Source: Acidimicrobiales bacterium (GTDB lineage Bacteria > Actinomycetota > Acidimicrobiia > Acidimicrobiales > SHLQ01). From it: a stretch of 45,835 nucleotides of DNA. The DNA is taken from positions 1-45,835 of the forward strand of contig SHLQ01000006.1 of NCBI GenBank assembly GCA_004282895.1. The letters run 5' to 3'. A program made the translations under genes and the position numbers. Below, in pieces: positions 1 to 45,835 of the stretch (the first letter of the stretch is position 1; the number at the start of each line of letters is the position of its first letter). The notes under the pieces are model-generated. The model had not been told where the DNA came from. It made no database searches and worked only from the letters and a program-made list of their open reading frames with translations.

Positions 1-750
1 GCCGATGCCCGAGAACTCAGGAATCTCCTCGAACTGGATGACCTCGGCCGCGACCGACCGAATGGCCTGGTTGCGTTCGGCATTGTTGATGTCGGTTCGG
101 ACATTACGCAACTGCTGCTTTACCGTACTGAGTTCGCTGTTGACGCTGGTCGACAGCTGGTTGAGGGACGGCGACGATTCGTCGAGCCTCGAGATTTGGT
201 CGAGCACGTCTTCCTGTTGCACGAGAAGCGCCGCCTCTTGCGCGACGAGCTCAACCTCGAGTGCGGTATAGCTGTCGGTCAACGCCTGATCGCTGGCCGC
301 GGCGTCGGCGATACGGAGCTCGACGTAGCTCTCCGCGAGCGCATTCGCAGTATCGCGAGCGAGCTCGGCGTCGGTTCTTTTGACGAGGACAGCCAGAATG
401 TCCGAGTCGGGTTCGAACTCGACCTTGACGTTGCGTTGGACGTCGGCCGGATCACCTATGCCCAGCTTCTGCGAAGCAAGTTCGGCTGTGCGAAGCGAGC
501 TCAGCACGCCGCGCTCTCGTTCGAGCGAGATGCGAGGCAGGTTATTCTCGGTCGTTCGCGGCACTGGCGCCGGGTTGACGAGGACTTCGGCGCGTGCCTC
601 GACCGTCACGCTTCGAGTCTGCACGTAGACGTATCCGAGGATCGTGAACAGTGCGGTGATCATCAGAACCAGGAGCCACCGAGCCCGCAGTGCGGCGAGA
701 TAGTCCTCAAGTCCTGGGGTCTCCCGAGCATCCGGGTTCTCATACATCAT
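1..750 (-). CDS. Wzz-like polysaccharide co-polymerase (chain-length determinant), 3' part missing
   Basis: The frame reads leftward from ATGATG at 750/747 through 250 codons to the window edge with no stop, so the C-terminus lies outside. Residues 20-43 form a transmembrane helix (ALRARWLLVLMITALF...). An extracytoplasmic region rich in E, A, R and L follows, with coiled-coil character from about residue 150 to 230. This N-terminal TM plus alpha-helical periplasmic domain is the Wzz/YveK co-polymerase layout, which sets polymer length with a Wzy polymerase. It is the most canonical of three such proteins in the window. It lies 109 bp downstream of a GT4 gene on the same strand. A TACTTT box at 811-806 could be its own -10. 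Whether a C-terminal kinase domain follows cannot be seen. Confidence 0.85.
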   Translation of the reverse strand, partial: MMYENPDARETPGLEDYLAALRARWLLVLMITALFTILGYVYVQTRSVTVEARAEVLVNPAPVPRTTENNLPRISLERERGVLSSLRTAELASQKLGIGDPADVQRNVKVEFEPDSDILAVLVKRTDAELARDTANALAESYVELRIADAAASDQALTDSYTALEVELVAQEAALLVQQEDVLDQISRLDESSPSLNQLSTSVNSELSTVKQQLRNVRTDINNAERNQAIRSVAAEVIQFEEIPEFSGIG

Positions 751-859
751 GGCGACGCTGCTCTCGTTTCTGCGATCTTGCGTGAAGAGGCGACAAGACG
801 CAGTAAAAGTATGCCTTCTCCCGCACCCTTCGGGCGATCGGCCGATTGGCCTATCTGCG

Positions 860-1945
860 TTATGGCGCGTGCGCGAGCACCTCATCGTAGAAACCAGCGG
901 TTTTCTCTGCAACGCCTCTGGGGCTCAGCCTCTCGAACGTCGTTGCCAACTGCTCCTGGCTCTCGACGTAGAGCTGGTCATCCGACAACAGCTCGACCAG
1001 TGCTTCTGCGAGCTCCTCAACCGACTCAGGTTGCACAAGACGGCCGCCCGAGTCGCCGGCGAACAATTGCCGCAGGCCGCCCACGGCAGATGACACCGCC
1101 GGCCGCAGGAAATCGATCGCCATCACCCCCACCGCCGACTGCGTGGCGTCACGGTACGGCAGGGCAACGACCGCAGCGTCCTCAAAGAACGTGGCGATCT
1201 CGTCGTGGTCTATGAAGCGGTTGTGCAGCGCCACCCAGTCGGGCACCGTCCCAACAAAGACCGATTCGAGGTCAGCCCCGCGTCCGGCAACGACAAGTCG
1301 GGCATCCGGCACGTGCTCACGGACAACGTGCATCGCCTTCACGAGGATGTCCAAACCCTTGTAGGTCCAGATTCGACCGAAGAACAACACGTCATGACGG
1401 TTGGTTGGCTTCACCTTCGGCGATCGATCACCAATCCAGACCGAACGCATCGCCGGTAGGTCGATGACCGAAATGGGCGCGTCTCCGACCTGTTCTCGAA
1501 GTTCCGCCCGCATCTCGTCAGTATGCACGATGAAACCGGCAGCGGTCTTGTGCATCACGCGCCGCGCCGGGTAGCTACCGGGGATGCGGTCGCCGTCACC
1601 GGTGTGGGGGTGGACATCGTGCACCGTCACGACCTTCGGCATACGCAACGTTGACAGACCGAGATCCACCCACGGATCCCCCGTTTGTTGCACATGGACA
1701 AGGTCGAACTCGCGTAGGCGCCTCAACAGCGACGGCGTTGTCCTGATGTTCCTGGGGTCCCGGAAGCGCGGCTTCGCAAATGCCTCCAGACGAACGTGAT
1801 CACCCAATCGCAACGCCATTCGTTCCCGCAGCGGCTCTGGCGTGAACACCGTGAGGTCGACGATCGAAGCGAGCTCGTTTGCGATCGCCGCCGAATAGTC
1901 CTCGAACGCAAGATGAAGGAACGCAATACGTGGAGACGAGGTCAC
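860..1945 (-). CDS. Glycosyltransferase family 4
   Basis: A 361-residue GT-B glycosyltransferase, probably adding a sugar to a lipid-linked EPS repeat unit on the cytoplasmic side. It has an N-terminal Rossmann half (RIAFLHLAFEDYS), the VTVHDVHPHTGDGDR segment typical of GT4 acceptor domains, and a C-terminal half with VLFFGRIWTYKGLDILV and a nucleotide-sugar loop ALPYRDATQSAVGVMAIDF. The usual EX7E motif is degenerate here (the first Glu is apparently Asp). The frame opens at a TTG (1978), but GTG at 1945 is preferred. It gives the normal start just before the first beta strand, and a GATAAT box sits exactly 6 nt upstream. Followed by a wzz-like gene on the same strand; divergent from the beta-helix gene. 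Confidence 0.85.
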   Translation of the reverse strand: MTSSPRIAFLHLAFEDYSAAIANELASIVDLTVFTPEPLRERMALRLGDHVRLEAFAKPRFRDPRNIRTTPSLLRRLREFDLVHVQQTGDPWVDLGLSTLRMPKVVTVHDVHPHTGDGDRIPGSYPARRVMHKTAAGFIVHTDEMRAELREQVGDAPISVIDLPAMRSVWIGDRSPKVKPTNRHDVLFFGRIWTYKGLDILVKAMHVVREHVPDARLVVAGRGADLESVFVGTVPDWVALHNRFIDHDEIATFFEDAAVVALPYRDATQSAVGVMAIDFLRPAVSSAVGGLRQLFAGDSGGRLVQPESVEELAEALVELLSDDQLYVESQEQLATTFERLSPRGVAEKTAGFYDEVLAHAP

Positions 1946-1951
1946 GGAACA

Positions 1952-1957
1952 ATTATC
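1952..1957 (-). promoter_or_regulatory. Leaderless-type -10 box (GATAAT) for the GT4 gene
   Basis: On the minus strand GATAAT is followed by 6 nt and then the GTG at 1945. This is the spacing expected when transcription starts at the start codon. No Shine-Dalgarno sequence is visible. Inferred from sequence only. Confidence 0.5.
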
Positions 1958-2087
1958 GGCCAATCTGTCGCCCGACAAGACATTTCAATTTCATGTCGAT
2001 TACATTGCGGCCGGGCGACAAACGGTCACCGACCGTGGTGCGAATCACACATGAGATTCCCATCTGGTGACTGAAAGGGAAACTGAA

Positions 2088-3869
2088 GTGAAGACCACCA
2101 ACGAATCCGGCTGGACCAGCCATGCAAAAACACTCTTGGTGATGGTTCTGCTGGCAGCAGTACTTGTCGTCGCCCCGCCTGCAGGGGCAACATCGGCGCG
2201 CACGCTCTACGTCAAGGCCGGTGCTGCCGGTGGCGGAGACGGCTCCGCCGGTCGCCCGTACAACGACCTCGGCGTGGCGAGCCGCGCGTTGCGGCCGGGT
2301 GACACCCTTGTCATACGCGCTGGCACGTATCGCAAGACGCTCCAGATCATCAACCGTCATGGCAACGGCCGCTGGACGACGTTTCGCGGAGAACCTGGTG
2401 CCCGAATTGCCCCAACGGGCGCGGACGGCGTGCTGGTCTCCAACTCGAGCTACGTCCGAATCAGCGGGCTCGAGCTCATCGGCCATGGCGGCAACACCGG
2501 CTCCGGCGTCCTCATCCGTGACCGTGCGCACCATGTCGACGTCATCTCCAATCACGTTCACAGCTGGGCAGGCTCGGGCGTGGCCGCTATCAACTCTGGT
2601 TCGATCAAGGTAACCGGCAACCACATCCATGGGAACACGATGCGCAGCCCGCACCAGACCAGCGGTATCTCGATCTTCAAGCCGTATGGGCCCAACGAGG
2701 CCGGCATCGACAACGTGATCGCCAACAACATTGTCCATAACAACGTGACACATGTGGTCGACCCAAACCGAGGGATCATCACCGACGGCAACTGCGTGAT
2801 CCTCGATCTGTTCTCGGCCACGAATTACCAGGGCCACACGCTGGTCGAGCGGAATCTCTGTGTCCGCAATGGCGGTCGCGGAATCCATCTCAAGAAGTCG
2901 AGCAACGCCACCGTCATCAACAACACGCTCTGGCACAACCAGCGCACGTCCCGCATCATCGATGGCGAACTCGTGTCAGACGGCGGGGTCAACAACGTCT
3001 TCCGCAACAACCTCATCAAAGCCCCCAACAGCAAGGGGTCCATCAATATCCACGACGCCTCACCTCAAGTGAACGGCAACAATCTGGTCGACGCAGGCAA
3101 CAACTACGGTCGCAACTCCTGGAACCAGGCCCGGATTTCCGGTCGGGTGCTGACCAACCCCGACGGTGCCGCGACCCACGCGAACTTCCGACCAGTAGCG
3201 GGCTCCCCGGCAATCGGCACTGGTGCGGTCGGCGGGACAGCGACTGTCCCAAAAACCACAACCACGACAACCGCAGCGCCGGCTACAACCACCACATCCG
3301 TGGGCCCGGCCACCACGGCCGCGGTCGCGCCGACAGCAACGCCGGCGCCGCGTGAACTGGGAGCGCAATCAACAGAATCCAGAACGCTGCGCGTACCTCG
3401 CGCCGTTGGGTATTGCGGCGATCTTCTGGCCACGATTGTTGGTTCCGACAACGATGACGTCATCATCGGTACGGCGGGCGATGACATCATTACCGGGGGG
3501 TTGGGCGATGACATCATCGATGGCCGCGGTGGCGACGACATCATCTGTGGCGGCGATGGCAACGATGAGTTGCACGGCGGACTCGGCGACGATCTGATGC
3601 TGGGACAGGACGGACGAGATCGCCTCTACGGCCATGGCGGAAAAGACGACCTTCGTGGCGGCGCTGGGCGCGATCGCCTCGCTGGCGGACCGGGCCCAGA
3701 TCTCCTCGCTGGAGGCCCCGCTGCTGACACCCTGGTCGGCAATGGGGGTAACGATCGGCTGATTGGCCACACGGGCGCCGACAAACTTCTTGGCAAGAAC
3801 GGCAACGACCTTTGTGTCGGCGGCGCCGCGGACGATCACTTCGTAAGCTGCGAGCGCAGCCGCGATTAG
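2088..3869 (+). CDS. Secreted parallel beta-helix protein with C-terminal RTX repeats
   Basis: A 593-residue exported protein. GTG 2088 is chosen because AAAGGGA at 2074-2080 lies 7 nt upstream; GTG 2067 is possible. A signal peptide (LLVMVLLAAVLVVAPPAGA) ends near residue 35. Residues about 40-375 begin TLYVKAGAAGGGDGSAGRPY, the start typical of right-handed beta-helix (PbH1) polysaccharide lyases and hydrolases, and carry repeated N-N-x-I/V rungs. A Thr-rich linker (about 385-430) follows. The last roughly 150 residues are GGxGxD-type RTX nonapeptides that bind calcium in known families. Cysteines bracket the module (VGYCGD at the start, FVSCE at the end). The substrate is unknown; a role in trimming or binding the cluster's own polymer is inference. 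Its stop overlaps the convergent methyltransferase stop by 4 bp (TTAG). Confidence 0.88.
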   Translation: MKTTNESGWTSHAKTLLVMVLLAAVLVVAPPAGATSARTLYVKAGAAGGGDGSAGRPYNDLGVASRALRPGDTLVIRAGTYRKTLQIINRHGNGRWTTFRGEPGARIAPTGADGVLVSNSSYVRISGLELIGHGGNTGSGVLIRDRAHHVDVISNHVHSWAGSGVAAINSGSIKVTGNHIHGNTMRSPHQTSGISIFKPYGPNEAGIDNVIANNIVHNNVTHVVDPNRGIITDGNCVILDLFSATNYQGHTLVERNLCVRNGGRGIHLKKSSNATVINNTLWHNQRTSRIIDGELVSDGGVNNVFRNNLIKAPNSKGSINIHDASPQVNGNNLVDAGNNYGRNSWNQARISGRVLTNPDGAATHANFRPVAGSPAIGTGAVGGTATVPKTTTTTTAAPATTTTSVGPATTAAVAPTATPAPRELGAQSTESRTLRVPRAVGYCGDLLATIVGSDNDDVIIGTAGDDIITGGLGDDIIDGRGGDDIICGGDGNDELHGGLGDDLMLGQDGRDRLYGHGGKDDLRGGAGRDRLAGGPGPDLLAGGPAADTLVGNGGNDRLIGHTGADKLLGKNGNDLCVGGAADDHFVSCERSRD

Positions 3870-4699
3870 TTCTTATCGGCAGATGCGGTGCCGACGAACG
3901 GTTCGTGTGGGTCCTTGACCACAAGGCCAATGAAGCTGTTACCCATTGGTCCCAGCACCCGACCCGCGGTCGCGTCGAAGACCTTCATTCCGCGGAGAAT
4001 CCGAGCCTGATCGCCGCCGAGCACCCGCTCGAGGGTTGTGTACACCTTGGCGTGAAAGAGGGCTCGCAGCGTCTCTACGTGCACCGAGCGCTCCAAAATC
4101 TGGCTCTTCGTCGCCTGTTCGAGCAGTTCGTGGTCCCATCGAAAGACGTAGTTGATCTCGCCCTCCTCCTCCTCGAATTCCTGTCCAAGCGCTCGGGTGA
4201 TCAGGCCGGAGTGGGGTTCGATCACAATGACGGCCTTGCGGGCGACGCGCACCATCTCGTTGAAGCCGGTAACGGGACGGGGCAGATGGTGCAGCCCCGC
4301 CTGTACGAGTACCAGGTCGATGGACTCATCCGGCAGGTCGATGTTCTCCGCGTCCAGTCGACGGTGCTTGAGCGTTGGCTCCCGTTGCATGGAGATCTCC
4401 ACAGCAGCCGGAGAGAAGTCGGTGTTCGTCACGTCGAAGAAGCCGGCACGACGCAGCTGGGACGCCTCCTTGCCCACGCCGCCGCACACGATCAGAACAG
4501 ACCAGTCCTTGGGCGAACTAGGGACGTGCTCGAAGAGTCGGTCGAGGGCCTTCGTTATGAGCTGATCCCGCAACCTCACGCGGGCCACGTCATCGGTGTC
4601 GAGGAACTCCAGGTAGTCGTCCGCAGCGGAATATCGTTTGTTGAAGGCTTCGGCTTGCCGGTCCTTGGCCCCGTTTTCGAGGTTGGCGTCGCGATTCAC
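3866..4699 (-). CDS. Class I SAM-dependent methyltransferase
   Basis: A 277-residue Methyltransf_11-type enzyme. Motif I is seen as VLIVCGGVGKEAS (about residues 68-80), an acidic residue follows strand 2 (NTDFS, D94), and the motif IV region is IDLVLVQAGLHHLPRP. A FEEEEGEINY insertion lies C-terminal. It probably methylates a sugar or lipid-linked intermediate of the EPS locus, but the substrate is not readable from sequence. The only usable start in frame is GTG 4699, because the frame is closed by an upstream TAG. That start codon lies inside a strong hairpin (4693-4727). The G-rich stretch before it is only 1 nt away, so initiation may be weak or regulated. It sits 57 bp after the VCBS-RTX gene on the same strand. 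Confidence 0.85.
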   Translation of the reverse strand: MNRDANLENGAKDRQAEAFNKRYSAADDYLEFLDTDDVARVRLRDQLITKALDRLFEHVPSSPKDWSVLIVCGGVGKEASQLRRAGFFDVTNTDFSPAAVEISMQREPTLKHRRLDAENIDLPDESIDLVLVQAGLHHLPRPVTGFNEMVRVARKAVIVIEPHSGLITRALGQEFEEEEGEINYVFRWDHELLEQATKSQILERSVHVETLRALFHAKVYTTLERVLGGDQARILRGMKVFDATAGRVLGPMGNSFIGLVVKDPHEPFVGTASADKN

Positions 4700-4727
4700 T
4701 CCCCCTGTGTAGCAGGGGAAGTGAATC
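4693..4727 (-). promoter_or_regulatory. 15-bp hairpin covering the methyltransferase start codon
   Basis: Arms 4693-4707 and 4713-4727 pair over 15 positions with one mismatch around a 5-nt loop (tgtag). On the minus-strand transcript the 3' arm contains the GTG start at 4699 and the adjoining G-rich tract. No U-tract follows, so a terminator is less likely than a structure that hides the start or processes the mRNA between the VCBS-RTX gene and the methyltransferase. Confidence 0.6.
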
Positions 4728-4756
4728 TGCTCTAGCGCCGTTTGACCTGTTCTGGC

Positions 4757-6907
4757 CTACTCACATCGCGTGAGGACTTCGAACGAACTGCAGGTGTCCG
4801 TACCGACGCCGCCGTGACCGAAGTCGGTGCCGGTTCCTCCGACCATGCGGTCATTGCCGCCTCCACCAAACAGACGGTCATTGCCGGCGTGACCCTTCAG
4901 CTGATCCCGACCGTTGCCGGCCACCAACTCATCCGCTCCCGAGTTGCCCGACAAGCGGTCGATTCCCTTGCCGCCGTTGATCACATCGTTGCCTGGTCCG
5001 CCCTGCACAACGTCACGCCCCAAGCCGCCGTCGATTCGATCATTGCCCCGGTCACCGAAGATGCGATCGTTCCCTTCGCCACCGGAGATCACGTCCGATC
5101 CTCCGAGCGCACAGATGATGTCGTTGCCACCGAGCCCGTCGATCACATCAACGCCCGGTGTTCCCTGGATCACGTCGTTGCCCTCGGTCGGTGACTGGCC
5201 TTGACCAATCGAGACCGTGACGGGCCGCCCTCCGCACAGAACCGCAGCTGGCGGCATCGTGGTCGTTGTTGTCGTCGTCGTGGTAGTCGTTGTCGTGATC
5301 GGCGGACCAACCTGCGGGGCCTCGGCCAAGGTCGCCAGCAAAGCGGCCTTCGTAGTGCGGCTGCAGGCGGCACTCCCCTGGCGCAACGTGACCCTCTGAT
5401 TGATCGCACCGACGCGACAGCTTTCAAAGATGCCGTTCGGCCAGCGCACCAAGACCGGTGCGATCTGTGACGCCGACCCCAGACCGAAGTGCAGCGTCCC
5501 GGTGTCCTGCGCCCGATGATTGCGATGGCCGTTCTCTCGAACCTGCCAACTGTCCGCGCCCACGAAGACCTGCGCCCCCATGGCGTCCGGGTTGGAACCC
5601 TCAAGATCGATGGCAAGCCAATTGCCCGGCCCGCCCTTGTTCATGAGGAAGTGATCCGGCGCCCGATCGAAGTCGTAGCCGTTGCCGACCCAGGCGTCCA
5701 TCCAGCCGTCGTCATCGATGTCCGTCACCAAGATGCCTGCTGCAGTCTCGGCGATCGTTGACGGCAGGAGTGAGGTCCCGGCGATCGTGAAGTTGCCGAC
5801 ACCATCGTTGCGGAGGAGAACGTTTCGCTTCTGACCCTCCTCCTTGTGACTACAGCCCGCGAGAATGTCGAGATCGCCATCATTGTCGAAGTCGGCCGCA
5901 GCCGCTGATCGACAGTTGTCGATGAGCGGATCGATCGGCAGTGCCGGAGCGGTGCGAGGAGAGGCGCCGTCGATCAGGTCGTAGATCGCCAGCGGCAGCG
6001 GGCCGGCAAAATTGGCGGCCGATTGACCGCGCACAGCCAACATCTCTGGATGAAGGTCGCCGTCGAAGTCGCCGATGATCACTTCGCGCAGATGGCTGAT
6101 GGGGCCGTTGCGACGACGGGTCGCCGGTGTCGGCGCTGCGGTCAGCGTCGTCTTTCCCGTAGCGATCGAGCTCTCGTTCAGCGTGAAACTGTTGTGCACC
6201 ACCACAATCGGTGTCGCGGTTGGTCCGGTGGACGTCAGCTGGGCGAAACGAAGGCTGCCCGTCGACATCGACCCGTTGTTCGCCGCCTTCGTCCATGCCG
6301 AACCGTCGCCGTTGTTCAAGTACAACGCAGAGGGCACGTTGACGCCCGCGTTCACCGGCGGCGAGCGCAGATCGAGATTCGTGATGATGACATCCATGTC
6401 GCCGTCGACGTCGAAGTCCAGGAAGAGCGGCTGACGACCCCGGCCGGCAGTGTCGGTGATTTCCCCTGCGTCGGCCCGTTGCGCCAGTGTCCCACCGTTG
6501 TTGATGAACAGGCGATTGTCGTTATTGCGTCCGGACACCTCGAAGAGATCTTCGTCGCCGTCGCCGTCGATGTCCGAGAACGCCGCACCGTGGGTATCGA
6601 GCGCACTCACCCCGCCCGACTGCACCGCCGTACGAATGGTCGTCCCGGCACTGATGTCGATGAGCGCTTCCGATGTCGATCCGTGATTGTTCGACCAGAT
6701 GTCAACATGGGCGCCGCCGAGGTCCCGGGTCGTCGCTCCACTCCACGCTGGACTTGTTCCACCCTGCACCGCCGACGGCACCGTCTCCACCGAGAACCCG
6801 GCCCAGCCTTGCCCGCTCGCACCAGGCGCAAACGCCACCAGCGTCGCCACCACTGCCAACACGACAAGTACCTGTGCCCGCACTCCTCGCCAAGTAAACC
6901 GTGTCAT
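4757..6907 (-). CDS. Secreted VCBS/FG-GAP-ASPIC protein with C-terminal RTX repeats (copy 1)
   Basis: A 716-residue exported protein. ATG 6907 is preferred (AGGG 5 nt upstream, directly before the signal peptide); an in-frame GTG exists at 6925. The signal peptide ends at GASGQ (about residue 33). The body has FG-GAP/VCBS beta-propeller repeats with Ca-loop motifs such as DIDGDGDED, DFDVDGDMD, DFDNDGDLD and DIDDDGWMD. An ASPIC/UnbV-like domain follows (NWLAIDLEGSNPDAMGAQV to VRWPNGIFESC). Next come 13 consecutive Thr, then about 150 residues of RTX repeats (GGNDIICALGG, GGEGNDRIFGD) ending in LTRCE. Family knowledge suggests an extracellular Ca-dependent adhesive or matrix protein; no enzyme motif is seen. 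It is a tandem paralogue of the next gene upstream. Confidence 0.9.
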   Translation of the reverse strand: MTRFTWRGVRAQVLVVLAVVATLVAFAPGASGQGWAGFSVETVPSAVQGGTSPAWSGATTRDLGGAHVDIWSNNHGSTSEALIDISAGTTIRTAVQSGGVSALDTHGAAFSDIDGDGDEDLFEVSGRNNDNRLFINNGGTLAQRADAGEITDTAGRGRQPLFLDFDVDGDMDVIITNLDLRSPPVNAGVNVPSALYLNNGDGSAWTKAANNGSMSTGSLRFAQLTSTGPTATPIVVVHNSFTLNESSIATGKTTLTAAPTPATRRRNGPISHLREVIIGDFDGDLHPEMLAVRGQSAANFAGPLPLAIYDLIDGASPRTAPALPIDPLIDNCRSAAAADFDNDGDLDILAGCSHKEEGQKRNVLLRNDGVGNFTIAGTSLLPSTIAETAAGILVTDIDDDGWMDAWVGNGYDFDRAPDHFLMNKGGPGNWLAIDLEGSNPDAMGAQVFVGADSWQVRENGHRNHRAQDTGTLHFGLGSASQIAPVLVRWPNGIFESCRVGAINQRVTLRQGSAACSRTTKAALLATLAEAPQVGPPITTTTTTTTTTTTTMPPAAVLCGGRPVTVSIGQGQSPTEGNDVIQGTPGVDVIDGLGGNDIICALGGSDVISGGEGNDRIFGDRGNDRIDGGLGRDVVQGGPGNDVINGGKGIDRLSGNSGADELVAGNGRDQLKGHAGNDRLFGGGGNDRMVGGTGTDFGHGGVGTDTCSSFEVLTRCE

Positions 6908-6937
6908 TCCATCCCTACAAACCACGCTCCGTAGGCG

Positions 6938-6943
6938 AGAGTA
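6938..6943 (-). promoter_or_regulatory. Candidate -10 box (TACTCT) for VCBS-RTX copy 1
   Basis: TACTCT on the minus strand lies 30 nt before ATG 6907, which also has a Shine-Dalgarno-like AGGG. It would give this gene its own promoter downstream of the 6993-7033 hairpin. Sequence inference only. Confidence 0.3.
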
Positions 6944-6992
6944 CCCGTCGCCCTACCGTGCGTCTATACCAATACGCCTCTGCCAAAATGTG

Positions 6993-7033
6993 ACGATGGG
7001 GTACCGAACCCTGACCGTTCGGTACCCCATCGT
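6993..7033 (-). terminator. Perfect 17-bp hairpin, likely intrinsic terminator of VCBS-RTX copy 2
   Basis: Arms 6993-7009 and 7017-7033 are perfectly complementary over 17 bp, with a 7-nt loop (cctgacc). Read on the minus strand, it lies 53 bp after the stop of the 7086-9329 gene and is followed by CACATTTTGG, a short T-run. This fits an intrinsic terminator separating the tandem paralogues, although the T-tract is short and offset. Confidence 0.65.
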
Positions 7034-7085
7034 TCTCCACTCCACTCCCCTTCCGGGGCGATGGTGAAAGTGTGGTGTTGCTGAC

Positions 7086-9329
7086 CTAGAGCTCGAACTC
7101 GCAGCTCGTCTGGATCACAAATCCGGAACAGAAGTCGTCGCCGACCTTTCCGTAGCCCATGTCGTCGCCGTCGCCACCATCCATGCGGTCGTTGCCACCG
7201 CCGCCGGTGATCGTGTCGGCACCACGGTTTCCGAAGAGGCGGTCTCGACCGTTCGATCCGAAGATCTTGTCCTTGCCGGCGTTGCCGGAAATACGGTCGT
7301 TGCTTCGACCGCCTGTGAGGTGGTCGTTTCCGGCACCGCCTTGAATGACGTCTCGATCGACGCCACCGTCGATGGTGTCATTGCCTTCGTCACCGAAGAT
7401 GCGGTCCTTGCCGGCACCGCCCATGATGGTGTCGTTGCCCAGGCCTCCACAGATGAAGTCGTCGCCACCGAGACCATCGATGATGTCATCACCGTCGGTA
7501 CCGAGGATTACATCAGGACCTTCTGTCGGGGTTTCACCCTTCGAGAGGTCGACCGTCGCCACTCGGGCACGACACATCGGGCCGTCCGGGACCGTCGTCG
7601 TGGTGGTCGTCGTGGTTGTGGTGGTCGTCGTCGTGGTTGTGGTGGTCGTCGTCGTGGTCGGCACCGGGGTGCTTCCCGTGGCCTGAACCAGAGCGATATT
7701 GGTGATCGTTGTGCAGTCAGCGCTGCCCTTCGTGATCGTCACTCGACGGTCGACACCTTCACCGATCAGGCACTCTTCGACGTCGCCGTTGTTCCAGCGG
7801 ACGAGGATCGGTGCAAGGTCGGTTTCCGCACCGAGACCGAAGTGCAGAACACCAGTGTCCTGAACCAGGTGGGCCCGGTGACCGGTCTCACGAACCTGCC
7901 ACTTGGTCGTACCAACAAACACCTGAGCACCCATGGCGTCGGCGTTGCTGCCATCGAGCTCTAGCTGCAGCCAGTGGTTGCCGTTGCCACCCTTGTTGCG
8001 GAAGATGTGGTCGTTGCCGTTCTGGTCATCGAAGCCGTTGGCCACGAACGTGTCCATCCAGCCGTCCTTGTCGATGTCGACCGCAGCGACCGCGGTGGCC
8101 GTGTTCTTGGCCGTTGCGGGCAGCAGCGACGCCGCACCGATGGTGAAGTTTCCAGCGCCATCGTTGAGCAGGATGATGTTGCGATCCTGATCGGCTTCAA
8201 GGAACGTGCAGCCAGCAAAGATGTCGAGGTCGGCATCGTTGTCGTAGTCAGCCAGAGCGATCGAACGACAGTTGTCGGCGAGCGCATCGGCGCTGATTGC
8301 GTCCATTGTCGGGCTGACCAGCGGGTTGACGGTGATCACCGTCTTGGCCAGCGGAAGCTGACCCAACCAATCATCGGTCTCCGGATCTTCGTCGTCGTCG
8401 CTGCTGAGACGGTCGTCCTGGCGAGCGACGATGGCGTCCGGAACGAGGTCGCCGTCGATGTCGCCCAGGGCAATGTCACGGATGCGGGTAGCACCGGCGC
8501 CAGCACCCTGGATCCCGCGCACCGACTGCGTCGGGTCAGCCAACGTGGCCGAACCGGTTGCGATGCTGTCCAAGGCGAACGTAAATGCGTTCGACGAGAT
8601 AACGACGTTGTTCGTGCCTGGACCGGTACTCGTCAGATTGAACTGACGAACGTTGGAGTCGTTGATCACGTTGTTCGTGTCGGCGACCTTGGTCCAGCTG
8701 AGCCCGGTGCCGTCGTTGAGGTAGAGCTCACTCGGTGCCGGGTCGAGGAACGTCGCCGGGTCGGTCGGCGGCTGAACCTGAATGACCGTTCGGTCGAGGT
8801 TGGCGACAAACGCATCCATGTCGCCATCGAAGTCGATGTCAACCATGAGCGGCTGGCGTCCACGACCGGCGTTGTCGACGATTCCCGTCGGCGCAGCTTC
8901 GGTCAGAACGCCTGCGTTGTTGATGAAGACGCGGTTGTCGTTGTCGCGACCAGCCGTCTCGATGAGATCGTCATCACCGTCGTTGTCGAGGTCAGTGAAC
9001 ACGGCACCGTGCGAATCAGCTTCTCCGCCCGCACCAAACGCGTTGGCGAACAAGGCCGCTCCGCCGTTGTAGTCGATGAGGGTCTCCGACTCGTTGAAGT
9101 GGTTGTTGTTCCACACGTCAACACCAGCGCCGCCGATGTCCTCGGTGATGGCCACACCCCAACCGGGGCTGTCGAGCTTCGGCTGTTCGAAGGCCTGTAG
9201 TTGAGAAGGCGCAGTCAAGGCTTCAAACCCTGCCCATCCGCCTTGTGCTCCCGCAGTTGCCTGCGGTATCGCCAGAAGTGCCCCAAGAAGAGACAGTCCC
9301 AGCAACGAGTGAAATACCCGTCGTCGCAT
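7086..9329 (-). CDS. Secreted VCBS/FG-GAP-ASPIC protein with C-terminal RTX repeats (copy 2)
   Basis: A 747-residue paralogue of the neighbouring 4757-6907 product with the same domain order. The frame is open to 9521, but ATG 9329 begins a clear signal peptide (MRRRVFHSLLGLSLLGALLA, cleavage near TAGAQ) and has GGGG 9 nt upstream. Mature regions share phrases with copy 1: GGWAGFE, DVWNNNH, SHGAVFTDLDNDGDDDL, GRGRQPL. VCBS Ca loops (DIDFDGDMD, DIDGDLVPD, DYDNDADLD, DIDKDGWMD) and an ASPIC-like domain (HWLQLELDGSNADAMGAQV to ILVRWNNGDVEEC) follow. The linker holds 22 consecutive Thr. The RTX module starts after PMCRARV and ends QTSCEFEL. Export by Sec is indicated by the signal peptide; no type I secretion genes are in the window. 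Function is inferred as a Ca-dependent matrix or surface protein. Confidence 0.9.
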   Translation of the reverse strand: MRRRVFHSLLGLSLLGALLAIPQATAGAQGGWAGFEALTAPSQLQAFEQPKLDSPGWGVAITEDIGGAGVDVWNNNHFNESETLIDYNGGAALFANAFGAGGEADSHGAVFTDLDNDGDDDLIETAGRDNDNRVFINNAGVLTEAAPTGIVDNAGRGRQPLMVDIDFDGDMDAFVANLDRTVIQVQPPTDPATFLDPAPSELYLNDGTGLSWTKVADTNNVINDSNVRQFNLTSTGPGTNNVVISSNAFTFALDSIATGSATLADPTQSVRGIQGAGAGATRIRDIALGDIDGDLVPDAIVARQDDRLSSDDDEDPETDDWLGQLPLAKTVITVNPLVSPTMDAISADALADNCRSIALADYDNDADLDIFAGCTFLEADQDRNIILLNDGAGNFTIGAASLLPATAKNTATAVAAVDIDKDGWMDTFVANGFDDQNGNDHIFRNKGGNGNHWLQLELDGSNADAMGAQVFVGTTKWQVRETGHRAHLVQDTGVLHFGLGAETDLAPILVRWNNGDVEECLIGEGVDRRVTITKGSADCTTITNIALVQATGSTPVPTTTTTTTTTTTTTTTTTTTTTTVPDGPMCRARVATVDLSKGETPTEGPDVILGTDGDDIIDGLGGDDFICGGLGNDTIMGGAGKDRIFGDEGNDTIDGGVDRDVIQGGAGNDHLTGGRSNDRISGNAGKDKIFGSNGRDRLFGNRGADTITGGGGNDRMDGGDGDDMGYGKVGDDFCSGFVIQTSCEFEL
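7593..7658 (-). repeat. Low-complexity (ACN)22 tract encoding 22 consecutive Thr
   Basis: Twenty-two Thr codons, mostly ACG and ACC with two ACA, form an imperfect 21-nt periodicity in the linker between the ASPIC and RTX domains. The paralogue has 13 Thr at the same place. The length difference suggests slippage-driven variation of an O-glycosylatable linker. Confidence 0.9.
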
Positions 9330-9350
9330 ATCTATTGACCCCGTTTCGTG

Positions 9351-9364
9351 TCGTGTGTCGTGTG
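9351..9364. repeat. Tandem heptamer in the leader of VCBS-RTX copy 2
   Basis: Two exact copies of tcgtgtg (9351-9357, 9358-9364), flanked by partial copies on both sides, lie between the candidate -10 (9376-9381) and ATG 9329. Confidence 0.6.
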
Positions 9365-9375
9365 TCGTAACGCCG

Positions 9376-9381
9376 ATGGTA
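9376..9381 (-). promoter_or_regulatory. Candidate -10 box (TACCAT) for VCBS-RTX copy 2
   Basis: TACCAT on the minus strand lies 46 nt upstream of ATG 9329, giving a leader that contains the tandem heptamers and a GGGG Shine-Dalgarno. No clear -35 is seen. Confidence 0.3.
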
Positions 9382-9424
9382 GAACTACACCAGTTCGGTG
9401 AACCATGGGCTTCGCGGCCCTGTT

Positions 9425-9455
9425 TTGTTCTCGACACTCTCTTGTTCTCGACACT
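9425..9455. repeat. Direct repeat of 14 bp with 17-bp period
   Basis: ttgttctcgacact occurs at 9425-9438 and again at 9442-9455, the second copy running into the 25-bp hairpin repeat. Confidence 0.65.
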
Positions 9456-9536
9456 TCCGGTCGAGATCCCCACGCAGCTTCCACGGTCGCTCCACGCAGC
9501 TCCGCGATCACTTCTCGACACTTCCGGTCGAGATCC
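9445..9536. repeat. Two copies of a 25-bp hairpin-forming direct repeat
   Basis: Identical 25-bp units lie at 9445-9469 and 9512-9536. Each contains the dyad ctcgac-acttccg-gtcgag (6-bp stem, 7-nt loop). The units are separated by 42 bp that themselves contain two near-copies of ccacgcagctcc. Two copies with a non-uniform spacer do not make a CRISPR array. Confidence 0.75.
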
Positions 9537-9598
9537 GCGGAAATCTGCATGGGCCTACGGCGCAGCCTCCGGCCCCTCCTCCGCCCGAGGCGAGCCCT

Positions 9599-9780
9599 GT
9601 GCGTATACAGACACGAGGGAGATCCCACGATCATCGGTGTATACGCACGCACGCCGGCTCCGCCGAAAGAGGGGCAACTTGCTGCGGAAGTTGCCCATGT
9701 CGGCGTGGAGTTTTGGCGAAGCCAAAATCTCTAAGCAACCCGAAGGGTTGCCGGAGACCGATGTCGGGCTCCGGCCCGAC
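9599..9780. other. Array of five hairpins in the long intergenic region
   Basis: Five perfect inverted repeats follow one another: 9599-9609/9638-9648 (11 bp), 9672-9680/9688-9696 (9 bp, 7-nt loop), 9711-9717/9721-9727 (7 bp, GAA loop), 9735-9741/9745-9751 (7 bp, GAA loop) and 9763-9769/9774-9780 (7 bp, TCCG loop). With the two hairpin repeats at 9445-9536 they fill most of the 504-bp gap between divergent genes. No convincing gene was found in 9330-9833. The open frames there carry no recognisable domain and their translation simply reads through the palindromes. A structured ncRNA, stacked terminators or repetitive palindromic elements are the options. Confidence 0.7.
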
Positions 9781-9833
9781 AGTCCAAAAGCATCTGTTGT
9801 CTTTATGTGGTTGTGGGAGAGACTGGGTGGGTT

Positions 9834-11144
9834 ATGGCTTCAGTCCTCGCGCGCGTACGCGCCCTTGATCGTCAACAGATGGAGACGATCTTCACCAGCT
9901 CGATCTTCATGATCACTGCGGGGCTTACCTTCGTGAACACGATTCTCCTGGGCAACGCGCTGGGCGAAGCGGGGCGCGGTGCCGTGGCGGCCGCGTATGG
10001 CAACACCATCGTGCTGGGGTGGGCGTTCCAGATCGGCGTGCCCGCCGCGGCCGCATACTTTGCCAAGGACGTCAGCAACCGCCGCATCGCGATGTCCTCG
10101 TGGGCAATGACTGCAATGTTCGCCATTCCGATCGCGGCGATACTCATTCCCTTCTACCGCTGGCAGATGAACGGTGACGCGTTCCAGGAGTTCGGGACCG
10201 ACCTCAAGCTCTGGTACATCGCGTTCATTGTCGTCAACCTCTTCAACGGGCCCTTCCTCTCGGCCGTCTTCTGGCTGAGAGGTGTTGGCAACCTCGTCAA
10301 GTTCAACGTGTTGCTCGCGATTCCCCAAGTGCTGATCACCCTCGGGTACTCCGTGTTGTTCGTCCTCGATCGACTCACCGTGTTCAGCGCTCTTACCTCG
10401 ACGTTCATCATGATTGTCGTCGGGTGGACATTTGGCCTGGTCTCGACCGGTTCGCTGCCCGGTCGTGGATTCTCCCAAACCACGTTCAATGAAGTCCGCC
10501 ACTACTCACTTCGATCCTGGGTCGGCAATCTCTCGTTCTTCGTCAGCTTGCGTATCGATCAGATGTTGCTCGTCGGGATCGTGGCCACCGACCAGCTCGG
10601 GGTCTACGCCGTGGCCGCGGCGTTCTCAACCCTCTCCGGCCCGATCGCCCGCGGCGTCGCGCAGGGCCTCCTGCCGTTCGTGCGCAACGCGGCCAGCGAT
10701 GCCGAGCGCCTGACTCGCATTCGCCAAAGCCTTCGCTGGGTCTCGGTCGCGTCGGCGGTCACCCTCGTGGTCATCGCCGCGTCCGCAGAGTGGTTCCTGC
10801 CATTCATCTTCAACGACAAGTTTGAGGGTGCGGTTCGTCCACTGCTCCTTCTTTTGCCGGGTGCGTTCGCGACCGATGTGACGCAGGTGTACACGACGGC
10901 ACTCTCATCGTTCAACCGGCCCGAAGACGGCTCGAAGGCACAGATCGCTTCCGCCATCGCCACCGCCATTGGACTGCTCGTGCTCATCCGTCCCTATGGC
11001 ATCGACGGCGCTGCAATCACGACGTCCATCGCCTATTGGGTGGCTCTGCTCGTCTCCATGTTCTATTGGCGTCGCCTGAAAGGCCAGGTGCTACGAGGCG
11101 AAGCCACCGGTAACACTTCCTCACGCGAAGAGGTGCCCGCATGA
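9834..11144 (+). CDS. Wzx-type polysaccharide flippase (MOP superfamily)
   Basis: A 436-residue polytopic membrane protein that would flip the lipid-linked repeat unit across the membrane. ATG 9834 is chosen over GTG 9807 because GGGTGGG lies just upstream and it begins close to the first helix. Hydrophobic helices run along its whole length (FMITAGLTFVNTILLG, ILGWAFQIGVPAAAAYF, VSVASAVTLVVIAASAEWFLPFIF and others), with the MOP-family pattern LGEAGRGAVAAAYG after helix 1 and RSWVGNLSFFVSLRIDQMLL near the middle. It is the first gene of an operon; its stop overlaps the next start by 4 bp (ATGA), so translation is probably coupled to the Wzz-like partner. Confidence 0.88.
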   Translation: MASVLARVRALDRQQMETIFTSSIFMITAGLTFVNTILLGNALGEAGRGAVAAAYGNTIVLGWAFQIGVPAAAAYFAKDVSNRRIAMSSWAMTAMFAIPIAAILIPFYRWQMNGDAFQEFGTDLKLWYIAFIVVNLFNGPFLSAVFWLRGVGNLVKFNVLLAIPQVLITLGYSVLFVLDRLTVFSALTSTFIMIVVGWTFGLVSTGSLPGRGFSQTTFNEVRHYSLRSWVGNLSFFVSLRIDQMLLVGIVATDQLGVYAVAAAFSTLSGPIARGVAQGLLPFVRNAASDAERLTRIRQSLRWVSVASAVTLVVIAASAEWFLPFIFNDKFEGAVRPLLLLLPGAFATDVTQVYTTALSSFNRPEDGSKAQIASAIATAIGLLVLIRPYGIDGAAITTSIAYWVALLVSMFYWRRLKGQVLRGEATGNTSSREEVPA

Positions 11145-12064
11145 CCGTTGGCCTCTCCGCACTGTTTTCGCCGCGATGGCTCTTCCTGGTGGTGTTCTCC
11201 ACGCTGGTCGCCGCATTCGCCGCGTTTTCACTGGGTCTGCAGGCGCCGTCCCAGCACACCTCCACCACCTTCATCTACGGTCGACGCGTCGGCCACGTCG
11301 ACCGTCAGCTCGCCACCCTCGACGAACACCTTGATGACATCGTCAACGCGGTCGAGTTTCCCCAAGTGTTCGAAGCCGTTGAAGCCAAGACCGGCCTGAA
11401 GCTGGAGAAACAATACGACTTCACGATCGAGCGCATCGATGACATCCAGTCCGTGATCGAGATCACGGTAGTGGCCGACCAGCCAGCTGATGCCGAACGA
11501 GTCGCCCGGATCATGGCCGAGGAGGTCGTGCGGTTTGTCCTTGACGGACAGGAAGCATCGCTGGTTTCAGAGATCGCCTCACTCGACGCCTCGATCGCCG
11601 ACCTGGAAGCCGAACAGGGCCGACTCCGCGCATTATCGCTCGGTGTCTCCCCGATCGTCGCCCAGAATCGCGTCGAACGGGCGCTGCTCAATCTCGACCG
11701 CACCGCTCCAGACGCCGCCGCCCGTGAAGCCAGCCTGCGACTCGACCTGGCCAACATTCGGCCCCAAGCCGATGAATACATCCAAAACGCCTCATCTCTT
11801 GGGGATCTTCAAGCCGAGCGTGCCGTCACAGACAACGAACGACTCGATGTCGTCTCGAGCCTCGATTCGATCAACGATGAGTGGTATCGCTCGGTCACTC
11901 CGGTCGAAGCGACGTCGAATCTACCGATAGCCATCGCCATGGCGTTCGCCGCGGGAGTCCCGGCGGCCATCATCGCCTCAGTCCTCGTCATCATGCGCCT
12001 GAATCAACGAATGACCGGGCGGTTGTTCGGCGCGCCGCCCACCCGAGACAATCTCGCGGTTTGA
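11141..12064 (+). CDS. Wzz-like polysaccharide co-polymerase (second copy)
   Basis: A 307-residue inner-membrane protein: TM1 at about residues 12-33 (WLFLVVFSTLVAAFAAFSLGL), an extracytoplasmic helical domain with long coiled coil (LVSEIASLDASIADLEAEQGRL), and TM2 near 265-288 (IAIAMAFAAGVPAAIIASVLVI) with a short cytoplasmic tail. The two-TM layout matches Wzz co-polymerases without a kinase domain. It resembles the third copy (17675-18829) in the region RV..QL...DIV....FP.V...VE..TGL..E, so those two are paralogues. The ATG overlaps the flippase stop. Confidence 0.82.
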   Translation: MTVGLSALFSPRWLFLVVFSTLVAAFAAFSLGLQAPSQHTSTTFIYGRRVGHVDRQLATLDEHLDDIVNAVEFPQVFEAVEAKTGLKLEKQYDFTIERIDDIQSVIEITVVADQPADAERVARIMAEEVVRFVLDGQEASLVSEIASLDASIADLEAEQGRLRALSLGVSPIVAQNRVERALLNLDRTAPDAAAREASLRLDLANIRPQADEYIQNASSLGDLQAERAVTDNERLDVVSSLDSINDEWYRSVTPVEATSNLPIAIAMAFAAGVPAAIIASVLVIMRLNQRMTGRLFGAPPTRDNLAV

Positions 12065-12070
12065 TCGCAG

Positions 12071-12076
12071 TATCCT
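12071..12076 (+). promoter_or_regulatory. Leaderless-type -10 box (TATCCT) for the Asp-box lipoprotein
   Basis: TATCCT ends 8 nt before ATG 12085, and no Shine-Dalgarno is present in the 20-bp gap after the wzz-like gene. An internal promoter with a very short or no leader is likely. Confidence 0.5.
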
Positions 12077-12084
12077 CGCCACTC

Positions 12085-14346
12085 ATGTCGGTACGGCGCG
12101 CTTTCGTCATCATCGCCAGCCTGGCCCTTGCCGCAATTGGCTGCTCCAGCACAACCGAACCCGTCAACCAGACGGTGAACTCCGTGACTCGGAGCACCGT
12201 AGAAGTGAGCGAACTCGGCGAGACCTCACCCCGCACGGTCGAGGTCATCGAACCCGGGGAGTTCACCAAACTATCCGAGCCCGGCGTGGGCGGGCGTATC
12301 ACCTCGCTCGCGTTCGACCCAACCGATCCCGACCGCCTCTTGGTCGGTGGCGACATGTTGGGAATCGCGGTGACCGACGATCTGGGCGACAGCTGGAGTG
12401 GCGGGGTGGGACTGGCGTCCTGGGAGATCGGCGACATCATGGCCGAGCCCGACGCTGACGGCCGGATCTGGACGGGCAGCCTTTCCGGTCCGCAGGCTTC
12501 CGCGGACGGCGGCCTGACGTGGAGCCTTTCCCGCGACGGCATGCCACCCATCAACGACAACGCCTACAGCCTCCCGATTGAGACCATCCTGCTCGACCCG
12601 ACCAACGACTCGCGCCTTCTCGCGTTCTCCGGCAATCAGCGCAACTGGGAGGCCCCCGGCGCGTACGTGGGCGACGCGTGGCAGGGCGATGGCAGCGTAT
12701 GGGTCAGCGAGAACGCCGGGCAGGCGTGGCAACAGCTGGGCACGGTCGTCCCCGGCGGCAACGTTCGAGCGGCGACGTTCCTGGGTGGAGACCCGTCACG
12801 TCTGGCAGCCGCCGTCGCGAACCAGGGGACGTGGTTCTCCTCCGATGGCGGCATCACGTGGTCCCAGAGCACCGCTGGACTTCCTCACTGGAACACCTAT
12901 GACATCTCTGCCCATCCGACGAACAGCGACCTCGCATGGGTTGCCATGGGCGACGGCCCTCAGGTTGACGGAGATTTCCTGGCCGGTGGGATCTGGGCGA
13001 CGGTCGACGGCGGCAACACCTGGGAGGCCCGCACCGATGGACTCGACGTTCGCGGCAACGACACCCGCTTCAATACGGCGTCGTTCCATCAGGTCGTCAC
13101 AGCGCCGAGCCAACCCGACACGGTGTACACATCGAACATTGCCCCGGGTCAGGCGGCCGTGTACCGAAGCGACGACGGTGGTGTCAGCTGGCGGGTGATC
13201 GCGGACAACGACACCCCACAACCCAACCCCTATGAAGGTGCGCTGCGTGCGTTCGACATTGCCGTTCACCCGGAAGACGCCGACCGCGTCGCGATCGGCA
13301 GCGACGACGCGATCCTCATCAGCATCGACGGTGGAGAATCGTGGTTCGACCTCACCACCCAGGAGGTGGCGACAGGATCGTTCGTCGGTCGCGGGTACTC
13401 CGGGTTGGTGAGCACCGACATCGTCTTCGACGCTCGCCTTCCGTACGAGCTCGTGTTGCTCGGCTTCGACGGCGGCAACTTCATCCAAACGGTCGATGGC
13501 GGCCAGACCTGGCGACGCACAGTTCAGGACATCTCCGCATGGGGCGGCGCCATCGAAGCCGCGTACTCCCCCGTCGACCCGGACACTCTCTATGTGCTGC
13601 TCGGCCAGTTTTCCAACTTCAGAGGGATCGGCAAGACCACTGACGGTGGAGAGTCGTTCGACCGTCTCGACGACGGCAATGGGCTACCGTCCATCGGCAA
13701 CGTCCCAGGCGGCGTTCTCGGCATCGCCGCGCTGGCCGAAGGCGACGAAGACACGATCCTCGCCGCCATTGGCGGCTCGCTCTACATCAGCCGAGACAGC
13801 GGCGCTTCGTTCACCCAACAACTCGACGTTGGCGATGTCCGCGATGTCGCCGTCGCAGGGGACGGTGCCACCGTATTCGTTGTCGCCGGCGAGAAGCTCC
13901 TTCGATCCACGGATGCAGGCCGAACCTTCGAGCTCACCGACGCATCGGGAATCGGGCTAACCCAACTCTTCGCATCTTCCAGCGAACCAGACGCCATGTA
14001 CGGAGTCGCGTTCCGGAACGGGCTGGGCGGCGCCTTTCGATTCGACGGAACCACGTGGTCACCGATCTTCACCGATTGGTTCGCGCACGGACTCGCCGTG
14101 GATCCGACCAACCCGCAGAACCTGGTTGTTGTAACAAGCGAACCCGCCTATCACGACATCAGCGCGGCCACGGGCGTGTACTTCTCCGGCGACGGTGGAG
14201 CGTCATGGAAGGTGGTCAACGACGGTTTGCCCATGACGAGACTCCGCACGGCCGAGTTCGACCCGCACGATCCGGACCGCGTCGTCGTCGGCACAACCGG
14301 CAGAGGGTTCTATGAGATCTCCTTCTCCGCCGCCTTGGACGGGTAA
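12085..14346 (+). CDS. Surface lipoprotein with Asp-box (BNR/sortilin-like) beta-propeller repeats
   Basis: A 753-residue protein. The frame is open from 11881, but ATG 12085 starts a lipoprotein signal (VIIASLALAAIGCSS, acylated Cys at about 20-25). About twelve Asp-box motifs (S/T-x-D-x-G-x-S/T-W/F) follow: SADGGLTW, SSDGGITW, TVDGGNTW, RSDDGGVSW, SIDGGESW, TVDGGQTW, TTDGGESF, SGDGGASW and others. DPTDPDRLLVG-type strands alternate with them. Two stacked propellers as in GH74 and VPS10-like proteins are plausible. Catalytic residues cannot be assigned, so polymer binding is as likely as hydrolysis. Lying in the flippase operon, it probably acts on the exported polymer. Confidence 0.85.
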   Translation: MSVRRAFVIIASLALAAIGCSSTTEPVNQTVNSVTRSTVEVSELGETSPRTVEVIEPGEFTKLSEPGVGGRITSLAFDPTDPDRLLVGGDMLGIAVTDDLGDSWSGGVGLASWEIGDIMAEPDADGRIWTGSLSGPQASADGGLTWSLSRDGMPPINDNAYSLPIETILLDPTNDSRLLAFSGNQRNWEAPGAYVGDAWQGDGSVWVSENAGQAWQQLGTVVPGGNVRAATFLGGDPSRLAAAVANQGTWFSSDGGITWSQSTAGLPHWNTYDISAHPTNSDLAWVAMGDGPQVDGDFLAGGIWATVDGGNTWEARTDGLDVRGNDTRFNTASFHQVVTAPSQPDTVYTSNIAPGQAAVYRSDDGGVSWRVIADNDTPQPNPYEGALRAFDIAVHPEDADRVAIGSDDAILISIDGGESWFDLTTQEVATGSFVGRGYSGLVSTDIVFDARLPYELVLLGFDGGNFIQTVDGGQTWRRTVQDISAWGGAIEAAYSPVDPDTLYVLLGQFSNFRGIGKTTDGGESFDRLDDGNGLPSIGNVPGGVLGIAALAEGDEDTILAAIGGSLYISRDSGASFTQQLDVGDVRDVAVAGDGATVFVVAGEKLLRSTDAGRTFELTDASGIGLTQLFASSSEPDAMYGVAFRNGLGGAFRFDGTTWSPIFTDWFAHGLAVDPTNPQNLVVVTSEPAYHDISAATGVYFSGDGGASWKVVNDGLPMTRLRTAEFDPHDPDRVVVGTTGRGFYEISFSAALDG

Positions 14347-14378
14347 ACCCGTGTTGAGCCGGAACCGATAGGACCAAC

Positions 14379-15602
14379 GTGGCCACCCAGATCTCCGTGA
14401 CGAGTTATTACTACCGGCGCGGCGGCGCCGAAGCCGTCATGTTGGATCAGAACGACCTGCTCCGCGAACGCGGCTGGGCGATCGTCCCGTTCGCGATGAA
14501 CTACGAACAGAACCTCGACACCGACTATGACGAGTACTTCGTCGAAGAGATCGATTTCGCCAGCGACTACACCCCGGTCGAGAAGGTACGCAAGGTCGTG
14601 AAATCGGTCTACAGCCTCGAAGCCAGAGCGGCGATCGGCCGCCTCATCGACGACACGAACCCCGACATCGTGCACGCCCACAACGTGTACCACCACCTCA
14701 CGCCGGCGATCTTCGGTGCCGCCCAGAAGAAGGGTGTCCCCACCGTGATGACGGTGCACGATCTCAAGATCGGCTGTCCGTCGAAACTCATGCTCGCACC
14801 GGACGGCGTGTGTGAACGCTGCAAGGGCGGCAAGACCTGGAACGCGATCGGACAACGTTGTCTGAAGGACAGCCGCGCCCTGTCCGCCGTCGCCGCGTTC
14901 GAGACATCGCTGCACCGCCTACTCGGCAGCTATCGCAAACACGTCGACCGATTCATCATCCCCAGCCACTTCCACATGAACAAGCTGATCGACTGGGGAC
15001 TGCCGGCGGACAAAGCCCGCTATCTGCCAAATGCCGTCGACCTGTCGACGCTCGAGCCGAACAACGCCGTCGGCGAAGGATTCATCTTCGTCGGCCGCCT
15101 GTCAGAGGAGAAGGGGCTACGGACGTTCATCGAAGCGGTGGCCGCAGCTGGTGTCGCCGCCACCATCGTTGGTACCGGCCCGCAGGAGGACGAGCTGCGC
15201 CAGCTTGCGGCCGACACCGGCGCCGATGTCGAGTTCGCCGGGTATCAGACCGGGGACACGCTGTTCCAGCTCATCGCAGATTCGCGGGCATTGGTGCTCC
15301 CATCGGAGTGCTACGAGAACGCGCCGGTCGTGTTGTTGGAGGCCTATGGCGTTGGTAGACCCGTGCTCGGAAGCAACCTCGGCGGCATTCCGGAGCTGAT
15401 TCTCGACGGGGAGACCGGGCTGGTGGCCGAAGCCGGCAACGTGGTGTCGTTCGCAGCCCAACTCACCGCCCTGCAGGAGATGCCGGCCGCAGAAATCACG
15501 GAGATGGGGCGAGCTGGCCGCGAGTTCGCCCAAACCACATTCACGAAAGAACAGTACCGGGACGGCCTGCTCGACATCTATCGCGGGCTCGGAGTTGGCT
15601 GA
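14379..15602 (+). CDS. Glycosyltransferase family 4 with Cys-rich insert
   Basis: A 407-residue GT-B enzyme. GTG 14379 has AGGA 6 nt upstream. N-terminal features are YYYRRGGAEAVML, DIVHAHNVYHHL and TVMTVHDLKIGCPSKLML. A cysteine cluster CERCKGG...C follows at about residues 146-165, common to a GT4 subset and possibly metal-binding. The C-terminal half has FIFVGRLSEEKGL and the donor-binding EX7E motif ENAPVVLLE. It probably elongates the EPS repeat unit; sugar specificity is unknown. It is in the flippase operon, 32 bp after the lipoprotein gene. Confidence 0.9.
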   Translation: MATQISVTSYYYRRGGAEAVMLDQNDLLRERGWAIVPFAMNYEQNLDTDYDEYFVEEIDFASDYTPVEKVRKVVKSVYSLEARAAIGRLIDDTNPDIVHAHNVYHHLTPAIFGAAQKKGVPTVMTVHDLKIGCPSKLMLAPDGVCERCKGGKTWNAIGQRCLKDSRALSAVAAFETSLHRLLGSYRKHVDRFIIPSHFHMNKLIDWGLPADKARYLPNAVDLSTLEPNNAVGEGFIFVGRLSEEKGLRTFIEAVAAAGVAATIVGTGPQEDELRQLAADTGADVEFAGYQTGDTLFQLIADSRALVLPSECYENAPVVLLEAYGVGRPVLGSNLGGIPELILDGETGLVAEAGNVVSFAAQLTALQEMPAAEITEMGRAGREFAQTTFTKEQYRDGLLDIYRGLGVG

Positions 15603-15612
15603 CCTGACCCCG

Positions 15613-15618
15613 TAGTGT
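15613..15618 (+). promoter_or_regulatory. Leaderless-type -10 box (TAGTGT) for the SCO6745-like gene
   Basis: TAGTGT ends exactly 6 nt before ATG 15625. This supports that ATG over GTG 15622 as the start. Confidence 0.55.
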
Positions 15619-15624
15619 GATGTG

Positions 15625-16356
15625 ATGACGCCTGAAGAGCTCTGCACCACCACCGCCGCCCCAATCGGAACAATCGGCGCCCACTTCTATTTCCAGCCCG
15701 AGACCCTGGCTGCAGGAAAGGAGATCGGGCTGGACGGGTTCCGGTTCTACATCCTCGGCCGTGGCGGTGTCATGGGCGACGTCGACAACGCGGTCGTTCA
15801 GTCCGCGTTCGGCTACTTCGATCCCGCCCTCATCGAGAGGATGTGGGATTCGGCTCGCGAGCGGGTTCCGGCCCGTGAGGCTGCCGCCGCCTATCTGGAG
15901 GCCTCCTACACGGTGGCCAGAAGCACCGTCGCAGCCTCGCCCACGCTCGAAGCGTTCGTCGACGCCGCAGCGAAAGTCGTCGCGAACGTGGACCGGTCGG
16001 GTCTGCCTCTCTTCGCCGGTTATGCGTCAATGCCGGTGCCCGATGACACCGTCGCTGCGGCGTATCACTACGCCGTCCTCCTGCGTGAGCTGCGCGGCAG
16101 CGTGCACCTTGCCTCCGTCGCTGCCGCTGGTCTGCACTCCCGCGTGGCGCATCAGATGCGCCGACCCGACATGGTCGAGTTCTTTGGGTGGACAGAGGAA
16201 CTCGACGTCGTTGATGAGCACCATGATCGACGGGCCCGCGCGGACGAGATGACCGACGACGCGATGACCCAGATCTACTCCGTGCTGAGCGCCGACGAAG
16301 CCGCCGCATTTGCCGTCGGCGTTGAGGAGATGGCGCAGGCCCTCGAGGTCACCTGA
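15625..16356 (+). CDS. SCO6745-like conserved actinobacterial protein
   Basis: A 243-residue soluble, mainly alpha-helical protein. The stretch FYFQPETLAAGKEIGLDGFRFYILGRGGVMGDV, followed by the FGYFDP region and two repeated helical halves (EAAAAYLEASYTVARSTV; YHYAVLLRELRGSVHLASV), resembles the uncharacterised SCO6745 family of actinomycetes. No catalytic motif is evident and no EPS role is implied. It is probably transcribed from its own promoter. The last 8 bp overlap the convergent phosphoesterase gene. Confidence 0.72.
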   Translation: MTPEELCTTTAAPIGTIGAHFYFQPETLAAGKEIGLDGFRFYILGRGGVMGDVDNAVVQSAFGYFDPALIERMWDSARERVPAREAAAAYLEASYTVARSTVAASPTLEAFVDAAAKVVANVDRSGLPLFAGYASMPVPDDTVAAAYHYAVLLRELRGSVHLASVAAAGLHSRVAHQMRRPDMVEFFGWTEELDVVDEHHDRRARADEMTDDAMTQIYSVLSADEAAAFAVGVEEMAQALEVT

Positions 16357-17485
16357 TGGTGATGAAGTCAACCGACGGGGTGACGCCGAATCGGACCTTC
16401 GGTGATTCGCCACGGTTGACCCCGACGCCGGTACTCACATAGACGGACATCCCGCGCACCTCGTGGAGCCCGCCTGCGGCGACCTCGTTCGGCAACTCGG
16501 TAACGTTCCAGATCGGACCGTATAACGGAATGGAGATCTGTCCGCCGTGGGTATGGCCTGACACCATGAGGTCGATCGGTGAGCTGCGCTGCAGGTTGAT
16601 GATGCCGTCGGGTGAATGGGACAACAGGATGTCGATCGTTGCATCCGACGATCCATCAACGAATCGATCAATCAACGACTTGGCGCCTTCTCGACGGTTG
16701 TTCGGCCAGGCGATGCCACCCAACCGGAGGCGTTGTCCCCGCACGTCGATCTCCACGATCTCATCGAGCACGGCAGTGACTCCGGCCAGCTCCGCCAGCT
16801 CACGAACCGATTCTGGGCTCGGGTCGGTGTTCCCCTGAATCATGTAGACCCCGAACGGCGCCTGCAGGCGAGAGAGCGCCTCGGCTGCTTCGGCCTCGAT
16901 GTCCGCATAGGCGTCATCGGGAACCTGGGTCATGTCGCCGGCGACGATAATGAGGTCGGGATTGCCGGCGACAACTGCGGCAATGGCCCGTCTCTCGAAG
17001 TCACCAAATCGATCGGTTTGGATGTCGGCGATCACACCAACAACAACCGGTTCGTCAGCGGCGGCCACATCGAGCGAGGCCACCTCGGTGGTGAGACGAT
17101 TCGGCTCGATGTGTGTCGCCCAAATGCCAACTAAGGCCGGCGCCATGAAGGCAATCGCCACCATCGCCAGCCGGAGTCGTTCCGCGCTTGCAGCCGGAGG
17201 ACGAACGATCGTCCGCAACGCCAGGATCAACCCGATCGTCGGCAGCCCAACAACCCCGAGAACATAGAGGTGGTGGAACGTCGACTCCTCGGACTCGACC
17301 ACGCCAACCTGTCGGGCGACAACCACCACCGTCGTCCAACCAACGGCCGCACTCGCCGCCGCAATCCCTGCCCTGGCCGGTCGAGAAACCGTGCGCGTCG
17401 CTGGCACCAACAACACCAGCCAAAACAGCACGAAAAACACGGCTGTGGCCACGAGCGATACCGCGAGCACCATCGTGCATACCAT
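16349..17485 (-). CDS. Membrane-anchored metallophosphoesterase
   Basis: A 378-residue calcineurin-like phosphoesterase. The N-terminal 130 residues contain about four transmembrane helices (MVLAVSLVATAVFFVLFWLVLL, then VGLPTIGLILALRTI and LAMVAIAFMAPALVGIWA). The catalytic domain shows ADIQTDRFG, VAGDMTQ, IQGNTD, LLSHSPD and SGHTHGGQ, the metal-ligand series of the family, and lies after the last TM. This YkuE-like arrangement suggests a membrane or cell-wall phosphodiester substrate. The start is uncertain: ATG 17485 or ATG 17473 both precede TM1, while the open frame to 17539 adds residues without signal features. Divergent from the second EPS operon. Confidence 0.85.
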   Translation of the reverse strand: MVCTMVLAVSLVATAVFFVLFWLVLLVPATRTVSRPARAGIAAASAAVGWTTVVVVARQVGVVESEESTFHHLYVLGVVGLPTIGLILALRTIVRPPAASAERLRLAMVAIAFMAPALVGIWATHIEPNRLTTEVASLDVAAADEPVVVGVIADIQTDRFGDFERRAIAAVVAGNPDLIIVAGDMTQVPDDAYADIEAEAAEALSRLQAPFGVYMIQGNTDPSPESVRELAELAGVTAVLDEIVEIDVRGQRLRLGGIAWPNNRREGAKSLIDRFVDGSSDATIDILLSHSPDGIINLQRSSPIDLMVSGHTHGGQISIPLYGPIWNVTELPNEVAAGGLHEVRGMSVYVSTGVGVNRGESPKVRFGVTPSVDFITIR

Positions 17486-17620
17486 CGGGCATCTTTCTAC
17501 CCAATCAAGGCTCAATGACCCACGCACGAGCTCGCCCACTTGGCGTACTGTTCGATTTCATACCAACCACTTTCAGTTCGCGGATACAACGGTTTCGTCA
17601 CACGATCCCGAAGCCGCGTA

Positions 17621-17636
17621 AGGTGCGAAAGCACCT
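17621..17636. promoter_or_regulatory. Dyad AGGTGC-gaaa-GCACCT upstream of EPS operon B, candidate operator
   Basis: A perfect 6-bp dyad with a 4-bp centre lies immediately upstream of, and shares 1 bp with, the TATCCT box at 17636-17641. It therefore occupies the spacer between -35 and -10, a classic repressor position. As RNA it would be a GNRA-loop hairpin, but it would lie upstream of the expected start site. Confidence 0.5.
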
Positions 17637-17641
17637 ATCCT
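17636..17641 (+). promoter_or_regulatory. Candidate -10 box (TATCCT) of EPS operon B
   Basis: TATCCT lies 33 nt before ATG 17675. The leader contains an AGGAAAG Shine-Dalgarno sequence near 17658-17664. No good -35 match is visible at 17613-17618. Confidence 0.45.
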
Positions 17642-17674
17642 GATCACACGACGCGTGAGGAAAGACTCTCGGAA

Positions 17675-18829
17675 ATGACGGAAGGCGAACACAGCAGCGC
17701 AGGAGAACTCAGCTCCTTTCTGCACCTTTCGGGCTGGCGCCCACTGTTTCTCGCCCTCGTCGCGGGCCTCGCCGGCGCCGTTGGCCTCTTTCTCGCGCTC
17801 GGCGAACCCAGCCAATGGGTCTCGCGTTATGTGATCAACGGCCAGCGCGTCGCCGAAAGCAATCTGCAGCCCGGCCAACTCGACATCTTCGTCGAGGAAA
17901 TTGTGCAAACCAGTCGCTTTCCGGTCGTCGTCGACGAGGTTGAACGCGAGACCGGTCTGGTGCACGAAGAGGACTATGAGATCACGATCTCGCAGGCACC
18001 GGCCAGTGTGGCGCTCGCCAACGTCAACGTTGTCGCCGACCGCCCGGAAGACAGCCAGGCGGTTGCCGTACAAACCAGCATCTCCGCTCTTCGAGTCACG
18101 CTGGTCAAGAACCGGACCGGCTTGGAGGCCAATCGCGACCGCCTCGACCGCGAGGTCGCGAACACCACGGCTCGCGCCAACGATCTCATCGGAGAGGCGG
18201 GTGGCGTGAGCCCCGACACCGCCTACACCGCCGCTGCGAATCGACTGCTCGAACAACGCAGCGACCCGGACCCAGACGTCTCCACCGCTCGACTCGAAGC
18301 CGACGTCGCTCGCCTCGAACCTCTGGATACCGAATACCGCCAACTCCAGACATCGCTCGCGCAGCTCAACGTCCGACTCGGCGATCTGAACAACTCGATC
18401 AGTGAAGCCAGCGGTCACATCGAAGCTCTCGACCGCGAGCCTGACGCCCCGTTCATCATCTCCGAGGTGATCACCGAGGAAACGTCGCGCATCGCCAAAC
18501 TGCTCACCGGTGTCATGCTCTTCGCTATCCCCGCGGCGTTGCTTACGATCCTTGGTTTTGTTGCCTTTGACGGCTTCCGTCGTCGGTCGCTCGAGCCGCT
18601 GGTACCGTCGCAGCCGATCGATTCCTACGGCATTCTCGACGCCAACTCACAACGGGCACTGCCCGAGGCCAGCGTCACCAAGCTGCAGGTGGTCGACGAA
18701 GCCGATCTTCTCGCGGAAGACGAAGGCGCCATTCCTGTCGGCGAAGCGATCGACGACATCGTCGATGACCCTGACGATGATCCCGAGCCGAAGAAGGCCA
18801 AGGACAGCCGATGGGGCCGCAGCGCATGA
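17675..18829 (+). CDS. Wzz-like polysaccharide co-polymerase (third copy) with acidic cytoplasmic tail
   Basis: A 384-residue protein. ATG 17675 gives MTEGEHSS and a normal short cytoplasmic N-terminus; upstream in-frame codons look non-coding. TM1 is at about 22-42 (LFLALVAGLAGAVGLFLAL), coiled-coil segments cover about 150-250, and TM2 is near 277-298 (IAKLLTGVMLFAIPAALLTIL). About 85 further residues follow, ending in a very acidic stretch (DDIVDDPDDDPEPKKAK). Such a long C-terminal tail is unusual for a Wzz without a kinase and might dock a cytoplasmic partner. It heads the operon with sulfotransferase, polymerase and GT2, so it is the likely length regulator for that polymerase. Confidence 0.85.
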   Translation: MTEGEHSSAGELSSFLHLSGWRPLFLALVAGLAGAVGLFLALGEPSQWVSRYVINGQRVAESNLQPGQLDIFVEEIVQTSRFPVVVDEVERETGLVHEEDYEITISQAPASVALANVNVVADRPEDSQAVAVQTSISALRVTLVKNRTGLEANRDRLDREVANTTARANDLIGEAGGVSPDTAYTAAANRLLEQRSDPDPDVSTARLEADVARLEPLDTEYRQLQTSLAQLNVRLGDLNNSISEASGHIEALDREPDAPFIISEVITEETSRIAKLLTGVMLFAIPAALLTILGFVAFDGFRRRSLEPLVPSQPIDSYGILDANSQRALPEASVTKLQVVDEADLLAEDEGAIPVGEAIDDIVDDPDDDPEPKKAKDSRWGRSA

Positions 18830-18845
18830 GCAAAGCCGGCTGATC

Positions 18846-19757
18846 ATGACGGATCGGATTGCGCCGATCTTCATCGTCGGGGCGGGGCGGAGCGGATCAA
18901 CGGCGTTTCATCACGCGTTCACTCGACACCCCGACGTGTCGTGGGTCTCCAAGATCCTCGACGTTCTCCCCCGCGCCGAGAAGTTGAATGCCGCCGTGTT
19001 GCGCGGACTCGACCAACCCGGCGTTGGGTCGCTGCTCATGAAGGGATTGATCGAACCCGGACATCTCAAACCGAGCGAGGCCTACGCCTACTGGGAGCGA
19101 ATCGCCCCCGGATTCAGCGAACCGTTCCGTGATCTGGTCGCAACCGACCTGACCGAACGCACGAAGCAGAACATGCAGGAGGCGGTGGAACGGCTCACGA
19201 TCGACGAACGGCCGGTGCCGCTCATCAAGATCACCGGGTGGCCTCGTATCGGCTACCTGCAGGAAGCATTCCCCGACGCCCGATTCGTCCACATCGTTCG
19301 GGACGGTCGAGCGGTCGTGAACTCGATTCTGCAAGTCGACTTCTGGGACGGCTGGAGGGGTACGAAGGGTTGGCGCGGCCTCGATATGACCCCCGAGCAG
19401 CAGGATCGCTGGGATGCCAGCGGAAAGTCGTTCGTGACCCTTGCCGCCATGGAGCTCTCCGACATGCTCGACGCGATGGTGGTTGCCGAACCGCTCGTCC
19501 CGCCAAACCAGTTCCTCGAACTTCGTTATGAAGACCTGTGCGCCGATCCGACCGAGTCGTTTCGTATGGTGACCGCGTTCTGCGAGATGAATCACCCCGA
19601 CTCGTTCGACCGAGCCGTTGTCGACTTCGGTTTCCGAACAACGAACGACAAGTGGCAACGCGACCTGACGACGTTGCAGCAACAGCAGCTGGAAGCCGAG
19701 CTCGGCCCGCACCTTGACCGGTGGGGTTACCCGCGAGTGTTCGGCACGTCGTCATGA
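18846..19757 (+). CDS. PAPS-dependent sulfotransferase
   Basis: A 303-residue cytosolic sulfotransferase. The 5'-phosphosulfate loop is seen as IFIVGAGRSGSTAFH (residues 8-22) and the 3'-phosphate motif as RFVHIVRDGRAVVNSI (about 145-160). It would transfer sulfate from PAPS to a hydroxyl or amine, here most likely a sugar of the EPS unit or its lipid-linked precursor. That substrate is inferred from position between wzz and wzy. ATG 18846 is set by the first motif; in-frame codons upstream overlap the wzz-like gene in another frame. Its TGA overlaps the next ATG (ATGA). Confidence 0.88.
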   Translation: MTDRIAPIFIVGAGRSGSTAFHHAFTRHPDVSWVSKILDVLPRAEKLNAAVLRGLDQPGVGSLLMKGLIEPGHLKPSEAYAYWERIAPGFSEPFRDLVATDLTERTKQNMQEAVERLTIDERPVPLIKITGWPRIGYLQEAFPDARFVHIVRDGRAVVNSILQVDFWDGWRGTKGWRGLDMTPEQQDRWDASGKSFVTLAAMELSDMLDAMVVAEPLVPPNQFLELRYEDLCADPTESFRMVTAFCEMNHPDSFDRAVVDFGFRTTNDKWQRDLTTLQQQQLEAELGPHLDRWGYPRVFGTSS

Positions 19758-21253
19758 CCGACACCGCCGCTCACACCTCCGACCACTTCACCATTCGCAG
19801 CGAAGATACCTCGACCGTCGAAGAGGTCACCGTCCCCTCACCGGGACCAATGGCCATCTTCGTCGTGCTCGCGGCCGTTGCCTCGGGCCTCGTCGTGGCC
19901 CTCGGCTTTCAAGCGGTGAAGCCGAACACGCCGTTTGTGATTCTCGGCGGCACCCTTCTCGTGGCGGCCATTCTTGCGATTGTCGGCTTGTACCGGTACC
20001 AGTGGTTCCTCTTGATCACGCTCGCTATTCGACCGGCACTCGATGACCTCGTCGCCGACGAGTTCGGCAGCTTCCAACCCTCCGCGATCCTCGGCATTCT
20101 GGTCATTCTCGTCACCAGCCTGCACCTCATCAGCCGACGAGCACACGGTCGATGGAAACACGGCACCCACATGTCCTTGGGATACATCGCGTTCTTCGTG
20201 TTGTTCGTGCCATCCTTCATCACCTCCGTCGACCGAGGAGTATCCCAGGCCGCGATGTTCGGCGTGGCCTCCGTGATGTTGCTGTACATCGCCATGGAAC
20301 AGCACCTGATGGACGACCGTCGGTTCATGTATCGGATGCTCACCGCATCTCTGCTGGGTCTGATTGTCCCCACGATCACCGGCTTCGTGCAGTTCGGCTG
20401 GACCGGCACCCTCGACCCCGGCGGTTCCGGGCTCATTCGCATCGACGGCTCGTTTGCCCATCCGAACACCTACGCCACCTTTCTGGTCTTTGCGATCCTC
20501 ATGATGATCGGGGTCGCACCAACCCTCGACGTCCGGCGTCGCCTCATCCTCCTGAGCTTCACCACCTTCACTGCGTTCCTCATGGTCGCCAGCTTCGCTC
20601 GTGGCGCGTGGGCCAGCTTCCTGCTGGGAGCGTTGCTCATGGCCTCTCGGGTCAACAAGAAGCTCGTCTTCGTGATCGGGTTCGGCGCAGTCGCGGCTGC
20701 CGCAGCAGTACCCGGCGTCGGTGACCGCATCGACAACCTGTTCGCCACAACCGGTGCCGGCGGCGGCGTGAAGACCGACGATTCGCTCGGCTGGCGGATC
20801 GGCTATTGGGGTCGCATCTGGCCGTTCTTCTACAACAACCCGGTAACCGGCATCGGTATCGATGCCACCAAGACCCAAACCGTCGAGGGCAAGGACCCCC
20901 ACAACAGTTTCCTGCAGCCGATCATCGAAGGCGGCGTTGTCGGCGCCATCGGATTCTTCGGCCTCCTGATCATCGCCACCATCGCCGCCCTGAAGCTGTG
21001 GCGCCTCACCAAGGGCACCTCCCTCGACCATCGCACGAAGATGATCAGCGTTGCATCGATCACCGCCGTGTTCTCCGTCTCCGCCCAGCTCCTCACCGAA
21101 AATGTGATGCTCAACACGGTCGTCTGGTGGTACATCAACATTGCGCTGGCTTGGATCGCCGTCGTCGTGTGGCGACCGGAATCGGAGCCGGCTGAACCCG
21201 AGTCGATTGAGGATCAACTCGACGTCCGACAACCGATCGAGGAGCTCGTATGA
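19754..21253 (+). CDS. O-antigen ligase/Wzy-type polysaccharide polymerase
   Basis: A 499-residue polytopic membrane protein with about a dozen hydrophobic helices. The Wzy_C (PF04932) signature region is visible: GSFAHPNTYATFLVFAILMM, MVASFARGAWASFLLGALL, then the extracytoplasmic loop with GWRIGYWGRIWPFFYNNPVTGIGI and DPHNSFLQPIIEGGVVGAIGF. It would polymerise flipped repeat units, or ligate the polymer to a carrier, on the outer face of the membrane. ATG 19754 overlaps the sulfotransferase stop and leaves a hydrophilic N-terminus of about 32 residues. The 3' end overlaps the GT2 gene by 4 bp. Confidence 0.88.
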   Translation: MTDTAAHTSDHFTIRSEDTSTVEEVTVPSPGPMAIFVVLAAVASGLVVALGFQAVKPNTPFVILGGTLLVAAILAIVGLYRYQWFLLITLAIRPALDDLVADEFGSFQPSAILGILVILVTSLHLISRRAHGRWKHGTHMSLGYIAFFVLFVPSFITSVDRGVSQAAMFGVASVMLLYIAMEQHLMDDRRFMYRMLTASLLGLIVPTITGFVQFGWTGTLDPGGSGLIRIDGSFAHPNTYATFLVFAILMMIGVAPTLDVRRRLILLSFTTFTAFLMVASFARGAWASFLLGALLMASRVNKKLVFVIGFGAVAAAAAVPGVGDRIDNLFATTGAGGGVKTDDSLGWRIGYWGRIWPFFYNNPVTGIGIDATKTQTVEGKDPHNSFLQPIIEGGVVGAIGFFGLLIIATIAALKLWRLTKGTSLDHRTKMISVASITAVFSVSAQLLTENVMLNTVVWWYINIALAWIAVVVWRPESEPAEPESIEDQLDVRQPIEELV

Positions 21254-22143
21254 CCACACCTCGACTCACCATTGGCATGCCGGTGTACAACGGCGGCGAC
21301 TACATCGCCGAAGCGCTCATCAGCCATCTCGAACAGGACTTCACCGACTTCGAACTGATCGTCTCCGACAACTGCTCCGACGATGCGACACCCGACATCG
21401 TGCAGGAGTTCGTGCGTTCCGACGATCGGGTTCGGTACAGCCGCACCACCGAGAACGTTGGTGGACCCGCGAACTTCAACCGATGCTTCCGGCTGGGCGA
21501 GGCCGATCTCTTCCGCTGGGCCGCAGCCGACGACCGGATCGAGCCCGGCTATCTGTCCAAGGTCATCCACATGATGGACGCGGACGCGGGCATCGCAATT
21601 GGACACTGCGACAGCGTGTTGATCGACCCGGCCAGCGATCCGATGCTCGAGATGGATAAAGGCTGGCTCGGCGGTGATGGGTATCTCGAGGCAATCCGGT
21701 TGCATCCGCCCAGCGGGGATACGCGATTCCAATCCGACCAGCCGCATCACCGTGTCGACGCGGTGATCAACAACAACCACCGCAACTTCTACATCTTCGG
21801 TGTGATGCGCCGAGCGCTCATGCTGCAGACAAGACTGCACGGCCTCTTCTACGGCGGCGACCGCACGTTGTTGGTCGAGCTGGCCATTCGAGGCCGGTTC
21901 CACAAGGTTCCCGAGCCACTGTTCGCCTCACGCAGCCACGCCAAGAACTCTGGCAGAAACAGTCTGAATTTCGAGGAACTCAAACAACACGGCGCCGAAG
22001 ACCTCCGCTACGCCGGCCAGGTCCTGAAGGGATATGTCCAGGCGATTCGTGGGGGCGAGCTGAGCCAGGCCGACGAACTTCGTTGTCTGGGTATGGTCGC
22101 CAAGAAGGCAAAACAGCCGACTCGGCTGCTTCGTGGGTGGTAG
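21250..22143 (+). CDS. Glycosyltransferase family 2
   Basis: A 297-residue GT-A enzyme with LTIGMPVYNGGDYIAEAL, FELIVSDNCSDDATPDIV and ENVGGPANFNRCF. The metal-binding DxD position reads WAAADDRIEPGYL, so the motif is ADD rather than a strict DxD. FYGGDRTLLVELAIRG in the C-terminal half fits the acceptor side of the family. No TM segment is seen, so it acts in the cytosol on the growing repeat unit. Translationally coupled to the polymerase gene by an ATGA overlap. Confidence 0.9.
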   Translation: MTTPRLTIGMPVYNGGDYIAEALISHLEQDFTDFELIVSDNCSDDATPDIVQEFVRSDDRVRYSRTTENVGGPANFNRCFRLGEADLFRWAAADDRIEPGYLSKVIHMMDADAGIAIGHCDSVLIDPASDPMLEMDKGWLGGDGYLEAIRLHPPSGDTRFQSDQPHHRVDAVINNNHRNFYIFGVMRRALMLQTRLHGLFYGGDRTLLVELAIRGRFHKVPEPLFASRSHAKNSGRNSLNFEELKQHGAEDLRYAGQVLKGYVQAIRGGELSQADELRCLGMVAKKAKQPTRLLRGW

Positions 22144-22175
22144 CGGTCGATATGCGGGCGCTGCCGCCGCTCATC

Positions 22176-22181
22176 TAACGT
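22176..22181 (+). promoter_or_regulatory. Leaderless-type -10 box (TAACGT) for the hexapeptide-repeat gene
   Basis: TAACGT ends exactly 6 nt before ATG 22188, and no Shine-Dalgarno is present. Confidence 0.55.
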
Positions 22182-22187
22182 CGCTCC

Positions 22188-22709
22188 ATGCCCATCTACA
22201 CACTCGGCGATGAGTGGACGCCTGATATTCACCCCGACGCCTACATCCACCCGCTGGCGGTTCTGATCGGCCGAGTGGTCATCGGACCGGACTCGTCCGT
22301 CTGGCCGGGTGCGGTGCTGCGGGCGGATGACAACACGATCACCATCGGTGCCCGCAGCAGCATTCAGGACGGCGCGGTGCTGCATTGCACCCATGAGCAC
22401 CAGACGATCATCGGCGACGACTGCACAGTCGGCCACAACGCCCATCTCGAAGGATGCACACTCGAGGACGCGTCTCTGGCCGGTTCGGGTTCGGTAGTGC
22501 TGCACGGCGCAGTCATTTCGACCGGCGCGCTGGTGGGCGCCAACGCAGTCGTTTCGGGGGGCAAGACGGTGCCGCCCAACGCCATGGCACTCGGCATCCC
22601 CGCTCGATTCAAGGAAGACGCCAACTCGCGCGAGGACAACATCATGAACGCCGAAAACTACGTTCGCCGGGCGCGGCGCTACCGCGACAACCTCCGTCGC
22701 ATCGACTGA
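22188..22709 (+). CDS. Gamma-carbonic-anhydrase-like hexapeptide-repeat protein
   Basis: A 173-residue left-handed beta-helix protein. Hexapeptide turns run from IHPLAVLIGRVVIG to GALVGANAVVSGG. Histidines in AVLHCTHEH and TVGHNAHLEG match the metal-ligand positions of the gamma-class carbonic anhydrase/YrdA/PaaY group. The C-terminus has an amphipathic helix (NYVRRARRYRDNLRRI) as usual for this group. Carbonic anhydrase activity is not guaranteed, since many family members are inactive or of unknown function. It lies among EPS genes, but its own leaderless promoter suggests independent expression. Confidence 0.85.
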   Translation: MPIYTLGDEWTPDIHPDAYIHPLAVLIGRVVIGPDSSVWPGAVLRADDNTITIGARSSIQDGAVLHCTHEHQTIIGDDCTVGHNAHLEGCTLEDASLAGSGSVVLHGAVISTGALVGANAVVSGGKTVPPNAMALGIPARFKEDANSREDNIMNAENYVRRARRYRDNLRRID

Positions 22710-22793
22710 TGTACCCACCGTGATGGGTCCGATGGCTCTGGGGGCAGACGACGGGTTCTCCTACCGTTGTCAGCAGTGGCCAGTGAGGACTCC

Positions 22794-23942
22794 ATGACGC
22801 GTACGAACAACAAGCCTTTGCGCATCGCGATGATCGGCACGCGCGGTATGCCAGCGCACTACGGCGGCGTCGAGACCGTGGTCGACGTTCTGGCCCGCGA
22901 GCTCGTCCGCCGAGGCCACGACGTCACCGTGTTCTGCCGCTCGGAGGACTATAACTCTCACCCACCGATGATCGGTGGTGTTCACCTCGTGTACCTGCCC
23001 TCGTCGTCCTCGCCCGGGGTTGGGGCAATGGTCCATGCGATGCGCGGCGCCGTGTACACGATCGGCCGCGGCTTCGACATCATCCATTTCCATGCGCTCG
23101 GGCCGGGCCTCATGGCGATCCTCACTCGACTGTTCACCAGGGCCAAGACCGTGGTGACCGTCCATGGCCGGGACGACAAGCGGGACAAGTGGGGCCGCAT
23201 GGCGCGTCTCATCCTTCGCGTCGCCGCAACATCCAGCGCCCGCGTCCCCCACGCCACCCTCGTCGTGTCGGAAGCCCTGGCCGAAGAATACGCACGGGAG
23301 TTCGGACGCGCGACCACCGTCGTCCCCAACTCCACCCACGCCATCCCCGAGGTGGTAGCGGGAAAAACACTCGAACGCTTCAATCTCGCCGAGGGCCACT
23401 ACTTCGTGTCGGTTGGCCGCCTCGTGCCGGAGAAGGCCCCCCATGAACTCATCGCCGGCTATCGGCGGGCGCACACCGACCTGCCCCTCGTGATCGTGGG
23501 TGGCGCCGCCGGAACCGAAGACTATGAGTCGCATCTCCGCGAGCTCGCCGAAGGTGATGAGCGGGTCATCTTCACCGGTCCGCTGTACGGCGATGATCTG
23601 GCGGAAATGCTCACGAACGCCGGTGTCTTCGTCACCAGCTCACATCTCGAAGGACTACCCACAGCGCTGATCGAGGCAGGCCGAGCGGCATTGCCCATCA
23701 TCGCCAGCGATCTGCCGTCACACCAGGAAATCCTCGCGACCAAGGCCGGCGCGTTGGGCCAACGTGTCTATCCGGTCGGTTCGATCGACGACCTCGGGGA
23801 GATGATGACACTCGTTGGCGACAACCTCGAAGAAGAACGTCACGGCGCAAAACTCATGGCGGTTGAGCTCGACGCCCGCTACGCACCGCCGCGTACCGCC
23901 GAGGTACATGAGGCGGCGTACTACGCGACCCGCGGACTCTGA
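22794..23942 (+). CDS. Glycosyltransferase family 4 (DUF1972-like N-terminus)
   Basis: A 382-residue GT-B enzyme. ATG 22794 has GAGG 6-7 nt upstream, and a TACCGT box lies 26 nt before the start. The N-terminus IAMIGTRGMPAHYGGVETVVDVLA is the signature of the DUF1972/rhamnosyltransferase-like GT4 group. The C-terminal half has YFVSVGRLVPEKAPHELI and SSHLEGLPTALIEAGRAALPII, with Glu at the donor-site positions. It probably adds a deoxyhexose or hexose early in EPS assembly; specificity is inferred from family only. It ends 4 bp before the convergent MBL gene. Confidence 0.9.
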   Translation: MTRTNNKPLRIAMIGTRGMPAHYGGVETVVDVLARELVRRGHDVTVFCRSEDYNSHPPMIGGVHLVYLPSSSSPGVGAMVHAMRGAVYTIGRGFDIIHFHALGPGLMAILTRLFTRAKTVVTVHGRDDKRDKWGRMARLILRVAATSSARVPHATLVVSEALAEEYAREFGRATTVVPNSTHAIPEVVAGKTLERFNLAEGHYFVSVGRLVPEKAPHELIAGYRRAHTDLPLVIVGGAAGTEDYESHLRELAEGDERVIFTGPLYGDDLAEMLTNAGVFVTSSHLEGLPTALIEAGRAALPIIASDLPSHQEILATKAGALGQRVYPVGSIDDLGEMMTLVGDNLEEERHGAKLMAVELDARYAPPRTAEVHEAAYYATRGL

Positions 23943-23946
23943 CGCT

Positions 23947-24774
23947 CTAGTACCGCAGCGGCTGGTTCTCGCTGGCGGCAAAGACCTCGACGTCTTCTGC
24001 AGCGGCATCTGCCTCCCGGGCCAGGCTCTCCACCGTGTCATCGCCGTGCAGCGGGTCGTGATGGAAGAGGGCGAGCCTCTTCGCCCCCGCTTGTCGGGCA
24101 ACGGTGCTGGCATAACCCGGCGTGCAATGGCCCCAATTCGGCCGCACCGTCAGGAGCTCGGGAGTGAACTGCGCGTCATGAATCAATAGGTCGGCGTCGC
24201 GGGCGAGCTCGAGCACAGAGTCTGCGACATGGTCGTGATCGTGAATTGGCTGTTGATGATCGGGCACATAGGCAACCGTGAAGTCGTCCCACGAAATCCG
24301 GTAGCCGTTGGTCAAGCCGTTGTGGGGCACGGGCCGAGCCGTGATCGTCGCGGAGCCGACGGTTCTGATGGCATTGTCGAAGTCGATGAAGTTCGCGTGA
24401 TGGGCCAACTCCGCCAGTTCGATCGGAAAGTACGGCGGCCTGATGCACTCGTTGAAGGCTTCGCCAAACGACACATCACCTTGGGGAGGACCGAGGATGT
24501 CGATTTTGGAATCCGGGTTGAGAAGCGGCGGGAAGAACGGCAGGCCCTGAATGTGGTCCCAATGGAGATGAGAGACGAGGAGTGTGCCGGAGAAGGCGTT
24601 GATACCGACGCCGTAGAACCGAAGGCCGGTCCCCAGATCACACACGATGGGGTCTTCACCGTCTCGTTGCAGCACGACACAACTGGTGTTGCCGCCGATG
24701 CGATGCAGATCCGGAGACGAGCAGGGGGTGGAGCCGCGCACACCGAAGAAACTGACATTCAGTCCAACGGTCAC
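23947..24774 (-). CDS. Metallo-beta-lactamase-fold hydrolase
   Basis: A 275-residue cytosolic MBL-fold enzyme. The zinc motif HxHxDH is visible as SHLHWDH (residues 68-74), with later ligands in VPHNG, AYVPDHQ, LLIHDAQF and LFHHDP. The start FFGVRGSTPCSSPDLHRIGGNTSC is characteristic of the cyclic-nucleotide-phosphodiesterase-like or PhnP-like MBL group. GTG 24774 is chosen because AAGGGGG lies 4 nt upstream and it begins 10 bp after the mutY stop; starts at 24810 and 24861 would overlap mutY. It is a probable two-gene operon with mutY. The substrate is unknown. Confidence 0.82.
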   Translation of the reverse strand: MTVGLNVSFFGVRGSTPCSSPDLHRIGGNTSCVVLQRDGEDPIVCDLGTGLRFYGVGINAFSGTLLVSHLHWDHIQGLPFFPPLLNPDSKIDILGPPQGDVSFGEAFNECIRPPYFPIELAELAHHANFIDFDNAIRTVGSATITARPVPHNGLTNGYRISWDDFTVAYVPDHQQPIHDHDHVADSVLELARDADLLIHDAQFTPELLTVRPNWGHCTPGYASTVARQAGAKRLALFHHDPLHGDDTVESLAREADAAAEDVEVFAASENQPLRY

Positions 24775-24784
24775 ACATCCCCCT

Positions 24785-25750
24785 TCAGCAACTGATCGCT
24801 TTGTTTCCATCGACGCTAGGACAGACATTCTGGACGGATCTAACGATGTGACCAGTTTCACCGGTCACGGCCGAGCCTGGCAACACATATCGGTCATCGA
24901 TGATGTTGGCCAAACCGTCGCGCACAATTCCGGCAGCAACCGCCTCCGCGCGGTCGACATCATCGGGCCAGCCCATGGTTTTGGCGAGGTCATTGCGGTG
25001 GATCGGGTGCTCGCGTAGAGCACTGATCAGGCGTCCCCGGCCTTGACGGTCGGAGCCAACGAACCGTGACTGCGAGGCGCTGACCCCGGCCGAGCGGATC
25101 GCCGGATCGGCACCCTCACCGGCCCACGCGCACCGGGCGCGCACTGCACACGCCTCACATTTCGGAGCTCGCTTCACGCAGGTTCCAGCGCCCAGATCCA
25201 GGAGCGCCTGGTTCCAGCGCCACGCGTCCCCGGCGGGCACAAGAGCGTCGGCCCGACGTTGTGCGTCGACCGGAGCGTAGGTCGTGCCATCGAAACGAGC
25301 GAGTATCCGTCCGACGTTGGTGTCCAGCACACCGACGTCGGATTCGAACGCGAATGCCATCACCGCCCGGGCGGTGTACGGACCGACACCCGGTAACGCC
25401 ATCAGGTCGTCAAGGGTGTCGGGAACAGCGCCACGATGAACCTCGACGATCATGGTTGCGCATTGATGGAGGTGGATGGCGCGACGGTTGTACCCGAGAC
25501 CAGCCCAGAGTTCGACAACCCGAGCCGGCGTGGAGCGGGCGACGGAAGCGGGGTCGGGGAATTCGGCGACGAACCGCTCCCACGAGGGCACGACCCGCGC
25601 CATCTGCGTCTGTTGTGACATCAGTTCGCTAACCAGGATGAGCCACGGGTCGCGAATGGAGCGCCACGGCAGTGGGCGATCGGCCTCGTTCCAGTCCTCG
25701 AGCACGGTCCGGACGAGCCAATCGTCGCGGTTGGTGTCGAGGTTGCTCAC
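24785..25750 (-). CDS. mutY: A/G-specific adenine glycosylase MutY
   Basis: A 321-residue base-excision repair enzyme that removes adenine opposite 8-oxoguanine. Catalytic Glu is in LVSELMSQQTQ (E42), the helix-hairpin-helix is LPGVGPYTA (about 119-127), and Asp is in VGVLDTNVGRIL (D143). The [4Fe-4S] cluster ligands appear as C-x6-C-x2-C-x5-C at C191, C198, C201 and C207. The C-terminal NUDIX-like 8-oxoG-recognition domain of E. coli MutY is replaced by a shorter segment, common in actinobacteria. The start is not certain: GTG 25750 or TTG 25786. It lies upstream of the MBL gene on the same strand. Confidence 0.9.
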   Translation of the reverse strand: MSNLDTNRDDWLVRTVLEDWNEADRPLPWRSIRDPWLILVSELMSQQTQMARVVPSWERFVAEFPDPASVARSTPARVVELWAGLGYNRRAIHLHQCATMIVEVHRGAVPDTLDDLMALPGVGPYTARAVMAFAFESDVGVLDTNVGRILARFDGTTYAPVDAQRRADALVPAGDAWRWNQALLDLGAGTCVKRAPKCEACAVRARCAWAGEGADPAIRSAGVSASQSRFVGSDRQGRGRLISALREHPIHRNDLAKTMGWPDDVDRAEAVAAGIVRDGLANIIDDRYVLPGSAVTGETGHIVRSVQNVCPSVDGNKAISC

Positions 25751-25880
25751 GAAACCAGTCAAAACGAAATCCGGTCCCACCCCCAACCCGGAAAACGTTC
25801 ACTTTCCAGCCCGCCTGCCGATGGAGGTCCGTACCACACAGCCACCCGGGCCATTGGCCCATGAAACGGAGTTGCCGGGC

Positions 25881-27092
25881 ATGTCCTCGTCCGACGACAA
25901 ACAGCAACGGATTCACCTTTCCCCTCCAGACATGACCGAGGTGGAAAGGGACGCGCTTCTCGAAGCGTTCGACTCGAACTGGATCGCACCGATCGGTCCG
26001 GCACTCGATGCCTTCGAGGCCAGGCTCGCGGATCTCGCCGAGACGGAAGCGGCGCTGGCACTCACCAGCGGAACCGCCGGCTTGCACCTCGGCCTTCGAG
26101 TCCTCGGTGTTGTCCGAGGCGACACGGTGATTGTGCCGAGTCTGACCTTTGTAGCCACCGCAAACGTGGTGCGGTACCTCGGTGCCGTCCCCTACTTCGT
26201 CGATTCCGAGCCGCTCACCGGAAACGTCGACCCCGAACTCCTCGCCAACACGATCGAAACTCTCACGGCGGCAGGTCGAAGGCCAGCTGCAGTCATGACC
26301 GTCGATCTGTTCGGCACGTGTGCGGACTACGACCCGATCCACGAGGTCTGCAGCGAATACGACATCCCAATTCTTGAGGATGCGGCCGAAGCAATCGGCG
26401 CCAACTATCGCGGACGCCCCGCCGGCAGCCTCGGCGACCTGGCCGTCTTCAGCTTCAACGGCAACAAGATCATCACCACGGGCGGCGGCGGTGCGCTCGT
26501 CGGGCCAAAGCCATTCATCGACCGAGCCCGCCACCTGGCGATGCAGGCTCGCAACGACGCGTTGCACTTCGAACACTCCGAACTCGGATACGCCTATCGC
26601 ATGTCGAACATCTTGGCGGCGATCGGAAACGCCCAGCTCAGCCGTCTCAATGACCTGACCTCCCGCTGCCGCGAGATTCACGGAAACTACGTCGAAGCCC
26701 TGGCCGACATCGACGGACTACACGTCCTGTCGCAGTCGGGATACGGCCGCGGGAATGGCTGGCTCACCGTCGTGCAGCTCGATCCGGAGATCCACCCCGG
26801 ACCCCACGAGTTGTGTCGACGCCTGCTCGAGGAGAATATCGAGGCCCGGCCCGCATGGAAGCCGATGCACCTGCAACCCTTGTACCGAGACAGCGAAATG
26901 GCCGGAGGCGCGGTCGCCGAACAGCTCTATCGCAATGGACTCTGTCTGCCGAGCGGAAGTTCGATGACCGAGGACGACCAGCATCGGGTCATCAGGGCGC
27001 TTCGAACCGCACTGCTGGCCGACGACATGCCCGCACCCGTCGACCTGAACGAATACGCCGCCAGCAAGATCTCCGACCCGTCACCGGCGTAG
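25881..27092 (+). CDS. PLP-dependent sugar aminotransferase (DegT/DnrJ/EryC1/StrS, EpsN/PglE-like)
   Basis: A 403-residue aminotransferase. Residues IHLSPPDM...SNWIAPIGPALDAFE match the start of EpsN/PglE enzymes, which make UDP-4-amino-trideoxy sugars. The active site shows LTSGTAGLHLGLR, EDAAEAIGANYRG and the PLP lysine in FSFNGNKIITTGGGGAL. It would aminate a 4-keto nucleotide sugar to supply an amino-deoxy residue for the EPS repeat unit; the matching dehydratase and acetyltransferase are not in the window. ATG 25881 is preferred (GGAG 9 nt upstream); ATG 25821 is possible. The 3' end overlaps the convergent gene by 12 bp. Confidence 0.9.
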   Translation: MSSSDDKQQRIHLSPPDMTEVERDALLEAFDSNWIAPIGPALDAFEARLADLAETEAALALTSGTAGLHLGLRVLGVVRGDTVIVPSLTFVATANVVRYLGAVPYFVDSEPLTGNVDPELLANTIETLTAAGRRPAAVMTVDLFGTCADYDPIHEVCSEYDIPILEDAAEAIGANYRGRPAGSLGDLAVFSFNGNKIITTGGGGALVGPKPFIDRARHLAMQARNDALHFEHSELGYAYRMSNILAAIGNAQLSRLNDLTSRCREIHGNYVEALADIDGLHVLSQSGYGRGNGWLTVVQLDPEIHPGPHELCRRLLEENIEARPAWKPMHLQPLYRDSEMAGGAVAEQLYRNGLCLPSGSSMTEDDQHRVIRALRTALLADDMPAPVDLNEYAASKISDPSPA

Positions 27093-27695
27093 AGAGAACG
27101 ACCCGAGTTCCGCCACATCCGGCGCATCAACGGTCCACTTCGATATCTCCACGACGCCTTCCGGGCCGACGAGTTCATCAATCGACCCGATCGGCACCCG
27201 TTCCAGCGAACCGGGACCATCATCGACACCGAGACGTTCGACAAACCCTTGGAACAGCAGCCGAGGCAGACGCGACCCGAGCGGGGTTAGAACACTGACG
27301 TTGCGGCCGCGGGCTCGGGCGCTTTCGATCCATGCGGTCGAACCGGACGGACACAGCAGCGTGCCTGGGGCGGACGCTATCGATTCGATCAGCTCCAGTC
27401 CCCCAGCCTCATCGATCGCGAGTTGATCGGCCGTTGCCGTCGAAGGATCATCCTCCAGCGCATCGACGAACTCCCAGGCGGCCTCGATGGGGTCGAGCGC
27501 CGCCAACATACGCGCTCCCAGACACAGAAGTCCGGGTGACTCCGGCTGACGACCGATCAGCTGCCGCAGCGCGACGAGCAATGGCCCTGGTTGGCGAGCG
27601 AACCCGACGAGTCCCGGAACGGTCTCGGCCACAAGTATGCGATCAGGGACACTTCCCGCCCGCGCAACGTACCGGAGGCGCTCGATTGGGTGCAT
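27081..27695 (-). CDS. Conserved actinobacterial-type protein of unknown function
   Basis: A 204-residue protein I do not recognise with confidence. ATG 27695 gives MHPIERLRYVARAGSVP and has a TACGCT box 7 nt upstream; the frame stays open to 28268, but that part is antisense to the thioredoxin-like gene. An N-terminal helical half (LLVALRQLIGRQPESPGLLCLGARMLAALDP, EAAWEFVDALEDD) precedes a Rossmann-like second half (GTLLCPSGSTAWIESARARGRNVSVLTPLGS). The latter loosely recalls eIF-2B-like or nucleotide-binding folds. No TM or signal peptide is seen. Divergently transcribed from the thioredoxin-like gene with an 84-bp gap. Confidence 0.75.
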   Translation of the reverse strand: MHPIERLRYVARAGSVPDRILVAETVPGLVGFARQPGPLLVALRQLIGRQPESPGLLCLGARMLAALDPIEAAWEFVDALEDDPSTATADQLAIDEAGGLELIESIASAPGTLLCPSGSTAWIESARARGRNVSVLTPLGSRLPRLLFQGFVERLGVDDGPGSLERVPIGSIDELVGPEGVVEISKWTVDAPDVAELGSFSLRR

Positions 27696-27702
27696 ACGCA
27701 GC

Positions 27703-27708
27703 AGCGTA
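27703..27708 (-). promoter_or_regulatory. Leaderless-type -10 box (TACGCT) for the 27081-27695 gene
   Basis: On the minus strand TACGCT ends 7 nt before ATG 27695, which is why this start was chosen within a much longer open frame. Confidence 0.55.
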
Positions 27709-27766
27709 CCGGCCCAGCGGCGACAAATCCGTTGCACAGAGCGGTGCGCCGCCAGTCGGATTCCGC

Positions 27767-27772
27767 TACCGT
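27767..27772 (+). promoter_or_regulatory. Leaderless-type -10 box (TACCGT) for the thioredoxin-like gene
   Basis: TACCGT ends 7 nt before GTG 27780. With the divergent box at 27703-27708 it makes an 84-bp bidirectional promoter region. Confidence 0.5.
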
Positions 27773-27779
27773 TTCGGCC

Positions 27780-28265
27780 GTGGCAACACTCGATGGAGAC
27801 CCGGACCTCAACCCCCTCACTGGGGACGCTCGACCGTTCAGCGACTGGCTGACCACGTTCCCCATGGTCGTGGGCGCGATCGACCCGTACACCCATGAGA
27901 GCTCCTGGCTCCTGGACACGATGAAGCGTGTCTTCCATCACTACCGCGACGCGGGTGTACGCGTGGCTTGGCTCTGTACGGCCGACGAAGCCGGAACTAA
28001 GTCGTTCCTCGGCCCCTACGCCGAAGAGTTCCTCACCTTTGCCGACCCGGACTACGTCGCCGTCAAGGCACTCGGTCTGTCGTCGCTCCCCGCACTTGCA
28101 CTCGTGCGTCAGGACAGTGAAGTTGTCGCTTCGGCCGAGGGTTGGGTACCGAGCGAGTGGCGCATCGTGGCCGAGGCCATCGAGACCATCACCGATTGGA
28201 CCCCCATCGCCATTCCGGGCCCGGATGACCCGGCTGCCTATCAGGGCACCGCCGTCGCCGGCTGA
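27780..28265 (+). CDS. Thioredoxin-fold-like protein
   Basis: A 161-residue soluble protein. GTG 27780 is chosen from its TACCGT box; the open frame upstream is antisense to the divergent gene. The middle shows a beta-alpha-beta thioredoxin pattern (GVRVAWLCTADEAGTKSFLGPYAEEFL) and a cis-Pro-like loop in LGLSSLPALALVRQD followed by VVASAEGW. No CxxC active site is present, so a redox role is doubtful; a peroxiredoxin-like or binding role is possible. It ends 3 bp before the convergent metallopeptidase gene. Confidence 0.75.
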   Translation: MATLDGDPDLNPLTGDARPFSDWLTTFPMVVGAIDPYTHESSWLLDTMKRVFHHYRDAGVRVAWLCTADEAGTKSFLGPYAEEFLTFADPDYVAVKALGLSSLPALALVRQDSEVVASAEGWVPSEWRIVAEAIETITDWTPIAIPGPDDPAAYQGTAVAG

Positions 28266-28268
28266 CAA

Positions 28269-29588
28269 TCACCCGCAGGTGGTCAACCGAACAAGATCTG
28301 CCGTCGGGTAATAGATTTCGCGATCGCCTCGAACCGACCACGCCTCGAGCGCTTGTGCCAACTCGTCCAGGTCCGCCGGCGTGTCCATTGCAACATCGAG
28401 ACGTACACACGTCCTCGACCCTGCGGTCCAGGCGACATACCAGTCGCCACCCCAACCCTCTGCGGCAGCCTGCGCGGTGTTCGGGTCCAACTCGTCGCGC
28501 AGAATCGACTCGAGTCCGATCTGACCCCAGACTCCCTGTTCGAAAACGGGCCCGTCGGCGGGAGGTGGCGACAGTGGGGAGTCGGCAGGCTCGTCTTCAA
28601 GCACGAGCTCCGGATGTAACACCTGCTCACTGGCCGACGGCGGGGAAACGATCACGGCATCCACCGCCTCGATTCCCTCATCCCACAGTTCGTCCATCAG
28701 CCGCGCGCCATGAACGTACTTTGCCGACTGCAGTTCCAGGAACGATTCCGTGAAGGATCGCAGTGATGCACCCCGCGGCAGATTCCGCTGTTGTTCTGCC
28801 GCCGCCGCCCGTTCAGCCGAGCTGAGTGTGTCTCGATAGCGGTACTCGATGTAGCGGGCGTTGCCTTCGAGCACCGAGGAAAACGCCCAGCTGATCTCGT
28901 CGTCCCGATCGTCGTATTCGGGCCGCTCGATGCCGAACACCTGGTCATCGAGCGCGTGAACCAGCTCGTGGACGAGAACGATCTTCGTGAACTCATCGAT
29001 TTCGCGACCGCGAAGGAACACCTGCTTTTCCTCGCGGTCGTAGAACCCGAGGACGCCGGCATCGCCAAACGATGCCCAGATCTGCTCCAAATTCTCGTCC
29101 GGCGAGATGATCCCCATCGCGTGATAGATACCGGTGAAGTTCGCATAGTCCGCGGCGTATCGCTCCGCGTTTCGCTCCACGACGGCGCCGAACGCGTCGA
29201 CGAACTCGTCGCCTTCGAGTTGCACGACCGAGGGTGTGGTCACGAAGCGGTGCCCTCGTTCCTGCTCGACGAATGGAATGAGTTCGCGCAGGGCCACCTC
29301 CAGCGCGGTCGGCGCCGCGGTGGTCGACGGTGCGGCCTCGGTTGTGGTCGACGTCGCGATCGTGGTGTCAGGGGCCGAGGTATCGGGCGCAGAGATGGTG
29401 GTCGAGGTCGAGGTGAGTGCCGTCGATGCGACCACGGTCGTCACAACACCGACGTCCGTGGCCTCGGTCGTGGTCGTCGACTCCGCCACGCGTGCGATCG
29501 GACCGGCTGGCTGTGCATCATTCGAGGCGCACGACGTCAGGAGAACCCCGGCAAAAAGTGCCGCTCGAAACACCGACTGCAGTCGCAT
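28269..29588 (-). CDS. Lipoprotein with HExxH metallopeptidase-like domain
   Basis: A 439-residue exported lipoprotein. ATG 29588 starts MRLQSVFRAALFAGVLLTSCAS with a good lipobox (LTSC, Cys20). A Ser/Thr/Ala-rich linker runs from about 35 to 93. The domain after it has the zinc motif VHELVHALDDQ (HELVH at 207-211) and a downstream Glu in SVLEGNARYIEYRY (E241), the gluzincin arrangement. The C-terminal part (GVWGQIGLESILRDELD, GWGGDWYVAWTAGSRTC) recurs in actinobacterial DUF-type peptidase lipoproteins. The likely site is the outer face of the membrane; the substrate is unknown. A GATACT box lies 6 nt before the ATG. Confidence 0.85.
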   Translation of the reverse strand: MRLQSVFRAALFAGVLLTSCASNDAQPAGPIARVAESTTTTEATDVGVVTTVVASTALTSTSTTISAPDTSAPDTTIATSTTTEAAPSTTAAPTALEVALRELIPFVEQERGHRFVTTPSVVQLEGDEFVDAFGAVVERNAERYAADYANFTGIYHAMGIISPDENLEQIWASFGDAGVLGFYDREEKQVFLRGREIDEFTKIVLVHELVHALDDQVFGIERPEYDDRDDEISWAFSSVLEGNARYIEYRYRDTLSSAERAAAAEQQRNLPRGASLRSFTESFLELQSAKYVHGARLMDELWDEGIEAVDAVIVSPPSASEQVLHPELVLEDEPADSPLSPPPADGPVFEQGVWGQIGLESILRDELDPNTAQAAAEGWGGDWYVAWTAGSRTCVRLDVAMDTPADLDELAQALEAWSVRGDREIYYPTADLVRLTTCG

Positions 29589-29594
29589 CTTCCT

Positions 29595-29600
29595 AGTATC
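29595..29600 (-). promoter_or_regulatory. Leaderless-type -10 box (GATACT) for the HExxH lipoprotein
   Basis: GATACT on the minus strand is followed by AGGAAG and directly by ATG 29588. The purine-rich hexamer abuts the ATG too closely to work as a normal Shine-Dalgarno, so a leaderless start is favoured. Confidence 0.45.
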
Positions 29601-29699
29601 GGCGTTGGTGGCAAAAACCTTCGCTCCGGCGTGGTCCGGGGAAGCCGATGGGTTCTTGTCACGCCCTACACTGAGCCAACACCGGGGACTGAGGTCGAC

Positions 29700-30236
29700 A
29701 TGAGTGAGAACAACGCCACCGCCGAAAACACCGAAGAGACCGAGCTGATCGACAGCGCGTCCATTCCCACCGACGCGGACGCATCGATGCCCATCGGAGA
29801 GCAGGGCGGCTCGATGATCACCGATGCCGCCAAGCTGATCCGGCTCGGAACGATGACCCAGTCGCTCATGACCGAGGCCAGGGGTGCTCCGCTCGACGAG
29901 GCCGGTCGGGTGTTGCTTGCTCGTATCCATGGCGAGACCATGGAAGCGCTCAAGGAGACGATGAGCAAGGACCTGCTCGACGAGTTGGCGGAATTCCAGC
30001 TCTGCATCGACTGTGGCGATACTCCACCGACCGAGAGTGAACTTCGGATCGCGCAGGCTCAGCTCGTCGGCTGGCTACAAGGGTTACATCAGGGCTTTCA
30101 GGCCATGGCCATGGCCCAACAGGCTGCGGCCATGCAACAGCTGCAGCAGCTGCAGTCCGGAGGCCCGCCGCCACATGCCCCACCGGCACCGGGCGAGGCA
30201 ATCGACGCGGCGTCGCGGCCGGGAACCTACCTGTAG
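29700..30236 (+). CDS. bpa: Bacterial proteasome activator Bpa
   Basis: A 178-residue protein. The core MITDAAKLIRLGTMTQSLMTEARGAPLDEAGRVLL..IH and ELRIAQAQLVGWLQGLHQGFQ matches the Bpa (PafE, Rv3780-type) family, which forms a ring that docks on the 20S proteasome and opens it without ATP. The C-terminus ends GTYL, corresponding to the GQYL docking motif of M. tuberculosis Bpa with Gln replaced by Thr. A disordered acidic N-terminus (about 1-38) and a Gln-rich tail region are typical. ATG 29700 has GAGG 6 nt upstream and a TACACT box 27 nt upstream. No proteasome genes lie in this window. Confidence 0.93.
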   Translation: MSENNATAENTEETELIDSASIPTDADASMPIGEQGGSMITDAAKLIRLGTMTQSLMTEARGAPLDEAGRVLLARIHGETMEALKETMSKDLLDELAEFQLCIDCGDTPPTESELRIAQAQLVGWLQGLHQGFQAMAMAQQAAAMQQLQQLQSGGPPPHAPPAPGEAIDAASRPGTYL

Positions 30237-30246
30237 GAGCCGCCGG

Positions 30247-31524
30247 TCAGCCGCCGTAGACGGTGGCGTCGGCAAAGAACGCGGCCCACGCAAACCAGAA
30301 CTCGTTGCGATGTGGCGCAAGGCGCAGCTGCGTGCCCTCCAGCTCACCGTCAACCGCCAAGCCCAACACCGACCAGATCGACCCGGTTTGATCGTCGACG
30401 AACCGATCGCTGTCCGTCGCCGTGAAGGACAGTTCCTGGCCGTCCACAACTCGGTCGAAAGCAACGGCGGTTCCGATTTCCTGGGAGATGGCGATGGCCT
30501 GATCGTCGAGTGCATCGGCGGTGTCGCCGGCCAGCCACACGACGATCGCCTGCCCGTCGACGGTGTCATTGATCGCCCCCACCTGTTTGAGTTCAGAGAA
30601 CGGGTACGCCTTGCCCGCCCCAATGTCGACGCCGACGACACGCGACAGCGCCGGGTACCGATCGTCGAGCTCGCCGGCGAAAAGGAACGGTGATTCCGAC
30701 GTCGAATACCCGCGGTACGGATTTATGCCGTAGGCGCGCCGCCCGCCGCCGCTCTCCGCCGCCAATGATCGGCCGTCGGGGAAGTCGGTCGCGAACTGTT
30801 CGAACGACACGATGGCGCTCGGGATGATGTCGAGCTGGGTTCCGGCGTACTCCCCGACCAGGCCAACACCCGTGAGCTGCTGCCACAACGACAGCGTTGT
30901 TGCATCCCACATGACGAGATCGCTGTTGCGAAGCAATCCGGATACCCCAAGACGAAGCACCTCACCGTCCACCCGGCGGTCGAAGGTGATCGCCGTGTTG
31001 CACAACGGACAGAACGTGACCGCGATCGGAACGTCACCAATCACGTCGTTCACGATCTCATGCCGAGTCAAGATCCCCAATGGGTAGAACCGCACCTCGT
31101 CACCGTGACGAACCAGCGCGCCGGGTTCTCGCGGGCCAAGCCACTGGGATGCCGCGTCCACGGTTTCAAACACCGGTGAGTCGATCGGCGGGATGACGTC
31201 CCGGGGATCGTTCTGTTGGAGACCACGAATGAGCTCCGACCAGTCAGCAAACGACCGCCGACTCCAGTCGGTGTCCCACGGCAAACTCGAAAGGAGTCTC
31301 GGCAAGGTGGTTGCGTAGTCAGCGTCCACGATGAGCTCGGCGCCTGTGGTGTCACGGGCTGCGCCGCCGGTTGGGTCGAAGGGTCCGGTCAGGGGCGGCA
31401 CGAACGTCGTGGCGGTGCTGTTCGACTCCTCAGGTCCATCCGACAACACCTTGCCCGAAGTCGAGGCGCAGGCAGTCGCCAACACCGTCATGGCCAACAC
31501 AACGGACAACAGGCGAATGCTCAC
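30247..31524 (-). CDS. DUF3179 domain lipoprotein
   Basis: A 425-residue lipoprotein. The signal region LLSVVLAMTVLATACAS leads to a Cys near residue 19-20. The DUF3179 domain is recognised by AVTFCPLCNTAITFDRRVDG (CxxC), LGVSGLLRNSDLVMWD, LWQQLTGVGLVGEYAG and the end HRNEFWFAWAAFFADATVY. The function of the family is unknown; the CxxC and conserved His and Trp suggest metal or redox binding outside the cell. The frame opens at TTG 31533; GTG 31524 is preferred for a compact signal peptide. It ends 10 bp after the convergent bpa stop. Confidence 0.88.
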   Translation of the reverse strand: MSIRLLSVVLAMTVLATACASTSGKVLSDGPEESNSTATTFVPPLTGPFDPTGGAARDTTGAELIVDADYATTLPRLLSSLPWDTDWSRRSFADWSELIRGLQQNDPRDVIPPIDSPVFETVDAASQWLGPREPGALVRHGDEVRFYPLGILTRHEIVNDVIGDVPIAVTFCPLCNTAITFDRRVDGEVLRLGVSGLLRNSDLVMWDATTLSLWQQLTGVGLVGEYAGTQLDIIPSAIVSFEQFATDFPDGRSLAAESGGGRRAYGINPYRGYSTSESPFLFAGELDDRYPALSRVVGVDIGAGKAYPFSELKQVGAINDTVDGQAIVVWLAGDTADALDDQAIAISQEIGTAVAFDRVVDGQELSFTATDSDRFVDDQTGSIWSVLGLAVDGELEGTQLRLAPHRNEFWFAWAAFFADATVYGG

Positions 31525-31587
31525 GGCATCCAAACCCCAGGCACCAGACGTGCTATTCCATAGCCGGGACGTTTCGCCCTATCGCGG

Positions 31588-31621
31588 GGCCGTTCCGTGT
31601 GATCGAATGGCCGGAACGGCC
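31588..31621 (+). promoter_or_regulatory. 10-bp inverted repeat just upstream of the universal stress protein RBS
   Basis: Arms ggccgttccg (31588-31597) and cggaacggcc (31612-31621) are perfect complements around a 14-nt centre. The right arm ends 2 nt before AAAGGA. It could be an operator or a 5' leader stem that positions or limits the ribosome site. Confidence 0.55.
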
Positions 31622-31633
31622 GAAAGGAACACC

Positions 31634-32056
31634 ATGAAGACGATTGTCGTTGGGTACGACGGAACAGACACCGCCGCGAGAGCTGCAGGGGAAGGCGCCA
31701 CGCTGGCCCGTGCACTTTCTGCAGAGCTGCACATCATTGGTGTTGTCGACGACGAACGGGTTCGGCAGGGTATGACAACCGCCGAGGCCCAAGAGGCGCT
31801 TCACGCCCAGGCGGTTGCACGAAACCAGGCCCTCCTGGACGAGATGGCGGGTGAGTTGGACACCGTCACCACCGTGAACAAGTCCCTCCCAGGGTCTCCG
31901 GCATGGGCCATCGTCGACTACGCCACCGAGGTGAACGCCGACGTCATCGTGCTCGGAAACAAACATGTGCAGGGCCTCTCGCGGGTGCTCGGCAGCGTCG
32001 CAGTGGACGTCCTGCGCCATGCTCCGTGCAGTGTGTACGTGGCGAATACGCGATGA
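31634..32056 (+). CDS. Universal stress protein, UspA family
   Basis: A 140-residue single-domain USP. ATG 31634 has AAAGGA 4-5 nt upstream. It shows IVVGYDGTDTAARAA at strand 1, a C-terminal VIVLGNKHVQGLSRVLGSVAVDVLRHAPCSVYV, and the helix order of the family. The ATP-binding signature GxxGx(9)GS is imperfect: the second Gly is His (GNKHVQGLSRVLGS). Nucleotide binding is therefore uncertain. An inverted repeat directly upstream may regulate it. It lies upstream of the class V aminotransferase on the same strand, but that gene has its own -10-like box. Confidence 0.9.
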   Translation: MKTIVVGYDGTDTAARAAGEGATLARALSAELHIIGVVDDERVRQGMTTAEAQEALHAQAVARNQALLDEMAGELDTVTTVNKSLPGSPAWAIVDYATEVNADVIVLGNKHVQGLSRVLGSVAVDVLRHAPCSVYVANTR

Positions 32057-32071
32057 CGCGGCCCCTGCTGT

Positions 32072-32077
32072 CATAGT
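32072..32077 (+). promoter_or_regulatory. Leaderless-type -10 box (CATAGT) for the class V aminotransferase
   Basis: CATAGT ends 6 nt before ATG 32084. It is a near match to TANNNT at the typical distance, and no Shine-Dalgarno is present. Confidence 0.4.
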
Positions 32078-32083
32078 TGAACC

Positions 32084-33775
32084 ATGGGCAGACCAGAACT
32101 GATTCCTCTCGTTCGTGACTCAGTCATCGGCAACGACGAAGTCGTTGACGGCCCGTATGGTCCCCGGCCGGTGGTCTACGCCGACTACACGGCGTCGGGT
32201 CGAGCGCTCACGTTCATCGAGGACTACATCCGTGACGCGGTGCTTCCGTTGTACGCGAACACCCACACGGAGTCGTCGGGAACCGGACTGCAAACGTCTC
32301 GATTCCGCGAGGAGGCCCGCCAGATCGTCCGCCGTTGTCTCGGCGCGACCGATGAGCACGCAGTGCTCTTCTGCGGGAGTGGGTCGACCGCTGCCATCGA
32401 CCGCATGGTCGGGGTCCTCGGCCTTCGGATTCCATCGGTGCTCGAGGACACCCATCACCTTGCCGACTCGATCGCCGAGGATCAGCGCCCGGTCATCTTC
32501 ATCGGTCCATACGAGCACCACTCCAATGAGCTGCCGTGGAGGGAATCGCTGGGCACCGTTGTCACCATCGATGAGGATGCGGACGGCCACCTCGACATCG
32601 AACAACTGCGGGAGAAACTGGTCGAGTTCGAGGATCGGCCGCTGAAGATCGGGTCGTTCTCCGCCGCATCGAATGTCACGGGGATCATCACGGACACTCG
32701 GGCCGTCTCCTCGCTGCTTCACCAACACGGGGCTCTCGCGTTCTGGGACTTCGCCGCCGCGGCGCCCTACGTGGAGATCGACATGGCAAGCAAGGACGCT
32801 GGGGACAGCTACTACGACGCCATCTTCATCTCGCCGCACAAACTGATCGGCGGCCCGGGAACACCCGGGCTTCTCGTCGCCCGCAAGGAGCTGTTCGTCA
32901 ACCGGGTACCGGACGTGCCTGGTGGCGGCACGGTCGCCTTCGTGAACCCCGAAAGCCACGGGTACCTGGCCGACGTCGAACACCGCGAGGAAGGTGGCAC
33001 CCCCGCGATCATCGAGTCGATCCGGGCGGGCCTGGTCTTCCAGCTCAAGGAGACGGTCGGCGTGGACCTCATCCGCGAACGGGAAGAAGTCTTCGTCCAT
33101 CGGGCCATCACGTCATGGGAAGCGAATCCGAATATTCACATCCTCGGCAATCACGACGCCGAACGACTGTCGATCATTTCGCTTGTGGTTCGCCACGGCG
33201 AACGAGGTTTCCTTCATCACAACTACGTCGTTGCGTTGCTCAACGACCTCTTCGGAATCCAATCCCGGGGTGGCTGCTCGTGTGCCGGCCCCTACGGACA
33301 TCGTCTGCTCGGCATCGACCTCGAGCAATCCCACGAGTTCGAACGCGAGATCAACCGAGGCTGCGAAGGAATCAAACCCGGCTGGGTTCGGGTCAACTTC
33401 AACTACTTCATCAAAGACGAGACCGTCCAGTATTTGATCGACGCGGTGCACTTCGTCGCCAACCACGGCGCAGCACTTCTGTCGCACTATCGGTTCGAGG
33501 TCGGGAACGGACTCTGGGTGCACCGCAAGCCGCGGGAGGCGCCGATGAGCCTCGACCACATCACCTACGACGCCGAGGGTGTGCACTACGAGGACCACTC
33601 CCGCCGCCTTGGTGACGTGCCGCTGCGATCCTTCCTCGACGAGGCGGCAGCCATCGTCGCGGCCGCCGAGTCGGCCGATGACACACCGCTCGCCGCGCCC
33701 GACACAACCGACGACTTCGAACACCTGCGCTGGTTCCCCTACCCGGCCGAGGTGGGGTCCTCCCCCTCCGCCTAG
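32084..33775 (+). CDS. Class V aminotransferase-fold PLP enzyme
   Basis: A 563-residue protein, longer than typical cysteine desulfurases (about 400). PLP features are LFCGSGSTAAIDRMVG, GPYEHHSNELPWRE, LAFWDFAAAAPYVEIDM and the Schiff-base lysine in FISPHKLIGGPGTPG. A loop with QSRGGCSCAGPYGH holds two cysteines where desulfurases carry the persulfide-forming Cys. A C-terminal extension of about 100 residues follows (HYRFEVGNGLWVHR onward). Either a desulfurase-like or a lyase/epimerase reaction is possible. The TAG stop shares the CTAG tetramer with the convergent PIG-L gene. Confidence 0.88.
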   Translation: MGRPELIPLVRDSVIGNDEVVDGPYGPRPVVYADYTASGRALTFIEDYIRDAVLPLYANTHTESSGTGLQTSRFREEARQIVRRCLGATDEHAVLFCGSGSTAAIDRMVGVLGLRIPSVLEDTHHLADSIAEDQRPVIFIGPYEHHSNELPWRESLGTVVTIDEDADGHLDIEQLREKLVEFEDRPLKIGSFSAASNVTGIITDTRAVSSLLHQHGALAFWDFAAAAPYVEIDMASKDAGDSYYDAIFISPHKLIGGPGTPGLLVARKELFVNRVPDVPGGGTVAFVNPESHGYLADVEHREEGGTPAIIESIRAGLVFQLKETVGVDLIREREEVFVHRAITSWEANPNIHILGNHDAERLSIISLVVRHGERGFLHHNYVVALLNDLFGIQSRGGCSCAGPYGHRLLGIDLEQSHEFEREINRGCEGIKPGWVRVNFNYFIKDETVQYLIDAVHFVANHGAALLSHYRFEVGNGLWVHRKPREAPMSLDHITYDAEGVHYEDHSRRLGDVPLRSFLDEAAAIVAAAESADDTPLAAPDTTDDFEHLRWFPYPAEVGSSPSA

Positions 33776-34878
33776 TCGACGGGACGGAAGTACTCGACGC
33801 CGAACAGGCCTTCGAGCAGGGAGTCCGGGAAAAAGTCCGACTCGATCGCGTATTGCGACTGGTGGCACGCCAGCGCCTCCAGCTTCTGTCGGGCGGCCGC
33901 ACGCACGTCAACGACCACGCAACCGTCGAGCTCCGCCGATGGTTCGTTCGCGTCGTAACCAACAAACTGGTCGAGGGGCGAGCTTCCACCACGCCCGGCG
34001 GACGGACTCGCTTCACCTGGCGAAAGCACGAAACAGGTCACGCTGTCTCGAGCAACGACATGGGCGCTTCGGGGCTGCCCCTTGGCGATCCCGTCCTCGC
34101 CGAAGAAGCTGCCCGGTCCGGACGTCGCCAGCAAGCTTCGGGCACCGTCCTCTGCCTCGTGCACGATGTCCACCGACCCCGAGAGCACGAGGAACAACTC
34201 ACCCGGAGGTTCACCTTGTTCGATGATGAAGCTGCCGGCTGGAAAGAAGCGCACCGCCAGGTGATCGGCCGCATACCCGAGCATCGATGACCCATCGGCG
34301 AACAACATCAATCCGTGGGCGAACGACTCGTTTCCCAGGAACCGCTCGTCCAAGGAGGTCAACCATTCGACGATGAGCGAGACGAGCAACTTCGACTGCC
34401 GCGGGAAGACAGCCTGCAGCATCGTCGGCTTGTGCACACTCCGTCTCACCGCTTCCACGGCGATCTCACCGGCGGCTATGTGGTCCGGGTGGCCGTAGGC
34501 CCCCTCCGGGCCGAACGAGATGACTACGTCCGGCTCGAAGTCGTCGATGACACCGGCCGCGTACGCGACGAGCTGTTCTCGATCGGCGGTTGCCAGCGAA
34601 CCGTCCGGAACATCGCCGCACCACGTGTCCTCCACGCCGAGCGCGGCACCAGCGGCACGCAACTCCTCGGTCCGAACGGCGCCCAGTGTGGAACGTGAAC
34701 CGGAGGCGGCGTCGCGGATCTGGCCCGCCTCACCCTTGGTCAACGAAACGATGCGGCCACGGCCACCACGAGCCATGTACGTCGCCATGGTTCCGCCGAG
34801 GCAGAACACCTCGTCGTCCGGGTGGGCGAACAGCCCCAGAATGGCGGGTGGTCCTCCATCTGGCTCCGGGAAATGCAT
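33772..34878 (-). CDS. PIG-L/LmbE-type deacetylase with inserted cyclic-nucleotide-binding domain
   Basis: A 368-residue protein. Residues 1-165 are PIG-L: LGLFAHPDDEVFCLGGT (zinc/base motif AHPDDE at 18-23) and YGHPDHIAAGE (HPDH at 130-133). Residues about 205-287 are a CAP_ED-type cyclic-nucleotide-binding domain: VRFFPAGSFIIEQGEPPGELFLVLSGSVDIV, then a phosphate-binding cassette with FGE (259-261) and PRSA (269-272). The final segment (319-368, VVVDVRAAARQKLEALACHQSQ...LFGVEYFRPVD) is the normal C-terminal end of PIG-L deacetylases, so the sensor is inserted into the enzyme rather than appended. The likely reaction is de-N-acetylation of a GlcNAc-type substrate, gated by cAMP or cGMP (inference). 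A TAACGT box lies 7 nt before the ATG. Confidence 0.88.
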   Translation of the reverse strand: MHFPEPDGGPPAILGLFAHPDDEVFCLGGTMATYMARGGRGRIVSLTKGEAGQIRDAASGSRSTLGAVRTEELRAAGAALGVEDTWCGDVPDGSLATADREQLVAYAAGVIDDFEPDVVISFGPEGAYGHPDHIAAGEIAVEAVRRSVHKPTMLQAVFPRQSKLLVSLIVEWLTSLDERFLGNESFAHGLMLFADGSSMLGYAADHLAVRFFPAGSFIIEQGEPPGELFLVLSGSVDIVHEAEDGARSLLATSGPGSFFGEDGIAKGQPRSAHVVARDSVTCFVLSPGEASPSAGRGGSSPLDQFVGYDANEPSAELDGCVVVDVRAAARQKLEALACHQSQYAIESDFFPDSLLEGLFGVEYFRPVD

Positions 34879-34885
34879 CGTTGCG

Positions 34886-34891
34886 ACGTTA
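34886..34891 (-). promoter_or_regulatory. Leaderless-type -10 box (TAACGT) for the PIG-L/CNB gene
   Basis: TAACGT on the minus strand ends 7 nt before ATG 34878, within a 40-bp divergent gap. Confidence 0.55.
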
Positions 34892-34906
34892 GCCCGAAGT
34901 CCTCGC

Positions 34907-34912
34907 TAACCT
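34907..34912 (+). promoter_or_regulatory. Leaderless-type -10 box (TAACCT) for the 34919 gene
   Basis: TAACCT ends exactly 6 nt before ATG 34919. Its -35 region would fall on the opposing -10 box at 34886-34891. Confidence 0.55.
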
Positions 34913-34918
34913 GTCGCC

Positions 34919-35302
34919 ATGGCCAAGGCAGTCGACCTCACCGCACCGATCCGATCTGGCGCCAAGGTTCGCGCGACCACCGACCTTCCGGGGGTTCCCG
35001 CGGGCACCAATGGCAAAGTGGCGATGGCGAACGGCATCACGTGGAAGCGCTACTGGGTTCGGTTCGAGAACGGCGAACTGCTCGGTCACGTCGACCATGA
35101 CAACATCGTGATTTCTCGCGCATGGGACGACTATTTCGTCGCCAAGGAGGTTGCGGCGTTGGCCGCAGCAGCGGGAGGGTCCGCCGACGGAGCCGATGCC
35201 GGCGACGCTGGAGGCGGTGGCGCGGAGAACGCCTACGGTGTCCCCCAATACCTGCTCGACCGGACCAAGGCTGCGCTCGAGCGCGCCGGCGTCACTCGAT
35301 AG
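34919..35302 (+). CDS. Small conserved hypothetical protein preceding the helicase
   Basis: A 127-residue soluble protein. The N-terminal 75 residues form a compact beta-rich unit (GAKVRATTDLPGVPAGTNGKVAMANGITWKRYWVRFENGELLGHVDHDNI), reminiscent of small SH3-like or KOW-like barrels; this is structural guesswork. A Gly/Ala/Asp-rich linker (ADGADAGDAGGGG) leads to a short C-terminal helix (YLLDRTKAALERAG). No known function. It lies directly upstream of, and probably overlaps, the helicase gene, so the two are likely co-transcribed. A nucleic-acid-related role would fit but is not shown. Confidence 0.8.
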   Translation: MAKAVDLTAPIRSGAKVRATTDLPGVPAGTNGKVAMANGITWKRYWVRFENGELLGHVDHDNIVISRAWDDYFVAKEVAALAAAAGGSADGADAGDAGGGGAENAYGVPQYLLDRTKAALERAGVTR

Positions 35303-37889
35303 CGGGCGCCCCATCACCCTCGTCGATCGCCTGCACGCCACTCGCGGCGAAGACGTTGATCTGCTTGACGTCTTCCTCGAGTACGCCGCCGACATCGGGC
35401 TGTCGCTCTATCCGGCACAGGAAGAAGCAATCCTCGAGCTCTTCGGTGGCAACCACGTCATCCTGGCCACCCCAACCGGCTCGGGGAAGTCACTCGTCGG
35501 CGTAGCTGCCCACTTCGACGCCATGGCTCGTGGTGTGCGCAGCTTCTACACGGCCCCAATCAAAGCGCTCGTCTCGGAGAAGTTTTTCGCGCTCAGCGCC
35601 ACGTTCGGTTCCGACAATGTCGGCATGATCACCGGAGACGCCTCGGTCAACCCCGGCGCACCGATCATCTGCTGCACGCAGGAGATCCTGGCGAACCGAG
35701 CGTTGCGCGAGGGGGCCGGGGCGGATGTGGCGGTGGCGGTCGTCGACGAATTCCACTACTACGCCGATCCCCAACGCGGCTGGGCCTGGCAGGTCCCGAT
35801 TCTCGAGATGCCGCAGGTGCAGTTCCTGCTCATGTCGGCGACCCTTGGCCCCACCGACCGATTCGAAGAGGAACTGACGCGCCGAACGGGCCGACCGACG
35901 GTCACCGTCGCCGACGCTGAACGGCCGGTCCCACTCGAATTCGAGTGGAGGAACACACCGATTCACGAATCGGTCGAAGACCTCGTTGCAACGGACCGGT
36001 CACCGGCGTACATCGTGTACTTCACCCAACGGTCGGTCATCGAGGCCGCACAGTCGTTCACGAGCCTGTCGATCTGCACCAAGGAGGAGAAACAGGCCAT
36101 TCGTGAAATGGTCGGAGACTTTCGATTCGACACGGTGATCGGCAAGGACCTCAAACGTTTCCTGTCTCATGGCGTCGGTGTACATCACGCCGGGTTGCTG
36201 CCCAAATACCGGCTGTTGATGGAGAAGCTGGCCCAGGCCGGTCTGCTCAAGGTGATCGTGGGCACCGACACACTCGGCGTCGGGGTCAACATCCCGATTC
36301 GTTCGGTGCTCATGACCCAGCTGTTCAAGTACGACGGCACTCGAGTACGGCTGCTCTCCGTTCGCGAGTTCCAACAGATCTCCGGGCGAGCCGGCCGAAA
36401 GGGATTCGACGATCAGGGCACCGTCTGGGTGCAGGCGCCACCACATGTGATCGACAACCTGCAAGCCGACCGCAAGGCCGCCGCTGACCCGAAGCGAAAG
36501 AAGAAGGCCCAGAAGAAGAAGCCACCTGAGAAGGGTTACGCCCACTGGACCGAAGACACGTTCACGAAACTGGTGGGAGGCAGCCCGGAGGCGATGACCT
36601 CGAGCTTCGGCGTGTCGCACCAGATGCTCTTGAATCTGCTCGACCGTCCCCCGCACCACCATGACGACCGATCGATTCCCGGTGGCTGCCAGGCGGTGCG
36701 CCATCTTCTGGTGGACAACCACGAAACCCGCAAGCTGCAACGCACACACATCCGCCGCGCCATTTCGATGTACCGGTCGCTGCTCGACGCCCAGGTCGTC
36801 GAAGAGCTCACGGAACCGGACGAGGACGGTCGCCTCGTGCGCGTCACGTTGGATCTGCAGGATGAGTTTGCACTCAACCAGCCCCTCAGCTTGTTCGCGC
36901 TGGAGATCATCGAAGCGCTCGACGTCGATGAACCGACCCACGCCCTCGATGTGCTGTCGGTCATCGAGAGTGTGCTCGAGAATCCCGGACCCATACTCGC
37001 CGCCCAGGTCAACAAGGCTCGGGACGACCTGATGGCCGAGATGAAACGCGACGGGGTCGAGTATGACGAGCGGATCGAACGACTCGACGAGGTGGAACAC
37101 CCCAAGCCCCTACGAGAAGAGCTATATGGCTCGTTCGAACGGTTTCGCGCCAAACATCCGTGGGTGGGATCGGACAACGTTAAGCCGAAGTCGGTAGCCC
37201 GCGAGTTGTTCGAGCGGGTGATGACCTTCAACGAATACGTGGCGGAGTACGGCCTCAAACGGTCGGAGGGTCTGCTCCTGCGGTACCTGACCGATACCTA
37301 TCGGGCGATGAATCAGACGGTGCCTGACTCCGAGAAGACCGAACCCGTGCTCGATCTCATCGAGTGGTTGGGTGAGATGGTTCGTCAGGTCGACTCGAGC
37401 CTGATCGATGAGTGGGAGCGCCTCACCAATCCTCCAGAGGAGACCGAACCATCAGCTGTCTCCGCACCGCCAACTCCCCCCGACGTCACAACGAACGAGC
37501 GGGCGTTTCGCGTCATGGTCCGCAACGAAGCGTTCCGTTGGGTCATGTTGTTCGCCCGACGTGACCATGCGGCGCTCTCGGTGGCAACGGCTCCTGACCA
37601 CGCCGATGACACCGAACGACCACCATCCCCGACGCTCCAGATCGACGACATCGCGGCGCAGGCGGAGCCGTACTGGGACGACCACGATCATGTCGTCATC
37701 GACGCGGATGCACGGGGCCCGGAGCAGTTCATACTCCAGCCCGCCGATAGCGACACCTTCACGGTGACGCAGACGATCTGCGACCCGCAGGGACACAACG
37801 AGTGGGTCGCCGAGGGGTATGTGGATCTGGCCCGATCCCGCGAGCTGGGGCGCGCCGTCGTAGTTCTGAAACGGATTCGGCGTCAATGA
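35238..37889 (+). CDS. Ski2-like DEAD/DEAH-box helicase with C-terminal DUF3516
   Basis: About 883 residues. Helicase motifs are ILATPTGSGKSLVG (I), YTAPIKALVSEKFF (Ia), VVDEFHYYAD (II, DEFH), LLMSATLG (III), VGTDTLGVGVNIP (V) and QQISGRAGRKG (VI), as in Ski2/Mtr4-type RNA helicases. A Lys-rich insert (PKRKKKAQKKKPPEKG) follows the RecA2 domain. The C-terminus (VIDADARGPEQFIL...DPQGHNEWVAEGYVDLARSRELGRA) matches DUF3516 of actinobacterial helicases. A role in RNA unwinding or decay is inferred. The start is unresolved: in-frame GTG 35238, ATG 35196 and TTG 35151 all overlap the upstream gene, while homology begins only near 35325 (ITLVDRL). Confidence 0.88.
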   Translation: MSPNTCSTGPRLRSSAPASLDSGRPITLVDRLHATRGEDVDLLDVFLEYAADIGLSLYPAQEEAILELFGGNHVILATPTGSGKSLVGVAAHFDAMARGVRSFYTAPIKALVSEKFFALSATFGSDNVGMITGDASVNPGAPIICCTQEILANRALREGAGADVAVAVVDEFHYYADPQRGWAWQVPILEMPQVQFLLMSATLGPTDRFEEELTRRTGRPTVTVADAERPVPLEFEWRNTPIHESVEDLVATDRSPAYIVYFTQRSVIEAAQSFTSLSICTKEEKQAIREMVGDFRFDTVIGKDLKRFLSHGVGVHHAGLLPKYRLLMEKLAQAGLLKVIVGTDTLGVGVNIPIRSVLMTQLFKYDGTRVRLLSVREFQQISGRAGRKGFDDQGTVWVQAPPHVIDNLQADRKAAADPKRKKKAQKKKPPEKGYAHWTEDTFTKLVGGSPEAMTSSFGVSHQMLLNLLDRPPHHHDDRSIPGGCQAVRHLLVDNHETRKLQRTHIRRAISMYRSLLDAQVVEELTEPDEDGRLVRVTLDLQDEFALNQPLSLFALEIIEALDVDEPTHALDVLSVIESVLENPGPILAAQVNKARDDLMAEMKRDGVEYDERIERLDEVEHPKPLREELYGSFERFRAKHPWVGSDNVKPKSVARELFERVMTFNEYVAEYGLKRSEGLLLRYLTDTYRAMNQTVPDSEKTEPVLDLIEWLGEMVRQVDSSLIDEWERLTNPPEETEPSAVSAPPTPPDVTTNERAFRVMVRNEAFRWVMLFARRDHAALSVATAPDHADDTERPPSPTLQIDDIAAQAEPYWDDHDHVVIDADARGPEQFILQPADSDTFTVTQTICDPQGHNEWVAEGYVDLARSRELGRAVVVLKRIRRQ

Positions 37890-37899
37890 CGGCTCGACC

Positions 37900-37905
37900 T
37901 ACGGT
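37900..37905 (+). promoter_or_regulatory. Leaderless-type -10 box (TACGGT) for the DAGK-like gene
   Basis: TACGGT ends exactly 6 nt before ATG 37912, in the 22-bp gap after the helicase stop. Confidence 0.5.
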
Positions 37906-37911
37906 GACCAC

Positions 37912-38790
37912 ATGACGACGGTGCATGTACTGAGGCGCCCACCAACCCGCCGGGGAGGGCCCCCTGCGGCTGCCCCGGAGCTCCGTGACACGTTCCGTGG
38001 GCTCGGGGTCGACATGGTCGACCTGACCGGCGAAACCGCTGCAGCATCGAGCCAGACACTTCGAGAGGCGATCGAGGAGGGTGTCGTCGAGCGTGTCGCC
38101 ATTGTTGGCGGCGACGGGCTCGTACACCTGGCCGTGCAGGCGCTGGCCGAGAGCGGCATCCCACTGACGATTCTGCCGTCGGGCACGGGCAACGATTTCG
38201 CCGCGGCCCTCGGCATCCACGAACCCAACCCGGCGTCGGTGCTGCTGCCGCCGAGCCCGGTCGACCTGTTGCGGGTGTCGCGCGATTCCGAGCACGTGCG
38301 TTGGATTGCGTCGGTTGCCATCGCGGGGTTCCCTGCCCAGATCAACGAACGGGCCAATCGCATCCGGTTCCCCATCGGCGGCATGGTCTACACCTTGGCG
38401 GCGATCGCCGAGTTGCCTCGGTTCACCCGAAGGCGCTTCGACATCGAAGTGGATGGCGAACAGCTGTCAACCGACTCGGCCATGCTCGCCATCGGTAACA
38501 CGTGTTTCATGGGTGGTGGCATGCTCGTGTGCCCGGACGCCACTCCGACGGACGGCCAGGCGCACCTCACCACGATCGAGGGTGTGGGCCGGCTCGGATT
38601 GCTGCGTCATCTGGTCTCTCAGCGAGGCGGGACCGCCGACCGGCCCGAGGTACTGCGACGCACGGCCCAGCAGGTGATCCTTCACGGTCCCACTACCGAC
38701 GTTTGGGGTGACGGCGAGTATGTCGGCGCGCTGCCACTTCGGATCGATGTGGTGCCGGGCGCGCTGGCCGTGACCCTCCCCGAAGCGTGA
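37912..38790 (+). CDS. Diacylglycerol-kinase-family lipid kinase
   Basis: A 292-residue DAGK_cat/LCB5-type protein. The ATP-binding motif is VAIVGGDGLVHLAVQAL (GGDG at 66-69) and the second motif is LPSGTGNDFAAALG (about 89-101). The C-terminal beta-sandwich shows MLAIGNTCFMGGGMLVCPDATPTDGQAHLTTIEG, with conserved DG. The family phosphorylates diacylglycerol, sphingoid bases or other lipids at the inner membrane face; which lipid cannot be told. The first 20 residues are Pro/Arg-rich and poorly conserved in character. Confidence 0.9.
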   Translation: MTTVHVLRRPPTRRGGPPAAAPELRDTFRGLGVDMVDLTGETAAASSQTLREAIEEGVVERVAIVGGDGLVHLAVQALAESGIPLTILPSGTGNDFAAALGIHEPNPASVLLPPSPVDLLRVSRDSEHVRWIASVAIAGFPAQINERANRIRFPIGGMVYTLAAIAELPRFTRRRFDIEVDGEQLSTDSAMLAIGNTCFMGGGMLVCPDATPTDGQAHLTTIEGVGRLGLLRHLVSQRGGTADRPEVLRRTAQQVILHGPTTDVWGDGEYVGALPLRIDVVPGALAVTLPEA

Positions 38791-38813
38791 GCGCCGCCGC
38801 ATGAGCGAGCGGC

Positions 38814-38819
38814 TATGGT
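38814..38819 (+). promoter_or_regulatory. Candidate -10 box (TATGGT) for the DUF937 gene
   Basis: TATGGT lies 33 nt before ATG 38853. A GGAAAG Shine-Dalgarno at 38838-38843 is spaced 9 nt from the start, so this would be a leadered promoter. Confidence 0.35.
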
Positions 38820-38852
38820 CTCGACCAACGGCTACATGGAAAGTTTTGAGAC

Positions 38853-39500
38853 ATGACTGATTCCCTACTTGCGGGACTCGCACAACAATTCGGCGGCGAC
38901 ACGATTGGACAACTCGCTGGCCTGGTCGGCGCCGACCAGGAATCCACCGGACGGGCCGTGGCGGCCGCACTGCCGCTCCTTCTCGGAACCGTGGCGAATC
39001 AGGCCGAGACTCCCGAAGCGACGAACTCGCTCTTTGGCGTGCTCAACAACGACCATGACGGCTCGATCCTCGACAACCTCGGTTCAATGCTCGGCGGCGG
39101 ATACGCATCGCGGGCCATGGGCTCCGATGGTGCCCGAATCCTCGGCCACGTCTTTGGCAACAACCAAGGCGCCGTCGAACAATCGGTCGCACGAAGCTCC
39201 GGCGTGGACGCGTCCCTCATCGCCAAGCTGCTGCCCATGTTGGCTCCGATCGTGATGGGGTACATCGGCCGCAAACTGCAGGGTGACGGCCTCGATGCCG
39301 GCGGTTTGGGTTCTGTCCTCGGCGGCGAACGCACGCAGATGCGCCAACAGGACTCTGGGCTCGGCAGCATCCTCGATGCGATCACCGGCGGTGGAGGATC
39401 CGATCAGGGCGGAGGCGGCCTCATGGACATCGCCGGCGACATCCTCAGCGGACCCGCGGGCAAGTCAATCCTCGGCCAGATTCTGGGTGGCGGCCGGTAG
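38853..39500 (+). CDS. DUF937 domain protein
   Basis: A 215-residue Gly-rich protein of the DUF937 family. The opening LLAGLAQQFGGDTIGQLAGLVGADQESTGRAVAAALPLLLGTVA and the later ILGHVFGNNQGAVEQSVARSSGVDASLIAKLLPMLAPIVMGYI are the repeated helical units of that family. The end has GLGSVLGG, GLGSILDA and GGGG-rich segments. No signal peptide or true TM helix is seen despite hydrophobic stretches. Function unknown. It has a good Shine-Dalgarno (GGAAAG). Confidence 0.88.
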   Translation: MTDSLLAGLAQQFGGDTIGQLAGLVGADQESTGRAVAAALPLLLGTVANQAETPEATNSLFGVLNNDHDGSILDNLGSMLGGGYASRAMGSDGARILGHVFGNNQGAVEQSVARSSGVDASLIAKLLPMLAPIVMGYIGRKLQGDGLDAGGLGSVLGGERTQMRQQDSGLGSILDAITGGGGSDQGGGGLMDIAGDILSGPAGKSILGQILGGGR

Positions 39501-39524
39501 TACGTCGTCAACCGAACCGTGGCC

Positions 39525-39992
39525 ATGACGCCCGCGTGCTCCGCATTGGATCGCGCGGGCATTTGCTACACGATTCACACCTACGACCACGACGACGCGG
39601 CGGAGTCCTTTGGCGTGGAAGCAGCCGAGCTCTTGAAGCTCGACCCCAAGATCGTGTTCAAGACACTCATGGCGAGCCTCGACGATGACGAGCTGGTCGT
39701 TGCCATCGTCCCGGTCACCGGCACACTGCAGCTGAAGCGATTGGCCCGGGCGGCAGGCTCGAAGCGAGCGACGATGGCAGACCCTGGTCGCGCCCAACGG
39801 AGCTCGGGATATGTGATTGGCGGCATCAGTCCGTTCGGGCAACGGACGCCCAAACGGACCTTTCTCGACGACTCTGCAGCCTCACTGGAGACGATCTTCG
39901 TGAGTGGCGGTCGACGTGGCCTCGATATCGAGATCGCACCCGCGGATCTCATTCGCGAACTCGATGCAACCGTCTGCACAATTCGCGGCTGA
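39525..39992 (+). CDS. ybaK: YbaK/EbsC-type aminoacyl-tRNA deacylase
   Basis: A 155-residue single-domain protein of the YbaK/ProX-like editing family, which hydrolyses mischarged Cys-tRNA(Pro) and related species. Features are YDHDDAAESFGVEAAELLKLDPKIVFKTLMA (the conserved Lys in VFKTL), VAIVPVTGTLQLKRLARA, GRAQRSSGYVIGGISPFGQ and FVSGGRRGLDIEIAPADL. Its length is typical. The start may instead be GTG 39519, two codons earlier. It follows the DUF937 gene with a 24-bp gap. Confidence 0.92.
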   Translation: MTPACSALDRAGICYTIHTYDHDDAAESFGVEAAELLKLDPKIVFKTLMASLDDDELVVAIVPVTGTLQLKRLARAAGSKRATMADPGRAQRSSGYVIGGISPFGQRTPKRTFLDDSAASLETIFVSGGRRGLDIEIAPADLIRELDATVCTIRG

Positions 39993-40031
39993 GGAGCCTC
40001 ATTTCCGATCGACTTGTGTCGATGGGAGCCC

Positions 40032-40793
40032 ATGTGGCGTTCCATGCGTTCTTTCACGATTGCCTTCGTTGTTCTGGTCGCGCTCGTCGTGCAGACGAGC
40101 CCCGCCAGCGCCAACTCCGGCTGCGGTACGTACTCCTTCGGATTCACCGGCACCCGCCTCATCAATGACGGCATCAGCAACAGCGCCGGACCATTCAACA
40201 TCGAGCTTCCGGGCGGGACGTATGACGTCACCGTGTGGTTCGACGATCACCACGATCAACAGCCCGACCCGCACCAGCCCAACGAGCAGTTCCACGTACG
40301 GTTGAATGGCGGCTACACCAGTCCCGCGACGCCCGATCTTCCCGACGACGCGAACGCCAGCACCCATACGTTCCACTCACAGACGATTTCTCCGGCGTCC
40401 CAAATCAGCGTGTTTCACCGCGGTGTTGGCGGCGTGAATTCGATTAACGTCGAGTGCGTTGGCTTCACGCCGAGCGCACCTCCGGTGGCGGTACTGCCAA
40501 TAGTGCCGGTGCTGCCCGGTCAGGACATCGGCGATCCGGCCATGATCGAACGGCCGCCACCCGACATGACACCTGCACCTCCTCCGGTCGAGCAGGTCAA
40601 ACCCGTCGTCCCGGTCGCTGAACCCGAACCCGTACCAGAGGTCTTGGGTGCGGTGGAAGAACCGCCCCCAGCGGTCCTTGCATTGACGGGACCCAATCAG
40701 ACGCTGCTACTGATCAACGGCGCCATGTTGAGCATCGGTGTTGGACTGTTGCTTCGGCGGACGGTTCGTCGCCACCCGGTTCGCAACGACTAG
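40032..40793 (+). CDS. Secreted surface protein with LAXTG-type sorting signal
   Basis: A 253-residue exported protein. ATG 40032 has GGAG 3 nt upstream and precedes a signal peptide (SFTIAFVVLVALVVQTSPASA). The domain at about 30-148 is beta-rich with two Cys (SGCGTYSFGF and VECVGF at its ends, possibly a disulfide) and a loop WFDDHHDQQPDPHQPNEQ. A Pro/Val/Glu-rich spacer (about 150-215) follows. The C-terminus has LALTG (40678-40692), a hydrophobic helix (TLLLINGAMLSIGVGLLL) and RRTVRR, the layout of a sortase class E (LAXTG) signal. Cell-wall attachment is inferred; no sortase gene is in the window. It shares a CTAG stop with the convergent dehalogenase gene. Confidence 0.82.
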   Translation: MWRSMRSFTIAFVVLVALVVQTSPASANSGCGTYSFGFTGTRLINDGISNSAGPFNIELPGGTYDVTVWFDDHHDQQPDPHQPNEQFHVRLNGGYTSPATPDLPDDANASTHTFHSQTISPASQISVFHRGVGGVNSINVECVGFTPSAPPVAVLPIVPVLPGQDIGDPAMIERPPPDMTPAPPPVEQVKPVVPVAEPEPVPEVLGAVEEPPPAVLALTGPNQTLLLINGAMLSIGVGLLLRRTVRRHPVRND

Positions 40794-41647
40794 ATCGACC
40801 GACGCCACTCAGCGATCGCCGCGCCGATTTCGTCAGGACTGTCCTCCTGAATGAAATGTGAGCCAGCGACCGTCACCTCGGTCTGGTGAGGCCAGGTACG
40901 ACAGTATTCGCGGGCCGCGCCGGTGAGGATTGAGCCGGGTTCGGCGTTGATGAACAGCTTTGGCACCTTCGCGGTCTCGAGCCACTCGGCGTAGGACGAA
41001 ACGATGTCGACGACGTCTGCAGGGGCGCCGTCGATCGGGATCTCTCGCGGCCAGGTCAGCGTCGGAAGTCGGGAGTTGCCTGGCTCCACGTAGGGCGCTC
41101 GATAGACGTTCATCTCTTCCTCGGTGAGATCTCGAAGGATTGATGCCGGCAGTATCCGTTCCACGAACACGTTCTTCTCGAGAACCATTTCCTCACCGCC
41201 GGGCGAACGCATCGCCTGGAAGATGGATCGTGCCGATTCCGGCCACTCATCCCAGGTCACCGGCCGAACGATCGCTTCCATGTAGACGATGCCACGAACC
41301 GCAGCGGGGTGACGATGGGCCCAGTCGAACCCGAGCGCGGAACCCCAGTCATGGATGACGAGCGTGACGTCGCCTTCGACCCCGACGGCATGAAGAAACT
41401 GATCCAGATACGCCCGATGTTCGACGAACCGATACGTGTCCGGTCCGGCGACCTCAAGCTTGTCGCTGTCTCCCATCCCAATGAGGTCCGGTGCGATACA
41501 TCGCCCCTGATCCGCCAGGTGGGGCATGATGTTTCGCCACAGGTAGGACGAGGTCGGGTTCCCGTGAAGGAACACGATTGGAGGCCCCTCGCCAATCTCG
41601 CGGTACGCCATTTCATGCTCACCAACCGAGATTCGTTTGCTGTCCAT
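40790..41647 (-). CDS. Haloalkane dehalogenase (HLD-II type alpha/beta hydrolase)
   Basis: A 285-residue alpha/beta hydrolase that replaces halogen by hydroxyl in haloalkanes. Catalytic elements are all visible: nucleophile D100 and halide-binding W101 in VIHDWGSALGF, second halide ligand N30 in LHGNPTSSYLW, acid E124 in YMEAIVRPVTWDEWPE, and base H263 in GSHFIQEDSPDEIG. The Asn at position 30 and the Glu after strand 6 indicate the DhaA/LinB subfamily. ATG 41647 has GGAG 5 nt upstream. It is a single-gene unit; no other halocarbon genes are near. Natural substrate unknown. Confidence 0.92.
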   Translation of the reverse strand: MDSKRISVGEHEMAYREIGEGPPIVFLHGNPTSSYLWRNIMPHLADQGRCIAPDLIGMGDSDKLEVAGPDTYRFVEHRAYLDQFLHAVGVEGDVTLVIHDWGSALGFDWAHRHPAAVRGIVYMEAIVRPVTWDEWPESARSIFQAMRSPGGEEMVLEKNVFVERILPASILRDLTEEEMNVYRAPYVEPGNSRLPTLTWPREIPIDGAPADVVDIVSSYAEWLETAKVPKLFINAEPGSILTGAAREYCRTWPHQTEVTVAGSHFIQEDSPDEIGAAIAEWRRSI

Positions 41648-41728
41648 TTCGCTCCAGTTGTCGTCGCCGACATTCTGTCAGGTTCATTTATGAACGGCCT
41701 GCATCGAAAATGCGCTTCGCCGCGTGAG

Positions 41729-41734
41729 TACGAT
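41729..41734 (+). promoter_or_regulatory. Leaderless-type -10 box (TACGAT) for the molybdopterin subunit gene
   Basis: TACGAT ends exactly 6 nt before ATG 41741, supporting that start within a frame open from 41309. Confidence 0.55.
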
Positions 41735-41740
41735 TCAGAC

Positions 41741-43987
41741 ATGAGCATTCTTGGAACCCGTGTCGTCCGCACCGAAGACCCTCGATTCCTAACGAGCGGA
41801 GGACGGTATGCCGCCGACCTCGGCCTTGAGGGCGCGGTGCACGCGGTGTTCGTGCGCTCCACGACGGCTCACGGGGTGATCGAATCCATCGACATCGACG
41901 AGGCTTTGGAGGCCCCGGGTGTACTGGGTGTCTTCCTGGCTGGCGACCTGGAGACCGCACCGATCAGCAATCCGGACAGTGAGCACCAGGCTCGGCCGGC
42001 GATCGCCTCCGAGCGCGTGCGGTACGCCGGTGAGGTCATCGCCGTGGTGGTCGCCGAAACCTACGCCCAGGGACTGGATGCGGCCGAGCTGATCTGGGCG
42101 GAGATCGAGCCGCTCGATGCCGTTCCAACCATCGAGGCGGGGCTCCAGGACGACGTTCTGCTCTTCCCCGAACGCGGAACGAACATCAACTCCCGCCACG
42201 ACGACGAAGCGTTGGACTTCTCCGGGTGTGAGGTCGTCGTCGAGGCCGACATCGTCAACAGCCGCATGAACGGCTCACCGATCGAGACGCGGGTTGCGGC
42301 AGCAGCCTGGGCCGGCGACCAGCTCACCTGTTGGACGAGCACCCAGGGCGCACATCCGGCGAAGAATCAGATTTGTCGTGTGCTCGGACTCGAGCACGAG
42401 AACGTCCACGTCATCACCACCGATGTTGGTGGCAGTTTTGGATCCCGGGCGGGCCCCGGCCCTGAGGAATGTGTCCTCGGTGCGCTGGCCAAGATCGTGC
42501 AGCGACCGGTCGTGTGGGCGGAGACCCGAACCGAAAACCTGATGGCCATGGGTCATGCCCGATCACAGAACAACTGGGTGAAACTCGGCGGCACGAGCGA
42601 CGGCACGCTCACGCACTTCCAACTGGACATCGTGCAGGAGGCGGGCGCCTATCCCGAGGCCAGCAGCTTCCTGCCGTACTTCACACGCATCATGACCACC
42701 GGTGTGTATGACATCGCGAACGCCTCCACCAGCTGGCGCACCGTGGCGACCACCACTCCCCCACTGAGGGCGTTTCGTGGCGCCGGCCGACCCGAAGCGA
42801 CCGCAACCCTCGAGCGCGCGATCGACCTGTTGGCGACGGAGATCGGTCTGGATCCCGCCGACATTCGCCGCAGGAACATGCTTCGGCCCGAGCAGTTTCC
42901 GTTCACCACACCTATGGGCCAGGTGTACGACAGCGGGGAGTACGCCCGTGCGCTCGATCAGGCACTGGAAGCCGCCGACTACGAGTCTCTTCGGCAGGCA
43001 CAAGCCGCCGCTCGCACCAGCGGCGCTTCAACGATGATCGGCATCGGCATCGCTTCCTACGTGGAGATCACCGCGCCGAATCCAACGCCGGCCCAAAGCG
43101 AGTCGGGCCGCGTCGTGTTGGAGGCGGACGGGACCATCACCGCCTACACCGGTTCCACGCCGTACGGGCAGGGGCACGAGACAACGTGGGCGATGATCGT
43201 CTCCGATCGTATGGGTGTTCCGATGGACAAGGTCACCGTCGTGTGGGGTGACACGGACAAGATTGCATCGTCCAACATCACCGGCGGCTCTCGGTCCGTG
43301 CAACTGGCAGGGTCAGCAATGGCCGACGCCACCGACCGGCTGATCGACGCCGCGAAGGACCTCGCTGCATCCTCGCTGGAGGCGGCGCCGGAAGACATCG
43401 TTTTTGATCGCGTGGGTGGCGTCTTCCACGTCGCGGGAACACCTGGGGTCGCCGTGGACTGGCCAACCGTCGCCACGAGCAACCCGGGGCTGGAGGCGAT
43501 CAGCCAGTTCGGACAGAACGGCGCCACCTTCCCGTTTGGGACCCATGTGGCCGTCGTCGAGGTCGACACGGAAACGGGTGGCGTGAAGCTGGTTCGTATG
43601 GTCACGGTCGATGACGCCGGAACACTCATCAATCCACTCATCGCGGAGGGCCAGGTGCACGGTGGCCTCGCCGCGGGCGTCTCGCAGGCGTTGTTCGAGG
43701 AAGTTGTCTATGACGAGTTCGGAAACCTCGTGACCTCAAACTTCGGCGACTACGCGCTCCCGGCAGCGAGCGAGTTCCCGTCGTTCGAGGTGACGCTGAC
43801 CGAAACCCCGACGCCGCTCAACCCGCTCGGAGCGAAAGGTATTGGTGAAGCCGGCAGCATCGGCGCCACCCCCGCGGTCCAGAACGCCGTCATCGACGCG
43901 CTCAGCCATGTCGGCGTGCGCCACATCGACATGCCGCTGACCCCCAGCAAGGTGTGGTCGGCTTATGCGAACGCGACCGCGGGCTGA
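41741..43987 (+). CDS. Xanthine-dehydrogenase-family molybdopterin-binding (large) subunit
   Basis: A 748-residue protein. N-terminal ald_Xan_dh_C: GTRVVRTEDPRFLTSGGRY, ASERVRYAGEVIAVVVAE. Mo-cofactor regions: DVGGSFGSRAGPGPEECVLGALA, LRAFRGAGRPEATATLERAIDLLA, STPYGQGHETTWAMIVSD, LGAKGIGEAGSIGATPAVQNAV (with the catalytic-type Glu in GEAG). The active-site loop AFRGAGR resembles AYRGAGR of form II CoxL-like proteins, not AYXCSFR of form I CO dehydrogenase. The usual FAD (CoxM) and 2Fe-2S (CoxS) subunits are absent on both sides. The last 25 bp overlap the convergent ABC gene. Confidence 0.9.
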   Translation: MSILGTRVVRTEDPRFLTSGGRYAADLGLEGAVHAVFVRSTTAHGVIESIDIDEALEAPGVLGVFLAGDLETAPISNPDSEHQARPAIASERVRYAGEVIAVVVAETYAQGLDAAELIWAEIEPLDAVPTIEAGLQDDVLLFPERGTNINSRHDDEALDFSGCEVVVEADIVNSRMNGSPIETRVAAAAWAGDQLTCWTSTQGAHPAKNQICRVLGLEHENVHVITTDVGGSFGSRAGPGPEECVLGALAKIVQRPVVWAETRTENLMAMGHARSQNNWVKLGGTSDGTLTHFQLDIVQEAGAYPEASSFLPYFTRIMTTGVYDIANASTSWRTVATTTPPLRAFRGAGRPEATATLERAIDLLATEIGLDPADIRRRNMLRPEQFPFTTPMGQVYDSGEYARALDQALEAADYESLRQAQAAARTSGASTMIGIGIASYVEITAPNPTPAQSESGRVVLEADGTITAYTGSTPYGQGHETTWAMIVSDRMGVPMDKVTVVWGDTDKIASSNITGGSRSVQLAGSAMADATDRLIDAAKDLAASSLEAAPEDIVFDRVGGVFHVAGTPGVAVDWPTVATSNPGLEAISQFGQNGATFPFGTHVAVVEVDTETGGVKLVRMVTVDDAGTLINPLIAEGQVHGGLAAGVSQALFEEVVYDEFGNLVTSNFGDYALPAASEFPSFEVTLTETPTPLNPLGAKGIGEAGSIGATPAVQNAVIDALSHVGVRHIDMPLTPSKVWSAYANATAG

Positions 43988-44997
43988 CCCACATAGGAGA
44001 GAGCGATCTGCTCTCCTGTCGTCACATCGGTGTGGGCGCTCGTGCGCACGGTGATCTTTGTCTCATCCGGCAGCGTCACCACCACCATCATGTCGTGACC
44101 GTAGAACTCCACCTGGACCACCTCGGCGCTACCACCTGCGGCGAGGCGAAGATCTTCGGGGCGGAGCAGCACCTCCACACTCCCCTGTCGCTCTTCCATG
44201 AGTGGGATGTCACCCACGGCGGTTGATGCGACCAGACCCTGGGCATCGCCGTGAATGAGGTTCACGGCACCGACGAAGGCTGCAGTCCATGACGAGGTGG
44301 GATGGCGGTAGAGCTCGATCGGTGTCGCGACCTGCTCGATGAGCCCTTCGCGCATCACGGCCACCCGGTTGCCGAGCACGAAGGCTTCTTCCTGATCGTG
44401 GGTCACGAATATCGAGGTGATTCCGAGATCGGTCAGCAAGCGGTGTACTTCGCTGCGGACACCGACCCGAAGGGTGCTGTCGAGGTTCGAGAAGGGTTCG
44501 TCGAGCAACAACACGGACGGACGGGGGGCGATGGCTCTGGCCAGAGCAACCCGCTGTTGTTGACCGCCGGAAAGGGTTGACGGCATGCGATCGATGAGGT
44601 CAGCCAACCCAACCATGTCCAACGCCTCGACCACCCTGGGGCCACCCCGTTCGTCCCGATTCAGCCCGTATCCGACATTCTTCCCCACGCTCAGGTGGGG
44701 AAACAGCGCCCAGTCCTGAAAGACCATGCCGACGTGTCGTTTCTCCGGCGGAATCCAGCGACTCTCGCTCGCCATCGTGACGTCGCCGATCGTGATCTCG
44801 CCGTTGTCCGGCCGTTCGAGGCCGGCGATCAGCCGCAGCAATGTCGTCTTGCCGCACCCACTGGGGCCAAGGAGCGCGAGGCTCTCGCCTGGCTCGACGT
44901 GCAGGTTGATGGATCGAAGAACAGGTACGCCGTCGAAGCTCTTGTCGATGCCGCGAACGTCGACGGAACGGGCCGCGGTTGTGCCCTCCCCGGTCAT
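43963..44997 (-). CDS. ABC transporter ATP-binding protein (PotA/FbpC-like)
   Basis: A 344-residue ATPase. Walker A is LLGPSGCGKTTLLRL, the Q-loop VFQDWALFPHLSV, the signature TLSGGQQQRVALARA, Walker B SVLLLDEPFSNLD, and the switch His FVTHDQEEAF. A TOBE-type domain occupies the last 100 residues (GDAQGLVASTAV, VEVLLRPEDLRLA, VQVEFYGHDMMVVV). This combination is typical of importers for polyamines, iron(III), sulfate or sugars, but no permease or binding protein is in the window. ATG 44997 lies 7 bp after the upstream metallopeptidase stop; the longer open frame to 45153 is not needed. Confidence 0.9.
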   Translation of the reverse strand: MTGEGTTAARSVDVRGIDKSFDGVPVLRSINLHVEPGESLALLGPSGCGKTTLLRLIAGLERPDNGEITIGDVTMASESRWIPPEKRHVGMVFQDWALFPHLSVGKNVGYGLNRDERGGPRVVEALDMVGLADLIDRMPSTLSGGQQQRVALARAIAPRPSVLLLDEPFSNLDSTLRVGVRSEVHRLLTDLGITSIFVTHDQEEAFVLGNRVAVMREGLIEQVATPIELYRHPTSSWTAAFVGAVNLIHGDAQGLVASTAVGDIPLMEERQGSVEVLLRPEDLRLAAGGSAEVVQVEFYGHDMMVVVTLPDETKITVRTSAHTDVTTGEQIALSYVGQPAVAFA

Positions 44998-45004
44998 GTG
45001 TGGA

Positions 45005-45835
45005 CTACAGGTTGTTGTACGACTGTTGGAACGTGTCGCACGAGCCATACTCTCCGGTTTCGAATCCTTGGGAGAACCAGCGCACCCGCTGGGCCGACGT
45101 CCCGTGGGTGAAGTTCTCCTGGTGGCTGCTTCCGGTGATGGCGTCGTCGCCAACGGCCTCTGCTGCCCGGACGCCCTCGTTCAGGTCGCCAGCATCGAGA
45201 AGACCCTTCTGATTCGCCTGGCGCGCCCACATGCCGGCGAGGCAATCGGCCTGCAACTCCATTCGTACCGACCACTCGTTTCGCTCGGCGCTACTGGACG
45301 CCTGTGACTGCCGGTCCCGTACGGCTTCGTTGGTGCCGACGACGTTCTGCACGTGGTGACCGATCTCGTGGGCGAGGATGTATGCCTGCGAGAAATCGCC
45401 CTCGGCGCCGAGCTTCTGTTGGAGCACCAGCATGAACTGCAGATCGATGTACGCCTTGGAATCAGCCGGGCAATAAAACGGCCCGACCTGCGACGTGGCA
45501 TTGCCACAGCCGCCGGTGCTCACGTTGCGGTCGAACAGCACCAGCTTGGCCCTCGGGTACGTCTGCCCCGCACGGTCGAACTCGTCGACCCAGAAGTCCT
45601 GTACGTCGTCGAGCACGAAGTTGACGAGATCTTCGGTGTCGTTCAGCACCGGGGAGTCGGCCGGCTGGGCCTGCGGGGCGGGACCGGTGGCGAGATCACC
45701 CATGAGCCCACCGTCGCCGCTGCCGGAACACATTAAGAACAACAGGCCGAGCCCAATGAGGAGCACAAGTCCCATGCCGCCGCCACAGCCGCGTCGACCA
45801 GCATATTGGCCCTTACTCTCAATCGAGAGCACTCG
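45005..45835 (-). CDS. Neutral zinc metallopeptidase (YpfJ family), 5' end at window edge
   Basis: At least 276 codons. A TM helix near the N-terminus (MGLVLLIGLGLLFLMC) anchors an extracytoplasmic domain with the zinc motif ILAHEIGHHVQNVVGT (HEIGH), RMELQADCLAGMWA as the third-ligand helix, and YCPADSKAYIDLQF upstream, all characteristic of the PF04228 zinc_peptidase family. Cysteines in GGCGN, FYCPAD, DCLAG and GSCDTF may form disulfides. A GTG at 45832 could be the start, but the frame is still open at the edge, and family members carry about 10 more residues before the GRRG segment. Probably co-transcribed with the ABC ATPase. Confidence 0.88.
   Translation of the reverse strand, partial: RVLSIESKGQYAGRRGCGGGMGLVLLIGLGLLFLMCSGSGDGGLMGDLATGPAPQAQPADSPVLNDTEDLVNFVLDDVQDFWVDEFDRAGQTYPRAKLVLFDRNVSTGGCGNATSQVGPFYCPADSKAYIDLQFMLVLQQKLGAEGDFSQAYILAHEIGHHVQNVVGTNEAVRDRQSQASSSAERNEWSVRMELQADCLAGMWARQANQKGLLDAGDLNEGVRAAEAVGDDAITGSSHQENFTHGTSAQRVRWFSQGFETGEYGSCDTFQQSYNNL

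Follow-up and report, generated by a model that had tools for sequence, protein, structure and literature searches.

The locus and its hairpin array

The window analyzed here, a stretch of 45,835 nucleotides from the genome of an uncultured Acidimicrobiales bacterium, contains an intergenic gap of ~504 bp (9331–9833) that separates two divergent genes. The minus-strand neighbor encodes an FG-GAP/RTX-repeat/UnbV_ASPIC protein and the plus-strand neighbor a Polysacc_synt_3 flippase, the ATG of which lies at 9834. On the minus strand of the window, two adjacent proteins (4757–6925 and 7086–9329) each combine RTX calcium-binding repeats, FG-GAP repeats, and UnbV_ASPIC domains, and their genes face a cluster of flippase, glycosyltransferase, and BNR-repeat genes. 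A short tandem run (GTGTCGTGTGTCGTGTGTCGT) lies at 9347–9369 in what is presumed to be the leader of the matrix-protein gene, and a terminator-like sequence on the plus strand (GGGCTTCGCGGCCC; 9407–9420), followed by a T-rich stretch, is located immediately ahead of the hairpin array, with no plus-strand gene upstream of it. A simple scan of the gap revealed no promoter-like site, a result that carries little weight in an actinobacterium.

The array itself occupies 357 bp (9425–9781) and ends 52 bp upstream of the flippase ATG; without it, the gap measures 146 bp. With a cut-off requiring perfect pairing, a stem of at least 7, and a loop of 3–8, six hairpins were identified in the array (9446–9466, 9513–9533, 9672–9696, 9711–9727, 9735–9751, and 9762–9781, the fourth and fifth with GAA loops), compared to 35 in the entire 45.8-kb window. 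First-order Markov simulation of the region produced a mean of 0.17 such hairpins and a maximum of 2. Shorter or interrupted hairpins are also present, one at 9655–9665 and another in which 9599–9608 pairs with 9639–9648. Folding is much stronger than that of shuffled sequences, with z scores of −7.7 for DNA and −6.0 for RNA (the latter for 9425–9783), and a 25-bp unit, TTCTCGACACTTCCGGTCGAGATCC, occurs twice with 100% identity (9445–9469 and 9512–9536). These observations bear out an earlier, sequence-only reading of the region with regard to its unusual hairpin density, the duplicated 25-bp hairpin unit, and the two hairpins with GAA loops. The seven perfect inverted repeats that it had placed at 9425–9780 do cluster there, yet their number is six at a stem of at least 7; likewise, the proposed start at 9425 coincides with a truncated copy of the repeat described below as REP1, whereas the end lies at 9781.

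A nested mosaic of dispersed repeats

Comparison of the gap with its own draft genome (G000; 3.48 Mb in 316 contigs) returned 80 partial matches, a count that is probably a lower bound since several repeat copies are found close to contig ends, at distances of no more than a few hundred bases. The recurring modules, at gap positions of about 116–176, 183–293, 295–381, 378–425, and 424–452, occur apart from one another, in either orientation, and often in clusters across the genome, which supports the nest of repetitive extragenic palindromes that the sequence-only reading had offered as one of its options. The array is a nested mosaic of three kinds of dispersed repeats: a short hairpin (REP1), a REPIN-like composite of roughly 270 bp, and a double hairpin (D element). 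Its features are as follows.

9331–9833, no strand: intergenic gap of the divergent gene pair (FG-GAP/RTX protein on the minus strand, flippase on the plus strand)
9425–9438, plus strand: truncated 5' part of REP1 (TTGTTCTCGACACT), an extra copy
9446–9466, plus strand: first copy of the REP1 hairpin, with TCTCGAC/GTCGAGA as stem and ACTTCCG as loop; a fragment of a type-A arm follows and extends to about 9505
9507–9781, plus strand: nearly full REPIN-like composite, consisting of a left half-element with a type B arm, the center, and an inverted type-C arm (from an alignment of 12 composites)
9507–9611, plus strand: half-element of ~104 nt, conserved in the genus and made up of a TNAC-type tag, REP1, an arm, a C-rich hairpin, and GTGCGTATAC
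9513–9533, plus strand: REP1 hairpin, copy 2, inside the half-element
9599–9648, no strand: central hairpin of the composite, GTGCGTATAC (9599–9608) pairing with GTATACGCAC (9639–9648)
9655–9665, no strand: short right-arm hairpin, CGGC-TCC-GCCG
9672–9696, no strand: type-C arm hairpin, GGGCAACTT..AAGTTGCCC
9707–9754, plus strand: D element, a 48-bp double hairpin with GAA loops, inserted within the type-C arm
9762–9781, minus strand: right terminal hairpin, TGTCGGGC-TCCG-GCCCGACA, the inverted outer end of the composite

The type-A arm fragment recurs elsewhere in the genome, at G000:C307:8297-8357 and C45:4769-4829.

REP1 is a covarying hairpin with a fixed loop

REP1 is a 21-bp hairpin with the invariant loop ACTTCCG, as in TCTCGAC-ACTTCCG-GTCGAGA, and a covariance model identified 50 matches in G000. 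Among 34 copies from this genome, six of the seven base pairs vary on both sides, and pairing is lost when the partner columns are slid. Because these 34 copies had been picked by their stems, the search was redone with a stem-blind pattern, which yielded 39 matches and none for the reversed control; perfect 6-bp stems are present in 35 of the 39, with nine distinct stem sequences. The structure, and the covariation for which the sequence-only reading had looked to homologous regions, are real, but they are properties of the repeat families and not of this locus.

As a palindrome in the range of 20–40 bp that is present in many copies per genome (50 in G000 and up to 92 in relatives), REP1 fits the description of a REP. 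Its 5' flank carries a T(T/A)AC-like (TWAC-like) tag, which reads TAAC at stop codons and more commonly TTAC elsewhere, and which differs from the GTAG and CGTC tags of the superfamilies defined by Di Nocera et al.

Composite, D element, and nesting

The composite spans about 240–290 bp and consists of two inverted arms of ~104 nt around a GTGCGTATAC/GTATACGCAC center, its ends being inverted relative to each other. A half-element is ordered as tag, REP1, arm (of several types), small C-rich hairpin, and GTGCGTATAC; the opposing, inverted half-element opens with GTATACGCAC and closes in a hairpin. In relatives, GTATA (or GCGTAT) starts 75–81 nt past the loop start in 11 of the 14 copies that have such a motif within 130 nt, and the motif is missing from 130 of 144 REP1 copies, which indicates that full half-elements are a minority there. 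An alignment of 26 half-elements showed covariation in the REP1 stem and in one pair of the C-rich hairpin, with the other predicted pairs mostly invariant or weakly supported. Two inverted REPs with a spacer and one hairpin, the arrangement that characterizes REPINs, are found around the GTGCGTATAC/GTATACGCAC center in L017, L013, L011, and other loci; the window composite terminates on the right in a REP-like hairpin whose loop is different. The array as a whole combines palindromic modules in alternating orientation in extragenic DNA, the organization typical of BIMEs.

The D element comprises 48 bp folded into two hairpins with loops that are mostly GNA, and its second stem varies in a compensating manner (GCAACCC, GGAACCC, GCAACGC, GGAACGC, GGAATGC, and others). 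With 44 copies in G000, three weak ones in G006, and none in nine other species, D has expanded species-specifically. Of 42 unique copies, 17 have composite sequence nearby, another 20 stand alone between genes, and five fall in predicted genes; the GG/GGG at both ends of D may be a target duplication or part of the element.

Copies of the composite with and without an insertion could be compared at the same sites. The type-C arm is uninterrupted in L012 (CTCGGAGACCG) and in L016 and L020 (CTTGGAGACCG), and contains D at the same place in the window and L009. Similarly, the center of the composite is empty in L010 and L017 (GGGGGTACCC), filled by D in L009, L016, and L020, and in L015 occupied by GGGGTCAGACCCC repeats, the kind that flanks the RAYT of the same genome in L046. 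The occurrence of empty and filled composites at one site indicates that mobile repeats of different kinds became nested by insertion. A second double-hairpin element (GCCGTTCGCTTCGCTCACTAACCGAGTTCGGCTTCGCCGAACGTCGC) was observed in at least three copies (L009, 2072–2118; L016, 1440–1487; L037, 1957–2003), two of them within composites.

REP1 behind stop codons

The placement of REP1 relative to genes was assessed for 173 copies in the genus, with gene ends taken from a simple, purpose-written codon-usage gene finder. Between two predicted genes lie 114 copies, with 41 inside predicted genes, where the crude predictor may set false ORFs over repeats, and 18 at locus edges. Within this set, 41 copies that are first in their cluster share the strand of the preceding gene and begin 0–15 nt past its stop codon, usually at a distance of no more than 5 nt. 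The mirror-image arrangement was observed for only two copies (binomial p = 2e-10), and 6.2% of random intergenic points satisfy the 0–15-nt placement. Examples at 0–5 nt on the coding strand are L305, L303, L317, L211, and L246. Stops beside REP1 are TAA in 18 of 32 cases, compared to 71 of 292 genes (p = 0.0003). The REP1 copies of the window are not behind any stop.

Two other explanations for this placement were considered. REP1 could truncate genes and supply TAA stops, which is ruled out for aspartate kinase: orthologues without REP1 terminate at nearly the same residue as the one that carries it, the difference being one or two residues, indicating that the element came in behind the stop and that the protein was not truncated. 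Comparisons for ClpX and PurL weigh less, as the automatic ORF choice was wrong in many loci. The recombination sites of the attC type also follow stops, and were set aside because several hosts are chromosomal housekeeping genes and because the loop, not the ends, is conserved in REP1. A cross-locus BLAST comparison revealed REP1 positions common to two or more species; being biased to loci fetched for REP1, it demonstrates shared positions and not their frequency. The shared positions indicate that some copies persist, either by selection or by simple inheritance.

Based on this pattern, REP1, as distinct from the window array, may have been recruited to act at the 3' ends of mRNAs, where its hairpin would modulate the release of ribosomes, the decay of the mRNA, or termination, a serious possibility to which we nonetheless assign somewhat less than even odds. 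It would make the window copies off-site passengers, and it is compatible with REP1 being a mobile repeat. The orientation bias, its excess over random placement, and the positions common to several species argue for such a role, as does work on E. coli, in which REPs lying no more than 15 nt from a stop have been reported to stall ribosomes and a tuning role for them has been proposed (RepRanger paper, PMC12306157). On the other hand, the same pattern could arise if the element preferentially inserted at TAAC-like sites, given the TWAC-like tag and the excess of TAA stops; moreover, most aspartate kinase and PurL orthologues are without REP1, and the array of the window does not follow a stop. 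The stop placement could reflect either a preference for TAAC as target or selection on an RNA function. The combined proposition that REP1, with its TWAC tag and invariant ACTTCCG loop, typifies a third superfamily of tagged REPs, that its mobilizing enzyme is not among the RAYTs seen in the genus, that it is preferentially delivered to stops on the coding strand, and that it serves there as a genus-wide 3'-end mRNA element, is speculative and rather unlikely. Strong, strand-specific, and genus-wide, the stop-proximal placement is the most interesting lead to emerge from the window, and it makes the question raised by the E. coli REPs, enzyme target choice versus selection for RNA function, a testable one.

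Probable gain of the array at the junction

The same gene pair is kept in five related species, G001, G002, G003, G004, and G005, with syntenic gaps of about 276, 154, 248, 740, and 313 bp, respectively. Neither the array nor the ACTTCCG hairpin is present at the orthologous junction in any of the five, and the window gap minus its array (146 bp) approximates the shortest of the relatives' gaps. Taken together, the missing array and the residual length suggest that the array was most likely gained at this junction in the lineage of the window. In G004 (L098), the gap upstream of the flippase orthologue contains another tandem hairpin (CTCGACACAACCGGTCGAG) on the other strand, with the loop ACAACCG, perhaps a loop variant of REP1.

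An exact 29-base REP1 pattern searched in 84,980 species genomes, a set that may leave out the window's own genome, matched only uncultured Acidimicrobiales MAGs. With the covariance model, REP1 was detected in 10 of 11 genomes of this uncultured Acidimicrobiales genus, at 5–92 copies, with none in G002; one other genus of the family has 11 copies, and none were detected in four further genera. No match was obtained in plasmids, phages, or viral contigs, the viral scan being for the exact D pattern only. No description of REPs for this bacterial group was found in the literature searched.

Probable mobility and alternative explanations

We therefore regard the array as a mosaic of dispersed palindromes that was inserted between the divergent genes in this lineage and that most likely spread as non-autonomous mobile DNA, with a probability of roughly 0.85. 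Its role between these two genes is probably that of a passenger. A plausible mechanism would begin with exposure of the REP1 hairpin in single-stranded DNA. A trans-acting enzyme would then recognize the hairpin through its fixed loop and 5' tag, and the recognized element would be copied to new sites, as has been proposed for REPs and REPINs with Y1 (HUH) transposases. Dispersal, nesting, covariation around a fixed loop, lineage-specific presence at the locus, and the species-specific expansion of D are seen directly in the sequences; mobility in trans, the single-stranded step, and the class of the enzyme are inferred.

RAYTs were considered as the mobilizer of REP1 and rejected. REP1 copies do not flank a cognate RAYT: at 30 RAYT loci of the genus, fetched with up to about 1.5 kb on either side, there was neither an ACTTCCG hairpin (0/30) nor a convincing composite match (0/30), and no clade in a tree of 21 RAYT sequences tracks REP1. 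RAYT number and REP1 copy number are loosely correlated (rho 0.54, p 0.09). Since MAGs are incomplete, an enzyme may have been missed. The copies provided no clean target-site duplication or excision product. Two Y1 (RAYT-like) transposases are encoded in the genome of the window, in L046 (G000:C54) and L047 (G000:C299), with flanking repeats of their own (GGGGTCAGACCCC and ACCTTGTACCTAGTGAGGCCCGACCCC).

A degenerate MITE derived from a DDE-type insertion sequence, in place of a hairpin (HUH-type) element, is an improbable source of the composites. Their length of about 240–290 bp, their organization as long inverted repeats, and their mutually inverted ends would suit a MITE, and the missing RAYT association would be accounted for. 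Yet each end is a hairpin in which compensating changes maintain the stem around a fixed loop, and the ends do not have the constant sequence of terminal inverted repeats; in relatives, half-elements commonly occur singly and copies in tandem, and the composites displayed no target duplication.

The other option of the sequence-only reading, a structured noncoding RNA or a long 5' leader controlling the flippase operon, is very unlikely to apply to the array. The hairpins of such an mRNA leader would act on translation or termination. The strong RNA fold and the position of the array, which stops just short of the flippase ATG, are consistent with a leader. However, the hairpins are parts of dispersed, independently inserted elements, the array is missing from the orthologous junction in five species, no Rfam match was obtained at the gathering threshold or at E ≤ 1, and the promoter scan, for what it is worth in an actinobacterium, was blank. 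The sequence-only reading had itself named many scattered copies, together with a lack of transcription, as speaking against an RNA, and the genome-wide search found the scattered copies. A role for the array as a regulator of the flippase operon is thus unsupported. More generally, strong folding and covariation in an intergenic region can stem from a repeat family and not from a locus-specific regulatory RNA, which calls for caution.

A misjoining of repeats in a fragmented MAG, conceivable in a 316-contig draft with several copies close to contig ends, can practically be dismissed, because five relatives show synteny for the two flanking genes, indicating a genuine join, and the composite shares its architecture with other copies.

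Comparison with known systems

Mitochondrial double-hairpin elements consist of two hairpins with a short linker and compensating stems, and they are dispersed and nested. The D element shares all of these features, a likeness of form only; unlike its mitochondrial counterparts, it resides in a bacterial chromosome and has conserved GNA triloops. Intergenic mosaics of palindromic modules are familiar from the BIMEs of E. coli and the Rhizobium intergenic mosaic elements (RIME). The array is built likewise and is likened to them by its architecture (for RIME, PMC2817692). In contrast to those mosaics, nesting by insertion, as of D in the composite, can be read here from empty and filled copies, making the array a clear bacterial intergenic case of repeats nested within repeats.

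The REPs tagged with GTAG or CGTC (PMC3733652) are likewise short tagged palindromes, with many families per genome, arranged in clusters and often downstream of genes. REP1 differs in its TWAC-like tag and its long, invariant loop, and resembles the CGTC REPs in that no dedicated transposase is known for either; a text search of the same paper returned no mention of Actinobacteria. The GGGGTCAGACCCC repeats, which correspond to the RAYT/TIRYT-associated kind (PMC3733652), reside in the same genome and flank the Y1 transposase at C54 (L046), but they differ in sequence from the composite, and they insert into the L015 composite without forming composites themselves.

A further close parallel is provided by the REPINs of Pseudomonas fluorescens (PMC3116915), which also consist of two inverted hairpin repeats and a spacer within one larger hairpin, carry compensating changes, are extragenic, and form tandem clusters of near-identical units. 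The distance between the conserved ends is 71 bp in the GI REPIN (PMC3116915), compared to a composite of about 240–290 bp here. Unlike in REPINs, the halves are interchangeable multi-hairpin arms of ~104 nt with other elements nested within, and the hairpin, with its fixed 7-nt loop and TWAC-like tag, is carried by none of the RAYTs found. The array is probably a new, more elaborate mosaic of the REP/REPIN/BIME type and a form of non-autonomous mobile DNA.

Follow-up and report, generated by a model that had tools for sequence, protein, structure and literature searches.

Background

Passages of two papers describe sulfated bacterial polysaccharides as confined to cyanobacteria (PMC8205485, PMC13390465), and an excerpt of a review from 2024 puts the number of bacterial genera that have them at six (PMC11625862). 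Synechan of Synechocystis is a sulfated exopolysaccharide (EPS) with a measured composition (1:1:1:5:2 in the xssS mutant), as stated in passages of PMC8205485. In its xss gene cluster, which is of the Wzx/Wzy/PCP type, the sulfotransferase XssE adjoins wzy (XssF), as in the locus reported here; both coding sequences were assigned by gene order and are thus inferred, and the putative XssF CDS is annotated as hypothetical. The xss cluster belongs to another phylum and has wzy on the opposite side of the sulfotransferase gene. It also includes XssA, which is another sulfotransferase, as well as a priming transferase and the XssQRS regulators (PMC8205485, in part), none of which was seen in our window. 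The same passages report that deletion of xssE did not substantially alter bloom formation and EPS in Synechocystis (PMC8205485).

Within Actinomycetota, the wps-1 cluster of Actinoplanes missouriensis was proposed in 2026 to produce a sulfated EPS, and its sulfotransferase genes are required for normal sporangia, according to the part of the source consulted (PMC13390465). Like our locus, it is a Wzx/Wzy/Wzz cluster with predicted sulfotransferases; compared by description, it differs in having two of them (WpsB and WpsH), which fall into other InterPro groups, and an adjacent sulfate-activation gene (PMC13390465, in part). According to the same passages, sulfate in the wps-1 product has not yet been measured. 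In Pontiella sulfatireligans, a glycosyltransferase-rich cluster carries a sulfotransferase and a sugar transaminase, and a sulfated, glycosaminoglycan-like exopolymer was detected (PMC7356697, in part). This organism, likened here by description, is a marine member of Verrucomicrobiota, and Wzy goes unmentioned in the text of that paper. The remark in the initial annotation that sulfated polysaccharides are sparsely described in actinomycetes holds, with the single case proposed in 2026 (PMC13390465, in part). Our literature search for a sulfated-polysaccharide cluster in Acidimicrobiia yielded no description that we recognised.

Results

The sulfotransferase gene and its surroundings

We analysed a stretch of 45,835 nucleotides of an Acidimicrobiales genome (contig SHLQ01000006.1), hereafter the window. 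Its relevant features are as follows.

2067..3869, forward strand: RTX protein with a right-handed beta-helix
4757..6925, reverse strand: RTX, FG-GAP and UnbV/ASPIC protein
7086..9521, reverse strand: RTX, FG-GAP and UnbV/ASPIC protein
9807..11144, forward strand: Wzx-like flippase (Polysacc_synt_3, PF13440)
11141..12064, forward strand: second protein of Wzz-like topology (two hydrophobic stretches); 4-bp overlap with the flippase gene
14379..15602, forward strand: GT4 glycosyltransferase, conserved neighbour
17675..18829, forward strand: protein called Wzz-like from its topology alone (hydrophobic stretches starting at residues 21 and 272; without a Pfam match)
18846..19757, forward strand: predicted PAPS-dependent sulfotransferase (PF13469), 303 aa, without a hydrophobic (membrane-like) stretch
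18879..18908, forward strand: loop GAGRSGSTAF, sulfotransferase residues 12-21 (from the alignment)
19269..19328, forward strand: motif FPDARFVHIVRDGRAVVNSI, sulfotransferase residues 142-161 (from the alignment)
19754..19757, forward strand: ATGA shared by the sulfotransferase stop (TGA) and the wzy start (ATG)
19754..21253, forward strand: Wzy_C membrane protein, likely a polymerase or else a ligase (PF04932, E 1.6e-17; 12 hydrophobic stretches)
21250..22143, forward strand: GT2 glycosyltransferase; ATGA overlap with the wzy stop at 21250-21253
22188..22709, forward strand: hexapeptide-repeat protein, conserved neighbour; nearest to gamma carbonic anhydrase, PaaY and CaiE models, under their curated cut-offs
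22767..23942, forward strand: GT4 glycosyltransferase, conserved neighbour

The protein matches the whole Pfam Sulfotransfer_3 profile (PF13469, positions 1-216 of 216; E 2.9e-25; 90.3 bits against a curated cut-off of 27) and, secondarily, Sulfotransfer_1 (E 8.1e-10). We take its GAGRSGSTAF loop to be the 5'-phosphosulfate-binding loop, and the second motif is presumably the 3'-phosphate-binding one. All 12 aligned rows (the window protein and 11 homologues) share residues R15, S16, G17, S18, T19, K128, R152 and S160, in agreement with the earlier observation that the PAPS motifs are clear. By these sequence features the protein is a member of the PAPS-dependent sulfotransferase superfamily, with sulfate transfer from PAPS as its predicted reaction.

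The surrounding genes, which include a Wzx-like flippase, a Wzy_C protein, a GT2 and two GT4 glycosyltransferases, are by their annotation a Wzx/Wzy-type set in which the Wzy_C protein would act as polymerase rather than ligase. A scan of window proteins revealed no priming sugar-phosphate transferase, and the two candidate Wzz/PCP proteins, each with two hydrophobic stretches, gave no significant Pfam match. The first of these genes downstream of the flippase overlaps it, and a gap of 16 nt separates the other from the start of the sulfotransferase gene.

Conservation within the genus

An orthologue of the sulfotransferase was present in all 11 genomes of the genus and in none of the 8 from elsewhere in the family. 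The genus genomes are uncultured Acidimicrobiales MAGs whose record titles give no habitat, and the relatives are mostly incomplete and fragmented. In the 10 relatives the sulfotransferase is 72-75% identical to the window protein, and the order Wzz-like gene, sulfotransferase, wzy, GT2 is kept in every one; the hexapeptide and second GT4 genes follow GT2 in the 8 relatives whose contigs extend that far.

The reported ATGA overlap between the sulfotransferase gene and wzy was confirmed in the window, and a 4-bp overlap at this junction recurs in 10/10 relatives (ATGA in 8, GTGA in 2). Since the junctions are nearly identical within the pairs L034/L036 and L039/L040, these represent fewer than ten independent lineages. 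Four-base overlaps also occur at 11141-11144 and 21250-21253 in the window, so an overlap alone is insufficient to argue for a shared pathway and was rejected as proof of functional coupling; only its conservation counts.

Homologues outside the genus

Does the association with a Wzy_C gene extend beyond this genus? In 10 of 19 out-of-genus genomes a Wzy_C gene lies within 15 kb of the homologue, against a chance expectation of about 0.6; this estimate omits four Wzy_C rows whose frame is already represented by another piece and retains weak below-cut-off rows in the expectation. The association is thus seen again outside the family, in the class and the phylum, and in two genomes (G039, G242) wzy is immediately 3' of the sulfotransferase gene. 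Among the 9 genomes with no nearby Wzy_C gene, the homologue is on a contig of at most 10.6 kb in 7; the other two (G062, G105) have none nearby despite contigs of 40 and 196 kb. Neighbouring genes were called with a crude ORF picker, which overlooked some and misplaced others, such as the sulfotransferases of L076, L078 and L083, and we relied only on neighbour rows confirmed by PF04932, tblastn or Pfam.

Wzy or O-antigen-ligase clusters also harbour two distant homologues of other phyla. One is a Sinorhizobium medicae gene; the other is Synechocystis XssE, the relative closest to a measured product, with 22.7% identity across 87% of the query (E 5e-6). Further matches of the same plasmid search lie next to carotenoid genes (Palleronia) or a P450 gene (Stanieria).

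PAPS supply

The genes cysD, cysN and cysC are present in G000, and CysD and APS kinase were each found in 10 of the 11 genus genomes. A PAPS/APS reductase was detected in 0/11 genus genomes versus 5/8 sister-genus genomes (Fisher p 0.005). The 20 PF01507 rows of the genus comprise 10 CysD, 9 GMP synthase and one tRNA sulfurtransferase-like protein (G016). Three of the five sister-genus reductases are whole ORFs over the curated cut-off and two are fragments just below it; all five align with one another. The remaining three sister-genus genomes (G004, G005, G007), with no detected reductase, also lack this sulfotransferase, and therefore loss of the reductase is not linked to the gene alone.

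NIR_SIR matches occur in 4/11 genus genomes; we regard them as improbable sulfite reductases, since NirA-type models score best for all four fragments, each under the cut-offs. As no genus genome has a detected PAPS reductase, PAPS in this genus is probably used for sulfation and not for making cysteine, a consequence drawn from an absence at the sensitivity used. The window genome has additional sulfotransferase genes, which are possible PAPS users.

Substrate of the enzyme

Instead of a polymer, the acceptor could be a glycoside that the same glycosyltransferases build, either lipid-linked or of a secondary metabolite (a sulfoglycolipid or glycosylated small molecule), with the Wzy_C protein as a ligase attaching the sulfated glycan to another carrier. 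PF04932 covers both ligases and polymerases, and its description as O-antigen ligase fits such an activity, as do the carotenoid and P450 neighbourhoods in Palleronia and Stanieria and the lack of a priming transferase among the scanned window proteins. An excerpt of the 2024 review, moreover, assigns the glycolipid sulfotransferase NodH to PF13469 (PMC11625862). In a pSymA stretch, tblastn of four seeds gave no match at E 1e-3. However, the flippase, the two Wzz-like topologies and Wzy_C are grouped in the window, none of the ten relatives separates the Wzz-like protein, sulfotransferase and wzy, and Wzy_C appears again near the out-of-genus homologues. We consider a glycoside acceptor unlikely.

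A phylogeny (49 rows, 315 columns), in which the small-molecule contexts are represented by Palleronia and Stanieria only, both on long branches, placed the genus rows in one clade (100/100), separated the XssA-like enzymes (100/100) and grouped XssE with Sinorhizobium (92/94). The window protein joined neither the two small-molecule-context rows nor, firmly, XssE, and the deeper forks do not settle its place among the other PF13469 clades.

The predicted structure (pLDDT 80, pTM 0.82) gave 50 listed PDB matches with Z 12.1-18.2, all sulfotransferases by title, and the protein has, by this model, a sulfotransferase fold. Among the matches listed, the tyrosylprotein sulfotransferases TPST1/2 are the nearest solved folds (Z 17.4-18.2, 20-23% identity over the aligned part); heparan sulfate sulfotransferases rank lower (Z up to 13.6). 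Sequence profiles likewise put tyrosylprotein sulfotransferases nearest among solved structures (E 9.2e-8). An enzyme of this kind would account for both resemblances; its target would be a protein that is secreted or at the surface, for example the RTX/ASPIC proteins nearby. XssE, from the synechan EPS cluster, nevertheless matches CurM and tyrosylprotein sulfotransferases too, which makes the resemblance uninformative on substrate, and we set the TPST-like fold aside as a sign of tyrosine sulfation. In tyrosylprotein sulfotransferases an E-E-T-R stretch holds the catalytic Glu; unlike them, the window protein has S-K-I-L-D opposite this stretch in the alignment, with residues 37-40 weakly modelled and D39 invariant across the 12 aligned rows. 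Known tyrosine sulfation takes place in the secretory lumen, while our protein has no hydrophobic stretch, and wzy is the gene with which its own forms a tight, conserved pair. A protein target is therefore very improbable.

That the sulfotransferase is an operon passenger, co-transcribed but acting on an unrelated substrate, would fit the 4-bp overlaps at other gene pairs but is highly improbable, given that the sulfotransferase/wzy pair is kept in 10/10 relatives and that the Wzy_C association recurs in further families of this class and phylum.

RTX genes near the cluster

The initial annotation had also suggested a calcium-bridged sulfated matrix on the basis of RTX proteins at the locus. 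RTX-motif proteins are likewise encoded upstream in the three relatives examined further upstream (G010, G012, G011); the RTX3/ASPIC profile was made from the window protein alone, with 0 relatives passing for inclusion. The window genome, however, carries 28 or more RTX genes, spread over 21 contigs (from 116 matches, with 150 of 160 candidates scored), so their nearness to the operon means little, and we do not count the association towards a calcium bridge. Three of 5 contigs of this genome (C263, C135, C158) have RTX genes no more than about 10 kb away from sulfotransferase matches, with a rough binomial p of 0.02; as the distance and the number of loci (24) were picked after the data were seen, we treat this as no more than a lead. 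Sulfotransferases, Wzy_C and an RTX gene are combined at one or more additional loci in this genome.

Discussion

The gene probably provides the sulfation step in a pathway for a surface polysaccharide of the Wzx/Wzy type, one that is fixed in a single Acidimicrobiales genus, with substrate and product deduced from its gene context. The original proposal of a sulfated exopolysaccharide is thus upheld in part: sulfation of a Wzx/Wzy-type polysaccharide is supported by the genus neighbourhood, by Wzy_C near out-of-genus homologues and by PAPS genes with no detected reductase, but the substrate-clade tree was undecided and the product itself is inferred.

For such a pathway we suggest the following course. 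CysD, CysN and CysC, whose genes are present elsewhere in the genome, would convert sulfate to PAPS, and the soluble sulfotransferase, in which the conserved loops and the predicted fold are observed, would hold it. The sulfuryl group would then pass to a sugar hydroxyl of the undecaprenyl-linked repeat unit at the cytoplasmic face, before export; the flippase would carry the sulfated unit out, and the Wzy_C protein would polymerise the units into a sulfated polymer, its length possibly set by the Wzz-like protein. The observed gene overlaps may coordinate the translation of the sulfotransferase, polymerase and GT2.

A further proposal, which we advance tentatively and rate somewhat below an even chance, is that the genus retains CysD-CysN-CysC solely for surface-glycan sulfation, the PAPS reductase being gone. 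Sulfate would then be a building block of the matrix, not a sulfur source, with the wzy-adjacent sulfotransferase as a main sink. Sulfate groups alter the charge of a biofilm matrix and its binding of water and metals. The genome pattern of a sulfotransferase beside wzy, with cysDNC present and cysH absent, is suggested as a means of finding more such cases. If true, the range of bacteria with sulfated polysaccharides would be extended by a gene-coupled case in Actinomycetota that spans a genus and in which sulfate reduction and PAPS synthesis are apparently uncoupled.

The sulfotransferase gene in its polysaccharide cluster

The genome to which the window (contig C263) belongs comprises 3.48 Mb in 316 contigs and is 85% complete; related records are uncultured Acidimicrobiales MAGs and name no habitat. 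The sulfotransferase and its motifs are found among genes of a Wzx/Wzy type, together with two GT4 genes and a hexapeptide protein gene.

Features of the cluster
9807-11144: Wzx-like flippase
11141-12064: first protein with a Wzz-like two-stretch topology
11881-14346: large BNR/sortilin-like protein (best NCBIfam match the F510_1955 family, below cut-off)
15622-16356: SCO6745-family HTH protein, inside the cluster
17675-18829: second protein with a Wzz-like two-stretch topology
18846-19757, + strand: sulfotransferase, 303 aa (Pfam Sulfotransfer_3, E 2.9e-25, whole profile)
19754-19757: ATGA stop/start overlap of the sulfotransferase and wzy
starting at that ATGA: Wzy_C protein, 499 aa (PF04932, E 1.6e-17), 12 hydrophobic stretches
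from 21250: GT2 gene, its start overlapping the wzy end by ATGA
25476-27092: DegT-type aminotransferase ORF

The overlap of the sulfotransferase with wzy, described in the initial annotation, was confirmed at 19754-19757, and a 4-bp overlap is retained in all ten relatives of the genus (ATGA in eight, GTGA in two), which would be consistent with translational coupling. Against NCBIfam (E 0.001), the sulfotransferase gave no family match. The SCO6745-family HTH protein, whose gene is also present in five relatives (L032, L035, L037, L038 and L041), is a possible regulator. The listed start of the DegT-type ORF may be too early, since homology in several relatives begins near residue 111-146.

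Conservation within the genus

Orthologues of the sulfotransferase were identified in all 11 genus genomes, with 72-75% identity between the window protein and the ten relatives, and in none of the eight genomes from other genera of the family (E 1e-10). The gene order Wzz-like, sulfotransferase, wzy, GT2 is preserved in 10/10 relatives, and the downstream hexapeptide, GT4b and DegT aminotransferase genes follow in the eight whose contigs are long enough. GT2 (71-78%) and GT4a (71-78%, five loci) show identities similar to that of the sulfotransferase, while wzy (61-64%) and the Wzz-like protein (40-51%) are less alike. The 5' genes are more variable than the 3' genes: a metallophosphoesterase gene was detected in two of the ten relatives, and the flippase and BNR genes are rearranged at one locus (L033). 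The BNR/sortilin-like gene was observed in the four relatives with sufficiently long contigs (L033, L037, L038 and L041).

Predicted structure and order of steps

The structure model, built from 12 aligned sequences, reached a mean pLDDT of 80 and a pTM of 0.82, with weakly modelled stretches at residues 37-40, 71-74 and 167-176. Among solved chains, tyrosylprotein sulfotransferases come nearest (Z 17.4-18.2 over 218-225 residues, rmsd 3.0-3.5); next are CurM and an olefin-synthase domain (Z 16.1-16.6), then mycobacterial STF1 and STF9 (Z about 15); heparan sulfate 3-O- and N-sulfotransferases come after these (Z 12.6-13.6). This ranking does not identify the substrate, because XssE, a sulfotransferase of the Synechocystis synechan (xss) cluster, likewise has CurM and tyrosylprotein sulfotransferases among its sequence matches. 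The E-E-T-R stretch of tyrosylprotein sulfotransferases is not conserved in the window protein. D39, invariant in 12/12 aligned rows, is a candidate catalytic base, although it falls in a weakly modelled stretch.

Because the enzyme has no hydrophobic stretch and PAPS is cytoplasmic, sulfation most likely takes place on the lipid-linked repeat unit before export: the sulfotransferase would act on this unit ahead of Wzx export and Wzy polymerisation. The general Wzx/Wzy scheme in the synechan paper (PMC8205485) agrees with this order.

Homologues outside the genus

Samples of 395 class genomes (limit 1e-12) and 396 phylum genomes (limit 1e-15) contained homologues in 11 and 12 genomes, respectively, genus members included; 19 distinct out-of-genus genomes carry one, and a Chloroflexi MAG homologue shows 40% identity. 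When all 19 were searched, Wzy_C was found within 15 kb of the sulfotransferase in ten, with about 0.6 expected by chance from the per-genome number of Wzy_C matches; as these genomes are not independent draws, the observed/expected ratio carries more weight than a simulated probability. In two of the 19 (G039 and G242), wzy lies directly next to the sulfotransferase. Among the nine without a nearby Wzy_C, the sulfotransferase contig is at most 10.6 kb in seven, while G062 (40-kb contig) and G105 (196-kb contig) lack it despite longer contigs. Nine out-of-genus loci (L020, L022, L023, L024, L025, L048, L050, L052 and L054) possess a second sulfotransferase of another clade near the homologue, whether tandem, Sinorhizobium-like or XssA-like, an arrangement recalling the XssA/XssE pair of Synechocystis.

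A search of 72,556 plasmid records (E 0.01) returned 18 with a match. On Synechocystis pSYSM, where the xss gene names follow PMC8205485, the sulfotransferase (43343-44293) adjoins a protein annotated as hypothetical that, judged from its place, should be XssF, the Wzy of that cluster. The Sinorhizobium medicae match has Wzz and O-antigen-ligase genes alongside; those of Palleronia and Stanieria lie beside carotenoid genes and a P450 gene, respectively, so that the wider family is mixed in context. A tree of 49 rows places the genus in one clade (100/100) and sets XssA-like enzymes apart (100/100), and XssE groups with the Sinorhizobium gene and four others (92/94); no branching order among these groups can be read from it. 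Grouping of the window protein with small-molecule enzymes, named in the initial annotation as a refuting outcome, was not seen in this tree, which was drawn without characterised small-molecule references.

Among published accounts, the synechan paper presents sulfated polysaccharides as exclusive to cyanobacteria among bacteria (PMC8205485); a 2026 study of Actinoplanes puts forward an actinomycete case on the basis of gene clusters and mutants, with sulfate unmeasured (PMC13390465); and a 2024 review (PMC11625862) and a Pontiella paper (PMC7356697) add further bacterial cases. Our literature search found no case for Acidimicrobiia.

RTX genes

RTX-motif proteins are also encoded upstream in the three relatives examined further in that direction (G010, G011 and G012). 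In the 3.5 Mb of the window genome, genes with RTX calcium-binding repeats number at least 28, spread over 21 contigs; the same search gave matches in only 2/14 control genomes. With such numbers, nearness to the cluster says little, and the calcium-bridged matrix suggested earlier stays a hypothesis. A second locus of this genome, on contig C135 (L084, 53-10900), has a pair of sulfotransferase genes, one ORF of which also matches GT28_C, together with genes for a GT2, a Wzy_C protein and an RTX protein, all in about 11 kb. A third place with an RTX gene near a sulfotransferase match is contig C158 (L085, 1861-6804), where the RTX gene matches the window RTX/ASPIC protein and the distance is ~2 kb.

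PAPS supply without a detected reductase

In the window genome, cysD, cysN and cysC are adjacent on contig C102 (L089, 1036-3999). Strong PF01507 matches occur in 10/11 genus genomes, all ten being CysD (77-88% identity to the window genome's protein in nine relatives), with APS kinase ~2 kb away on the same contig in each; the remaining genome, G016, lacks both and is 73% complete. The same PF01507 search identified a PAPS/APS reductase of the CysH type in none of the 11 genus genomes, versus 5/8 sister-genus genomes (G001, G002, G003, G006 and G008). Of the ten other rows from the genus, nine are GMP synthases and the tenth is a tRNA sulfurtransferase-like protein. Fisher's test gives p 0.005, or 0.009 when two genus genomes below 80% completeness are dropped, as a rough measure given that the genomes are related. 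The absence is not unique to the genus, since three sister genomes (G004, G005 and G007) have CysD alone. In the relative G010 (96% complete, 1% contaminated), CysD and APS kinase were found without a reductase or an NIR_SIR match; such matches, four across the genus, look NirA-like.

The sulfated exopolysaccharide proposed in the initial annotation is supported in its genetic part, by the motifs and predicted fold of a conserved wzy-linked sulfotransferase and by the PAPS genes, while the polymer, the substrate, the order of steps and the translational coupling stay putative. The window enzyme need not be the sole PAPS user, as sulfotransferase matches occur on five contigs of the genome, C135 among them. 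On the simplest interpretation, the genus uses its PAPS for sulfotransferases and not for cysteine synthesis, and we regard this pattern of PAPS without a reductase as the most interesting part of the finding.
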